Positions 1 to 64,000 of a stretch of 64,000 bases of DNA are shown in pieces. This DNA is from Aurelia coerulea (Eukaryota > Cnidaria > Scyphozoa > Semaeostomeae > Ulmaridae): contig CM076947.1 in the NCBI GenBank assembly GCA_039566865.1, forward strand, positions 3,231,501 through 3,295,500, given 5' to 3'. Position 1 is the first letter of the stretch; every line of letters starts with the position of its first letter. Made by a program: the position numbers and the translations under genes. The notes beneath the pieces were generated by a model. It saw only the letters and a program-made list of their open reading frames with translations, was not told the origin of the DNA and made no database searches.

Positions 1-152
1 ATGTAGGTTAAAAAGGCTTGTCTGATACTTCATGACCTTGTTTTTACGTGCTCCAAACATTTACAATTGAACGTGAAAGAGCATCTCTAAATCAAAAGAT
101 TCAAAGTAGCAAACGCCCGGCTTTGTATTTTGTAATGTATCTCTTTTCACAG

Positions 153-245
153 AAGATGACAAGCCTTCGTGCGTTCCGAAGCCAGATGGTGATGACAAAG
201 ATGAGGATGATGAGAGTACAGATGGTGAAGATGAAAATTGTGATG
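153..245 (+). CDS. Acidic internal exon, copy 1, of the PHD-finger gene
   Basis: This is an internal exon bounded by a TTTTCACAG acceptor and a GTGTGT donor. It reads in phase (2 nt, 30 codons, 1 nt) as a very acidic stretch ending in DESTDGEDENCD. A second exon with the same ending and the same phase lies at 577-645, and both join in frame to the PHD exon at 2997. An acidic, disordered linker is the likely nature of this segment. The longer ORF in another frame over this region is a shadow. The upstream part of the gene is outside the window. The splice logic is seen directly; the function is unknown. Confidence 0.6.
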
Positions 246-576
246 GTGTGTGTTGTTAGCAAATTAATGTCTATACTGAATGCTGTGTCTTAGTTTAATG
301 GGGGGGGGGAGGGGGTCAAGCACATTCATTTGATTTTGCTTTAAACAGAGAAACCCTGATATTTTTTTTATTAGATAAAGATTTGGGTTGGGCTTTCTTG
401 AAATACTACTTCCCTAAAACGGGGTGTTAAACGATTTTTTTTGGAAAATTAGCCTTGTGGAAACATTAATTTTCTTCAAAACTTAGAAGGTCATGACGAG
501 GTCATCATCCTCCGTACAACACCAAGTCTGGTCTAGCGTTTTTGTACAGGTATTTACAACTTTTCTCTTTTCACAG

Positions 577-645
577 AAAGTGATGGTAACTCAAGTGACT
601 GTGATGAGAGCACAGATGGTGAAGAGGAGGATGAAAGTTGTGATG
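577..645 (+). CDS. Acidic internal exon, copy 2 (duplicate) of the PHD-finger gene
   Basis: This is a duplicate of the exon at 153-245, with the same TTTTCACAG acceptor and the same GTGTGT donor. It encodes SDGNSSDCDESTDGEEEDE followed by SCD. The flanking intron sequence is duplicated too (GTTAGCAAATTAA follows both exons). Phase is kept, so one or both copies could be included without breaking the frame into the CDEDCHSHSD junction at 2997. This is an exon-scale tandem duplication inside one gene. Confidence 0.6.
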
Positions 646-667
646 GTGTGTGATGTTAGCAAATTAA

Positions 668-1820
668 GGCCTTTTTGATATTCTCATAAAATTTACAATG
701 ACAAACAATTTCCACATTACAAAACAACTGCAAAGGGAGCATGGAAATACACAACAACCCTAAAACCTACACTTAACATGGAGACAAATATTACAAAATC
801 TTACGAAAATACCTACAGTGGTGTCGCCTATTATGCCCACGTTGTTGCGATCTTTAATTTGGTCTTAGTAAGTTATGCTTTCACAAATTCAGGCACAATT
901 TTAGGGATTCCATAAATCCAATGTGTCCTACAAACGATGGTATTGAGACTACGGAACACTTTTTGTTGCTCTGCCCCTCCTTTGAACGTCAAAATCTTCT
1001 CGCTAGAGTGTTTGATTTGCTGCGACCATTTGGACATATCGATCTATCAAATGAGGTATTGACACAACTTTTATTATATGGTGATAAAGACATTCCAAGG
1101 GACCTCAACAGAAATATACTCGAGCTGACTCTACATTACATCCACGCAACTGGTCGCTTCAGTTGAGATCACCATAAATCTAGTTAAACGTCGCCAAACC
1201 ACTAAGTCCATTTTCGTAAAGTTTCTTGTCGTAGAGTCCTGTCCATATTTTCCTTTGCAAGCCTGTTTCACATTGGATGTTAGGCTTATATTAGAAATCC
1301 AGACCCGATAGCGGTGTCTCGAGCCATGGGGACCTTGGGTGGGGAGCAGTGACGAGGACGGTTGTTGTCATTGTTGTTTCATCGGCCGGCATTCCGATTG
1401 TTCACTATTATATTTTGGCCTGACATCTAATGTGAGACCGGCTCAAATATTTATTTGTAAAATGTTTTTATAATTAGCATTTCTATCTGTATTAGTTGTA
1501 GCGTATGTATAGTAGTTTGTAGTAGTTGTATTTTAGTTTATATTAATTCCAGGGGGTAGACATGACATTTTGCTCCTCCTGGTCCGCGTCCTTGTAGTGT
1601 GGTATAGTAGATTGTAGGTAGTGTTTAGGTAATTTTGTTGTAAACTTTTATATTGAATATATAAAAAAAAAATAAAAATCCTTAATTTGTCCTCAAAAAG
1701 TATGATGAAAAAAACCAAGAAGCTAGTTTACTTGCTAATCGTCCACAATGGGCGACCGGGCACGAGGGACTACATCACTCTAAACATAAAGGAGAAAAGG
1801 CTTGCACGAGAGGGTATTAA
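668..1820 (+). mobile_element. Insertion containing the 3' end of a LINE (non-LTR retrotransposon)
   Basis: Compared with the duplicated intron at 246-300, the second copy is interrupted after GCAAATTAA and resumes at TGTCTATACTGAATG (1821). ATTAA occurs on both sides (663-667 and 1816-1820) and may be a 5-bp target duplication. Inside, 873-1166 reads as the C-terminus of a LINE reverse-transcriptase protein, followed by about 500 bp of 3'UTR ending in an A-rich tail near 1661-1678. The 140 bp after that tail are not explained by the LINE and may be a second piece. Confidence 0.6.
873..1166 (+). pseudogene. LINE ORF2 C-terminal fragment (zinc-knuckle end)
   Basis: The reading frame gives HKFRHNFRDSINPMCP, then a C...H-x4-C knuckle (CP...TTEHFLLLCPSF), then about 55 residues to the stop. 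This is the usual C-terminal signature of cnidarian- and vertebrate-type LINE polyproteins, where RT is followed by a CCHC-like element. The endonuclease and RT catalytic parts are absent, so the copy is 5'-truncated and not active. The assignment rests on family resemblance of the knuckle region. Confidence 0.7.
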
Positions 1821-1911
1821 TGTCTATACTGAATGTGTCTTGGTCTTAAATACATGGAATGGAGAGACATGATTGCAAGAGTGACTAAACTTCATATTTT
1901 GCAAGTTTATG

Positions 1912-2180
1912 CCGAGGGGGGGGGGGGGGGGGGGGGGGTAACTTAAGTTCTCCATGGTACGGGATTGTGAAATTTTTAGGGTACCTTTTTTATGATAGAG
2001 TTCGGATTCATATTTTCCCAATTTATGATTTTTTTTTTGTAAAACTTCATTATTGGATGGTTTTTCCGGATTTATGGGTATACTTTTCAGAAATTCTTCC
2101 GGATTTACGGGTGGTATAGTTATATGCTTTGAATGGCACAACCCCGTATCATGTAAACTTAAGTTACCCCCTCCCCTGGG
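1912..2180. mobile_element. hAT-type MITE with poly-G end, 8-bp target duplication
   Basis: AGTTTATG sits at 1904-1911 and again at 2181-2188. Between them the ends are inverted: G-rich then GGTAACTTAAGTT on the left, and AACTTAAGTTACCCCCTCCCC on the right. The similarity continues inward (ATGGTACGGGATTGTG against the complement of CACAACCCCGTATCAT). The left end includes an uninterrupted run of 23 G (1916-1938). It has no coding capacity. An 8-bp target duplication is typical of hAT elements. Confidence 0.65.
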
Positions 2181-2399
2181 AGTTTATGTTGAAATACAAG
2201 CTAATAACAATGCACACAAACAAACTTATGTGAATATCAACAGCTGGGATAAACATGTAGAGCAAATGTGCAGAAAAATGTTGATGCATGTATGTGTGTT
2301 AAGGTTAGCCACAAAATTATATATTTACAATGGTTAAAATAATATAGAATAGTTACAATACAATTTACATAACAACTTTATAAATTTGAGTTAAACAAT

Positions 2400-2860
2400 G
2401 GCTCATAGTGGCAGGCATAGCATTAAAGGATCGAGTTGACCTTCATAATGGTCCCCTTAGAGGTTGTTGCAAACAGTATAAAAAATATATTCTTATGTGC
2501 TTTTGGGTAAAGCATAATTTAGAAAGGGCGAATCATGAATGTGAGAGAGGAAGGGGCGGTTTTAGTAGAGCTCGTATACGTTGTTTTCCTCTGTTCGTAT
2601 ATTTTGGAAAAAAGTTGTGTTGGATCTTGTGCTTAAACAAGTCGATATTATTTGTAGATTTTAAATCAGAAGATTTCCATATTTTTGGCCCCAAGTAGGA
2701 CAGGCATTTTTGGCCAGTGTTACTTTTGCAAAATTGAACGTTAGATTTAAACTTGGACCTTTGTATCACTCGGCTTTGATCTATTTAGTGGAATATTTCG
2801 TCAGTATAAGATGGAGCCATGCCCTTGAAAAATTTCATTCAGCGATATCCTTTAAATTCC
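2400..2860 (-). mobile_element. LINE 3' fragment, reverse orientation, in the PHD-gene intron
   Basis: On the minus strand, 2533-2850 reads FKGMAPSYTDEIF, then CKSNTGQKCLSYLGPKIW, then FKHKIQHNFF. This is the C-terminal region of a LINE reverse-transcriptase polyprotein, in which the GQKSLSFLGPKIWN type of motif is common. The frame is broken around 2770-2800 and no catalytic RT motif is present. It lies in the intron upstream of exon 2997 and opposes the host gene. Confidence 0.7.
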
Positions 2861-2996
2861 ATGAAAGTTCAAAATTATGGGGTTGCTTTCTTGATCATCA
2901 TCTTCTTGCCACACTTGGACAAATATTTCACGTTGTCATAATGTTTCTTGGAAATACAGCCTATTCCACATTCTTAAATTCACTCCTTTATTGCAG

Positions 2997-4432
2997 AGGA
3001 CTGTCATAGCCACTCTGACAACCAATATTGCTATTGCAAAAAGGTAGGGTTCCTTTTTCAAACGTTCTTACAGTATTGCCTCTCTCCAAGTACAATTAAA
3101 ATGCCATTTAAAACTTAAATTACAGCCTAGGGGACATCTGATTTGAGACAGACGTTAAGTTATTTAATTAAGTCTGTCTCAAATCGTTGTCACTAGCATT
3201 TGTTTGCAAAATTCTTATTGTTATTGAAGTAGGCTCGATTGAAATGACATTCTTATTGTGTATCAGACTATTTATGAGACAGACTAAGGTGCAAAATTTC
3301 AAATGAAAGTATTCAGCAGAAGAGTTTTTAACAATGGGTTAATCTCATAAATGTTTCATTTGATGCAGGATCCAAATGGAAAATACAGCAAAATGATCAA
3401 TTGCTCTGGTGATAAAAAACGTGTAAGTATTTGTGTGTGGTGCCTCTATGTTGCTTTCAATAAGAAGAGGGATTTGGCCATTCTTATATATCATTGGTTC
3501 TCTGGCGAGTAAATACATTACATTCTTGCCCTTTCCACCATGTAAACGTTGGGCTATTGAGTTGATTACAAACAAGTCTTAAGGGTCTAAAATGTGGCAG
3601 ATCTTGACACAACAATTATAAAGATTTTGAGAACATTCTCAATGTCTTGTATATCTATTGCTCAGAAATTGACGATACTTTGCCATAAACTGATATTTGC
3701 TTTATTAATTTTTGATAGTGTCGAAGGAATGGCTGGTATCACATCAACTGCCTTAAAATGAAGAGACTTCCCCCCAAAAAGGAGATATGGTAAGGATTTC
3801 TTATCTCACACAGTGCAACATGTGCATCATTGCCATACTATTTAGAAATATTCACAAGTTTTGTAAGATAAAAATTGATAGTCATATACTATATTTAATG
3901 TTATAAACGTAAAGATAAACACCACTAATTACAGTGGCAGTGGCAGCATTAAAAGGTCAAGCTGTTCTTATTTCCTTAAATGATAACATGAATTTCTGAT
4001 TATATGAGCAGGAAAAGCTGGAAACGATAACACTTATATCTATAATATCAATTAGACTCCTAGTGTATTTACCAAATCACGATGAACAAAATCCATATTT
4101 TGTGACCAAGTTTTGTGAACAAGGTAAAAATTGGTTAACAAACAAAGTTCACAAGATTTGTGTTAAAGCCATAATCATACCAGCCACTGGGGGTGGTGGT
4201 GAGCCCCCCTAACATTTTAAAAATCTCCCCTAAAGAAAGGCGAAAATGTTTTTAAACAATATACTTCTTATCAGACAGCATCATACATATGACCTTTTGG
4301 TATTAAAGCTGATGGTAAATTATAACTTTGTCTTGCAGGTTCTGCCCTGATTGCACAAGAAGGCACCAGCGTGTCCTGAGGCCAAGAAACAACACCAGGA
4401 GAAAAAAAAGCCATAGGGACATGTTTTTTTGA
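2997..4432 (+). CDS. C-terminal exons of a PHD-finger protein
   Basis: Four exons join in frame: 2997-3043, 3369-3422, 3719-3789 and 4339-4432 (stop TGA at 4430). All have AG acceptors and GT donors (GTAGGG, GTAAGT, GTAAGG). The joined product contains CDEDCHSHSDNQYCYCKK, then MINCSGDKKRC, WYHINCLKMKRLPPKKEIW and FCPDC. This gives the Cys4-His-Cys3 zinc-ligand order and the WxH...W spacing of a PHD finger, which usually reads histone H3 tails. A basic tail (about 25 residues with RRKKSHR) follows to the stop. Phase matches the acidic exons at 153 and 577. The N-terminal part of the gene is outside the window. Transposon-borne origin is possible, since PHD fingers occur in such proteins. Confidence 0.75.
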
Positions 4433-5615
4433 GTGGCAGAAAACTGCCATTTTTCACTTTCTATATTAGATTTCATATATGAAATCGAAACTTTTTCAAG
4501 TTTTAGTGGGGTTACCGTTCAAAAGTTTTAGTGGGGTTACCGTTTTTTCTCCATGATTCTGTGATGCTCTGTTCCTATTGTAGTCTTGGCAACTAAGACG
4601 CTCCCAGACCGCATTTCTAACTAAAAAAACTACTCTTGGGGCCTTCAGGCTTTACAACAAAGGTATCATGTTAAGCATTGAATTAGGTCCTACTAATCCT
4701 TGTTCCAGAAAGAACCTTGTTCGTGAAATGCTAAAATGACTCATATTCTCACAAGTGCTCTAAAATCGCAATCCCACCTACTTTTTTCTGGTTAAATCTG
4801 TCAAAATGCATATTTGGCCAAAGTCTCGTGCAAGTCAATTACGTCCTGCTCCTTTGATGCTCATTTTTGTGATTTTTTGACTTTCAAATTGGCAGATCTT
4901 CTGCCAGTCAAAAAAAAACATGTCCAAAGAAATTCATCACTTCGTCTGACTTACTAAAATAAGACTTTTGATAAGACTTTAAAATAAGAATTTGTTTAAG
5001 AACATCTCTTAGGAAAGTTCGGTTCCTGATAGCAGACTTCATACCACTTACATCCAACGAACCAGGGGTTCCATGCCTCCCAAGAGCTGTTACCCATTAG
5101 CTGTACCTAGGTAGCACCACAGGGAAACCAGGAATTAATCGTTGCTAAAAATAGAAATTATCTTTCGAAATAATTGTTGATAAAAAATTGTACTTCTTTG
5201 TCCCCTGTGCTTGCTGTTGGTCATTTTTGTACCTTCTTTCCCTGTGTTATAGTTGCGTAGCAATTGGCTGCGCAGGAGGGACGGGAGAAGAGAGAAGGAA
5301 GAAAGAAGAATAGGGACGAAACTTCGCCAACCTTGCTGTAGATTTCTGCTCCAATCTCCCCAACCACTTGTTAAATATGCCGTAACATCGGCAAAAATTA
5401 TTTGCAAATGATTGCGCTTCCAGATGTCATCAAGCATGGCCTGTTTCGGAAGTCGCAAAACATTTGGTGAAAGCTAAACTAATTTTGCGAAGGTGCTCCG
5501 CAGTCAAGTTGGACACGTTTACGCTGCAAATTGGGCCAAAAGGAAGTACGAGTCTGCGTTGAATAGGCCTATCCTTTAATTTTGCTTGATTTTATCGTGA
5601 TAATTTTGTTCGATC
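4433..5615. other. Intergenic stretch without recognisable gene
   Basis: Between the PHD-gene stop and the helicase start I see no supported gene. A 107-codon open frame on the minus strand (5135-5458) has no recognisable motif and no splice support. A short duplicated phrase, TTTTAGTGGGGTTACCGTT, occurs twice at about 4500-4540. Confidence 0.5.
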
Positions 5616-7454
5616 ATGGAACGTGTAAGTGAGGAGGAGAATGACTTTATACACATCGCTACGAGAGGTCATAATGCGGTGCTATTAGGGAAAGCAGGAA
5701 CTGGCAAGACTTTTACCATTTCACAAGCCATTTCGATCTTGCAAGCGAGAGGGAAGGAAGTGATGGTCACTAGCTCATCGGGAATGGCTGCAACTTTGTT
5801 CAAAAATGGAAGGACGCTCCACTCAGCTGTAGGCATTGGGACATGTAGGTTGAGCAAAGATGCGCTCCTGAGCATCATAGACGCAAGAAAGGACAAACTG
5901 GAAGAGATCATACGTGCCAATGTTCTGGTTGTTGACGAAGCTTCAGCAATCAGTGCAAATGTCATTGAAGTTGTAGAATTCATTTTGAGAGGGGCTATGC
6001 ACAATAGTCAACCATTTGGGGGAAAACAAATACTTTTGAGTGCAGATTTTTTCCAGCTACCTCCAGTCAAAAGTAACTTTGACGATGGGAGGTTCATCTA
6101 TGAATGTAAATTTTGGAGGAGTGTTTTCCCACATGTCATCCTATTATCAGAAACAATGAGGCAAGGTGAAAAGGATTTTATCAACTTTTTAAACAATGTA
6201 GCCGAAGGGAAATGTACAGATGAGGATGCCCAGTATGCACAAGAATACCTGCAAGCAAAGTTGGATGACACAGAAGTCACTAAAATAGTTTGCACAAATG
6301 AGCAAATTTATTATGAAACACTGCTGCAATATGAAAGAATAAAAGAAGAGTTGTTGTGTTTTGATGCCAATGATGAAGGAGAGACCAAGATCCTTAAGAA
6401 ATGCATTGCTGATAAAAGGTTGTTGTTGAAGGTTGGAGCTCCTGTGATGCTTTTGTACAGCACCAACAAGGACTTAGTTAATGGATTGCAAGGAACGTTC
6501 CTAAAGATGGAGGATGGCTGCCCTGTTGTCAATTTTGCCAAAATTGATAAGTTGTTAGAATAGAGAGAAAGATGTGGTCATTTTTTTATGAAAAGAATGG
6601 CAAGATGATTGCTTCTAGAAAGCAATTTCCCTTGAAGCCATCATTTTTCGATAACTGCCCATAAATCTCAAGGACAGACCCTAAAAGCAGTTGAGGTGAT
6701 TTCAGGAAATGAATTTGTTCATGGCCAGTTATACGTTGCTTGTAGTCGAGTGAGAAAGAAAGAGGATCTGTGTGTGAAAGGATTCAATATAAGTAGAATA
6801 ATCCCACCACCAGCCTCAGTCACAAAGTTTTATGAAGATCTGCAAGTACGAACAAGCACCTCTTTGCAGCAAGATTTTAGCTGCTCCAGAAATAATGCAG
6901 AATTTGAGTATGTTGCCCTCACAGATGCATTGTCTCTTGAAGATGTTGAATGGAGTGACCATAACTTTGAGATGTTGGATGATACATCAGAAACAGAGGT
7001 AGAAGAAGATTCATCAGAAATTGAAAGCCAATCTGAAGGATTGAACAAATCTTTTGATACCATTCTGACAAATATTGATATGGATATAATATCTCTAAAA
7101 TTTCCTGAACAATTTGAGGTAAACAACTTCATCAAAGTTATAAAGAAAGATGGTAAAGTGGACCCAGATTTGTTCATGGAAAATAGCCTTGTGTCACAGC
7201 AGAAATCTCTGTTGGAATCATTAGGAAAGAAAGAAAATGACTTGCTGCAATTCTTAAAAATTAAATGGCATAGATTGGCATTGTTAATGAAACACAAGGA
7301 CGAAAAGGGAATCAAAGAACAGGAGTTCACAAGCTTTTGTGCAGGACTGTTTTGTCTAACTACAGATGAAAATTTATTGGAGGAGTTCAGCATACTAACT
7401 GGTGTAAACAGGGGAGATATGTCCCCCAGGGGGGGACTTGGTAGTTCAAGGTGA
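5616..7454 (+). pseudogene. PIF1-type SF1 DNA helicase, frameshifted
   Basis: The 5' reading frame (5616-6563, 315 codons) has the PIF1/RecD helicase motifs in order: Walker A LLGKAGTGKT (about residues 23-32), SSSGMAATL with LHSAVGIG, Walker B VLVVDEAS, GGKQILLSADFFQLPPV and SETMRQ, then NGLQGTF. The frame then meets a stop. The helicase continues in a second frame (KNGKMIASRKQFPLKPSF) and a third (SITAHKSQGQTLKAVEV, VACSRVRKKEDLCVKGFN), so at least two frame changes fall between 6553 and 6650. A C-terminal extension of about 215 residues (acidic, EVEEDSSEIESQSEG) has no recognised domain. Eukaryotic PIF1 unwinds DNA 5'-3'. Such helicases are often carried by transposons. The breaks could be decay or sequence errors. 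Confidence 0.75.
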
Positions 7455-8203
7455 CGTGCCCGTTGCAAAATTTAGCGTCCTGAATTTTGCAATTTACTAC
7501 CATTTAGGGTAGAAAATTTTCAAAATTTACTATCGCTTAGGGTTGTGAAAATCGATATGATTAGCTCGCGGAGTTTTAACAAAGTTTGATGAATTGAATT
7601 TTTGTAAGTAAGACTCTGTAACAACAGAAATCAACCAGTTATCCAGTTATTCACTATCTTCAGCAGCACCTCAGGTTATTGCAATTAATTTTTATCAATG
7701 ATCTACGATTGAACACACTGCCATATGCCCACAGAGTGGGAGAAAGTTCTCCAAATCCCACCTTTACTTCTACAGTATTAAACTTGCCTACTTTTGGTTT
7801 TGTTACTAATAATCACAGAAATCATGCTCTTAACTTTTGGCATCTACTTAATAACAAGCAGAGTCAATTCAGTTCAGTTCATATATTTTAAATTCACAAC
7901 ATACAATTTATAATTGACTATACCAACAGATAACTAAACTACAAGGAATAAGATAATATTATGAAAATTAATACATTGATACGGAAAATTAATACAATAT
8001 ACAAGTACGAGATAAATTGTATGGAGGGAATTACTTAAAGGAGGAGCTCTCTCAATAGGTAAACTAATCGAGGAGAGAGCCCCCCCTATCTTACGATAAT
8101 TTCAAATGATTATGGTTGGATTTAAATGATTCCGAGAAATATACGCATTTGGTTTTCATACAATAAAATTAGAAATTGTCAAAGTATCAAAAATAGTTCA
8201 GAG
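7455..8203. other. AT-rich stretch, probably LINE 3'UTR at its right end
   Basis: No gene is seen. The right part (about 7870-8203) lies directly downstream of the minus-strand LINE coding end at 8204 and is probably its 3'UTR. Short repeats of the GAAAATTAATACA type occur at about 7960-8000. Confidence 0.4.
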
Positions 8204-8467
8204 TTATTGATTGACCTTGTTCAGTAAGTAAATTTTCAGTTGTTTTTTGAAGGATATTTTTGATGGAGCATTTCGGAGTTCCACAGGTAATGAATTCCAG
8301 AGTTTGGCACCAAGATATCGAATTGACTTTAGACCATATTGAAGACTGTTCATTCGAGATAAGTATAGATCACCTTGACTGGCCTGTCTAGTGGAATAAT
8401 GATGAACAGATGAATTGAATAGGAAGAAGTTATGAAAGCAACAAGGTGAAGTTTTATTAACAGATAA
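8204..8467 (-). pseudogene. LINE ORF2 C-terminal fragment
   Basis: The minus-strand frame reads SPCCFHNFFLFNSSVHHYST, then SIRYLGAKLWNSLPVELRNA, then SKISFKKQLKIYLL, and stops at 8204. The LGAKLWNSLP...LKxxxSxxxFKKxLK pattern is the standard C-terminus of many LINE polyproteins. No RT catalytic motif is present. It is a truncated copy. Confidence 0.7.
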
Positions 8468-8990
8468 CAGATATTAACAATAATTTGGAGAGGAGGAAAG
8501 ACAAATCTCCACGTTCTCTGTTATAATAATGCAGCCAATAATATCTAATCATTCAGGGCCTAATCATAATATAGATAGGAGCATCCTCTTTCTCAAACCT
8601 TCTAAAAGCTGTTGAATGCATGATTAACTTATAGCATTACAATTTTGAATATGGGTTGAATGCTAAGCTTACTACGAGCACAAAAAACTAACCCTCCGTT
8701 GCTTGGCTTAGCATCGTTCTCGTCTCTTGCTTTTGTTACAAACTGAGTTGTTTTGTAATGGTAGGCCATATTAAGATATAAACATCAATAATAAACTTTG
8801 TTTGTTTCAGGTGCGAAGCATCATCTTTACGTAGCATAAAACTCCTCTTCTATAAATTTCCTAGTTGTAGACATACCCAGTTTTACTTTCTGCTAAAGTC
8901 TAGGCATTTATTCCCCATTTATGGGGCTTGTATGAAAGCAAAAAGTGTTTTGTTAACTGCAAGCTCCCTACCAGGATAGTAGGCTCCTTG
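8468..8990. other. No gene seen
   Basis: This is AT-rich sequence between the LINE end and the piggyBac-like fragment. I see no ORF with recognisable content and no clear repeat boundary. Confidence 0.4.
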
Positions 8991-9233
8991 CTAAAGTGGC
9001 ACAATCATGTTCAAAAATGGCTGGATGTTATGGAGACGATTGTGGTCAGGATTATCTCGTGGTAAGTTCTCCTCGTTATTAGCCAAGTGAAGAAACTGCA
9101 AAATTGAAAGAAATCTGTCCCTGGCCATTATTTTCTTGAATGCAGGGAACTGCAACAGATCGTGAGTTGTCCAATACATTCTGTAAGATAAGATGAGACT
9201 CGCCGAGCTCACTGTGCCGCATTCTGAATCCAC
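8991..9233 (-). pseudogene. piggyBac-type transposase N-terminal fragment
   Basis: Minus-strand residues YRMYWTTHDLLQFPAF, then MARDRFLSILQFLHLANNE, then DHNRLHNIQPFLNMIV match the N-terminal DDE_Tnp_1_7 (PGBD) pattern, in which a lYW...p.F...M.RdRF..IlrfLHf.dN block precedes the first catalytic Asp. The catalytic region is missing. The first residues of the ORF (before about 9195) do not belong to the family. The fragment abuts the unrecognised ORF at 9209-9834, so one was inserted into or joined to the other. Confidence 0.65.
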
Positions 9234-9834
9234 ACTTCTTCAATTAACCGAAACACCCCTTCTTTGTTGTCCCCATTCCTTAGAAACTTGTTGAAATCTC
9301 CACTTCTAATGACGACCTTGTCGCTGTTTCCTCGAAGGCCTCGTTCACTATTTTTTATTGATCTATCCCTGTAAGTATCGCATGCGATATATATGGTGCT
9401 GTAATTCCTCGGGATATCATTCAAGATTTGCAGAGCGAAGTCTTTGAACGTGTTCGAAATCTTAACCATGCTGCGTATATACAGTAGGCTGCAAGGTCAA
9501 GAATGACTCTTAGGCTTTCCTGGCTATCATTTGCTGATTGTGCCCCTCTTTCAAGCAGTGATTGCAATGCAGCATCCATCAGTTTACTCTTCACCGTTTT
9601 TCTTCTAATTCCGTCGCATGTTGCCAGAGAAAACGGAACGGGTGCAAGTGGATATTGCAGTGCTTTATCTATGCCAATAGCAGCGTTCTTCTCTGTAGAC
9701 TTTGCAGCTAGAAGACCACAAATATCCCGTTGCACTGTTATTTCCTTTGATTTGCTTTTACCAGAAACCTTCACTTTCTTATGAGTGTCTGTAAAACTCT
9801 TCCACTGCACTCGTTTTATTCGATCAAAAGACAT
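9209..9834 (-). pseudogene. Uncharacterised protein fragment (YIACDTYRDRSIKNSER family)
   Basis: Two overlapping minus-strand frames appear to be one protein with a frame change near 9421-9470. The upstream part (9421-9834) has CDGIRRKTVKSKLM. The downstream part (9209-9469) has YIACDTYRDRSIKNSERGLR and FNKFLRNGDNKEGVF. I recognise the DxYRxxSIKxxER...FLxNGDNK pattern as one seen in many unnamed invertebrate proteins, often near transposons, but I cannot assign a function. It is truncated at 9233, where piggyBac-like sequence begins. Confidence 0.45.
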
Positions 9835-9989
9835 GTCCTTGACATCACTTTTTTCAAATTGGAAATCAAATTTTCAACAGGACCTTTATTTACAAGAGTG
9901 AACATCGTAAGCCAGTTTTTACTTCCACTATAGTCACAAAGCAATCATTTCCACTTCATGTTCACAAATTTGCTGACGAAGACGAGGTG

Positions 9990-10226
9990 AAATTGCGCAA
10001 TATCTAATAAAAACCAGCCTTGTTCGCATGAATAACATCTGGATTCGTAATCAGCATGAAAATCTGATCTAGAAAAGTGTCTTCCTTTGACTTATGCATC
10101 AACATCGCTTTCAAGCCAAAATCGGCCAAAACAAGGCTAAATCACGTGATATCTAACAAAAGCAGCCTCGTTCGCATGAATAACATCCGGATTGGTACTC
10201 AGCATGAAAATCTGATCTAGGAAAGT
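9990..10226. repeat. Imperfect tandem duplication, about 145-bp period
   Basis: The phrase from ATCTAATAAAAACCAGCC to GAAAATCTGATCTAG at about 9998-10072 recurs with few changes at about 10150-10222, including TTCGCATGAATAACATC and CAGCATGAAAATCTGATCTA. No coding content is evident. Confidence 0.6.
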
Positions 10227-10499
10227 GGCATCCCGTTAATTACCTCCTCAGGTGATACCTACCTCACTCACCGCCTGGACTATAACTGTCATAAAACCAT
10301 CAACATTTTCTTGTCACTAATGGCAATCATGATATGGAAAAGAAAGTTAAGAAAGTTATTTCCATTATTTTTTCTCTACTAACACTCAAAATATGAAAAA
10401 ATCTATGGTCAGGCATCATCTCGCATAAATCTTCTACTTCTTCTTCAATTAACAAAATCAAAGAAAAGGAAGGAAATGTAACATCAGAACCAGGCCAAA

Positions 10500-10865
10500 T
10501 TTCAAATATTTTCAATGATTTTTTTGTTAATGTTGCTGATGAAATAACAAAGACAATCCCAATAACTCCTAAATCCCCTCTTGACTATTTATCTAACAGA
10601 ACTTCTAATTCACTTTTCCTTACTCCAGTTACTTGGATAGAAGTTAATGACTTAATCAATATTTTAAACCCATCTAAATCTTTAGGTCCTAATAGTATAC
10701 CCATAAAATTACTAAAATCATTGGATCCTCAGTTTCTCCACTTCTTGCTCTGCTTGTGAATCAGTTTTTTCAGTCTGGTATTTTTCCTGATAAACTTAAG
10801 ATAGCTAAGGTGATAACTCTGTTCAAGAAAGGGAATCCTGAGCTGCCATCTAACTACAGGTCTTT
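10500..10865 (+). pseudogene. LINE reverse-transcriptase N-terminal fragment
   Basis: The frame reads FFVNVADEITKTIP, then EVNDLINILNPSKSLGPNSI. After a frame change near 10720 it reads SPLLALLVNQFFQSGIFPDK and KVITLFKKGNPELPSNYR. This is the start of a LINE RT domain (K.ahGpD.ip...FPd.lK.a.v.Pi.Kkg....NYRP). It stops abruptly after NYR at about 10862, where unrelated minus-strand coding-like sequence begins, so a rearrangement junction lies there. Confidence 0.7.
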
Positions 10866-11130
10866 GCCAAAATCGGCGCTCTGTTCTTTTTCCACAATTT
10901 TTCATTGCCTTCGACATCTGCTGGAGTCTTCTGGAACTGTTTTTGATGACTGACATCAAATGCAATGTTCTTGTCGCATGCATGTTTCTTGCCAATACTG
11001 CAAAGAAAGCGTTTAAACTGGCTGCTTCTGCAAGTGCATTCAACATCACAATTAACACCATGATTATGCTTCTTTTTCTTGTATTCATTGTTGGTTTTCT
11101 TTCGTCAAAAGTTTTGATCATTCGCTTTTA
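10866..11130 (-). other. Unrecognised open minus-strand segment
   Basis: One minus-strand frame stays open across this segment and has a cysteine-containing, lysine-rich composition (NHGVNCDVECTCRSSQFKRF). Codon content looks protein-like, but I do not recognise the family and no start, stop or splice site supports a gene. It lies between the RT fragment and a MITE-like repeat. Confidence 0.25.
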
Positions 11131-11234
11131 AAATGTCAAAATGTTAAAGATTTTGTTCAGGCGCCAAATCAGAGCAAGGAGGTTGATGCCATAATTACTT
11201 TGCCTCGTATTGATGAAAAACACCCTGATTGTGA

Positions 11235-11442
11235 ATCCGTACTAATATTCGTACGGCAAAAGCGTTTACACGGTACTGTACGAATTGTCATCCGGCTTAG
11301 TTTCAAATCAGTATGCTCTTGTAGGTGGACGAAAATTAGTATGGATAGCCGTACTAATTTTCATGCGGATAGGCAGGTCTCGTGTGAACGGGAAGGCTAT
11401 CCGTACGAATATTCATCCGGTACCGTGTCAACGGGGTCTTAG
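11235..11442. repeat. MITE-like imperfect palindrome interrupting the SGNH ORF
   Basis: Motifs such as CCGTACTAATATTCGTACGG, GGTACTGTACGAATTGTCATCC and TCCGTACGAATATTCATCC recur in both orientations. The upstream minus-strand SGNH coding sequence ends in EILAKTP exactly where this segment starts, so it looks like an insertion. No target duplication could be defined. Confidence 0.45.
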
Positions 11443-12031
11443 CAAGGATCTCGTTGACAGTTGCAGCTTTATCATAGAGGTTATCTTCCCTTGGACATAT
11501 TCCCGAAACAGTAACTTCATTTGTATCATTCTTCAATGTACTGGCGAGGTATACAATTTCGTCTACAAGTTTTTCTGCGGATTTGCTTTCTTGCAAGTCG
11601 TTAGTGCTGATGTGTAAAATGTATAAGCTTGGATACTCCTCTTCGGCAGGCTTAACGTAATGCCTCATTTGTTTGACCTTTACTCTGGAAAAAGAGTGAA
11701 CTACAACCTGTGTGTCTTGGCTTAGCATTTTCCAATGCTGTATTCCTTTTATCATGGAGTCACCAAGAATGTAAACCTTCCTTTTTTCTCTTTTTCTGGG
11801 CGCATTAGTTTTCTTAACAGTACCTGTCTTCACTGCTTTTGAATAGGTGTTCTCAGAATTTTGGTTCTTAGCTTCTTTTGGACTGTTATTTGCTGCGCTT
11901 CGGTGCTTGGCTTTTGTCAGGGCACCTTTGTTTTCTGACTCGTTGGCATTGACATCAGATAACTGGATGTTGTATCTTAAAACCCTATCCCGAAATAGCC
12001 TAAACAGCAAACTAAACCACCTAGAAAACAT
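11443..12031 (-). pseudogene. LINE ORF1-type protein with SGNH hydrolase-like domain
   Basis: A basic N-terminal half (KTNAPRKREKRK) precedes KVYILGDSMIKGIQHWKM, then HYVKPAEEEYPSLYILHIST and NDLQESKSAEKLVDEI. The GDS near the start and the H-x-STND block correspond to blocks I and III of SGNH/GDSL esterase folds, which occur in ORF1 of several animal LINEs. The usual G-T-N-D is S-T-N-D here. The C-terminal end of the domain (SGICPR, block V region) is present, but the frame is then cut by the palindromic repeat at 11442. Confidence 0.6.
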
Positions 12032-13119
12032 CAGATTATTGTTCCCCTGTGGCTCGTCATTTCTAAATCATTTGTAAGTTCAAACAATTAATTCATTGTC
12101 ATATTTGTAAAAAGAATTTGTAAAATCCGTCAGCAGTAGAAAATATTACTCATTCTCCTGATGATGACCACACAGTCCAAACTAGCTGGGAATTGAGAGA
12201 ATCTGCCTCACGCACCACAATCGTGATTTCGGCAGAAACTATTCCACTTGAGGACACAAAACTTCTTGCAATAAAACTCAACTGCAGCATTGATAAAGTC
12301 GCCTGCTACAAATCGCACCAAGAATATCTAACAACATGCATAAAGACAAACTTATTGCTGCAAATTTGCGAATAGAGCTAGACCCCAAGATTGGCAACCA
12401 CAATGAAGAATTTTGATGCACCTGGTATGGTAAAGTAAAAACAGTCGTGAAAAAACGATCACCGAGACCAAAGGTGAAATCAAAGCTCTTGAAGACAACA
12501 TAAAACATCAATCTGAGCCCGAACAGTACAATGAGATGAAGACTACTATTACGAAATACAAGGAACAAAAAATCAAAGAACTTCACCGAATTAGGATGGC
12601 AAAACTAAAGATGGAACCTCCCTGAAGACAAATACAGCAACCAAGCACCAGAGAAAAACGAAGACTGACGCAAGAAAGAGTCAAACCAAAGCCATACCCA
12701 CAAAGAAAGCAACAGAATCCTCGAGATGAATCCACAACACCAAATGACGCATCAACACAACGTACAACAAAGGCCAGGTCTAAAACCCGGCCATCGCTGA
12801 CATGTCTGCGCCATTTGAAGTCCCTGTTTTAGGTTTTCACATGGGGAAAACCTAAAACGCGGACATCACCGACATTTTGGTGAGGCAGTTTGGTGTTGCA
12901 GAAGATAAAATGATAACAAATAGTGAAATCTGATACTTCTTTCTCTGTAAACTTCCCAGTATAGACCTGCAAGTCATAAACCCACCCATTTACTCCGCAC
13001 ATGGCCTATACTTTTAAACCTCATTTGTTTGGTTTTTTGATACGAGTAATGAAGAAGAAGTAAACAAGTTTTGAAAATTAATAAAATGGCTGAACGCAAA
13101 TGAAATAGTAACGCAACCA
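12032..13119. other. Fragmentary retroelement-like sequence
   Basis: Plus-strand 12193-12375 reads KLNCSIDKVACYKSHQEYL and, after a frame change, a further short gag-like stretch. It resembles structural-ORF debris of a retroelement but is not assignable. The phrase AAACCTAAAACGCGGAC at about 12840-12860 recurs as AAACCTAAACCGCGGAC at about 13683-13700, a repeat pair bracketing the next segment. Confidence 0.3.
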
Positions 13120-13322
13120 AATTGTGTTAATGAGGAAGGCAGGCAAGAGCAGCTGAACAAGAAATTGGAAGCCCTTCGCAGAGGCCTTCAAGAGCGAAGT
13201 ATGTTATATGCAAGGCTGCAGGAAGAGATATATGATGGTCCCCAGAATTCGACAAGCCAATTGCCTGCATGTAGTCAAAATGAAGTTGCAGATACAACTT
13301 GTCTAAAACCAGATGAGTAAAG
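13120..13322 (+). other. Possible coding exon with coiled-coil character
   Basis: The plus-strand frame beginning NCVNEEGRQEQLNKKLEALR stays open to a TAA at about 13320. It has a heptad-like run (LNKKLEALRRGLQERSMLYA). I see no recognisable family. It is bracketed by the AAACCTAAAC-GCGGAC repeats and may belong to a non-autonomous element. Confidence 0.25.
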
Positions 13323-13739
13323 GGACTGGCTCAATGCACCAGTTAGTGGTGAATGGCCATGGGATGTCTTGCCTGCCATGTCATTCCAAATAGTATGTAA
13401 ACAATCTTTTAACTTTTAATCTTTCAACACCTTAGCTATTCTACAAAGGTGTCAGTTTCAGATGACATTTTTATTCATTTTGTGTGGAATGAAATTTTGA
13501 ATATGAACAACAGCCTAATCAATGCTCAATCAAAGATTTTTGCACAAAAATGCCACCTAATTTGTAGAACATAGCTTAAGTCTACTGCTGACACCAGGGA
13601 ACTTCTATCGTTTTGTGTTGATTGTTTCATTTGTCCTTTTTTCCAGGTCACGTTAAAAAGGGCCTTGAAGTGTCATAAGGCAAAACCTAAACCGCGGACT
13701 TACAGTGGGGTTTTTGAACTCAGTGGGGTTGAAAAACAA

Positions 13740-14060
13740 ATCTAAGACCATTACCGCGCAGCTTACTACAATCATTGTGTGGTGCATAGAATGTCCCTTT
13801 GTGCCTCCCAAACACCCATGTCCATTCCAAAAATTGCAATTGTTGTTGGTACTGCTGACAAGCTGGTGTCATTTTTTAGAAGTAGCCCAAAGCGCAGCAA
13901 AAATTTGGACAAACCTTGTGAAGACCTGGAGACACACGTTGGCTGTCTCAGGACACAGCCATTCATACACATTACACAGCCATTGATACACAGTCATTGA
14001 GGAAATTGGTAATTTAATCATCACCAATGATACAAACGAGAAGCCGGAGACTTGAGCAAC
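13740..14060 (+). pseudogene. hAT transposase fragment
   Basis: The plus-strand frame reads YYNHCVVHRMSLCASQTPMS, then KLVSFFRSSPKRSKNL, then THVGCL. It is clearly related to the minus-strand hAT at 21360-22085 (YYNHCVAHRISLCDSQSA, KLVRFFRSSPKRTSQL, TRWL), covering the region after the second catalytic Asp in ZMYM/GTF2IRD2-like hAT proteins. The frame then decays. It is a short, diverged relic. Confidence 0.65.
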
Positions 14061-14122
14061 AGCCAGATGTCTATGCATCCAAATACAGTAAGTTGAATTC
14101 GTATATTTTCTAAAATTTATAG

Positions 14123-14737
14123 GGAGTTGTTTCGCCAGATAGCGTGCCTATCAATGCAGAAAAGGAAACCTGGTCGGGTAAGGAAGATTTCGAGATAAGC
14201 GTTGAATTTAAAATTCCATTCTTTCGACCCTTAGCTCACCTTGAAGTCCCAAAACAGTATGTTCCCCAATGTGAGCTCGAAAGTTATATTTATAAAAGTA
14301 AGGCAACACCTTTTGTCTCATGCACTAAAGAATTTTCAACAGCTTTTCTCTACAGAAACAATGAGCTTTATACCAGACAGTTATTGGAGGAAGCAACGAC
14401 CAATTTTGAGGAAAGTGGACCACCAAAGCACTTCACTGAAGAGAGTAAAGCACTGAAAGAAAATCTTGCATCTGCTGCAGGTAAAGCTGAATTTGTAGGT
14501 GAGTTCAAAACGGTCAATGTTGTCAAAGAACAACCTATATCATCATCATGCTCTGTTTCAGGCTCAACGAGATTTACTGTTGAAGACACTACGATACTTC
14601 TGATTGGTGCAAAACAGCTATTTGAAGAGAGTTACGATATCAAGCATCAAAAAGCTACAGAGGCAATGACATTCTTGCTATCTGATACTGACAGAATGGG
14701 TGAAGTATATGGTGTATTCAAGTCTCTTACATTTTGA
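14123..14737 (+). CDS. Uncharacterised terminal exon
   Basis: The frame is open from an AG acceptor (TTTATAG, ending 14122) through GVVSPDSVPINAEKETW to a TGA at 14735, about 204 codons. A GTG rather than an ATG lies at 14144, so this is better read as a 3' exon than as an intact gene. The protein is acidic and soluble, with KFKIPFF-like and YRNNELYTRQLLEEA segments. I recognise no domain. It follows the hAT relic directly and could be either a host-gene exon or transposon-carried. Confidence 0.4.
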   Translation, partial: GVVSPDSVPINAEKETWSGKEDFEISVEFKIPFFRPLAHLEVPKQYVPQCELESYIYKSKATPFVSCTKEFSTAFLYRNNELYTRQLLEEATTNFEESGPPKHFTEESKALKENLASAAGKAEFVGEFKTVNVVKEQPISSSCSVSGSTRFTVEDTTILLIGAKQLFEESYDIKHQKATEAMTFLLSDTDRMGEVYGVFKSLTF

Positions 14738-15133
14738 CTTGCTATAGTGTATCTACCAACATTATGTGAAATATTGTCAATAAGGTATATCTTTCTTGTG
14801 TCTCTCTAGGTGCAAACATTTGTTCTTTTGCTTATGACGGACAGTGGCATTACATGCAGTGGCGGCTGGCATAGAAAATAGGATGGTACCAGTAAGTCTC
14901 AGAGCAGCTGGGGGCATGGGGGCCGCTATAAGCTAAACTGTAAAATTTTGCATTCTAAAGCAAATAACGTCATGGATTGTCTCTAAATTACAAGCAAAGT
15001 GGTATTCCCAATAGATCTTTGAGAAAGTTGTGCAAGGAGATTTTTAAGTCAAACATAATAAAGAAAACTGCAAACACAATTTATCGGGACATAGTGGTAT
15101 ACTTCTTTTTGCAAATCACTACTACAAACGAAT
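14738..15133. other. Flank of the hAT element; CAGTGGCGG motif
   Basis: No gene is seen. CAGTGGCGGCTGGCATAG at about 14859-14876 has the look of an hAT terminus and lies just outside the transposase C-terminus at 15134. I could not find its partner end beyond 22725. Confidence 0.3.
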
Positions 15134-15875
15134 TCACTTCTTTGAAAATCTTTCCAAACGACGCTGATTATAAGATTTAAACCTTTTTATTACATTGTCC
15201 TTAACAACTGTTTGTTCCGAAAGCGATCTTAGAATGGCATGTTCCACTTGGAGGAAAATCCACATTTCCTTTCTTGTTTGTAACATTGTTGACCTGCTTG
15301 GTGAAACAACTTTCTTCATTCTGCTGAACACTCTCTCGCAATGAACACTGGTAAGAGGTGTTGTTGCAGCCAGTTCTAACAAAACCATTGCATGAGGCAA
15401 TGCTTCTTCGAGACCGGCTGTTTTTATTACTTTGAGCAAGTCTTGAACATTTGGCTTCCCCTCCTTAAAATTTTCCTCGTCAACTGTTCTTCCCTCTTCC
15501 CTTTCAAATGAGTCTTCAACTTCCACTGCACTCTTTTCATCATCTCTGTTGTCATTCTGCTCTTCATTTGCCAGCTTCGTCTTATGCCGTCCCTCTCTTT
15601 TCTTGGCTGCCAACTCATCTCGCTCTCTTACTATTTTACGTAACAAAATCTTTATTTCAATGTTGTCGTAAAGTACATTTAAATTGTGTTCAAGGGCTAA
15701 AGCATCGTGTACGGCAAATGGGTACAGCTCAGTGACTTCATTAATTAATTAGTTTTGCTTAGCTGATGGCATTTTATTTCTTTCGTCAAATTTCGAAGGG
15801 TGAATTAAGTCCATCCATTTAAATTTTTTCAAATTTTCAAACCGCCAAAGCAGCTGCTCCAAAAATTTGTGATAT
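15134..15875 (-). pseudogene. hAT transposase, C-terminal (dimerisation) part
   Basis: Reading inward from the insertion junction, the minus strand gives LPYHKFLEQLLWRFENLKKF, then (15134-15646) an acidic linker, ATTPLTSVHCERVFSRMKK and MWIFLQVEHAILRSL. PLTSxxCERxFSxMxxxxxxxRxxM is the hAT C-terminal dimerisation signature. An in-frame stop lies near 15748. It is the 3' portion of the transposase whose 5' portion is at 21408-22725; the two are separated by a 5.5 kb insertion. Confidence 0.75.
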
Positions 15876-16067
15876 GGTAAAGTGAGAGTTGCAGTTGCGA
15901 GTTACACTTATTTTGCGAGTTGCAAGTTGCACTTATTATGCGAGTTGCGAGTTGCACTTAATTTGCGAGTTGCGAGTTGAATGAGAGTTGCGAGTTGGAA
16001 ACTCAAAAGTGCGAGTTGCAAACTCAAAAGTGCGAGTTTCCTGTTTTCTTTCGAATGAATGCATTTT

Positions 16068-19000
16068 TGTGTACATTGAGGCATTTTGCCTTAATGTAAG
16101 TTTAAATCAGGGAGCTAGGAGTTGGGCCTAAGTTGCATTTTGCTGAACATTGCTAAATGTCTCATTGCCTAGTCATACTTTGCATGGCAGTCACAAGGTA
16201 CATCTCCCGCACGCGTGCGTCATAATTGCATCATGTGTCTCACCTGACATCCTAGTTCCGGGTTCACATGTCGCAATCACTAATACGTAAGCAGCTTTCA
16301 GCCAATCAATTGATAGGACGTAATACCTCATTTCATATTTGGCTTGCCTTGCTGGCAGTATTTAAGTCTGTCCTTGTGCTCCTAAAATTAGTTCAGAAAA
16401 TATTTGGCAGCAGTGCAGACTTCCATTTCTGAAAAGCTTGGAATTTTACTTCAAACAAGTTGCGGCCCCCAATAGGCCTTCGGGCCTCTTGGGGGACCTT
16501 CCATTTTACAACGTCTTTTTTGATTCAAGTGCACTCGCACTAAACAACAACAACAACTTCAACACGGCTGGCATCTTGATTCTGCTTCTGGCCTACATCA
16601 AATGATCAAATCTGCGATTTGTTTCATCATTCACTTATGACTTTCGTGGACCTTGCAAACATTTCTCCTGGCTTGATTACTGCCACAACAAGCAGGGCGC
16701 TGTCCATGGCTCTGTTCAGTACATGATGGAGAATTCCAAACGACTGCTGGCTTTGCACAACAACCTTCTTGATTTGGCAAACACTCAATCCACAAACTTT
16801 CCACTATTTGCTGTTTCAATCGAGTCTTCTTACTTCACTGCAACATCCTCTTGGCATTCATGGTTGGTGGCTGCTTCACGTCAGCACGATGTCTTCAAAA
16901 GCCCACACGATGGAGTATTCCGCATTCGCAATTGTCGGCTCTGATGGCAAGAACGCACCCTCCAATCAAGTTTGTTGAACTTTGCTTCACGTTTTATAAC
17001 TTTTCTTAACTCCTCATTTTACTTAGATCTTTTTTAGCATCAAAACTAGATAGATATATCTATATATTGTTTAAAGTTTGCCACGCCTCTTCCAACAGCC
17101 GTACCGGATAGGAATATGAAGTGAGATTCATTTAAACATCTCTGGTGAGACAAGCTGAACTGGAGTATCTAATCCCATTGGCATGCCTACACCTGTGGGT
17201 GCCTAGCCTAGTTTGGCTTAACTTTGCTATACCCTATATATATTCACTGTATTGGCATGTATATTATATGCTTCAGACAGGTAACTTTGTTTTCACTTTG
17301 GGAGCTGTTATCTATCTCACTCCATGTTCCATCTGCGTTTTACAATTGCACCTACAGTACAGTATAGCCATTATTTTCTTAGCTTGCACCAGTTTCATGC
17401 CATAAGTATTTGTAAGTTTCTACAAGCCTTCAAGTAGCTGTCAATGCATTCCGCAGTGCATTTTTATGGGCGGTATGCAGACACGCCTATCCTGTTTCCC
17501 ATTCAAATACTCACCCCTGCCTGTGTTGGTCCTATTCAAAACAGGTATATAGCCTTGCGTTGCACCAAATCAAGTCGCATCACAATTTGTGGCTCTACTA
17601 CCTTGATGGTATCTCATTGGGTTCAGTAGTCTTTATCAGAGGCATTGGAGGGCTTTTCCCTCACCTACCTACCTGTAGGGCAACCCCTCCCTGGAACCTA
17701 CAGCAATATGGACCAATTTTGGCCAGGCTTTTAGCAATCTATGATGGCTCAACAACTAGGGTTTATATGGGACTAGTTTCTAAACAGTTCCTAACATTGG
17801 GTATCTTTCATCCATTTAAAATATGGTCTGCTTCTCATCTTTTGCTACTTGATGGCTTGTTTTAACATTTATAGATCTGTGTATTAGGTAATCGTCCAAC
17901 TTTGCCTTGCTCCATCCCAAAGCATGCTCATAGGGCATTTAATATGTTCACTGGTCCTTTGCACACAAGATACAACATGCTTGTGCAGTACCATACTTTA
18001 TATTCTATTTTCAATTCTATCTTCGGCTAAGCTATGTTTTACAGCTTTGGTATGGGGCAAGCCATCTGTCGTAGTTCGTATTTAGCAGGTTTGTGGTCCC
18101 CCTCTCAAAACCATTCGCATAGGTTTGTGGTCAACCTTTCAAAACCATTTTCGCATATACAGGTTTGTGGTCCCCCTTCAAAAACCATTTCGCATAAGGT
18201 TCGTGGTCCTTTCAAAACCATTTCGCATACAGGTTCGTGGTCCCCCTTCAAAAACCATTTCGCATAAGGTTTGTGGTCCTTTCAAAACCATCTCGCATAC
18301 AGGTTCGTGGTCCCCCTTCAAAAACCATTTCGCATAAGGTTTGTGGTCCTTTATAAACCATTTCGCATATAGGTTTGTGGTCCTTTCAAAACATTTTACA
18401 TACAGGTTTGTGGTCCCCCTTCAAACAAACATTCATGTTTAGGTTTGTGGTCAACCTTTGCATATTGGGTTGCACTACTCCTTTAGAAGCATTTTGCATA
18501 TTGGTTCCCAGTAATGTGGGCAGCACTTGCAATTTTGGTATAGGTTCAATATCTATCTTGTCAGTACAAATATTTGTAATAGGTTCATCAGCAACCCTTA
18601 ACTATCAATAGCGCAAACAATGTGGCACCCTCCCAAAGAATTTTGCCTCATATCTGGTGGTAACCTGCACAAACATAGGGGGGGGGTCACCCTCTACAGT
18701 ATTGTATTGTCAATTGATCATCAAGGCGCTTTTCTAAGAACGCACCACTACTTCAGGCTATCTCAGTCCCTCATATATAATTCTTTCTATTCATAATTCG
18801 AATACGACTTTTCTGCAAGGACGGTTTACGAAACCATGCAACCCTCCAACTATAGCCATGGTAGTCCTACCCTCCCTTCACTAAAATATTCGGGATATAA
18901 CAAATTCCCTTTTCGACAGTATCATACTGCCCCCTTTGGTATGGAAGATCCTGGGGTCATTATAGTACATATCCCCATTCTGCCTTTCACTCGCCTCCTT

Positions 19001-19951
19001 TAACTGAGGGATAACTATACTACCAACAAATGTAATCATACTAGCACTCATATTAAACTCATAACAAACTCTTTACATTCACAACACCCAGTCCACATTA
19101 TCCTTTGGATTTGGGGAATATTTCATATTCATTCAAATTCAACATACAGTATTTAGGTATCTTAATTAGTGTCATTGGTGTAATTGTTTGTAATTGTTGT
19201 ATTGGTATTGTTAATTGTATTGGGAGTAATTCTGTAGTTGTCTTTTGTAATGAATGACAACTTTGGCCCAACACTGTCTCTTTCTCATGGTCCTCTGATT
19301 TAATGTGTACATTGAGGCATTTTGCCTTAATGTAAGTTTAAATCAGGGAGCTAGGAGTTGGGCCTAAGTTGCATTTTGCTGAACATTGCCAAATGTCTCA
19401 TTGCCTAGTCATACTTTGCATGGCAGTCACAAGGTACATCTCCCGCACGCGTGCGTCATAATTGCATCATGTGTCTCACCTGACATCCTAGTTCCGGGTT
19501 CACATGTCGCAATCACTAATACGTAAGCAGCTTTCAGCCAATCAATTGATAGGACGTAATACCTCATTTCATATTTGGCTTGCCTTGCTGGCAGTATTTA
19601 AGTCTGTCCTTGTGCTCCTAAAATTAGTTCAGAAAATATTTGGCAGCAGTGCAGACTTCCATTTCCCCACCCACCCTTCCCTCTTTAGCCTATTTCAACA
19701 TTTGACTACAAGAAGGGGCAGGGAATATTTCATATTCATTCAATATTTCATGTTTAAAAGGGGAATATTTCATATTCATTCAAATTCAACATACAGTATT
19801 TAGGTATCTTAATTAGTGTCATTAGTGTAATTGTTTGTAATTGTTGTATTGGTATTGTTAATTGTATTGGGAGTAATTCTGTAGTTGTCTTTTGTAATGA
19901 ATGACAACTTTGGCCCAACACTGTCTCTTTCTCATGGTCCTCTGATTTAAT
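16068..19951 (+). mobile_element. Split-direct-repeat retroelement (Ngaro/PAT-like layout), non-autonomous
   Basis: Two repeat blocks are arranged A1-internal-B1-A2-B2. A1 is 16068-16429 and A2 is 19304-19665 (362 bp, offset 3236, near identical). B1 is 19113-19304 and B2 is 19760-19951 (192 bp, offset 647, near identical). B1 abuts A2 directly, and 94 bp separate A2 from B2. This order is the split direct repeat described for Ngaro- and PAT-type members of the DIRS order, which integrate with a tyrosine recombinase. The internal 2.7 kb has only short frames and no visible RT or recombinase, so it looks non-autonomous. The strand is assigned by repeat order. Confidence 0.65.
18085..18460 (+). 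repeat. Minisatellite inside the split-repeat element
   Basis: About six alternating units run from AGGTTTGTGGTCCCCCTTCA and AGGTTTGTGGTCCTTTCAAA to CCATTTCGCATA, with a higher-order period near 65-70 bp. The short ORFs over it are products of the repetition. Confidence 0.7.
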
Positions 19952-20388
19952 CGCCAAATAAAAGGGTTTTTGAAGTTGCAATTGGATTTAGAACTGTTTT
20001 ATGGATGGATATTACTGTAATGCAGTAAACTGGGCTAGGGACTTGCCTTAGTTGTCTTGAAAGAAATTTAAAGGAGAACCATTAATTCGTTGCCTCTCCC
20101 TTTCAATTCTACTTGTGCAAGTCCATGTTAATGCTAAGCTCAGAAAAGAAATTGAAGTAAGTTGAGCTCTGCTGTGGGTGTTTTCAATTTGGAAAAGCAT
20201 CGTCAACAAAGGTAACTTCGAGAGGCCTCACACTCCAGTAAAATCTGGTGCTATTTAGCAAAAACGCTTTGCTTTTCAAGGAATTGGTAACAATTCCCTA
20301 CACACCCTCTCGCTTTTCAAATTTTGTAGGTATTTTCGACGGAGTGATATATCACTCATGTTCGAAGTAGCTTCAGCATGATTTCTAC

Positions 20389-20522
20389 CCTGGGTGCCAG
20401 AGCCAAAAATTTAGATTTATAGAAAAATAGAAAATAAAGGAAATAAAGAGAAAATTCTCTCTCTTCTCTTTTTTTTTATCATTTTTCCTTTTTGTAAATT
20501 TTTTTGGTTCTGGTACCCAGGG
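20389..20522. repeat. Short MITE with ACCCTGGGTGCCAGAGCC ends
   Basis: The left end CCCTGGGTGCCAGAGCCAAA is mirrored by TTTGGTTCTGGTACCCAGGG on the right, with an A/T-rich middle. It is non-coding and sits inside the 5.5 kb insertion. Confidence 0.55.
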
Positions 20523-20561
20523 TGCATGACTTCTTGCATATCCTTCAGTCGGGTGATCTGA

Positions 20562-20941
20562 TACACATTTATTCTTTCATAAGAAACTTGGAAAAGCCCA
20601 CAGTACTAAAAGTTTCTTATTTTCAAGTGAAAATTTCAGCTTTTTAGTTCTAAAAGTTTCTTAATGTGTTTCTTCTTTTTTAGACGCATGTAGTTTCTAC
20701 CACTGCCACGTATTCGTTTCTTGACAGACAGCACATTTTTTAGCAAGAAAGAGACTTACTTTGAATCAAAACACAAATTTATCATGAATGTTACTAAAAA
20801 TAAAGGCCGAACGATAATTTCCCATCCTCTTATTTGGCTTTAAAAGTTTTTTTAGCAATTCTCAGGCATAGTACTAGAGTTTCTTAAATTTTTCGCAATC
20901 CTAGTAATAGTTAAACCAGTCTCTTATATAAAAAACGTGTA
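20562..20941. mobile_element. TACACG...CGTGTA MITE, copy 1
   Basis: It begins TACACATTTATTCTTTCATA with AAGAAACTTGG next, and ends CTCTTATATAAAAAACGTGT + A. Inner repeats of AAGTTTCTTA and AGTACTAAAAG recur. It shares long internal sequence, in inverted orientation, with 35939-36332. Terminal TA fits a TA target duplication. Confidence 0.6.
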
Positions 20942-21407
20942 TGTAGTCATTTTTTCAGCAAATGAAGTGAGAACCCGCCGCTTATAAGTAAGTGAAGGGC
21001 ATCCCAGAAAATTAAGAAACTCTATAAAAGCGATGAGAGGTCAATTCGAAGTTAAGCAACTTGTCAATCGTTAGTTATGAGTTGAGAAGTGTTTTGGACA
21101 TACAGCATATCTGTATTACCAACTCAAGAAATACCAAAGAGAATAATGTTCTTCTGTGTAGGCCTAATTGACAGAGCTCAAAGAAAATCCTTTACTAGCG
21201 GCTCTCTGCGAATCAAAAAACCGTTCTTTAACTCCCCTGATCTTGACAAAGGCTCTCCAAAAAAATTACGGTGTTTTAGCTGCAAAAGATGGAAAATCTG
21301 AAGTTTTTTAAGGAACTCGCAACTCGCATTTTATATGTACCAACTCGCACTTTTCATTATTAACTCGCAACTCGCAGAAAGCACCAACTCGCAACTCGCA
21401 CTTTACC

Positions 21408-22725
21408 AATCCACAACAATTTTTGCGCAACCTCTGCAGAAATTAACAAGAGATTTCGTTTCCAACTATCTGGACAATCTATAGCGCCTTCGACTCCTCT
21501 CCATCCATTTCGTTGGCGAACAGCAGGCATCTCAGGATCTAGGAGCAATGCATCTTCCCAAATCTGGTTTGCATTCAGATTCAGCAGGAATCTTTGGAAA
21601 TCCTCCAACATCAACGACAACTGCACTGCATCAAGGGTCGGGTTTTGCATGATTCTTATTATTGGGGCACAGTGGGCGAAGATCTTTCTGTATAATTTCA
21701 AAAGAAAAACAAATTCTATGTGCTGCATTTGCAAACAGAGTCCTCGAGCTATGACTTGTGTCTCCGTCTTGTCATCTTTGTCATTGGCCATGTCATACAG
21801 TACAGCTCCAATTGTTTCATACAGGGAATCAATAACACCAATTGCTGCATCACGTGATAACCAACGCGTATCACCAGGTTTCGGTAGACTGTGGCCAAGT
21901 TGAGATGTACGCTTTGGGCTACTTCTAAAAAATCTCACCAGCTTATCGACTGTGTCGAAAAATTTGGCAACTTTGGGAATTTTGCTGGCTGATTGAGAGT
22001 CACAAAGTGAAATCCTGTGAGCAACGCAATGGTTATAATATGCAGCAGGAAAAATGTCTTGAATGCGCTTTTGAACACCACTCAATTATCCTGACATGGT
22101 GGTGGCACCGTCATATGACTGCCCAATGAGCTTTTTCCCTCCATTTTCTGGCGTGATCTTATAATCTTCCAATGTATTCAGAAGAATCGTTGTCAATGCA
22201 TTTGCAGATGTGTTTTTAGAACATTTAATCATGCCCAAAAGATGTTCCTCTACCTCTCCTTCGTTGATCAGGCGTACTAAAACAGCCGATTGCTCCACCC
22301 TGCTTACATCGCTGGTTTCATCCATCATGACAGCCAAAAATTGAGAATTGTCGATCCTCCGCTGAACTTCCTTTCTCACTTCTTCGAACACGCACTCTAT
22401 CAAATCATTCTGTGGCTCGTGTGAAGTGTACGTGATCTTTTCCTCGTTTAGAAAAACTCGCAAATCATTGCTATAATTTCCAATGAGGTCAAGCAGCTCA
22501 ATGAAATTTCCTGTTTGATGACAATTTTGACTCATCATGTCCTCGAAATGCAATGCCTTGTGCCGAGAGAAAGACAACTGCATCAATGTGGTGTTTTAGC
22601 ATCCTTGAATATCTTGTCGCATTTCGGTTGTGTTGCTGTAACTGTCTGCGTCTTGCTTCATCCAATGCACAAGCAACGTCCACATTTCCTAAAAGTTGGT
22701 AGGCAGTATGGTTGGTGATGTGCAT
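21408..22725 (-). pseudogene. hAT transposase, N-terminal and catalytic part
   Basis: Minus-strand segments in order: NHTAYQLLGNVDVACALDEA, LSAQGIAFRGHDES, then (frame change near 22510) GNFIELLDLIGNYSNDLRVF, FLAVMMDETSDVSRVEQ (first catalytic Asp), GKKLIGQSYDGATTMSG (second Asp), an in-frame TAA near 22090, then YYNHCVAHRISLCDSQSA and GDTRWLSRDAA. This is the ZMYM/GTF2IRD2-type (DUF4371) hAT family. The copy is dead: one frameshift, one stop, and the 5.5 kb insertion after AQKLLWIGK. Confidence 0.8.
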
Positions 22726-22727
22726 TT

Positions 22728-22973
22728 TTGTTTTTTCATGGTGCTTTGAACGATACCAAAGGTTGGCTCCAGATGACTGAAAACCACTTTCTCGAACAAA
22801 AGATTTGCTTTCATCTGGAAAAAGAAATAGAACATCAGGAAAGATGCCAGATTTATGAAAAGATAAAGAAAGTATTGAATGAAGAATTTGAAGATATCAG
22901 CGACTATGACTTTGTTTTTACCATTTCACGAAAATATTATCAGTTGATGTTATACAGTGAGAAAAATAAATGA
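22728..22973 (+). other. Unrecognised small ORF or exon
   Basis: 81 codons open on the plus strand with protein-like composition (KICFHLEKEIEHQERCQIYE, then KKVLNEEFEDISDYDFVF). It ends at a TGA 250 bp past the hAT N-terminus. No family is recognised and no neighbouring exon could be linked. Confidence 0.3.
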
Positions 22974-24244
22974 AACCCATTGAAACAATAAAAAATGTTT
23001 ATGCAACTAAATTTTATCATCTTTACCCGTCAATGAAACGAAACAAAACAAAAACTTGTGTGCTGGTCTTTTTTCAGTCCTACCACACTCCTAGTTGCTC
23101 CACTAAAAGCTAGCTCAATGCACTCCTATAATATATTTGCAAAAGACTTCAAGCTTTAAGATAAATTGACACATGCAGGCATGAACTGGCTATGTTAGGA
23201 TGGTGCGCAACAGTCAATTCATATCCGCACAATTTTATCTTAGGAAATAAAGGCGGAGGTGCTGCAATTGGCTGAAAATTCATTCTCGGTGCCTGTTATG
23301 TTTTTAAAAGACGAAGAAGAATGCACACAGGGGAGTTTCAACTAAAAGGATAGCAAGCACCTGCAGAAAGGTCAGTGCATTCTGTCATTTTGAAGTGTCT
23401 TGTCGATACACTTGGTTTTTCTATCTTTTCCTCAGTTTATTTAATTCAAGAGCATTAATTCAGAAAATATGCAGCAAATTAGGCATGCTTCTAAGGTAGC
23501 GTTCTTGACTACCTATCTGAAGGTTGGCGGCGCAGTTTCAGTCCCGCGAACCTGTAACCCAAATACTGTAAAGCAGTACATGTGCATGAATTCAAGGATC
23601 GGACAGTCAGTTATTTGCATTAAAAAGCGGCAAATAACAAGATGATGAATAACGAGGAGCTATAGGCTGATTGCTTTGGATTCCTTGAAAATCCCTGAAA
23701 AAAGGGACATTTGAGAAACTTCTTTTTCATTGTGAGCCTGTCAAATTGCACGCCCTTTAATCATCTTACACCCTCATGCACGAATGTTAGGAGTACCCTC
23801 GTGCCTTTCATATTTAAGTGCCCTCAAGCCTTTGTGCTTAAATATTCGGCCTGCCCTTGCGCCATGGATTTTGGCGTGTTCTCACACTGACATCGAGTGT
23901 ATAAGGAAGGGTGGGGGCACAACATTTATCTCCTGGGTAAACCCATCACTTAATAATTTAACAAAATGTTAACTAACGTAAACCCCTAATTGCACAACCT
24001 GGTTTCCGAAGGGAGTTTCTCACTGTTGAAGGCTTTCACGCCAAGATTGATGCCAAGGTTGGAATATGGTAAGTAGTAATTTACTGTACTAGCCCATTGT
24101 CCATTTGGGCTATGAAAAGTTAACAATAACAAACGTTTGGTGTATTTAGCAGACAAAACAGTCTCGCAAGTTAACAACTGAAAATGCCACAAAGAGTGGT
24201 AAATTTAACATCTTTTCATTCGAAATACTTGACACGTGAAGTAT
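22974..24244. other. No gene seen
   Basis: Unique-looking intergenic sequence. Several short ORFs exist but none has a motif. Confidence 0.4.
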
Positions 24245-24528
24245 AATTAGAAAATTAAACGAGCCTTACCTGTAAGGTGAAGTTTGATTAGAATTCTTCT
24301 CTGGCATCAACAGGAACGTAGGAGTCGCATGAGAAGCGAGCGCATGCGTTGCCAGTCATCCTTTAACGCAAAGTGATTGCAGGACAAATACATCACAGAA
24401 CGCAGGAGTCACAAAGGGCGGGAAAATATACCCGGGCGGGCATGTGACTCCTACGTTCCTGTTGATGCCAGAGAAGAATTCCAATCAAACTTCACCTTAC
24501 AGGTAAGGCTCGTTTAATTTTCTAATTC
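24245..24528. repeat. Large inverted repeat at the DIRS left flank
   Basis: An arm of about 85 bp at 24245-24333 is repeated in inverted orientation at about 24445-24528. Both contain TTACCTGTAAGGTGAAG-type sequence and CTTCTCTGGCATCAACAGGA or its complement. The loop holds GCGAGCGCATGCGTTGCCAG, which is also found in inverted form in the right DIRS flank at about 31741-31760. It looks like two DIRS termini joined head to head. Confidence 0.6.
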
Positions 24529-24688
24529 TTCTCTGTCATCAACTACGTCACTACGGAGTCACATGAGATTTTAAAGCCCTGCAAGCACGAGCTTAGGTAG
24601 TGATAATCCGCCCATAAAGATGTTAGAAAAAGAAACATCCCTGAAGAACATAACATGTTATCAAACAATAAACAAAGCTAAAGTTGAT

Positions 24689-25828
24689 TTATTTCTTATT
24701 TTCGAATACAAAATCTCCAAAATTTTGAGAATTAATTTCACGTTCATAATATTTTGCAAATGTTCTTTCATTTGACCAACCAGCGCTTTTAATGATTTCC
24801 GATAAAGTCATTCCTGCTTGTTTGGTTGCAGATGTAGATGCTGCCCTGCAGCTGTGCGCACTGAAAACATCCGTGTCTATGCCAGAATCAGTTAATGTAG
24901 CTTTTACCCATCATGCAATCGTGTCCTTTGATACTGGCTTGTGAGGCTTATGAAAACTTACAAATAGTGCCGAATGTTCCCCTCTGAGTACTTTAGTACG
25001 TTCTAAATAATGGGACAATGTCTTTACAATGCATAGCTTCGGCTCCTCAGGATAATTATGCAGTTCTAGCGGTGCCTGGTGTTTGCCTGGTTTTGTTGTT
25101 TTCAAAGGCTTATGTATTGTTACGCGTATACGCATCTTATCAGCAATTGACTGTATCTTATTGATATCTATCGTATGAATTGTCTGACAACGTTGTCCCG
25201 TTACCAAGCAGAGGAGCATAACTGTTTTGTAGGATAAATTCTTTAGACTGACATTTTCAAGAGCTGGAAAAGTTTTGAAATATGTAAAGACTTTATTTAC
25301 GTCCCAAATGAAATTGTATTTTGGCAATGAAGGTCTCAACTCAAAAATACCCTTCAAAAATCTACGAATCAAGGGGTGCTCCCCAATAGGCAGTCCATTT
25401 CCTTGAAATATTATGGAAGACAGAGACGATCTAGCAGTGTTAATAGCGCTGTAGCCAAGCCCATTTCTATATAACAAAGTTAGAAATTTAATCACTTGTT
25501 CAACGGTAGGGCATAAAACTGAAACTGCATTTTCGGTACAGTATGTCTTCCAGCGCTTTAAATATGACTGATACTGTTTTTGAGTACCTGGACGCCAAGA
25601 TGATAAAATAATTTTTTGTGCGTCTTCGGATAAGTTCGTAGAACTTAATTTTTGGCGGACAAGAGGCAAACAATCATTTGCAGCTTTTTGAACAGAGGGT
25701 GCTTTACGTCTGGCCTGTTCGGCAGTAGCAGCGCATTCTGGCTGGCATTCAATATGATTGGTGGTTTGAGCATCAGTTTCTTTGCCCACGGAAACCACGG
25801 TTGTGTTGGCCAGTTTGGGAGGACGCAT
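24689..25828 (-). pseudogene. DIRS tyrosine recombinase with one in-frame stop
   Basis: The frame starts inside the end of the RT/RNase H frame. It has SEDAQKIILSSWRPGTQKQY and YLKRWKTYC (core-binding region), VTGQRCQTIHTIDI (first catalytic Arg), FSAHSCRAASTSATKQAG (H-x-x-R) and NERTFAKYYERE (nucleophilic Tyr). The frame is open except for a TGA at 24911-24913, between KDTIA and WVKATLTDSG. The usual residue there is Arg, so CGA to TGA deamination is the simplest explanation. After the stop the frame runs on to TAA at 24689. Length and residue order match DIRS recombinases, which insert circular cDNA without target duplication. Confidence 0.8.
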
Positions 25829-26200
25829 ATTCCCTTTGCATTGTCGTCCTGAATCTTCCTTAAGACTCTTGGTATCATGCTGAAAGGGGGAAATGCATAA
25901 AATTTGTAAGTGGACCAGTCGATAGTGAATGCATCAACTGCAAAAGCCTCAGGGTCTGGCTTAAATGATAAGAAACGCTGAAACTGTTTATTTATCCTTG
26001 TTGCAAAAAGATCGATATTAGGATAAAAGTTAAGGTGCTTTAAACACGAATGGAGGAGTTTGGGCTGCAATTGCCTCTCCGTTGATGTGTTTTCTTTTTT
26101 CCTTGAGGCACTATCTGCCTCGATATTATCCTTCCCCGGGGATGTGTGCTAGTGTTAGCCAAATATTTCGGCCCATACACCACTCCAAGATTATTCAGTA
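25645..26200 (-). pseudogene. 3' part of the DIRS RNase H and the region before the recombinase
   Basis: This continues the RNase H domain after the foldback insertion: IILEWCMGRNIWLTLAHIPG, then (one extra G in the CCCCGGGG run near 26139 changes frame) KDNIEADSASRKKE. It is followed by FYPNIDLFATRINKQF and VLPNWPTQPWFPW, a block that links RNase H and recombinase in Ngaro/DIRS proteins. It overlaps the recombinase frame by about 180 nt. Confidence 0.7.
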
Positions 26201-28891
26201 TTGCTGAAGTTTAGATAAGATCGAATTTGATTGGCTTAGCATTACTGAGGGGGATAACCTAGGTTCCAAAGGTTCCAGTGATTTGATTGGTCAATTGACT
26301 GGGAATAATTTAAAGCTAAATAATATGATTGGTTCAAACGTATAGAAGAGTAAAGTTCATGGAAGATATCTGCTGATTGGTTGAAATCAAATATTCATTT
26401 CTTTACAATAGAGGATGTGTAGCAGTTCGGTGGAATGGAAAATTAATGCCTAAAGTAGGGTTCCAAAGGTTCCAAGGGTTCCAGTACTGTGTTTCTATAT
26501 CAACAGTCTATATCTCAAGGTACCGAAAAGGTTCCAGTACAAATACTGCATAACTGTCTTTTTTATGTAAATACTACATTGAAAAGCAGGGTTCCGAGGG
26601 TTCCGAGTGTTCCAGTACTGTGTTTCTATATCAACAGTTCATATCTCAAGGTACTGAAAAGGTTCCAGTACAAAAACTGCATAACTGTCTGTTTTATGTG
26701 AATGCTTCATTGAATAGTAGGGTTCCGAGGGTTCCAGTACTGTGTTTCTATATCAACAGTTCATATCTCAAGGTACCGAAAAGGTTCCAGTACAAAAACT
26801 GCGTAACTGTCTGCTTTATGTGAATGCTTCATTGAATAGTAGGGTTCCGAGGGTTCCAGTACTGTGTTCCTATACCAACGAAAAGGTTCCAGTACAAAAA
26901 CTGCATAACTGTCTGTTTTATGTGAATGCTTCATTGAATAGTAGGGTTCCGAGGGTTCCAGTACTGTGTTTCTATATCAACAGTTCATATCTCAAGGAAC
27001 CGAAAAGGTTCCAGTACAAAAACTGCATAACTGTCTGTTTTATGTGAATGCTTCATTGAATAGTAGGGTTCCGAGGGTTCCAGTACTGTGTTTCTATATC
27101 AACAGTTCATATCTCAAGGTACCGAAAAGGTTCCAGTACAAAAACTGCGTAACTGTCTGCTTTATGTGAATGCTTCATTGAATAGTAGGGTTCCGAGGGT
27201 TCCAGTACTGTGTTTCTATATCAACAGTTCATATCTCAAGGTACCGAAAAGGTTCTAGTACAAAAACTGCATAACTGTCTGTTTTATGTGAATGCTTCAT
27301 TGAATGGTAGGGTTCCGAGGGTTCCAGTACTGTGTTCCTAGATCAACAATTCATATCTCAAGGTACCGAAAAGGTTCCAGTACAAAAACTGCATAACTGT
27401 CTGTTTTATGTGAATGCTTCATTGAATAGTAGGGTTCCGAGGGTTCCAATACTGTGTTTCAATACAATACAGGAGAATTAAAGTATATAGGAAAATGATA
27501 TTGGAACCTTTTCCGTACCCTATACTTTTAAACTTCAATACAGAAACACTGTACTGGAACCTTCGGAACCCTTGGTACCTTCGGAACCCTTGGTACCTTC
27601 GGAACCCGATTTCAAGATAAGGGTTTAGCAGGAGAATTAAAGTATATAGGAAAATAATATTGGAACCTTTTCGGTACCTTATACTTTTAAAGTTAAATAC
27701 AGAAACACTGTACTGGAACCTTCGGAACCCTTGGTACCTTCGGAACCCGATTTGAAGAAAGGGATTTAGCAGGAGAATTAAAGTATATCGGAAAATAATA
27801 TTGGAACCTTTTCGGTACCTTATACTTTTAAAGTTCAATACAGAAACACTGTACTGGAACCTTCGGAACCCTTGGTACCTTCGGAACCCGATTTCAAGAA
27901 AGGGATTTAGCAGGAGAATTAAAGTATATAGGAAAATAATATTGGAACCTTTTCGGTACCTTATACTTTTAAAGTTCAATACAGAAACACTGTACTGGAA
28001 CCTTCGGAACCCTTGGTACCTTCGGAACCTGATTTCAAGAAAGGGGTTTAGCAGGAGAATTAAAGTATATAGGAAAATAATATTGGAACCTTTTCGGTAC
28101 CTTATACTTTTAAAATTCAATACAGAAACACTGTACTGGAACCTTCGGAACCCTTGGTACCTTCGGAACCCGATTTCAAGAAAGGGATTTAGCAGGAGAA
28201 TTAAAGTATATAGGAAAATAATATTTGAACCTTTTCGGTACCTTATACTTTTAAAGTTCAATACAGAGACACTGTACTGGAACCTTCGGAACCCTTGGTA
28301 CCTTTGGAACCCGATTTCAAGAATGGGATTTAGCAGGAGAATTAAAGTATATAGGAAAATAATATTGGAACCTTTTCGGTACCTTATACTTTTAAAATTC
28401 AATACAGAAACACTGTATTGGAACCTTCGGAACCCTTGGTACCTTCGGAACCCGATTTCAAGAAAAGGGTTTAGCAGGAGAATTAAAGTATATAGGAAAA
28501 TAATACTGGAACCTTTTCGGTACCTTATACTTTTAAAATTCAATACAGAAACACTGTACTGGAACCTTCGGAACCCGATTTCAAGAATGGGATTTAGCAG
28601 GAGAATTAAAGTATACAGGAAAATACTTCTGGAACCTTTCCAGAACCCTACACTTTTAAAATTCAATACAGAAAACACTGTACGGAAACCTTTGGAACCC
28701 TTGGTACCATGGTCTTTATAGGGTGTGCAAACTTGCATCAACGCCAAAATCCTTAGTAAGAGGAACTATAAATTTGTTCTTGTTGTCTGTATGATTTTGG
28801 CAAATAATATTCGACATTAATGCTCTATTGTTATGCAAATGAGAATTTCTATTCCAGCCAATCACAGAGCATCTTATCTAAACTTCAGCAA
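26201..28891. mobile_element. Foldback-type element built of two opposed minisatellites
   Basis: The ends are inverted: TTGCTGAAGTTTAGATAAGA on the left and its complement on the right, with TGATTGGCT conserved further in (about 36 bp in all). Next to the left end is a 122-bp tandem array (about 26455-27450, 8 units). Next to the right end is a 141-bp array (about 27470-28700, 8-9 units). The arrays share a core in opposite orientation: GGGTTCCGAGGGTTCCAGTA on the left, and the complement of TACTGGAACCTTCGGAACCC on the right. It sits inside the DIRS RNase H coding region. It has no coding capacity; the 442- and 306-codon ORFs are repeat translations. Confidence 0.65.
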
Positions 28892-30332
28892 GACCCATAT
28901 TGTTTAGCACAGAAACAGCAGTTGTGTTATCTGACAAGACTTTGGTATGAGTATCGTGAAATTCTTTTGCAAAGGTTTGTAACCCAAATGCCTTCATTTC
29001 GAGATAGTTTATGCTATTTTCTTTTTCAGAAAGGGACCATATTCCCCCGGCAGTCATTTCATTATAGAATGCGCCCCAGCCTTCTAAGGACGCGTCCGTT
29101 TTGATGATGTGTAACGGATTGACACGTGTAAGTGGTTTGAACGCCACACTAATATTGCGTATCCACCATTCTAATTCTAATTTAGCAGATGGGGAAGGGC
29201 TCATAAAGCTTTCAAAATCGCCTTTGGCTATTTTCAAAGCCTCGGTCTTGTCCTTTTCTAGCTGACGGTAATAAAGCGGCCCATAAAGAATACCAGGGAA
29301 ACAAGAGATCATTGTGCCGAGTGCTTTCGCACAACTTCTTATGGTCGGCTTCTTTTGGCTGAGCAAATTTTGACAAACAGCCAAGACAGATTCAATCTTT
29401 TGCTGGGTGGGTTTTACAATCATAGTCTTGGAATTTAGAATAAAACCCAACATCTTAATCTCTTGAGACGGTAAAAAAGCTGACTTTTCCGGGTGAACAA
29501 TAAAGCCTAATTCTGTCAATAGTTTAGTAGCCCTGATGACGTTGGACAAGCAGTCATTAAAATTTTCACCCTGCAGGTATATGTCATCGATATAAGCAGT
29601 TGCTATGATACCCTCTTTGTGTAATTCTGTCAAAGCCGGTTTGAGCAATTTTGTAAAAATACGTGGGCAACTGGCCAGGCCATTAGGGAGGGCCTTGTAT
29701 TGTAGTAAATTTCCATTGAATCCAAATCGGAAATATTTTCTGTGCTCCGCTGCGACTTCTACGCTATAATAAGCATCTTTTATGTCTAAAGACGCCATGA
29801 AACACTTATGTTCCATCAAACTAGTAATCGTATTCAAAGTTTCCATTTTGAAATGATGGTATGTGACATGATGATTAAATTTTTTCAAGTTCAAAATCAT
29901 ACGATAGGAACCATCAGGTTTTGGTGTCAAAAATATTGGTGATATGACCTGTCCGTTTTCAGGTCTAGTTATTTCGAGCACTCCTTTTTTCATTAGTTTT
30001 TGAATCTCAGTGTTTAGAATCTGCTCCTCTGGAGCACTAAATTTTCTCTCCCGGTGGGAGATACAAGGAGAACTATTCAACTCCACTTTTGCCCCTGATA
30101 CATATGATAAAATTTCAGGGTCCTTTGTTATACGTTGCCAAGCTGTTATATGGCTTTTTATTCCACCGGCTTTAAAGTTATCACACTGATATGTAAGAAA
30201 TAGCAATAAAGTTGGAAGAAATTCTTGAAATTCACTTACATGTAACTTGCTCAAGATTTCTAGAATTTCTTTTGAGGTCGGAAACTGTGTCGCTGCTGTT
30301 GTTGACCTCTGGGCTAAAATGGCTGGCCCCAC
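28878..30332 (-). pseudogene. DIRS reverse transcriptase and N-terminal RNase H
   Basis: 484 codons overlap the gag-like ORF by 19 nt. Motifs in order: KKGVLEITRPENGQVISPIF (RT motif 1), PDGSYRMILNLKKFN (2), FMASLDIKDAYYSVEV (A), ALPNGLASCPRIFTKLLKPA (B), TAYIDDIYLQG (C, YIDD), LGFIVHPEKSAFLP (D) and MLGFILNS (E). RNase H follows with HIIKTDASLEGWGAFY, NYLEMKAFGLQTFA and LSDNTTAVSVLNNMG. The last codons to the stop (LAEV) already belong to the foldback insertion. RT itself is uninterrupted. Confidence 0.85.
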
Positions 30333-31561
30333 TGCTTTTTCCTTACTGCTGGGTGGCGATGGCCTTGCCCTAAAAAATCACGCCTGGGGGTGTAGCCATA
30401 ATAGCCAAACTGAGGGTTTGACCCCAGAAGATTTGGTTTAAAATTTTGTTCTCTCCCCTTATTTGGAGAAGGCTTAAAGGCTTTTGTGATTTTGTTCGTT
30501 TCTTCGACATCTTTTATTTGTTTTCCTATATCCTCGCCAAATAAGTGTGGGGAGTGAGCAATTTCTGTAGATGGCGAACATAGAGTTTGATACTCGGGTT
30601 TTAGAGCATTCTTCATTGTAAGGCGTCTTTGGTTTGAGAGATTGCCGATAAGATGTCCGAGCAAAGCAATTGAATCATAGGACTTCGAAATCTGATTGTT
30701 GATTTCGCTTTTGTCGTCAACATAAAATCTGCCATTTGCAGAGTAATGCAGCCCACTTTTGTTGGTGTCTGCTGCATGTTGCTCAAGCGTAAATCTGCTT
30801 GTTTCTTCTCCCATTTTAAAATTTTCCCAAGCGCCTTTGTTCACTTTTATTGGGTGTAGCTTTTTACAATTTTTTGGTCGTTTGTATTTTTCAAGAATGC
30901 TTTTAATTTTCTCAGTTTTTAACTGCTTTCCCCAGCGGTTTTCAACAAATTCCGCTAATTTTTCGTTGACATTGTCACTGACTTCATCAGCCACTTCAAA
31001 GCCTTCGGCTATTTCATCAAGGAACTCGTTGTCCTTATTTTTTCCCGTTTCTGGGTGCTCATCTTTATCCTGCTCAAGGTCTTCGTTAGCATGGATACTT
31101 ATGGTGTCATCGTCACCATTTTCCTCGTCTCGAGGGGTTTTTGCCGGTGGCTCAGATTGATTATGTTCTTTGCTCGTGGCTGCCCTTTTTCTTTCATTTG
31201 ACGGGCCAGGTTTTGGCGCAGAACTTTGGTTACTTCCTATGCTAGATGTAGAAAGCATGCCTTGTCCTGTGGACTCAATATGCCCGGTGGGCCTATTCAT
31301 ACTTGACCCGGTGGGTCCTTCGATATCTCCGGTGGGCATATTCATGGCCAGTCCGGTGGGCGTTGTTTCAGTAAGCCCGGTGGGCCGATTAAAGGAGCTC
31401 TCAACTAGCTTTTGCAACAGAAATGTCATAGCGCCCATATTTGAATTGAGTTCTACTAGAGTTTCATTTAAGTCGGGTTGTTCAGGCTCATCGCCAGGCG
31501 TGTTTTCTAATGGCTCAGTCTGTTCATTGTCGCTTGACATCTTGATCTTAAATAAAAACAC
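30314..31561 (-). CDS. DIRS gag-like ORF1
   Basis: 415 codons and intact. The N-terminal third is low complexity, with repeated PTG units (RPTGLTETTPTGLAMNMPTG and similar), followed by a charged region (DEENGDDDTISIH) and a more globular part (NRWGKQLKTEKIKSILEKYK, IALLGHLIGNLSNQRR). The C-terminus is Gly/Arg/Tyr-rich (FGYYGYTPRRDFLGQG). Position and composition fit ORF1 of DIRS elements, thought to package RNA. It overlaps the RT frame by 19 nt. Possible starts are 31561 and the second Met in MFLFKIKMSS. Confidence 0.65.
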   Translation of the reverse strand: MFLFKIKMSSDNEQTEPLENTPGDEPEQPDLNETLVELNSNMGAMTFLLQKLVESSFNRPTGLTETTPTGLAMNMPTGDIEGPTGSSMNRPTGHIESTGQGMLSTSSIGSNQSSAPKPGPSNERKRAATSKEHNQSEPPAKTPRDEENGDDDTISIHANEDLEQDKDEHPETGKNKDNEFLDEIAEGFEVADEVSDNVNEKLAEFVENRWGKQLKTEKIKSILEKYKRPKNCKKLHPIKVNKGAWENFKMGEETSRFTLEQHAADTNKSGLHYSANGRFYVDDKSEINNQISKSYDSIALLGHLIGNLSNQRRLTMKNALKPEYQTLCSPSTEIAHSPHLFGEDIGKQIKDVEETNKITKAFKPSPNKGREQNFKPNLLGSNPQFGYYGYTPRRDFLGQGHRHPAVRKKQWGQPF

Positions 31562-31803
31562 AGAACAGTTGTAAAACTTATTAATTACTGCAGTCGTACT
31601 GCTGTTCGCTGTTCTCGATAAATGCGAATTTCCAATGTAAGCAAAAGGAAAAGGTAAACATTTCTTACCGTTTGTCTTTAAAACTCAGGAGCGTTTTTCT
31701 TCACGTGTGGATGACCGACAAGATACCACGCAATGACTGGCAACGCATGCGCTCGCTTCTCATGTGACTCCGTAGTGACGTAGTTGATGACAGAGAAGAA
31801 CTA

Positions 31804-32265
31804 CCATCAGTAAACCACATCAGAAACAGAATGTGTGCAGTTGAGGTGTTCAAATGCTTGAACGGTCTTGCACCACCTGACTTTAGGGAATACTTTCACC
31901 GTGTAAAACACTGCAAAGGAACTCGTGGAAATGAACACAATTTATTGCTCCCAAGAGTAAAATCTGAAGCGGGACGGAAAACTTTTGCATTCCAGGGTGC
32001 AAAAATATTTAATAAAGTTTCAAACAAACTGAAGAGCGAAACATCAGTTTTGAAGTTCAAGACTTACTGCAAGGATTTTAACTTTGACTTTTAACATTTT
32101 CTTTGAACTCTATTATTGTAAATAACTTTTAAAACTATATTGGTGTAAATTATATATTTAGGTATTTTAGGTTGACGGGTCCTTGGTTGAGAGCAGCAAA
32201 TCCATTTTGCTGAACAAGTTTACCTGTATAAATATGGTTTTATTATTATTTATTATTATTATTAT
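31804..32265 (+). pseudogene. LINE C-terminal fragment with 3'UTR and microsatellite tail
   Basis: 31807-32091 reads LPSVNHIRNRMCAVEVFKCL, then FREYFHRV, GTRGNEHNLLLPRVKSEAG and FAFQGAKIFNKV. This is the standard C-terminus of an animal LINE (F.v.y..RGN...L..P..rte.gr.sf.f.ga..WN.Lp). The UTR ends in a TTATTATTA microsatellite at about 32238-32262. The coding sequence begins immediately at the DIRS right terminus, so the DIRS element probably inserted into the LINE or marks its truncation point. Confidence 0.75.
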
Positions 32266-32279
32266 AAGCGCGCTCGATT

Positions 32280-32400
32280 TGTTTTTCACTTAGCGCGTGA
32301 GCGATTTCACTTAGCGCATGAGCGATTTCACTTAGTGCATGAGCGATTTCACTTAGCGCAGGAGCGATTTCACTTAGGGCATGACTGATTTCGCTCTGCA
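32280..32400. repeat. 24-bp minisatellite
   Basis: Five units of a GAGCGATTTCACTTAGCGCA-type sequence with small changes lie directly after the LINE tail. Confidence 0.75.
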
Positions 32401-32635
32401 CATGGCCATTTCAGCATGAAAACGAGATTTTTCTTTGACATATCTACGGCAGACCCTCGATACATCAGAGAATGAAATACTAATAATAGAAAGAGAGCTA
32501 TCATGATCTCTGATTCATCAATATCAAAATAACTACTAATCAACAGCTCTATCAGAGTAATCATTAATCAGAAACAACTAAAAATACCACGAAAAGCAAG
32601 GAGAGTCATGATCTCCGATTCATCAATATCAGCAA

Positions 32636-33738
32636 TTTCATGTGGTACGTCATAGGAAAGAAAATAAGAGATTGAGAGAATATTAGGGTGGACAGGGTGG
32701 ACGGGTGGACGACTTGCACGTGGTACGTCATGGGAAAGAAAAGGAGAGATTGAGAGAAACTTAGGGTGGACAGGGTGGACGGGTGGACGAGTTGCACGTG
32801 GTACGTCATGGGAAAGAAAACGAGAGATTGAGAGAATCTAAGGGTGGACAGGGTGGACGGGTGGACGAGTTGCACGTGGTACGTCATGGGAAAGAAAATG
32901 AGAGATTGAGAGAATCTTAGGGTGGACAGGGTGGACGGGTGGACGAGTTGCATGTGGTACGTCATGGGAAAGAAAACGAGAGATTGAGAGAATCTAAGGG
33001 TGAACAGGGTGGACGGGTGGACGAGTTGCACGTGGTACGTCATGGGAAAGAAAATGAGAGATTGAGAGAATCTTAGGGTGGACAGGGTGGACGGGTGGAC
33101 GACTTGCACATGGTACGTCATGGGAAAGAAAACGAGAGATTGAGAGAATTGAAGGGTGGACAGGGTGGACGGGTGGACGAGTTGCATGTGGTACGTCATA
33201 GGAAAGAAAGTGAGAGATTGAGAGAATCTTAGGGTGAACAGGGTGGACGGGTGGACGAATTGCACGTGGTACGTCATGGGAAAGAAAACGAGAGATTGAG
33301 AGAATCTTAGGGTGAACAGGGTGGACGGGTGGACGAGTTGCACGTGGTACGTCATAGGAAAGAAAGTGAGAGATTGAGAGAATCTTAGGGTGGACAGGGT
33401 GGACGGGTGGACGAGTTGCATGTAGTACGTCATGGGAAAGAAAACGAGAGATTGGAGAATCTAAGGGTGACAGGGTGGACGGGTGGACGAGTTGCACGTG
33501 GTACGTCATAGGAAAGAAAACCAGAGACTGAGAGAATCTAAGGGTGAACAGGGTGGACGGGTGGACGAGTTGCATGTGGTACGTCATGGGAAAGAAAACG
33601 AGAGATTGAGAGAATCTTAGGGTGGACAGGGTGGACGGGTGGACGAGTTGCATGTGGTACGTCATAGGAAAGAAAACCAGAGACTGAGAGAATCTAAGGG
33701 TGGACAGGGTGGAAGGGTGGACGAGTTGCACGTGGTAC
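32636..33738 (-). repeat. 78-bp minisatellite array, left
   Basis: About 14 units each contain GGTGGACGGGTGGACGAGTT, GCACGTGGTACGTCATGGGA and AAGAAAACGAGAGATTGAGA. Because 78 is a multiple of 3 and the unit lacks stops in one frame, it gives false ORFs of up to 275 codons. Each unit carries a CACGTG E-box core or CATGTG variant next to TACGTCA. Confidence 0.85.
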
Positions 33739-35680
33739 GTTTATTGCACGTGTAATCACTCCAGTTTTAATGCGGAAGTGAATTTCTAGAGTCATTGTTT
33801 ATTTCTTTGCACATTGTTCACCGATAAAAAACTTGAGATTAACACAGTTTCATGGACTGAATCGGTACATTTCACGAAGCACATTATTTGTATTTTATAA
33901 CCCATGATGTTTTTAAAATGAAAGTTTTATTTCCAATTCATCTAATCTCTAATCCAAAGGTATAGTTTTTGTTTATCATTTGTCTCTTTCTTCTTTTTTA
34001 GGGACAAAATCAAATTACTAATGAATTATTTATAATTAATAAAGTAAAAAATTTAGAAACATTTAGCCTCAAAACATGCTGTATCCATAAATATTTATTA
34101 CTACTTAATGGGAACATTCTAGCTTGAGAAGCTTTTTAGATGAAAAAAAATATTGACCATTATATATCGTATTGACAAGTATAATGTCGCTTTGGCGAAA
34201 ACTTTGAGTTTCCGGTCCTTTTTTATAAATTTGGCGGACAAAGGTAGAACTGCTTATGTTAAAATTTGGAGATACTGGTCTTTTGTTCTTAACCCTATCA
34301 AATTTGACCCCCGCCCCTAGTAGACTTTTTGTTATAACTCTGCCAGGAGAACAACTATGGCCCGGAAACTTTCTGACTTTTTGCTGCTTCGTACTGTGCA
34401 ACGACTCAAAAAGTTTTATAAAAATATTTTGAAAAATGAGGGGGAGGGAGGCAATTTTCTGGAACTGACTCAGTCAAAATCGCCAGCTCTCGAATATTAA
34501 TTTTCGCGAAAAAAAAGCAAAATCGCAATAGTTTGCAAATATATTTTGCTGGGTAGTTTTATTTGATGTAATCTATCATGATTTTTCATGTTTGGATCGA
34601 AATTGTGCGCAAAATTATATTTTATCGCATTTTTCCTGATTTTGATCGATTTTGTCACTTTTCTTGACCACACACGGCAAAATGCTGACACAAGCAATAA
34701 TGACGACTAACTTTATAGGTTAATTTTCATATTCTCATAAAGTACATGCCTGTGGCTATTAGTACACCAAATCTGGTTGCTCCATCTATTTCCCGGCAAG
34801 AGTTAAGTAAGGGGGGGGGGGCTTTGTTGCCCTGTTACAACCAAGATAGTACGTGTCAGATAGCCCAACCACTATAGGGTTGATTTTGGCGAACAAAGGT
34901 AGCACCACCAGCTTACAGGTAAATTTTAGGATTTTGATTGGATAGGAGGTTAGAAAATTTGATTTCTAGGACAAATTGATTTCAGAAAAGGAAGACTGAT
35001 TTTAAGATTTCACATTTGTCTCAATGCAGTCAGTGAAAAAAGGTCAATGAAACTTGATGTAAAGCGTAGCAAGGAAGAATGGCGGCCGGGGGTCTTGGCT
35101 TGCCCCAGGGAAATTTTTCATGGCCACGCCCTTTACATCATTTGAAAGCGCCCCATTTTTGAAGAATTTGCCTTTCAAAGAAGCAAAGATTCATAAATGA
35201 TGGGGTCTTTCCAGGAAAATTTTGAAAATAGGACTTTAATTTCACGAGGATATACACTCACTTCACTTTTTCATAAGAAAGGCTCAATTTGTCGAAAGCT
35301 AAGGAACAACCCTACCTGAATTGAAAAAAGCTAAGAAACTGCTGTAATTTTCAGTTTTAGTTTTCCTATCGCACTCGAAATTATTTTGACATTGTACAGT
35401 TAAAAGCAACTGTTTGGGCATTTTCTTGAGTGCGAATCATGTTATTTACTCGTTTTGATATCTTACTAAATAATTTGGGAGCCCGTTAGACAAGACAAAA
35501 TCAACTCTACACTTCCGGCATTAAAAATATAAGAAACACGTTAGAAACTTTTGTTAGCACTGAGTAATTAAGTGCAGCCATGGTGCAGCTAACAAAGCGG
35601 AAGTCCCGGAAGTATTCATATTCCTGGATACGAATAAAGAGTTTCTCAGATTTTATTTTTCAATATTATCCCTTATGTTA
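33739..35680. other. Spacer between the arrays, no gene seen
   Basis: AT-rich unique sequence. A poly-G run occurs near 34810. The stretch 35240-35575 is a dispersed repeat, present again in inverted orientation at about 44463-44690 (shared CCGGCATTAAAAATATAAGA / TCTTATTTTTTAATGCCGG and TTTTGATATCTTACTAA-type blocks). Confidence 0.45.
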
Positions 35681-35932
35681 CCCGGGGAGGGGGTACTTGA
35701 CCAGTTTTTGGTCGGAAACTTGCCATCAAAGTTTCAAAAACATACCCGTTCCTGATACCAATTTTCCAAAAAAGTACACCCGACCTTATACCAATTTTCC
35801 GAAAATTTATATCCGACCTTATACTTATACCAAAATCGTGAAAATCGATACCGTTCCTTATACCAAAATCGATACCCTTCCTGATGGCACGTCCCCGTAC
35901 CCAAAACATGCGAAGCACCCCACTCCCCCGGG
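35681..35932. mobile_element. MITE with CCCGGGGAGGGGG ends and TTA target duplication
   Basis: The left end CCCGGGGAGGGGGTACTTG is mirrored by CACCCCACTCCCCCGGG. TTA flanks both sides (35678-35680 and 35933-35935). The inside has repeated TTATACCAATTTTCC and AAAATCGATACC phrases. A 3-bp TTA duplication is typical of PIF/Harbinger-type MITEs. Confidence 0.65.
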
Positions 35933-35938
35933 TTATAT

Positions 35939-36332
35939 TACACGTTTTTTTTATATAAGAAACTGGTTTATAAGAAACTAGTACTAAGTTGGAGCAAAAT
36001 TTAAGAAACTCTAGTACTGTGCATGAGAATTGCTAAGAAACTTTTAAAGCCAAATACAAGGAAATCATGGGCGACTTTTCTTTGAGCCTTTATTTTTTGG
36101 TAATATTCATGATAATTTTATGTTTTGAGTAAAATAGAACTCTCCTTCTTGCTAAAAAATGTGCTGTCTATCGAGAAACGAATACGCGGCAGTGGTAGAC
36201 GCTGCATGCATCAAAAAATAAGAAACAAATTAAGAAACTTTTAGTACTAAAAAGCTGAAATTTTCACGTGAAATTAAGAAACTTCTAGTACTATGGGCTT
36301 ATCCAAGTTTCTTATAAAATAAAAAACGTGTA
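35939..36332. mobile_element. TACACG...CGTGTA MITE, copy 2
   Basis: It begins TACACGTTTTTTTTATATAA with GAAACTGG and ends CTTATAAAATAAAAAACGTG + TA. Its interior matches 20562-20941 in inverted orientation (GCACATTTTTTAGCAAGAA and AAACGAATACG blocks). It lies 6 bp from the previous MITE. Confidence 0.65.
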
Positions 36333-36529
36333 CTCCCGTTTCTTACTGTTATGATAATCTGAAAGTCAAGGTTCAAATCAAAAGTTCCTTACAAAAATAC
36401 ATGCATGCATTTCCACTGCATTGACTAAGAAATGCATAGGAAAGCTTAGATTTCAATGGTTGAAAGGTAATTTTTCATGCTTTCGGATTTATCATTAGAT
36501 ATCTATAAAATAGGAGCTAATTCAAGCCT

Positions 36530-36670
36530 ACTACACGTATTTTTTATAAGAAACTAAGAATTTTGGCCAGTCTGAAAGTTTCTTAAAATCATCAGATTTT
36601 CAGTACACGTATTTTTTGTAAGAAACTAAGAATTTCGTCCAGTACTGACAGTTTCTTAACATTATAGTAT
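36530..36670. repeat. Two truncated copies of the TACACG MITE terminus
   Basis: TACACGTATTTTTTATAAGA with AACTAAGAATT occurs at about 36533 and again as TACACGTATTTTTTGTAAGA at about 36603, each followed by AAGTTTCTTA-type sequence. This is a tandem pair about 70 bp apart. Confidence 0.55.
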
Positions 36671-36969
36671 TTTGAGTACTCAAAGTTTCTTACGAGTCTC
36701 TTGGAGGTTCATAAAAATTTTCATGTTCACTGACTGCATGTGCCCTTGTGAACATTTACAAACAATGCTTTTGTAGCCTTTCCAATGTTTAGACATTACT
36801 CAAGTACCTTATGAGGTATGAGTAATATTTTACAGGAAACAAGTGAAATTAAAGTAGAAATATATCAAGGATTTTCACGCAAAAGCTTCCCTTGCTTCGT
36901 TAACTTCTGTCATCCTGGTTCCCGGCGAAAAGAAATGCGTCCCGAGACAGAGACCTGATCAATGTTGCT

Positions 36970-37745
36970 AGAATGCAACTCGTCCACCCGTCCACCCTGT
37001 CCACCCTTAGATTCTCTCAGTCTCTGGTTTTCTTTCCTATGACGTACCACATGCAACTCGTCCACCCGTCCACCCTGTTCACCCTTAGATTCTCTCAATC
37101 TCTCGTTATCTTTCCTATGACGTACCACGTGCAACTCGTCCACCCGTCCACCCTGTCCACCCTAAGATTCTCTAAATCTCTCCTTTTCTTTCATATGACG
37201 TACCACGTGCAACTCGTCCACCCGTCCACCCTGTCCGCCCTAAGATTCTCTCAATCTCTCATTTTCTTTCCTTTGACGTACCACATGCAACTCGTCCACC
37301 CGTCCACCCTGTCCACCCTAAGATTCTCTCAATCTCTCGTTTTCTTTCCTATGACGTACCACGTGCAACTCGTCCACCCGTCCACCCTGTCCACCCTAAG
37401 ATTCTCTCAATCTCTCGTTTTCTTTCCCATGACGTACCACATGCAACTCGTCCACCCGTCCACCCTGTCCACCCTAAGATTCTCTCAATCTCTCGTTTTC
37501 TTTCCCATGACGTACCACATGCAACTCGTCCACCCGTCCACCCTGTCCACCCTTAGATTCTCTCAATCTCTCGTTTTCTTTCCTATGACGTACCACGTGC
37601 AACTCGTCCACCCGTCCACCCTGTCCACCCTAAGATTCTCTCAATCTCTCGTTTTCTTTCCCATGATGTACCACGTGCAAGTCGTCCACCTGTCCACCTT
37701 GCTTGTCCACCCTAAGATTCTCTCAATCTCTCGTTCTCTTGCACC
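36970..37745 (+). repeat. 78-bp minisatellite array, right (inverted relative to the left array)
   Basis: About 10 units of CAACTCGTCCACCCGTCCAC, TCTCTCAATCTCTCGTTTTC and CCATGACGTACCACGTGCAA, the exact complement of the left-array unit. The 273-codon ORF here is a translation of the repeat. The last unit is degraded (TGTCCACCTTGCTTGTCCAC). Confidence 0.85.
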
Positions 37746-37850
37746 CTTAGGTTCCCTCAATCTCTGCTCCAAATCAATGCTCCAAAATGATTGAGCTATT
37801 GATCAATCGTGACTATCGAAGTGATCAATCAGAGATTAGTGATCAATCAT

Positions 37851-38973
37851 GATAAACTGGAATGAAATGTTGGTCCCCTCAATTTCTATTAGTAGGATTT
37901 CATTCTTTGATATATCGAGGAATAGCCATATCTACTGTGCACACAAGAGGCTCCCAACAAAGCATCCACCAAGATTTGAAGCTGACAGTTTTTGCCTTAC
38001 ATTTATGATTTAACTTTTTATTTCATTTTAGATTTGGATTTCGTCTTGCACATTTTAATGTTTTATTTATTTCGTATTGGGATTTCTGTTTACATTTGGA
38101 TTTCATCTTGCTTTAGATTGTGTTGGGTGTCACATTCCCATTCGATTTCATTTTGTGTTCTTTTCTGCATTTAATATTGTCTCGTGATTTCGAAATGCAT
38201 TTTATTTTTTTGGAATAGAGCATTTATACGAGTTTATGATTTCGTTTTGTCGGATTTAATTTCCAAATGTGGTTTTTATTTTATAGTTTAGTTTTGGCCT
38301 TAATCACACTTCATACATACCTTCTCCATTTTAGCTTTCTTGCCATCCTCCTCCTTTTTGACTTTTTTCCCTCCTTTCGATTCACGGATGTATGTTTCCT
38401 TCAGTTTCATTGAAACCTCTTTATCATCTAAATTCAAATATGGAAATGTGATCCCTCTGTTCGATTAAAGTCTTTTAAGAAAAAGTTTGTCTTCATGAAA
38501 AAATAACATACCAAAACTTCTTAAAGACATCTTGTTCGGAGCAAGGTTCACAAGTAATTTTGCGGAGAAACAAATTTTGTTCGTATAATTAGAGAGCGAA
38601 AACCTCCAGGATTGAAAGATGAAACAGCCGTTTCTGAATGGAAAAATTCACATGGCACCAACGCAACAACGTTGAAGGAACATATCTGGTTCCGTAGTTC
38701 TACATTCTATGGTTGCGTGTTCCGTAGCCCATTGTTTTGTGGTCCATGAATGTCAAAAGATACATACAAAATATACAAATATATACAACCTACCATTTAA
38801 ATCCATGATCAAACATGCATAGCATTTCCCATCGTCGTATCTTGCTTTCCCAATCATCGTTTTCTCTAATGTTGTCCTGTCATCACCATTCATCACCTCC
38901 CTTCTTTTTTCTTTCACTTTGTGCTGTTTGGTGTCGCACCAACGTATTCATACCCATTCTGACAAAGTAGAGG
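37851..38973. other. No gene seen
   Basis: AT-rich, low-complexity sequence with many TTTCATTTT-like phrases and no supported ORF. Confidence 0.4.
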
Positions 38974-39136
38974 TACACATATTTCTTTATAAGAAACTGC
39001 CCCTAAGAAATTCAACTTTCACATCGCCAAAAAATTAAGAATTTCCATTACTTGAAAAGTATAAATTAAGAAACTATTTATTTTGATAAAGGAAATCCTG
39101 TACTCGTGCAAAATCTTAGTTTCTTATCAAATTACC
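38974..39136. repeat. Degraded TACACG MITE
   Basis: It starts TACACATATTTCTTTATAAG with AAACTG and contains AAGAAACT phrases. The right end (GTTTCTTATCAAATTACCTG) is degraded. Confidence 0.4.
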
Positions 39137-39633
39137 TGTGGAGCAACAAATCCACACTGGGGATGAGTCTCGATTTGAAGCAATAACATCATCCAATTCA
39201 ATGTGGAAAACTGAGACTCGTGTAATCAGTACAGCATTGAATAGTCTTTGCGGTAAAGACTATCAGATATCAGCAAATCAAAGAACACAATATACAAGAG
39301 ACTCGGGCAATAAGTATATTGTTTGCCCTGGCCCCAGTGACGTTCGAACAGATGTTTGATGTTTCGTTCGAAATTCAAAGGATAGACGTTGACGCTCCAT
39401 CTTTCTTCAGTTTCAAATAATAGGTGAAACAAAGAAATTGTTTAAAGTACAACCGTTTTTGTTTTTTTAAATTGGTTTTACTTGTAGCAAACGAAGAAGA
39501 TTTCTTCAACTTTGTTTGGCTTTTACATGTTTGTCTAGCAAACTGGAAAACAATTGCAACAAAAACGTGAATTTAACTTCTTTGAGTTATATTTGAATTG
39601 TTTCTTCTTTAACCAAAGTTTCAAGTTCATTAA
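39137..39633. other. No gene seen
   Basis: Short ORFs only, with no motif. The stretch ends at the TTAA target site at 39630-39633. Confidence 0.4.
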
Positions 39634-42600
39634 GGTAGTACTTCACACTTCAAAATTTATGTACTATGAAATACAAAACAGGCCCTGGTACCCAAACTGT
39701 TCTTTGTATGAGGTTGAAATTCTTGTGAATAATTTCTTATGGTATATGTTCATTGAAAATCAGTTTTTGAAGAAAGAATGAATTACCATTGTTCAGTTAT
39801 GCTAATTTATGCGACGCGTTGTCTTTTTCTTAGAAAGGTGATAAATCCAGAACCAGATGACCTATGAAGTTCAAATTTGGGCAGTATGTTCCTGTTAATG
39901 GCATCTGTGTTTTGAGTAGACAAATTTTTTATATCTGATTCAACAAAGAAAAAAATCAGTAAAATCACTGTTTCCATGGAAACAGCTGCCATTTTTAAAA
40001 TTTTGAATAATTGTCTACTTAAAACATTTGTTATCTTCCAACAGATCTATGTGGAAAGTTTCATTCAAATATCTCCTGTCATGTCAGAGCAACTTCATTC
40101 CCAGTTTTACAACTTCATGAAAATGAGTTTTTGAGAAAACGGCTCTTAAAGTTTCTAAAGTTTTTAAGAATAGTGTTTCCCTTTTTTATCAATGTAAAGT
40201 AAACCAAACCTTGATTTATGCTTTAAAAAGGTTGAGAAGTACCTGTAGCTACAAAATCAGTTCTTAAATGTGCATTAAACTGGCAATATATATGCTAGTG
40301 GCTCTGGCATTACAGGAGTTACTTCAATTGATGATGATGCCAAGATAGCAAATGATGGTTCAACACGTTCCAAGTCAAATTTTTGTTTCTTGGCTCCTTT
40401 TGATGTCTGCTCCCTTTTTCGCTTCTGTGGGGCTGTCTTTTCTCCTTCACTTGTGAAACCTCCTGGTTGGTAGTGCTGCTTACTTGATGCAACTGCCTTT
40501 TTCTTTGTTATTTTCTTATTCCAACGCCAACATCTATATTTTTGTGTGATCTTCTGAGTTGCAGATTTTCTTCTGACTTCATCTGCAGCTCTCAAAGAAA
40601 TCATTGTAGATCTGCCAACATTTTGAATGCCTGCAGCTTTAAGAAGAAGAGCCTTTGATCCTGCACCGGTGTTGAAGCAGGACACTGCTTCAGAAACACT
40701 AAACTCTATTCTTGCTTTGCTGCAAAACATTGTCTTTGGACATCGATCCCAAATGAGGTGATTCAAACTTTCATTTGCATTTTGGGTTAAACCTTGTAGG
40801 CAAGTCCTGCAGAAGTCAATCTTTCAAAAATTGGTTTTATGTCGAAGTAAAATGCAGCAGGAAGCCTTTGTGTTTCATCATAAGTATGACAGCCTGTTTC
40901 TTTATCAGAATTGAACTTACACCAAGTTGATTCTCCTTTTGGACAAAATCTGTGCTGCTCTTCAAGACTAACATTTGTTGCTGGCTGTATTGAATGATGA
41001 AAAATTGCCCAGATAGCATTCTGCATTGCCTGCAAATCCCCAGTGTTCTTCCTTATTGCATTTCCATAGTAACGCTGAATAATGTTGATTCTTTCCTTTG
41101 TCAAACGACCTTTCCCACCTATTGTCTTGCCATCTGCCAACTTCTTCCCTTTTCCATCCTTCTTGTAATTTCTCAATGCATTGCCCATTCTTTTTTGGAT
41201 GTGTCCAATGCATTCTTCCTTTATCACTTTGTACCTTCCTCCGTAAATTTTAGCAATGCCATCTCTAACGACCTTGTAGGTATCACTGTCACCATCTCCT
41301 ACAAATGTAGTATACTTCAAATTTCTTTCAGAGATTGATCTTTTGAATATTTTAAGTGCACCATCACCTTCCATACCACCAGAAGAACCCTCATAATTAA
41401 TTTGACATTTCTCTGAATGTTTCTCTTCCCACTGCTTGTACATTTGACTAGTTTTATCATCATGTTGGTGTTTTCTGCATTCATGACAATGTAATGACAG
41501 CACTTCAAAATCCACCACTTCACCTGTATCAACAAGGATGGCTATTACTACTCCATATTTGGACGTAAACCCGCGTTTTTGCCATGTACCATCTATGCTA
41601 ACTGCTACTGGGATAGCTCCATCCGCGTCTCTTTTGTCAGCATTTGGGCTTTTCTTTAAAATACATTTTCGTATCCGCTCTGCTGCTTTATTCATAACCA
41701 GCTCTGCTTCTCGTCTCCCACTCCGAGCCACATACTTCATGTGTCTAGCATATGAAGCAGGCGCTAATGGTGGAGGCAGATTCATAATTCCACAAAAATC
41801 AGATAATACTTTGCGCCCACCTTTCATTGTGTTACATGATACAACAGATCGCCTATTTACTTCAAATTTCCCATTGTCAATTTTGGCACTTGAATATGTT
41901 TTTGTCTCATGTTGACACTGAGAGCACTTAAAAATTAACATCTCAGCCAGGCCATGTCTCCTGGAGTTATCTTTCAAAATCTTTATCTCTGATTTTGCAC
42001 TTTTGCATGAAGAACAAATTGCAGCTGATCTTAGGGCAGATTGAACCACTGAGATCTCCACCAGAGAGAATCCTTCTGCCTCTACAGTTTTCCTTGCAGC
42101 TTTATTTGGTGAAAAGCCCAAAGCCTTACGACTTGACCTTGTTAATACACCATCTGGTACAAGGTCTTCAAATGAAGAATTCGCTAATTTCTTATCAGTA
42201 ATACTACTGAGAGCACTTGTGTTCTCTACATTATGATCACCGACTCTAGGCCTAGGCGTCGAGGTGGATGTAACTTGTATTGGCTCATCCGTAGTACTGG
42301 CAATGTTGATTTCTTCAAGCCTACTATTCGCATTGTCAGTGGTTAAATCTTGAGGACGCCTTCCAAAAAAGCCTTTCCTCTTCTTTGCTTTGATTCGTTT
42401 AATTGCTCGTTTCTTGACAGGAGCCATACAGTAGATGTTCACCGAACTCGTAGGCCCACAGACAGCTCACCGTGAAGTGAAGAGTTTTTCCTCGCATTTA
42501 CCAGAAGGAGGCTACCACAGGTCGGCCATATGCTGTTTTTAAACAACAGGGAGACTCTCGGGAATAAATACAGGAAAGGGGGACGCCCGGGGGCTCTAAA

Positions 42601-42817
42601 CGCCCTGAAATCACCCATAGCAACCAAAAAATTTCCGTTGCCAAGGAGAAAAAAATTACCAGTGCCAAGAAACTTTGTTACTGTGTCGAAAAGGGAAATA
42701 ATTCTCAAAAATAGTTTTTTCAGATAGATTCTCCAATGTGTGAAGAATCATTTTTTGCAAAAAACCCAAATTCGATAATTTTGAGAAAAGTTGGTTTTTA
42801 AAGTGTGAAGTACATCC
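39634..42817 (-). mobile_element. TTAA-flanked DNA transposon (Kolobok-like), 3184 bp
   Basis: TTAA is present at 39630-39633 and 42818-42821. The ends are inverted: GGTAGTACTTCACACTTCAA on the left, and the complement of the right end reads GGATGTACTTCACACTTTAA. Between them, on the minus strand, is a single transposase gene (40275-42442). A TTAA target together with a non-piggyBac DDE transposase carrying a zinc-binding CxxC...CxxC region fits the Kolobok group. The protein also resembles the family labelled Mutator-like transposase in domain databases, so the superfamily name is inference. Confidence 0.75.
40275..42442 (-). pseudogene. DDE transposase with one frameshift before the catalytic Glu
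   Basis: The first frame (42442-40787, 551 codons; a second Met at 42426 begins MAPVKKRAIKRIKAKKR, a basic nuclear-type N-terminus) has ICSSCKSAKSEI...FKCSQCQHE (paired CxxC), AVSIDGTWQKRGFTSKYGVV (first Asp), TFVGDGDSDTYKVV (second Asp), KEECIGHIQKRMGNALRN and KGESTWCKF. At about 40795-40810 the frame slips. The other frame gives CLQGLTQNANESLNHLIW (expected catalytic Glu in NESLN), then CFNTGAGSKALLLKAAGI and a basic tail to 40275. No other break is seen, so this is a recent copy or a sequencing error. The full product would be about 720 residues. Confidence 0.8.
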
Positions 42818-42821
42818 TTAA

Positions 42822-43703
42822 TCAATACAACCATTGGGAGTTGAGCTGAAGTGAGTTCCCGATAAATAATTTCTTATCAAAGTATTCCTTGAATAAAATC
42901 AATGGCCTATTAAGCCTACCAGACGTTTTTATTTGCTTTTAAAAAGCAGTTCAGCTTGGATGAACTATTTATTTCAGGTTCTGGTCGGCGCAGATACTTG
43001 AAGTCAAGAAAAATTAATAGAAATAGTGAAAATATGACATGAAATCTTACCATAGCATGTCATTTGTCTCTGATAAATTATCGAACAATGTTTCCATGGA
43101 TGGACTTTTACGAGGCAGTATTGTGGCGCCAGATACTCAACATGCATATACGCAAGATAGGAGAAATTTGCGTTACACATGCGCAAACATTTCACAGGGG
43201 TACGAGGTAAAATTTGAAGTGAAATTGGAAAAGAAGCTTGGAGCGCCAGTGTTGACATTTGGTTTTGGAGTTTGAACAGGAAGACAAATCTCTCGTAAAT
43301 TGTGTTAATGTCAAGCAGGAATCGCAAAGGTACCAAGCATACTTATATCCTTAATCATTAATACATCATTAATTATCATTCTCAAATGATTTAATCATTC
43401 AGTTCAGGCCTAGTGTAGGCCCTACTACTTTGGCATTGGACCTCCTGCCTCCTACTTTGTTAGCCGACAAGACAACAAACCGGTTGAATGTTATTTTTCG
43501 ATCAGGCCTACTAAGTGTGTGGAATACACCCTGTGTCTTTTTAAGCAAGATCTCAAAAACAAATGACAAGTCTTTTTTAACTTTGATTTTGTTTTCGCTA
43601 CAAAACCGAAATGTTAATGGTCCCTATTACTCGCAAATCACAGGAGATCCCACAACAATAAATTAAATACACATATTTTTCTTTTGAGAAACCAAGGTCC
43701 AGG
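42822..43703. other. No supported gene
   Basis: A 78-codon plus-strand frame (43039-43275) and overlapping minus-strand frames exist, but none has a recognisable motif or splice partner. Confidence 0.35.
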
Positions 43704-43711
43704 GCTGGTAG

Positions 43712-44411
43712 TAGGGCTGTCCAAATGAAAGATTATAAGTATTCGAATATTCGGTGCTAATTTTACCGAATATTCGGTTATTCGGCGAATAGGGGTGTGG
43801 CTAGGGCGTGGTTCAAAGAAGTTTGAAATTTGGTAGTATGGCACAGATCAATCATTGTAAGGCAAATTGTCTTATCACCTTTGGTCCAACTACAGTGCTA
43901 CAGCCTGCTAGGGGATAACCAAATGAAGCTTGCCTGCATGCACGCAGGCTAAATAAAGCTTGCTACATCACATTATTATGCTTCATTTATTCACCCAGAA
44001 AATAGCAATACAACGGAGTAAAGCAGAGGAATACAACAAGCTAACAATACCTTGTTGTTTTACACAACAATATCCTTGCCATTGCCCCTTGTCTCGCTAT
44101 CTGCCTACTGTCTAGACAAGACAGTTTGATCCATTCAGTCAGTCACACTATTCGCAATATTTGCTTGTCATTCTATTTGGATTATTCGCTATGTCAACCT
44201 ATTCGGTTTCTTTGACTGATCATTTTGCATTCCAACCAGTTGACTAGTCATACTATCCGAATAATCAATTTATTCGACTGGTCATTCAATCCGAATAATC
44301 ACACTATTCGTACTATTCGGTTGGCAGCGAATAATCGTTGCGCCTCACTGCTATTCGAATAGTGATCAGATAACCGAATAGCGATTATTCGACCTTCGGT
44401 GGACAGGCCTA
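43712..44411. mobile_element. hAT MITE, 700 bp, with 8-bp target duplication
   Basis: GCTGGTAG is present at 43704-43711 and 44412-44419. The ends are TAGGGCTGTCCA and TGGACAGGCCTA. The interior is dense in palindromic ATTCGAATATTCGG and CGAATAATC phrases on both sides, so long hairpins can form. It has no ORF. An 8-bp duplication with a CAGGGxTGTCCA-like end is typical of hAT. Confidence 0.8.
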
Positions 44412-44419
44412 GCTGGTAG

Positions 44420-46400
44420 GCAGTTGCTTAAATTTTTAGGCCATTTTGCTACCAAAGGTTTCTTGCGTGTTTCTTATTTTTTAATGCCGGAAGCGTCGAG
44501 TTAATTTCGTTTTGTGTGAAGGGTTCTAGTTTAGTAAGATCTAAAAACAAGTAAATAACATAATTCACAATCAAAATTATGTCCAGACAGTTGCTATAAC
44601 TGGACAGTGTCAAAAAATTTTTAGTGCAATGGGAATTTTCGAAAAATTGAGCCTACTGTTTCTTATAAGCGGTTTCTTATAAAAAAAATAGGTGTATGAT
44701 ATTGAAGAACATTCACAGAAACAGCTGAGAAACTTTCGGTACTGATAAATCTGATAAATTAAAAAAATTTCAGCAGTTCCTACTTCTTGTTTTCTTGTTA
44801 AATCTTAGCTATTTGTAAGTTTCATGAGTTTCTTTTTCAATTTTTCAGAAGCAGATTTGATTATTCTGTGAAGACGTTGATGAGCATTGATGGTCAATAA
44901 TGTGGAAACGTTGACCCACTTCTCCTCTTATTGCACAAGATCAACAATTAACAATTGAGTCTGTTGACATTCTCATAGCTCATAGATACAGTGAAGTAAA
45001 AAAACATGCAAAAATGCATTTTTCAATCAGTTGTCTGCTTGTACAAGAGGTCTCTTCTACAATGATGTCAGCAAAGAAAAACTCCAGGGGGATACATAAG
45101 ATGTTGAGGGTATGTGCATATTCCACCCATAGGGGTGGGATTTGGACCCAATAGTTTCGAAAAAAGACTACCTTTTGGCAGATTTTTCTTAACAATGGGT
45201 GGTAGCAATAGCACTACTAATAATTGAAGTTCATTCTTATGCCAGTTAACATATCAAAAAATTTCCAGTGTCGCTCACATAGCTTGATCTTCAGTTTTAG
45301 TGAATATATGAATATATTAAATATCAAGATGTATGATTTCCTAGCATTTCCGCCTGTCTGTGGCACTGGCGTTTTACCAGATGTGCCAAAATGATCTTCA
45401 CTTTTTAATCAGCCAACTATGAGATAATTATAGATTTCAAAGACTGAGTTACAATTAGAAAATAATACTGGATTGTTTGTTCTGAAGAATAAAGTTCATT
45501 TCCGCATACCACCTGGTGTAAAGCCCAGTACAGTACCGTATTGAATTACTGTAAATAATGTTTGGCCGTGGCCAAATGTACTGGCGACCAGGAGAGGGAG
45601 GTCAGATATTGCTACCCAATCCCATAATGTTGAAGAAATAACAAAAAACAATTCAATGTTAAAGGGAATTCCATTTCAATGCAAAAGAATTGATGTCCTC
45701 TCAGTCATGGTCGCATTCAGATCAAATCTGTTCTGAATCAATGGGGACATGGTGCTGGGAAAATTTTTTCCAGGTGTACTTGCATTCAAAATCCGTTACC
45801 AGAAGTCCTGACATTCATAATCCCAGTTCATTGGTTATCTGTGATTGATTTTAATTCACCATGCTTATTGTGATATCTTTAATCATATGTATCGTCTTTA
45901 TGGTCAAGAGGAAGTAACAAAAATTGGACCATGAATAATGTTTGACCTTGTTTGAATAATGTTTGAATAATGTTTGACCAGAACATGATCAACACATTTT
46001 TGTTGGGGATACAAACAGGCTAAGTTGTGAGCCTCAAGGAATCCCCCAAAAAGGGCTCCAGATCGCATGCGCAGTAACAATTTACTTCACTTAAATGTAA
46101 TATACAAATTAGCTGGACCGTTGCGAACAAGGGCAGAAACAAAAGCAGCAGGGCGCATGACAATGTGAGCCCCAGCGTTGATTCGCTCTCAACAAAGCTG
46201 AAACACAATGTATCAAAACAATAGGGTCAGCACTTCATCTCCCTGACAAATTCATTTTCAAAACATGGTCTGTTGACCATTCAACATATTTTCCTACCTT
46301 TTCAAACATGTTGCTTTTATAATTGAGCATCAGGGAATTCTTTAAACTTTTGCAGAATTCTAAGAAAATTCCCATTTTCAAATTCTTGTATTCCTCTTTA
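44420..46400. other. Dispersed repeat then unique sequence
   Basis: 44463-44690 is the inverted partner of 35240-35575. Phrases such as TTTCTTATAAGCGGTTTCTT near 44660 tie it to the TACACG MITE family. The rest shows no gene. Near 45940-45985 a GAATAATGTTTGACC phrase is repeated three times. Confidence 0.4.
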
Positions 46401-46900
46401 TTGCAAATTGAGGGTCAAAAGCTGTAGATGAGGCCCTATCTATTGCAAAAGAATTTAATGAAGCAGAGAAAATGTATGAGCGGTCAATGAAGTCCAGGCT
46501 TGAGCTCCTTGTTGAAAACAAAGAAAGTGCGTGTGCTGAGGGTTGTGAAGGTCGTTGGCTACGATGTGCCCTTGAAATCATAGAAGGGAATGGTATCAGT
46601 TTGCCTTTCTTTTGCAATGCCCTATACGTTGTTATTACAAAGGGCAGGGGGAAGTATCAGAATGATTTTATTCACGGTCCAGCCAACACTGGAAAAACGT
46701 TCATGCCTTCGCCATTAAAGGGAATATATAGGTGTTTTGTAAATCCAGCAAGGGGCAGTTTTGCATGGATGGGAGTCGAAACAGCAGAAGTAATTCTATT
46801 GAACGATTTTAGATGGCATCCCACTACAATCTCCTGGTCCGACTTCTTGCAGGCCCTGGAGGGAGATATCGTGCATTTTCCAGCCCCAAAGAATTTTTTT
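46400..46900 (+). pseudogene. SF3-type helicase domain fragment
   Basis: A frame open from about 46400 (KAVDEALSIAKEFNEAEKMY before the first Met at 46472) contains DFIHGPANTGKTF (Walker A), FVNPARGSFAWMGVETAE and VILLNDFRWHP (Walker B region), then WSDFLQALEGDIVHFPAPKN. GPxxTGKT...LNDFRW...LEG...PAPKN resembles superfamily-3 helicases of Rep/NS1-type proteins of small DNA viruses and related elements. It ends at an A/T-rich stretch at about 46895 where the similarity stops, so sensor and C-terminal parts are missing. Whether it is an endogenised viral fragment or a transposon-borne helicase cannot be decided here. Confidence 0.55.
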
Positions 46901-47880
46901 TTTATATTCAATCAAAATTTTACAATACAAGTTACTTTTTAACACTACTTACAAAACTACTTTACGATACTACAAAAACGATACCTTGGAGAGCAAAAGT
47001 CTATGGCAACTCCGCAGCCATTACATAAAACTAAAGACTAAATCATATCATGCTTCTTATCATGCTTATCATGAATAAAGCTTATCATGTTCTTGCTGTT
47101 CTAGACCCAAATGCAAAATGATTGCTCTAAGGGACAGTGCAATTTTTTTTCCACAATACATAGGCAGTGAAGAACACAATTTTTGCTAAAATAAATCTTT
47201 CTGTCTCATTGCAAAAACCAACTGCCCTGTCACCTCCTTGGAAAACATATCTGCCCCACATTCGTGAGCATCATATCCAACTACACTACACTACAAATGA
47301 ATTAGCCAACCAACAACAAAGAAATAAAGTATTGTTCTTGATGTGAAGTCAAGTTTTGTTGTGGCTTTGTTGTCAGCATGAACTGTTTGGACATGGAGAT
47401 TCAAGACAATTTATTCACAGGTTTTTAGCATTTGCATGGCTTGCAATTTTTTCCTCAAGTTGAAGAAATGTTTGTTTCTCCATCGGCAAGTCTGGAGTAA
47501 AGTTTTGCCAACAATTTTCGTTGAGAGTTTTCCTCAGTTTTTCCTCTCGCTACAACCACTCAACGTACCCACTACCTTCATTGGCATAGATGATTATTTA
47601 TCATTTCAGGGTCTACTGTTATACGGCACTGTTGTCCAGTACTGTTCCGTGCACTGTCTCTAAAAGTGCAATCAATGTACGGCCACAATTGATTTTTTTC
47701 CAATCTGCCTGACCAGCCCAGCCCTTCCCTGCCTGCATCAAACTTTCATACCATTTTACATGATATGAGATATCTTGCGTGAATTGGCTTAACTTCAGAA
47801 TACCCTGCACATAAGGAGTATGTTTAAAAAAACGTGGATACGCGGATACGGAGTAGGTATGTCATACAGTTAATATCTAA
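46901..47880. other. No gene seen
   Basis: No supported ORF or clear repeat. Confidence 0.4.
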
Positions 47881-47889
47881 AAATAATAA

Positions 47890-48160
47890 AAAATTAAAGA
47901 TTATCAATCTCTCTCAAACTTGGTTTATGGAGGGTATTTCATGGGTGCTGAATTCGAATTTGGACTCCACTTTGGAACATTTTGCCTTTTTGGGGTTAAA
48001 TCAGGGGGCAAAGGGGCAACAATGATAACAATTAAAGTTGATCAATCCTTCTCAAGACTGCTGGTTTCTAGAGTATTTCAGGAGTGCTTAATTCGAATTT
48101 GCGCTCGATTTTAGACGATTTTGCCTTTTGGGGGTTAAATCAGGGGGCAAATGGGGCTAA
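47890..48160. repeat. Tandem pair, about 137-bp period
   Basis: GATTATCAATCTCTCTCAAA, AATTCGAATTTGGACTCCAC and GGGGTTAAATCAGGGGGCAA in the first unit correspond to GTTGATCAATCCTTCTCAAG, AATTCGAATTTGCGCTCGAT and GGGGTTAAATCAGGGGGCAA in the second. Non-coding. Confidence 0.65.
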
Positions 48161-48463
48161 AAATGATAACAAAAATCAAATTGATAGAGCATGTTGACAT
48201 TTGCAAATTTATTCATTATACATGTCATACCGCACACGAAGATCTACAACAGATCAGTGCAGTGTGTATTATTCATGACTGGCTGCCATGACACTTTCTT
48301 AAATCGGTCTCCTTCGCCAAGGATGAAAGCATAGGCCTAACATCTGCCGGAGCTCTGAACTGAATGGATTTAGGAAGACCAGAAGAGGAGCCCTTGTTTT
48401 TGTTGGACACATGGAAGGGAACAAGAAGAGCCAGGAACCGAAGCATAAACTTCCCCTGTGTCC

Positions 48464-49276
48464 ACTCTGGCACTATGTCCTCACACACCAGGAAACTTGC
48501 TAGTTATTGGACAGTTGCCACCTGTTGTACACAGGCCCTAACTGTTCATGGGTACAGTGGATGAGACACTCGTTCTTAAAATGTTCTCGTACATGATAGA
48601 AGAGGCAGACAGAACAGGAGTTGTTGGTTGTTGGCTAGTTGCCACCTGTACAGGCTCTACATTTTCATGAAGGCAATAATTGAGACACTATTTTCATGGA
48701 CACAATGAATGTTAGCGTGCTTACCCTTGCTGTGCAATGTCAGTACAGTACATTGTTTCTTTATATGTCAGAATTCAACAACCGAGAGCAACAAAATTTG
48801 GTAAGCATTTATCCTAGCTGTGAAATGTCAGTAGGTTATAGAAAAACTGTCGTTCTTATAATGTTCAAACTACTCTACCAGAATTCAAAAAGTAGAAAAA
48901 CTGCTCTGGCACTATGTCCTCACACACCAGGAAACTTGCTGGTTATTGGACAGTTGCCACCTGTTGTACACAGGCCCTAAATGTTCATGGATACAGTGGA
49001 TGAGACACTCGTTCTCATAATGTTCTCGTACACGATAGAAGAGGCAGACAGAACAGGAGTCGTTGGTTGTTGGCTAGTTGCCACCTGTACAGGCCCTACG
49101 TTTTCATGAAGGTAATAAATGAGACACTATTCTCATGGACACAATGAATGTTAGCGTGCTTACCCTTGCTGTGCAATGTCAGTACATTATTTCTTGATAT
49201 GTCACAATTCAACAACCGAGAGCAACACAATTTGGTAAGCATTTATCCTAGCTTTGCAATGTTAGTAGGTTATAGT
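48464..49276. repeat. Direct duplication, about 440-bp period
   Basis: The stretch beginning CTCTGGCACTATGTCCTCAC (48464) recurs from 48904 to about 49276 with few changes. Both copies contain CAGGAAACTTGCTNGTTATT, AGAAGAGGCAGACAGAACAG and ACACAATGAATGTTAGCGTG. No coding content is recognised. Confidence 0.7.
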
Positions 49277-49777
49277 GGCAGTCTAGTCCATTGAGGTACA
49301 GACCAAATAGTGCATGGCGGTTGAAATAATACTTAGGACTCTGAGAATGGTTTTTTGTCTCATGTGATACAGTCACACATTTTTGGTGGTGCCTACAACA
49401 TGAGAATCTGCACATTTGTGAGATACATGTCACTGAACACCTGGAAACTGAAAAAAAGGTTTCCTGAGATCATAGATGTCGGATGTTCTGCTTTTTTCAA
49501 ACAAAACAAAATGAAAAAAAAAGAAACAAAATTTTTGAAAAGAAAATGTTTTGCTGAGATCATAGATTTCTGATGTTTTGGAAGGTTTTAATGATTCTTT
49601 GCATCAAGAGATATTAAAGGCTTTTTCCTGGGATTTCTTTGAAAGAAAAATGGAATCTAACCCGGTAACGTGTACCACATTTTCTATGGACCTTGAAATG
49701 CGGCTGCTATTTATGAATCTGAGCATTTTTGTACAAATACCCTCAAATGGTAGTATTTTTTTACAGAAACTCCCAAA
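49277..49777. other. No gene seen
   Basis: No supported ORF. A GAGATCATAGAT(G/T) phrase repeats at about 49466 and 49556. Confidence 0.4.
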
Positions 49778-50141
49778 TACACGTTTTTTTTATAAGAAAC
49801 TTGGATCAACACTTAGTACTAAAAGTTTTGTTAATTTTGCATGGGTATTTGGTGTTTCAGTAGTAAAAGTTTCTTAATTTGTTTCTTATTTTTGGAGCCT
49901 AAACTTGCGATATTGTTGACAAAGGGCTTCCATTTTACCATTCAGGCAAAAATTTAGAAATTTTTGTAGTTAAAAAAGATGAAGGTACCTTTGTTAGAGA
50001 GACATAGAATAAAAGAGACATACATAATTTGAATGTTAAGAGTTTCTTAACTATTCTTGTGCGTAGTACTACAGTTTCTTAAATTTGTGGTCATTGTAGT
50101 ACTAGTTTCTTATAAACCAGTTTCTTATAAAAAAACGTGTA
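49778..50141. mobile_element. TACACG...CGTGTA MITE, copy 3
   Basis: It begins TACACGTTTTTTTTATAAGA with AACTTGG and ends CAGTTTCTTATAAAAAAACG + TGTA. Internal AGTACTAAAAGTTT and TTTCTTAA phrases match copies 1 and 2. It is flanked by TA. Confidence 0.65.
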
Positions 50142-51128
50142 GTAGTTTCTGGACCTAAACTTGGGACATTTGGTACCATCAGATTTTGTGATGTTTTCAA
50201 AGAATAACTCGGGTTTTAGTTATTCTTCTGCTTTATTCCTTTTCACTTATGCTACACACGTTTTGGGCATCTTCCATATCATGCAAGATTTCAGAAAGAT
50301 GTCCCAAAATAATTCAGGTATCCTATCATTAGACATCATGCCCCATTTAACCCTAGTTTAACCGGGGGGGGGCGTTTTTGCCCCCCCCTACTGGATTTTG
50401 TTTAATAACCCCCGAACGATGCTAGGTATAACGCTGAAACTTCCTGACTTTTACTAACATTTAATTTTCCATCAGAAAATAAAAATTTCAATACCTATTG
50501 TTTGACCACGTGACCACCACGTGCCCATATTTGGAGAGTGGTCACAAAGAAATTCGTCAAAACGGCTCAAATTTCTTTTTTTGTTAATGAATCGTTATGA
50601 TATATATATATACCATTCGATTCGTCTCGATGAGTGCTTTCATTTGATATATAGTTTATTTATATTTGCTGACATTAACAATTTATTAAATATATGACGT
50701 CATCAGTTTTTATGACGTCATATTTCTAATTAATCACTAATTTTTTCATGCAAAACTGATGGAATGACTTCAAATATTGATGAAGGTACTTGATTTCACC
50801 AAATATATGCGAAATTCATGGTTTTTAATCATCATTATTGAGGATACAACTTTGCATTGAATCAAATTGTCATTAATTAATTATTTAATTAATTAGAAAC
50901 CAAAAATATCCGCATGAAACTATATAATATTACAAATTTATTCTATCAAGCAGCTATTTGGATGGTTTTTTTCCCATTTTATCCAGTTATTTGGTAAAAT
51001 TAGGCCCTTTTTTGTAGATAGCTCAATTTTGTCAAAATTTGCTTTGTTGTTGGTTGCCTAGCAACCAATCACGTGACGATAGATTGATTGATGCCATTTT
51101 TGGATTCTCCTTTGCTCAATTATGTTAA
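50142..51128. other. AT-rich left flank of the 10 kb transposon
   Basis: No gene. It includes a poly-G then poly-C pair near 50364-50390 and a TGACGTCATCAGTTTTTATG-ACGTCA repeat near 50695-50725. It ends at TTAA, 51125-51128. Confidence 0.45.
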
Positions 51129-51264
51129 AGCTTTATCATCGCTATATAATGCCCGCCGGAATTATTGGCTGCCAATAATTCAGTTGCCAGCCTCGCACTT
51201 GAGAGTAGGACGTGCGCATATGGCGGTGTTGTTTGATGTAGCGTCCAAATTTTTGTGATGGGAG

Positions 51265-54200
51265 ATGGCAGGCAGACCGAAGCTCGAAGATCCGAAGGGA
51301 GTTCGAATTACTCTGAGAACGACTGAAGAAACGAAGGCGCTGTTTATGGAGACTAAGCAGCAGAACAGCTTTGAAAGCAACGGCGACTTTTTGCAGTTCC
51401 TGTTGGAATTTTTCTTGCAAGTGAGGAGCAATTTTGAAAGGACCCACAAGTCTGGACTTAGGCCTGGGCCTAGCAGCCCCGAAGAAGAAGAAGAGAGTAT
51501 GCACATTGACTATGAAATAGAAACAGACGAGTAAGTAAGAATGTTTGATGTTCTGTGAATTCGTTTACTTCTACACTTTCAATGTACCTAAAAATTTGTA
51601 GCAAAATGATATTTAGGTCGCATATTAACAGGTTACTGGATTGGTTGGATTCTTTGTTGTGTGTCTTTCAGAATATTTTCCTTGCCCTCTGTGCAAATTG
51701 CCAAGTGAAAAATAGAGCCACAAAAAATATAGTTTACAAAATAATGTATTTGCAATCTGTTGCTTGTGCATGCATGTTCAGTTTCTAATTCAATCAATCT
51801 GTTTTTTAATGAATATGTATGGGTACTGGGTAGATTATTTTACATTTATTTTGATTCCATTTTGGTTTGTTTGTAAAAGCATGTTCTTTCTTTTTGAAGG
51901 GATGCTAAAGAAGACATGGAAGCAGCAGCAAGGTATCTAGACATGAAAACTAGTCATCGGAAAGAGAGGAACTCTTTCATCAATGACCATTCATTTTTAG
52001 AGAACTGTGAATCAGCACATGATGCTACAGAAATTAGTGTATGTATGTCGGATGATGAACTTGAGGATATAGTGGAACCAGCTGATCCTAAGGAGCAAAT
52101 TGCAGAGATGGTTCCGATGTATGAATCTTACTGCTGGGGTAGTAGTAATATTTTAAATTCTTGTGCCGTTGATACTTTCATGGAGATCATGTTTCAATCA
52201 TACATACGGCGACCAGAGTCATTTGAAAACAATGCCAGTAGACATATGATTATTCTAATACAAGGTTATAGGAAGAGAATTGAGTTGAATGAGCTCGAAT
52301 CAGGGAAAGTAGCATTTTGGGAATGGCTTCGATGTAAAGGAGCAAATATGTTTGAAGTTGGCAATTTAATTTCTCTTACTGCCATATTTGAGGCATTCAT
52401 TGGTAGCCTTGTATCACACCAGGAAGGGCAACTATTTAAGCTACAATATGAGGAGCATACAAGATGTGACCTCCACTCACAACACAGCAAGACAGTTACA
52501 GTCACAAGCAATGTTGTATATGTTACAAAGAATAAGCTTAAAGAATTAGGAGCCATACCTGACACAGAAACACTGTGTGCAAAATTGTTCTCTACATCAA
52601 AAAGGAAATTGAAAAAGGATTGTCAGCAATCATTGCTAAATAGCGCAAGGAATTGTTGTGGAAAGTTGATCAAGTCTGCCTTTTTAAAAGTCCACCCAAA
52701 AATTATTGTGCTAAATGTAAATGATGTGGCAGAAAGCAAGCTAGGAATCTCAAAGTCCGTATCAATAGATTTTGTGCATTACGGACTCGTTGCTGTTGGG
52801 TTCCTGAAAGATGACCACTATTTTTGTCAAATATTATCATCCCAGTCAAACTATAAACAGGGGTGGTATTTGCATGATGGTCTTCGAAATGGTGGGTGTG
52901 CTACATACTTAGGGGAGGGACCATGCATTTTAGAAAGCACACATGTTGAAATATTGGTATACGAGCAAGTGCTGCCTGCATGCACCCCCAAAGTTAACAC
53001 AGGAAGCCAAACAAAATGCTCGAAAGAGGAAGAGTTCTGTATTGTCAATGCATCCAGAGCAATTGTACACATACCCAGTCTCGAGCAACTTGCCCTGGCT
53101 GGGAACTGTCAAGAGAAAGGCTGCAACAAGAAAATGGTATCAGTTAAATCAAATCAAAGAGGTGTAGAGGCTTGAAATTATTTGTTCAGCATATCATACA
53201 ACTAAGTGGTTTTCATCTCCATGGTATTATGGAAGGTTGTCAAACAACATTCTTTGCTGTGCTGCCATTTTCCTCTCCGGGGGGAGTTACAGCCAATTTG
53301 CCAGGTTTCAAGGATTCCTCAACCTTGGGAAAATATCTGCAGGACAATTCTATGAGCTGCAGTCCCTTTCTATTCTTCCAGCTGTTCACTCAGCATACAC
53401 AAAGTTACAACATAGGTTGATTGGTGAAGTTGGCTCAAAAGAAGTAATTATTGCAAGTGACACACGGAGTGTCACAATGGGCCATTGTGCTATGCGTGGG
53501 ACATGCAGCTTCCTTGATACTGAAACAAATGTATGGCTTTTAATGAAATGTGGTGATTTCAGAGAGGTAGATCGCAAAGCACCAAATTTGGAGAAAGAGA
53601 AATTTAGAGAGGGGCTTGTTTACTTGAAGGAACAGATAAAAGTGAAGGAAGTTGTTACAGATGCATCACCACAAGTTATTTGCCTTATGAGTAAGCTCTT
53701 TCAATTATCTTATAAAATTACCAGACTGCCAACTTTGTTGCGAGTGCCAGGGGTCTCAAGTCAAATTTTTTCAGGCAAAAGTGGACATGAAATTTAGTAG
53801 GAGTTGGAAACAGTCTTATACAGTAGATCATTGCCCTGTGTGCACAGCCAATGCACAATTTTGCTACGGGCGCAAAGGTTTTCATTAAAAAGACCTTAGA
53901 CTTTTCAATTCAGTCAAGTGGCAGACCAAGCATGCATTGATATGGAAACATTTGAAAATTTACTGAATGTTTAGTTTTTGTATCACACCCTTTCAGTGCA
54001 GGACAGAGCATTGTCTAGAGTTAACAATTAACTGATGTTTAACTGATCAAATTTTCTTCCAGAGAATGATCCCAAACTGTCTTCCATAACTCACTCACTT
54101 GATGTGTGGCACAAGGCAAAGAAACTAACAGCAAAGCTGACAGAGGTTTGTACAGTAGATACTACTGTATAACTATTTGGCTGGTAAAAATCCCCAATAT

Positions 54201-56714
54201 TAAGAAACCAAAGGTATATGGCATTAATAAACAATGTGGATTTTACTACACCAGGTGTAGTAAAATCCCCATTGTTTATTAATGCCATATACCTTTGGTT
54301 TCTTAATATTGGGGATTTTTACCATCCTGTCCTCATATGAAATGATTGTAAATAATCAAATTATGCCTAATTGGAAAAGCTAGTTCTATGTAGTACAATA
54401 CATTTTAAACATTTCAAGATAAAGATATTCTTTATGTGTCATGCGCGAGGGCGTAGACGATCGTGCTCTTCCAAACTTCTCTATCTTGGCATGTTTGCAT
54501 TTTGCTGCAGGACAGTTCAGCTCAGTCCCAGCTTTTTAATGTTTTGTTGCATTTTATTTCCACTTAAATAGGCAGCATCAAAATCTATCAACAAATCTCT
54601 AGAAAAGTGGATTGCACCAATAAGGAACCACTTCTGGTATTCCTGTGAGAACTGCGATGGCAGTGTGGAGAAGCTAAAAGATCTGTGGTTAGGGGTGATT
54701 CATCATGTTCAGGGCCAACATGAGTGGCTTGGAGGTCGCTGCAATCATGAATTGATGATTGATGCAGATGGTGACAAGGAGTGGTTGAGAGAGGATGACC
54801 CAGCAATGGCAGCAATAAGGTACCCATTAGTGTTAACAACATCACAGTACCTTTCCTGGGTAGGATTCTAAAAAATTTTCTTCTGCTAAGCTATAATTTT
54901 AATTTGATCTGAGTAACTCCTTCCAAGAAAAGTAAGAATGTGCTGAGGAATTCCTATATCAAAATCAATTATGGTTTCTTAAGTTACATTTTCCCAATAC
55001 TGGAGTTTCTTAATTTTTGCTGATCTGAGAGTGGAATTTCTTATAATGGCTCCTTACAAGAAAAGCAAAGAATTGTTAAAAGTAAATCTTCATCTTTGAC
55101 TTGGTTTGAGATTTTTTGATTGTAAAATCACATCGTTCATAGTGAAGTATATACAGTAGACATGACAAATACATAGAGTACAGTAAAGTCCCGCCTTTAA
55201 GAAACCCATTTTTTGACCTCAGCCTATTGTTCCCCCTTAATTTCTCTAGTGTTCCCCCGTTGTTCTACAAAAAATCAGGGCTCGAGTTTCTTATAAAGTA
55301 GTTTCTTAAAGGCGGGACTTTGCTGTATTGGCAAACACAGTTCTGACATCCTCATAGCATCCCAGGCAAAAGTTGCTTTATAATGTATCACAAAGAATGC
55401 TCATGAAGAGCAATTAATTGTCCATTTTTCATTATATTGTTCATTAATCTTAGGGAAATTGTTCTCGATCAAAACTGGCTGCAGAGTCTTGCTTTCTATG
55501 TAAATTCAAGGCATACTGGTTCCTTAGAATCTATCCATAGTCTGATGTTGACATACTGCCCAAAGCGAATTGGTAAGCATTTTAAAATACAAAAGTACCC
55601 AATTTTGAGGGAAGTGTATATATACTGTAGAAAAATTATCTCACAATGTTGTTAAAAATTCATCAAGTCAACAATACACATAAAGAATGTGACAGTATTT
55701 TTAAGATTTTGAAATATAAAGGGGTAATTGATGTTCTGAGGGATATTACTCATCTTATGAAAAATAACTGTTTTGGAAACTGTCTCACTGTGTAATTCTA
55801 TTGCAAAACATCAACCAAATGTACAATTAATGGAAGCAACAATTGTTTTTGTGTAAGTAAACCAACAGATTTTGTGTAAGTAAACCATTTTCAAAGTCTT
55901 GTGCAATTATGATTAGTCACTTACAGTGTGCACTTATTTGTGATGGCTATGGTGGCAAATGTGACAAAACACCAGCTCTCCTTTTTCAGCAGTTTCTTTT
56001 TGTTAATATTTGACCAAGTAATATATTATTTTTAATTTTAATTTTTAGGTTACATGTATGATGCATACAGAGGGCGAATGGAGCTTGCATTTTTGGATTA
56101 TAATCACCATAAAGACAGAAAAACTGCTGTCTCTAAGCATGGCAGCAAGGTTCTTAACAGACTGTATAATCGCAGGACAAAAACACACTTTGTGGTTGAA
56201 GTAAAAGAAAGAAAGAGATTCACATACATTCCAGGTGATTATGCTTCAATATCAAATTCCTACAAAAGACACTTTTCAATTAGTGATATACCCAAAAATT
56301 AGTGAAAAGTATACTCCAGAGTACAATCAAATACATGGAATAAGGACATGTTCTGACAAAATACCACTTTTGACAACTGGCTTTTGAAAAATTGCCTTCT
56401 TTTGATACCCTGCCTTAGGAAAAATGGTGACAACTATCCCTGGAAAGGAGTGCATATCATACCACTCCAATGCCAGATAGCACCTAATTAGTTTTGCGGA
56501 ATTTTCTTCTTATATTCTCTCTTGTTCCACAGATATAATGGTCGATTGCATGATACAATGTGCTGGAAAGACACGACATGGCACATCAAAATCAAGTGAA
56601 CTGCTCTGTATTGAATCCAGATTTGGCAAGCTTGGCAGAAGTACTGTGACACCAGAAAGTACCATATTGATAGCACAGTCCCAAAAGTCAAGGATTTCCA
56701 AGGGCAAGAGATAA
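51265..56714 (+). CDS. Cysteine-peptidase/DDE transposase fusion, 7 exons, one frameshift
   Basis: Exons: 51265-51530, 51900-53690, 54063-54145, 54572-54819, 55454-55572, 56049-56234, 56533-56714; every junction keeps phase, about 958 residues. The N-terminus MAGRPKLEDPKGVRITLR with ESNGDFLQFLLEFF looks DNA-binding. A ubiquitin-protease-like fold follows: NILNSCAVDTFMEIMF (Cys about 177), YGLVAVGFLKDDHYFCQI (His about 395), GWYLHDGL (Asp about 415). The DDE part has IIASDTRSVTMGHCAM (first Asp, about 610), VVTDAS (second, about 676), ITHSLDVWHKAKKL, NHFWYSCENC and TGSLESIHSLMLTYCPKR (Glu, about 822), then MELAFLDYNHHKDR. One base appears to be missing at about 53169-53172 (GVEA / LEIICSAYH). 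No other break is seen. Roles are inferred from fold signatures. Confidence 0.8.
54183..54322. repeat. 140-bp near-perfect palindrome (hairpin MITE) in a transposase intron
   Basis: Arms of 70 bp (GGTAAAAATCCCCAATATTA inward, and its complement at the other end) meet with almost no loop at GGATTTTACTACACC / AGGTGTAGTAAAATCC. Only one mismatch was seen. It lies in intron 3 of the transposase (54146-54571). Confidence 0.85.
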
Positions 56715-57852
56715 TATTTTGGGGAATAGAGAGGACATGCAAAATGATGAAGTATGTTTATTGCTGTATATATCAGTGGGGGAATATTGACACCCATCAT
56801 GCATTTCAATCATAATATAATTATTACAGTACTGTACCAGGTGTCCAAGAAAAAAGTATAAAATATTTTGTTGGTTTCAAGTAGATACCTCATTTGTTGA
56901 CATATATGTAGGTACTTTGAGAGCTGAAATAATGCTGAAAGTTCAAATTTGCCTCCACATCGAAAGCAGAGTTTTGGAATTTTGGTATTAATATTTCAAC
57001 ACTCAAAACATCAATATCATTGGACAAGCTATCTATGTTCTAGTTTACTCCTCCACCCAAATCAAAAATCTTTGTACCTTCTCTGAGACACGTGGTATAT
57101 GTTCAAGCTGACAAAGTTATAATATCACACAATATTAACTTTTAGTAATACGTAAATGCACCTATTGTGCTTTGCTTATTGTCTGCTCTCAACAATTGTC
57201 ATTTACATTGCCTCCCATTCACGGTACAATGCATAGCGGTTGTTTGGATCTGGATAAACTGACCTAATACGGAGTACACAGCAAGAGGGGACTGGCTTCC
57301 TGTTACCTTTTCCAAGTTTCCCATGTATCCAGGCTATATAATTCCTATAGGCAATAAACCAGCATAGGTTTCAAATCTTTAAAAAGGCTGGTGTAAAATT
57401 GAATGACTTATTTCTTTGTGCTGAATGACTTCAATGAAACTTTTGCTATTTCTCTATAATTCTACCGTTGGATTTTTCTGAAATCTTTAATATTTTCAGA
57501 GTTGGAGTGTTTTTCTTCTTTTTCAGGAATTCAAGAAAAAATTTCAAAAAAACTTAAAACCATTGTAATTTCTAAACCGTTTGACGCAACATGAAGTAAT
57601 TTCAAAGAAAACCATAGCTTATGAATGCCTACCATATGGTATCAAGCAAAAGTCTGTCAATCATCTAGTTTATGATTTAGAAATTTGATGACGTCACAAC
57701 CTCAAATGAGCTGAAATTTAGAATACGCTGTAATTTTGAAAAATATTCAAATTTCTGGAAAGTCCAACGGTAGAATTATAGATAAGTATCTAAAGTTCCT
57801 TTCAAGCCATTCAATCAGAAGAAATAGGTCATTGCATTTTACACCCACCTTT
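56715..57852. other. Gap between the two convergent transposon genes
   Basis: No ORF of note. TCCAACGGTAGAATTATAGA at about 57763-57782 is the inverted partner of TCTATAATTCTACCGTTGGA at about 57452-57471, so a roughly 330-bp hairpin-forming segment, possibly a MITE, occupies 57410-57830. Shared terminal phrases such as AATGACCTATTTCTTC / GAATGACTTATTTCTT are near both ends. Confidence 0.5.
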
Positions 57853-60800
57853 TTACGCCAAGTTAAAGATTTGGAACCTATGCTCAATAAACCTTAGATT
57901 TTCGTTGTTGAATCTGGGAGTTTGGGCGCGTGAGTTTGCATAGCATATCTGTCCTATTTCAAGGGCAAATTCCGAAAGGCATCCTTCCACAAACATTGGT
58001 TCAGTACTGTGGCAATTTGACTGATGCTTTCCACAACAGACATCCATGGTTTTGATTTCCATTGGCCTACAATTGTAACAGGAGCACCATAAGGGAGGAG
58101 AGTCTGTCACATTGAGCATTGGATTTGCATCTCTTCTCCTCAAGACGGCATCTGCATTGTTGATCCATATCCTGGGTTGGTCTTCAGCTTGTCTCAATAC
58201 AAGATCTCGAAGCTCTTGGTCAGAAAGACTGTCAATTCTTGCCTAAAATACAAGTTGAACATTCAATGGACAGTGTATACATCACATGTCAAATGCAAAT
58301 TATACGACTACTGTTTCAAGTTTGTTGGCATATCCATTTCTTGTTAGGAACTGATGACCTCCTTAATGAAATTGCAGGGAATATGTTGTCTGATATTGAG
58401 AACCATTTCAATTCTCCAATTGTGGTAGCCCACTCATGATATAAATATATATATAAACTCAGAAAAAACACATTCTTTAAACGTTTCGGCGTAAGCCTTC
58501 ATCAGTAATCAGATTAAATTGAATCAAAGATTACTGATGAAGGCTTACGCCGAAACGTTTAAAGAATGTGTTTTTTTGACTTTATAAATCTATTTTATCA
58601 CGCATTGACAATGAGCTTATGAGTATATATATGTATATATACACTAAACTACACAATTCACTAAACTACAGTATATAGCTCGCAAATTGAATTATAGGTA
58701 TGGAATAAGTATTTCTTGCCCCTATTAGCTTGATTTGTTACAGCACTTACCAGATGGTATGAATTTGAATCAAATCCAAGAAAATTAACTATCACAGAAA
58801 TTAATTCCTAATGAGTGTGGTGCTACAATATGAAAACCAACCGCATGGGTATTGTATAAAATTCAACATATAATCACTAAAATTAGCAAACTTTATTACA
58901 AAGTTACCTTTGCTTCCTTTTGAAGATCTCTCAGAAGAACCTTGTCCTCTCTTACTATGCGCAATGCAGTAGGACCAGCTTGGGATGAATCCTCTTTATT
59001 ATTTACGGTAGTGGACACTGTATCCTAAACAATTAAAAGAAAGGTTGTGTGCATTTAAACTTACAAAGAATGAAGTAGTCAGTAATACAGGCATTGACAT
59101 GAATATGTTGTTGCTGTTCTTGGCAACTTACTGTTCCTATACTTGTATATCATTTGCATATACTTTTACCTGATGATTCCTAAGTCAATTTTATGTGGTT
59201 CATCATTTTTGATATGTTGTAAAAATCTAACAATTTGGGAAAACTTCAGAAATTAATCTTTTATTGCATGTTTTTTAGATATCAAGGTTCAAATCACAAA
59301 CTAGTTATTTGATAACATCTGACATAGAGGCAAATAACCATCTTTAAATCTCTTGCGTCCTGTTGCGAAGGAAAATAATGTATGCATCCTGTTGAGTAAG
59401 CATAAAGGTGCTTGTAGTTGTAGATATAATTATCATCAATAAACATTGAATATGTCGTAATGTCTTACCATTTTTCTGCTCTTGCATATACCAGGTCTGC
59501 AACCACAGAGGTCAGTGCAACCACTACCTTTGGCACATTTACATTTGGTGCATTTTCCTGTGGCTCCACATTTACACTACAGATGAAAAGAGTCTGTATA
59601 TAAACTTCACCAGGTCTAACTTACTGAATCACATTTTAAAATTATATACACGTGCACTAAAGTTGATTGGTTTGAATTCCTTACATTTTGAATCACTCTC
59701 CATTGCTTGCAATGTAACAGTATCATTTAGCAGGCCGTTGACAAGCATATTGACCCAGAAACAAGCCGCACCAAGCTGAATTTGATGTTGAATCTTTTCA
59801 TCAGAAACATACCCTCATGCCTTAAAGTGATCATAACAGAAATCTCTTGATCTTCCAATAACTTTACAAATTGAAAAAAAATCAAAAACCTATATTTTTG
59901 CTGACAAGAGCTTAGCAAGTAGATGGACAATGAACAGCACTAAACCAAAAATGATTATTAGATTGTAACAACAATACTTGCCTTCTTGTCCTCAGCTGGA
60001 TGTTTGATACTAGGTCCTGCAACTAAAAAGTAAAAATCATTAAATGAAACCCTTACATGGGTAGTTGCAAAATATTTCTGTCATCATTAGTGTAGAAAAA
60101 GGTGTGCAAGTTCGGTAAGAACTGAACCGTGGATGTTTCAGTGCAGATCAATGAAATCTGAAGTACAATCGCGAATTCACTATCAGGCATATGTCTTTGT
60201 ATGATTCACAAGTGAAATGATGAAGTGTACAGTGTGCAAAATCAATAACAATCTTGGATATTTCCATCAAGTCAATATGCTTAGAGACTTGTCAGTGATT
60301 TCAGTAAGTATGTTTGGTCTTGTTCGGTTCACAACATTTATCAATACCTCTTTAAATTTGGTGTTCTGAACAGTGGCGGATTTAGGGGGGCAAGTGGGGG
60401 CAACTGCCCCCCCTTCACGATGAAAACTCAGCTTGGCGCCCCTTTTTTAGCGAGAAAAGTCCCCCTCATCCTGACTCTAACAAACAATTCTCTACCTGTT
60501 TTTGATTCAAATGCAAGCGAAACGTATAAATCAAGTCTTTATTTAGTAGTAAATTAAAGAGTTTTCTTTAAAAAGTGTCCAAAAATTTTTGCGTGCCTTC
60601 GGCGCACTCATTTTCCAGGGTATTTTTAGCGCCCTCTTTGCAAGTTGCCCCCCCTTCAACTTCGGGCTGGATCCGCCCCTGGTCCTGAAAGCAAATTTTT
60701 CAACATGGACTGGATGGGTCATACATTATTTCGATATTCGACATTTTAAAGAACATTTTCTGCACTAAAATTTACCTTCTTGATTTGTTGGTTTCTTAAT

Positions 60801-61330
60801 TTGAAATATTTGAGTATGTACATACCACCAAGTTTTTTTCTCTTAAAAAGCATCCCATTTTGAAGAGCTTCGTCAGATGATGGCGAATCAAGCACTCTGA
60901 ATGGTATTCTGCGCCTTCTTGGGGTCGACGACGTGACGTTTGAGGCAGCTATTTTGGTTTCAGACTGCATTGCATGATTTGAAGATGTAGCTGCCGGTGT
61001 TGGTGCTGCTATCGGCGACAGAAATCCTCCAAAGCTGTTTGATTCCAGTAAGGATGCCCTGCAATGGATTTTATAACATAGTGTATCGAAGGGTCCTTTA
61101 ATTTTGATCATTTTCCAAACCCAAATCGAAGAATAGAATAAAGGGCCTAATAAGTAAAGCGACCTTGGCGCCAACCAAAGTGAAATATGCACGCAAGAAA
61201 ATCATACTCACGGGTCAATTGTCTGAATATTTGCAAACAAATCTTCAAAGGATGCAGGTCTTGTGGCAGCTGCTACATCAATAGATTGGTCGAATAAAAA
61301 TTCAATCCCCAATTCATCGGTGGAATCCAT
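57853..61330 (-). CDS. Accessory protein with CXC cluster and P2X7-ballast-like C-terminus, 6 exons, intact
   Basis: Exons 61330-61212, 61058-60826, 60016-59982, 59576-59469, 59024-58908, 58242-57853 total exactly 1002 nt (333 codons plus stop). All acceptors are AG. Donors are GT except after exon 3, which is GC (GCAAGT). The N-terminus is acidic (MDSTDELGIEFLFDQSIDVA). Exon 2 is Ser/Pro/Ala-rich with TPRRRRIPFRVLDSPSSDE. Exon 4 is a compact CXC cluster: CKCGATGKCTKCKCAKGSGC then TDLCGCRPGIC (9 Cys), like tesmin/TSO1-type zinc domains. Exon 6 has SPPLWCSCYNCRPMEIKTMD and VCCGKHQSNCH, the WCxC..C..M......CC pattern of the P2X7 receptor cytosolic ballast domain. Both are zinc-binding in their families. 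A DNA- or transposase-binding role is inference. Confidence 0.75.
58463..58577. repeat. Perfect 48-bp inverted repeat with CTGATGA...GAAAC core
   Basis: The left arm 58463-58510 and the right arm 58529-58577 are complementary across an 18-bp spacer. Each arm contains CTGATGAAGGCTTACGCCGA followed by AACGTTTAAAG on one strand. It lies between exons 5 and 6 of the accessory gene. The phrase resembles terminal sequences of Penelope-like and other elements. Confidence 0.8.
60371..60681. mobile_element. hAT-type MITE in intron 2 of the accessory gene
   Basis: It begins CAGTGGCGGATTTAGGGGGG and ends GGGCTGGATCCGCCCCTG. Flanks GTTCTGAA (60363-60370) and GTCCTGAA (60682-60689) match at 7 of 8 positions, a slightly diverged 8-bp target duplication. 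The interior is palindromic (TGCCCCCCCTTCA / GTTGCCCCCCCTTCAA phrases). It has no ORF. Confidence 0.75.
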
Positions 61331-61468
61331 TTGCCGTTTTTGTTTTGTGCACGCACGCAGCTGGAGGTTACAGCATTCACTGAGGCTTTATGAACGTACT
61401 CAAAGGCGCCAATCGATGAATGGCTAAGCGAGGCTGGAATTTTATTTATAGCGATAGTAAAGCTTTAA

Positions 61469-64000
61469 AAAGATACGTTCCGCAAGCCAGAGAACAGAGA
61501 GCAGCGAAGAGACTTGTTACTTGTTTTAATGAGTGTGCTACTCTGAATAAATTATGAGTTTACAAGATTACTAATAGAAATTAATGTGTTAAATATTAAC
61601 TATATAAGGAGTTACACGTGATAATAAATGTGACACTAAGTGCACGTGATAGTAGGTGCACGTGATTGAAGGTGTGCACGTGATGAGTGTACATATGAGT
61701 ATTCCTACTACAGTCTCATCCTCCTTATCAAAAAATTTGGCACAATTTTTTTAAACGAAATAAATGATACGTTAACTATTAAAACGACATTGTCCAGTGA
61801 TTAAGATTGTCCATATCTAGAGGTCTACAAAAGGTGAATTAAAGAAACTCCATAAGCAACTTAGAAATACATAAGAAATACAGCAACAACACCTAAAGAA
61901 GGGCGAATCTGACGTAGGGCTTCTGAGGGAGTCCAGTACCAATTCAATATATGGACCTAGACAAGATGATGACTGGGTTTGCGAACTTCACGACAACAGT
62001 ATTTGGTTGGGGAGTAGTTTCCATGCAAACAGTTCAAATTATCCGGAGAAAAGCTATTACGTAGAGCGACGTGGCAAGGGAAATAAGTCCTATTGCTGAG
62101 TTTTGAGCAATGTTTGAATGAACAAAGGAACAACTCTGAATAAATCCACAATTAAGGTATTGTCAAAAAGAGTTAATGAGTCCTATTACGCAATTCTGTT
62201 GTACATAGGGAACAATATTTCTTCCTACTGTAGAAATTGGGCGTGGGAACATTGCAAAACTGTCCATTACTAAGGACGTGGCAAATTTCCAAAAAAACTT
62301 CGTTTGGCAAAATATTAGCAAACGATATGCGTTTGGGCTAAGGCTAAAAACGTAAAACAACAATGCGATGTAGACATATGCTTATCAAAACTTACGAAAA
62401 TAAAACGACAAGTCCATGTGGGTTTTGTAAGTTGAAGTGACGGTCAACTGAAATGTTCTCTCTTTTTCCTTGGCAAAAAGCGAAGCGTGGATGGGCCACG
62501 ACGATGCGTCGGTGTCTTGCTGATAATGAAGGTTTTTGTCTGCAAAGGATGACCAGGAACCTTGAATCAGCAGGATGTGCGAGGTTTTTGCCTGCAAAGG
62601 AGGACCAGGAACCTTGAGTCAGCAGGACACGACTAAAATGAGAAGGTTTTTATAGTTAAGGATAACCAACAACCTGTGACACCAGATTATCATGATTCAC
62701 TTCGTCTGAAGGCTTGGCAGGACGGTCATTTTTGTCGCATTCGCATGTTTTCGGAAGATTTCATACCATTTCTAATAATTTGTCGTCTAATAATTCTGCA
62801 TTTGGTTCGGTTTGTTGAGTTGCCATGTGAGAGGTATTTTTGATGAGCACCAGGGCTGAGCTTGCTTGTTCATGAACTTAGCCAGGAAGTTCAAAGCCGG
62901 GTACTCCACCATCGTAAACGGATCAAAGTTTTAAAAGATACGTTCCGCAAGCCAGAGAACGGAGAGCAGCGAAGAGACTTGTTACTTGTTTTAATGAGTG
63001 TGCTACTCTGAATAAATTACGAGTTTACAAGATTACTAATAGAAATTAATGTGTTAAATATTAGCTACATAAGGAGTTGCACGTGATAATAAATGTGACA
63101 CTAAGTGCGCGTGATAGTAGGTGCATGTGATTGAAGGTGTGCACGTGATGAGTGTACAGATGAGTATTCCTACTACAGTCTCATCCTCCTTATCAAAAAA
63201 ATTGGCACAATTTTTTTAAACGAAATAAATGATACGTTAACTATTAAAACGACATTGTCCAGTGATTAAGATTGTCCATATCTAGAGGTCTACAAAAGGT
63301 GAATTAAAGAAACTCCATAAGCAACTTAGAAATACATAAGAAATACAGCAACAACACCTAAAGAAGGGCGAATCTGACGTAGGGCTTCTGAGGGAGTCCA
63401 GTACCAATTCAATATAAGGACCTAGACAAGATGATGACTGGGTTTGCGAACTTCACGACAACAGTATTTGGTTGGGGAGTAGTTTCCATGCAAACAGTTC
63501 AAATTATCCGGAGAAAAGCTATTACGTAGAGCGACGTGGCAAGGGAAATAAGTCCTATTGCTGAGTTTTGAGCAATGTTTGAATGAACAAAGGAACAACT
63601 CTGAATAAATCCACAATTAAGGTATTGTCAAAAAGAGTTAATGAGTCCTATTACGCAATTATGTTGTACATAGGGAAGAATATTTCTTCCTACTGTAGAA
63701 ATTGGGCGTAGGAACATTGCAAAACTGTCCATTACTAAGGACGTGGCAAATTTCCAAAAAAACTTTGTTTGGCAAAATATTAGCAAACGATATGCGTTTG
63801 GGCTAAGGCTAAAAACGTAAAACAACAATGCAATGCAGAAATATGCTTATCAAAACTTACGAAAATAAAACGACAAGTCCATGTGGGTTTTGTAAGTTGA
63901 AGCGACGGTCAACTGAAATGTTCTCTCTTTTTCCTTGGCAAAAAGCGAAGCGTGGATGGGCCACAACGATGCGTCGGTGTCTTGATGATGATGATGGTTT
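61469..64000. repeat. 1465-bp tandem duplication, second copy cut by the window end
   Basis: Sequence from GATACGTTCCGCAAGCCAGA (61472) recurs from 62937 to the window end with a few percent difference. The unit has only 60-70-codon frames. An inner repeat of about 56 bp (GGTTTTTGTCTGCAAAGGAT...AGGTTTTTGCCTGCAAAGGA) lies near 62528-62640 in copy 1. CACGTGAT occurs repeatedly near 61615-61685. No gene was recognised. Confidence 0.75.

Follow-up and report, generated by a model that had tools for sequence, protein, structure and literature searches.

The stretch of Aurelia coerulea DNA analyzed here (the window, 64,000 nucleotides) carries a 10,336-bp element that is very probably a DNA transposon of the cut-and-paste type, belonging to the Kol0 group (with KolX) within the Kolobok superfamily, as judged by directly read features. 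The element is therefore of a known kind, while a protease-like region located upstream of the DDE core of its transposase may be new. This region is probably a cysteine protease resembling USPs and USPL1, according to its sequence motifs and their conservation.

Structure of the element and its copies in the genome

The element begins with AG and ends with CT, as read directly in the window. The TTAA flanks and matching inverted ends described in the original prediction were confirmed; the terminal arms are 22 bp long counting the TTAA, imperfect, and 91% complementary.

51129..61464, no strand: whole element, Kolobok-like, 10,336 bp; end bases identical in three further full copies
51125..51128, no strand: left TTAA target duplication
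61465..61468, no strand: right TTAA target duplication
51129..51146, plus strand: left terminal inverted repeat (arm with TTAA, 51125-51146)
61447..61464, minus strand: right terminal inverted repeat (arm with TTAA, 61447-61468)

The first 502 bases of the element were used as a query against its own genome (574 Mb, 294 contigs). The 17 matches comprised the window, three more full 5' ends, one interrupted copy found in two pieces, and 11 short matches at 10 places. Complete copies, two on C9 (10,221 and 10,212 bp) and one on C4 (9,705 bp), have the same bases at both ends as the window copy and TTAA on both sides, so that the predicted termini at 51129 and 61464 coincide with those of three full copies. 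Over the first 25 bases, each departs from the window copy at one or two positions. The two C9 copies are 99.8% identical over the element and 200 bp of the left flank, and 99.9% identical over 2.9 kb of the right flank. Because the flanks are shared, these copies are a single insertion multiplied by segmental duplication, and the insertions of this family (family 1) at distinct sites number four (window, C9, C4, and C7). At the fifth family-1 locus, on C7, the 5' end is present with its TTAA, and an exact-string scan did not detect the 3' end. Three of the 10 short-match places are short derivatives (179–266 bp) in which the two kinds of end are both present; TTAA flanks one of them on each side and the other two on one side only. 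The main blocks aligned between the window and the other copies are 95.5%–99.5% identical, with large internal indels between copies, in rough agreement with the young age proposed originally.

The family-1 copy on C7 is interrupted by a diverged 12,007-bp element with the same kind of ends (family 2), which has TTAA on each side and sits within a family-1 intron. The same site in the window carries one TTAA, providing a clean comparison of filled (C7) and empty (window) states for family 2. Members of family 2 were also found on C21 and C14, with 99.1%–99.8% identity in the main compared blocks; their 5' ends were examined, and TTAA was present at each. The two-gene layout is the same in both families. 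The ends are conserved as well, CCAGCCTCG being located near the right end in families 1 and 2, and the subterminal stretch containing it may play a role in binding.

54824..54843, no strand: intron TTAA site, uninterrupted in the window, filled by family 2 in C7
61428..61437, minus strand: subterminal stretch containing CCAGCCTCG, also found at the right end of family 2 and at this element's left end

The transposase was modeled as seven exons on the plus strand and the accessory gene as six exons on the minus strand, in convergent orientation. The two spliced genes predicted originally can thus be modeled at consistent splice sites, GT-AG throughout except for one GC-AG. The transposase gene consists of the following parts.

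51265..51530, plus strand: exon 1, possible DNA-binding N-terminus
51900..53690, plus strand: exon 2, protease-like region followed by the start of the DDE core; contains a frame break
52099..52998, plus strand: protease-like region with USP/USPL1-like motifs, proposed from motifs and conservation, unsupported by database and fold tests
54063..54146, plus strand: exon 3, DxxH motif (DVWH)
54572..54819, plus strand: exon 4, H2CH zinc-finger-like stretch, H-x5-H-x6-C-x-H, identified by eye
55454..55572, plus strand: exon 5, GSLE with the candidate third acidic residue, identified by eye
56049..56234, plus strand: exon 6
56533..56714, plus strand: exon 7, with the stop codon

Exon 1 of the window transposase had no match in Pfam, THAP domain included, and its family-2 counterpart gave only a sub-threshold match to MobC_2 (E 0.0079). 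In this it is unlike the usual Kolobok transposase, which is a point against the naming; the available text of PMC6004289 presents an N-terminal THAP domain as usual rather than required. Two other Kolobok-like transposases from this genome were examined over 2.4–2.5 kb each. By eye, exon 1 of L073 is THAP-like, with no Pfam match, and exon 1 of L074 resembles that of the window.

The part of exon 2 containing the frame break is read through in protein P0002 and in the three family-2 loci; these three loci each have a single open frame of 613–622 aa extending from the protease-like region into the DDE core. Moreover, the window transposase has Val where the C7 copy, family 2, P0002, L073, and L074 all retain Asp. 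The transposase had been described as having a single apparent base loss; besides the frame break, the change of the conserved Asp is an additional defect. The accessory gene is arranged as follows.

61212..61330, minus strand: exon 1
60826..61058, minus strand: exon 2
59982..60022, minus strand: exon 3, GC donor
59469..59576, minus strand: exon 4, Cys-rich (CxC-like) segment, 77% identical in family 2
58908..59024, minus strand: exon 5
57885..58242, minus strand: exon 6, first part of the P2X7 ballast domain; reading continues into the insert, with a stop at 57853
57361..57884, no strand: nested insert splitting exon 6, 524 bp, with imperfect inverted ends and a 9-bp duplication, CAATAAACC
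57203..57360, minus strand: rest of exon 6 past the insert, including one copy of the 9-bp duplication CAATAAACC

The accessory frame had been considered intact across its exons, but the 335-aa reading stops within the 524-bp insert and the ballast domain continues on its far side, at about 57203-57360. The insert is missing from the two C9 copies and the C4 copy, where exon 6 is uninterrupted. The 9-bp duplication and inverted ends point to a Mutator-like miniature element. With a broken transposase and a partner gene interrupted by the insert, the copy in the window is non-autonomous.

Protease-like region upstream of the DDE core

A region of about 300 residues preceding the DDE core is present in families 1 and 2 (eight loci). 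A 424-aa query taken upstream of the DDE core yielded 16 matches at 10 places, namely, family 1 at five, family 2 at three, and remnants at two. It matched neither L073 nor L074, and no protease-like region was found in the 2.4–2.5 kb of either. Among the eight loci, the window copy is disrupted by the frame break and both C9 copies by stops. Families 1 and 2 are 42% identical over this region, and the putative Cys box, His box, and Asp motifs are invariant between them. When the ten best-conserved separate 15-residue segments were ranked between the families, the first, EQLALAGNCQEKGCN, adjoined the DDE core, and those ranked second to fifth (GWYLHDGLRNGGCAT, WGSSNILNSCAVDTF, LVYEQ..., and DHYFCQIL...) were the Cys-box, Asp, last-strand, and His-box stretches, whose order along the protein resembles that of USPL1 and USPs. 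In all five stretches compared, pN was 0.13–0.40 against a near-saturated pS of 0.70–0.87; pN being well below pS, the protease-like region was under selection.

The alternative that the element is the same Kolobok transposon and the region serves to bind DNA or protein, as a domain peculiar to this lineage whose Cys and His motifs arose by chance, appears rather unlikely, although database, profile, and fold tests gave the protease no support. In Pfam searches up to E 10, the region from the window matched only Syntaxin_2, below the cut-off (E 0.034–0.055), and that from family 2 matched nothing. There was no match in NCBIfam, and sequence searches of PDB returned chance matches only. Two protein-database searches with the region returned one and the same relative, P0002, which covers only its last 19%; with a single relative also for the accessory protein, the evidence from other species is thin. 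Comparison with USPL1 by hhalign gave an E value of 0.67. HMMs built from three USP sequences had no match to the His box in either family, and their matches to the Cys box were misplaced. A single-sequence AlphaFold2 model of the region from the window alone was unusable, with a mean pLDDT of 31.5. Shuffle tests of the motifs were mixed: shuffled sequences reached the real score in 363/500, 221/1000, 6/1000, 77/1000, 390/1000, 6/300, and 80/300 cases, so two of the seven tests were clearly above chance, in favor of the protease, and five were not (77/1000 or worse), in favor of the binding-domain alternative. A degraded third family, which keeps the Cys box and has Gln at the His position, also speaks for that alternative. 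On the other hand, conservation peaks most strongly at the Cys box, His box, Asp, and last strand, arranged as in USPs, and the single local alignment produced by hhalign has the His boxes in register, at a level that is not significant. The "protease-bearing" transposase of the original prediction is plausible in view of motifs and conservation peaks, and received no support from Pfam, NCBIfam, PDB, hhalign, or AlphaFold2.

Probable assignment to Kolobok, and the ballast-domain partner

The available text of a 2022 study (PMC9587614) lists TTAA, RR...YY ends, C/DxxH, and a zinc finger as Kolobok traits and describes Kol0 families as encoding a DDE transposase together with KolX, a protein with the ballast fold. 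The TTAA target site duplication is present in the window and in three other full copies, and the AG...CT termini correspond to 5'-RR and YY-3' ends. The motif C/DxxH, expected between the second D and E, was recognized by eye as DVWH in exon 3, and the zinc finger expected after it as H2CH in exon 4. The second gene with a P2X7 ballast domain, characteristic of Kol0, was also found: the C-terminus of the accessory protein matched Pfam P2RX7_C with an E value of 3.1e-8 and 34.2 bits (cut-off 23.5). The sole relative retrieved with the accessory protein in a protein-database search, P0001, matched P2RX7_C at E 1.3e-24 and P2X7 chains of PDB at E 8.3e-15. The earlier opinion that no standard family fits was thus not upheld, since the element matches Kolobok, Kol0 with KolX, as characterized in the accessible part of PMC9587614.

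The association of the two genes was also evident across the genome. The search with P2RX7_C scored the best 150 of 291 candidates, all of which matched, and the search with the DDE piece of the window scored the best 150 of 292, of which 149 matched; both lists include exon pieces and segmental duplicates. A DDE match was located within 12 kb of 81 of the best 150 ballast matches, in convergent orientation in 78 cases, while across 200 randomizations the pairs, whatever their orientation, averaged 4.0 and never exceeded 11. A convergent ballast match accompanies each of the eight loci of families 1 and 2, up to 16.5 kb away where another element intervenes. This supports the original description of a single TTAA transposon with two convergent genes, which recurs as a unit. 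Of the two outcomes named beforehand as refuting it, genes never occurring together and ends failing to coincide in other copies, neither was observed.

It is highly improbable that the ballast gene is a host gene merely lying beside or inside a transposon. Ballast proteins have been described as ancient animal genes whose synteny is conserved to some extent, in the available text of PMC7016195, and 69 of the best 150 ballast matches, representing short pieces, solitary genes, or search misses, had no transposase match within 12 kb. However, the ballast gene lies within matched ends in all four full copies, family 2 has the same layout, and 78 of the 81 nearby pairs among the matches listed are convergent; in view of this recurrence inside the element ends, the host-gene reading was rejected. 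A piggyBac element carrying an accessory gene would share the TTAA target but is hardly credible and was rejected on its ends, motifs, and domain matches, since the AG...CT termini suit the RR...YY of Kolobok (PMC9587614, available text), no exon piece matched piggyBac in Pfam, the DxxH motif is present, and the ballast Cys residues are retained here, most of them being absent from the piggyBac proteins considered in the same part of that source.

Related systems and possible role of the protease-like region

The closest known system is Kolobok Kol0 with KolX (representative Kolobok-1_XT), which, as presented in the available text of PMC9587614, shares the TTAA target, RR...YY ends, C/DxxH, and the ballast partner; the window element differs in the absence of a THAP match in exon 1 and in the additional protease-like region ahead of the DDE core. 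Homologous ballast domains occur in the P2X7 receptor C-terminus and in Nanor, but these are host proteins. The same part of PMC9587614 already suggests that the ballast domain of P2X7 originated from KolX and that Nanor is a likely domesticated KolX.

Ubiquitin/SUMO cysteine proteases have likewise been proposed beside transposition enzymes in Ginger1, Mutator, and Helitron elements with Ulp1 or OTU domains, for which a role in ubiquitin/SUMO removal was suggested in Ginger1 and other elements (PMC2836005, available text). Their transposases differ from that of Kolobok, and the protease of Ginger1 is C-terminal, whereas the putative one here is N-terminal and USP-like. A Trichomonas protein combining transposase_11 with peptidase C19, reported in the same text, also joins a USP-type (C19) protease to a DDE transposase, but the transposase is of another type and the host is a protist. 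The accessible portion of the open-access literature, as searched here, yielded no description of a Kolobok transposase carrying a protease.

By analogy with the family, the DDE transposase would excise the element and join it to TTAA, and KolX would assist as a zinc-bound cofactor. The putative USP/USPL1-like protease would free the transposase, or the repair proteins acting at the cut, of ubiquitin or SUMO. In family 2, the protease-like region is preceded by VILSDDE, which resembles a SUMO-interacting motif. It is conceivable, though we would not call it probable, that these elements form a Kol0 lineage whose transposase brings its own SUMO isopeptidase of the USPL1 type, placed after a stretch of the SUMO-interacting kind (VILSDDE, family 2), and whose KolX unites a Cys-rich segment with the P2X7 ballast domain.

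The Kolobok group suggested to have given rise to the ballast domain of P2X7 is abundant in this one genome, with at least 78 ballast matches convergent with a transposase match among those listed, some of them pieces of one gene or segmental duplicates. If the reading as a USPL1-type isopeptidase is true, transposition would depend on the local removal of SUMO or ubiquitin. If the region is a protease, Kolobok would join the DNA transposons carrying ubiquitin- or SUMO-removing enzymes, and the role of such an enzyme would become testable in a defined element.

Helicase-like and transposase-like sequences in the window

PIF1-like helicase open reading frames (ORFs) were found at 5604-7454 (+), the first of which matched PF05970 (E 2.1e-35); they are possibly part of a Helitron-like element. 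An ORF piece at 46412-46939 (+) resembled superfamily-3 helicases by eye, and its Pfam search returned no match. The stretch 40787-42463 (-), together with 40275-40823 (-), represented a Mutator-like transposase (Pfam PF20700, E 1.9e-74). Pieces recognised by eye at 21360-22896 (-) may derive from a hAT-like transposase; the Pfam search of 21360-22082 (-) within this stretch gave no match. The region 24911-31684 (-) contained a tyrosine-recombinase ORF (PF00589, E 1.8e-5, short of the cut-off) adjoined by reverse-transcriptase-like and gag-like ORFs identified by eye, and from its sequence looks like a DIRS-type element.

Repeat arrays and hairpins

The stretches 32606-33740 (-) and 36904-37794 (+) share one repeat unit and carry long repetitive ORFs in opposed orientations, being inverted tandem arrays. 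Near-perfect hairpins lie in introns of the two main-element genes, one in each: 54179-54327 (74-bp arms, 97%) and 58463-58576 (48-bp arms, 100%).

Additional sequence beside one C9 copy

At the locus C9:11615813-11630000 (L018/L019), elsewhere in the same genome, the right TTAA of one main-element copy is the start of an 868-bp sequence, which is missing from the segmental duplicate and is possibly another TTAA element.
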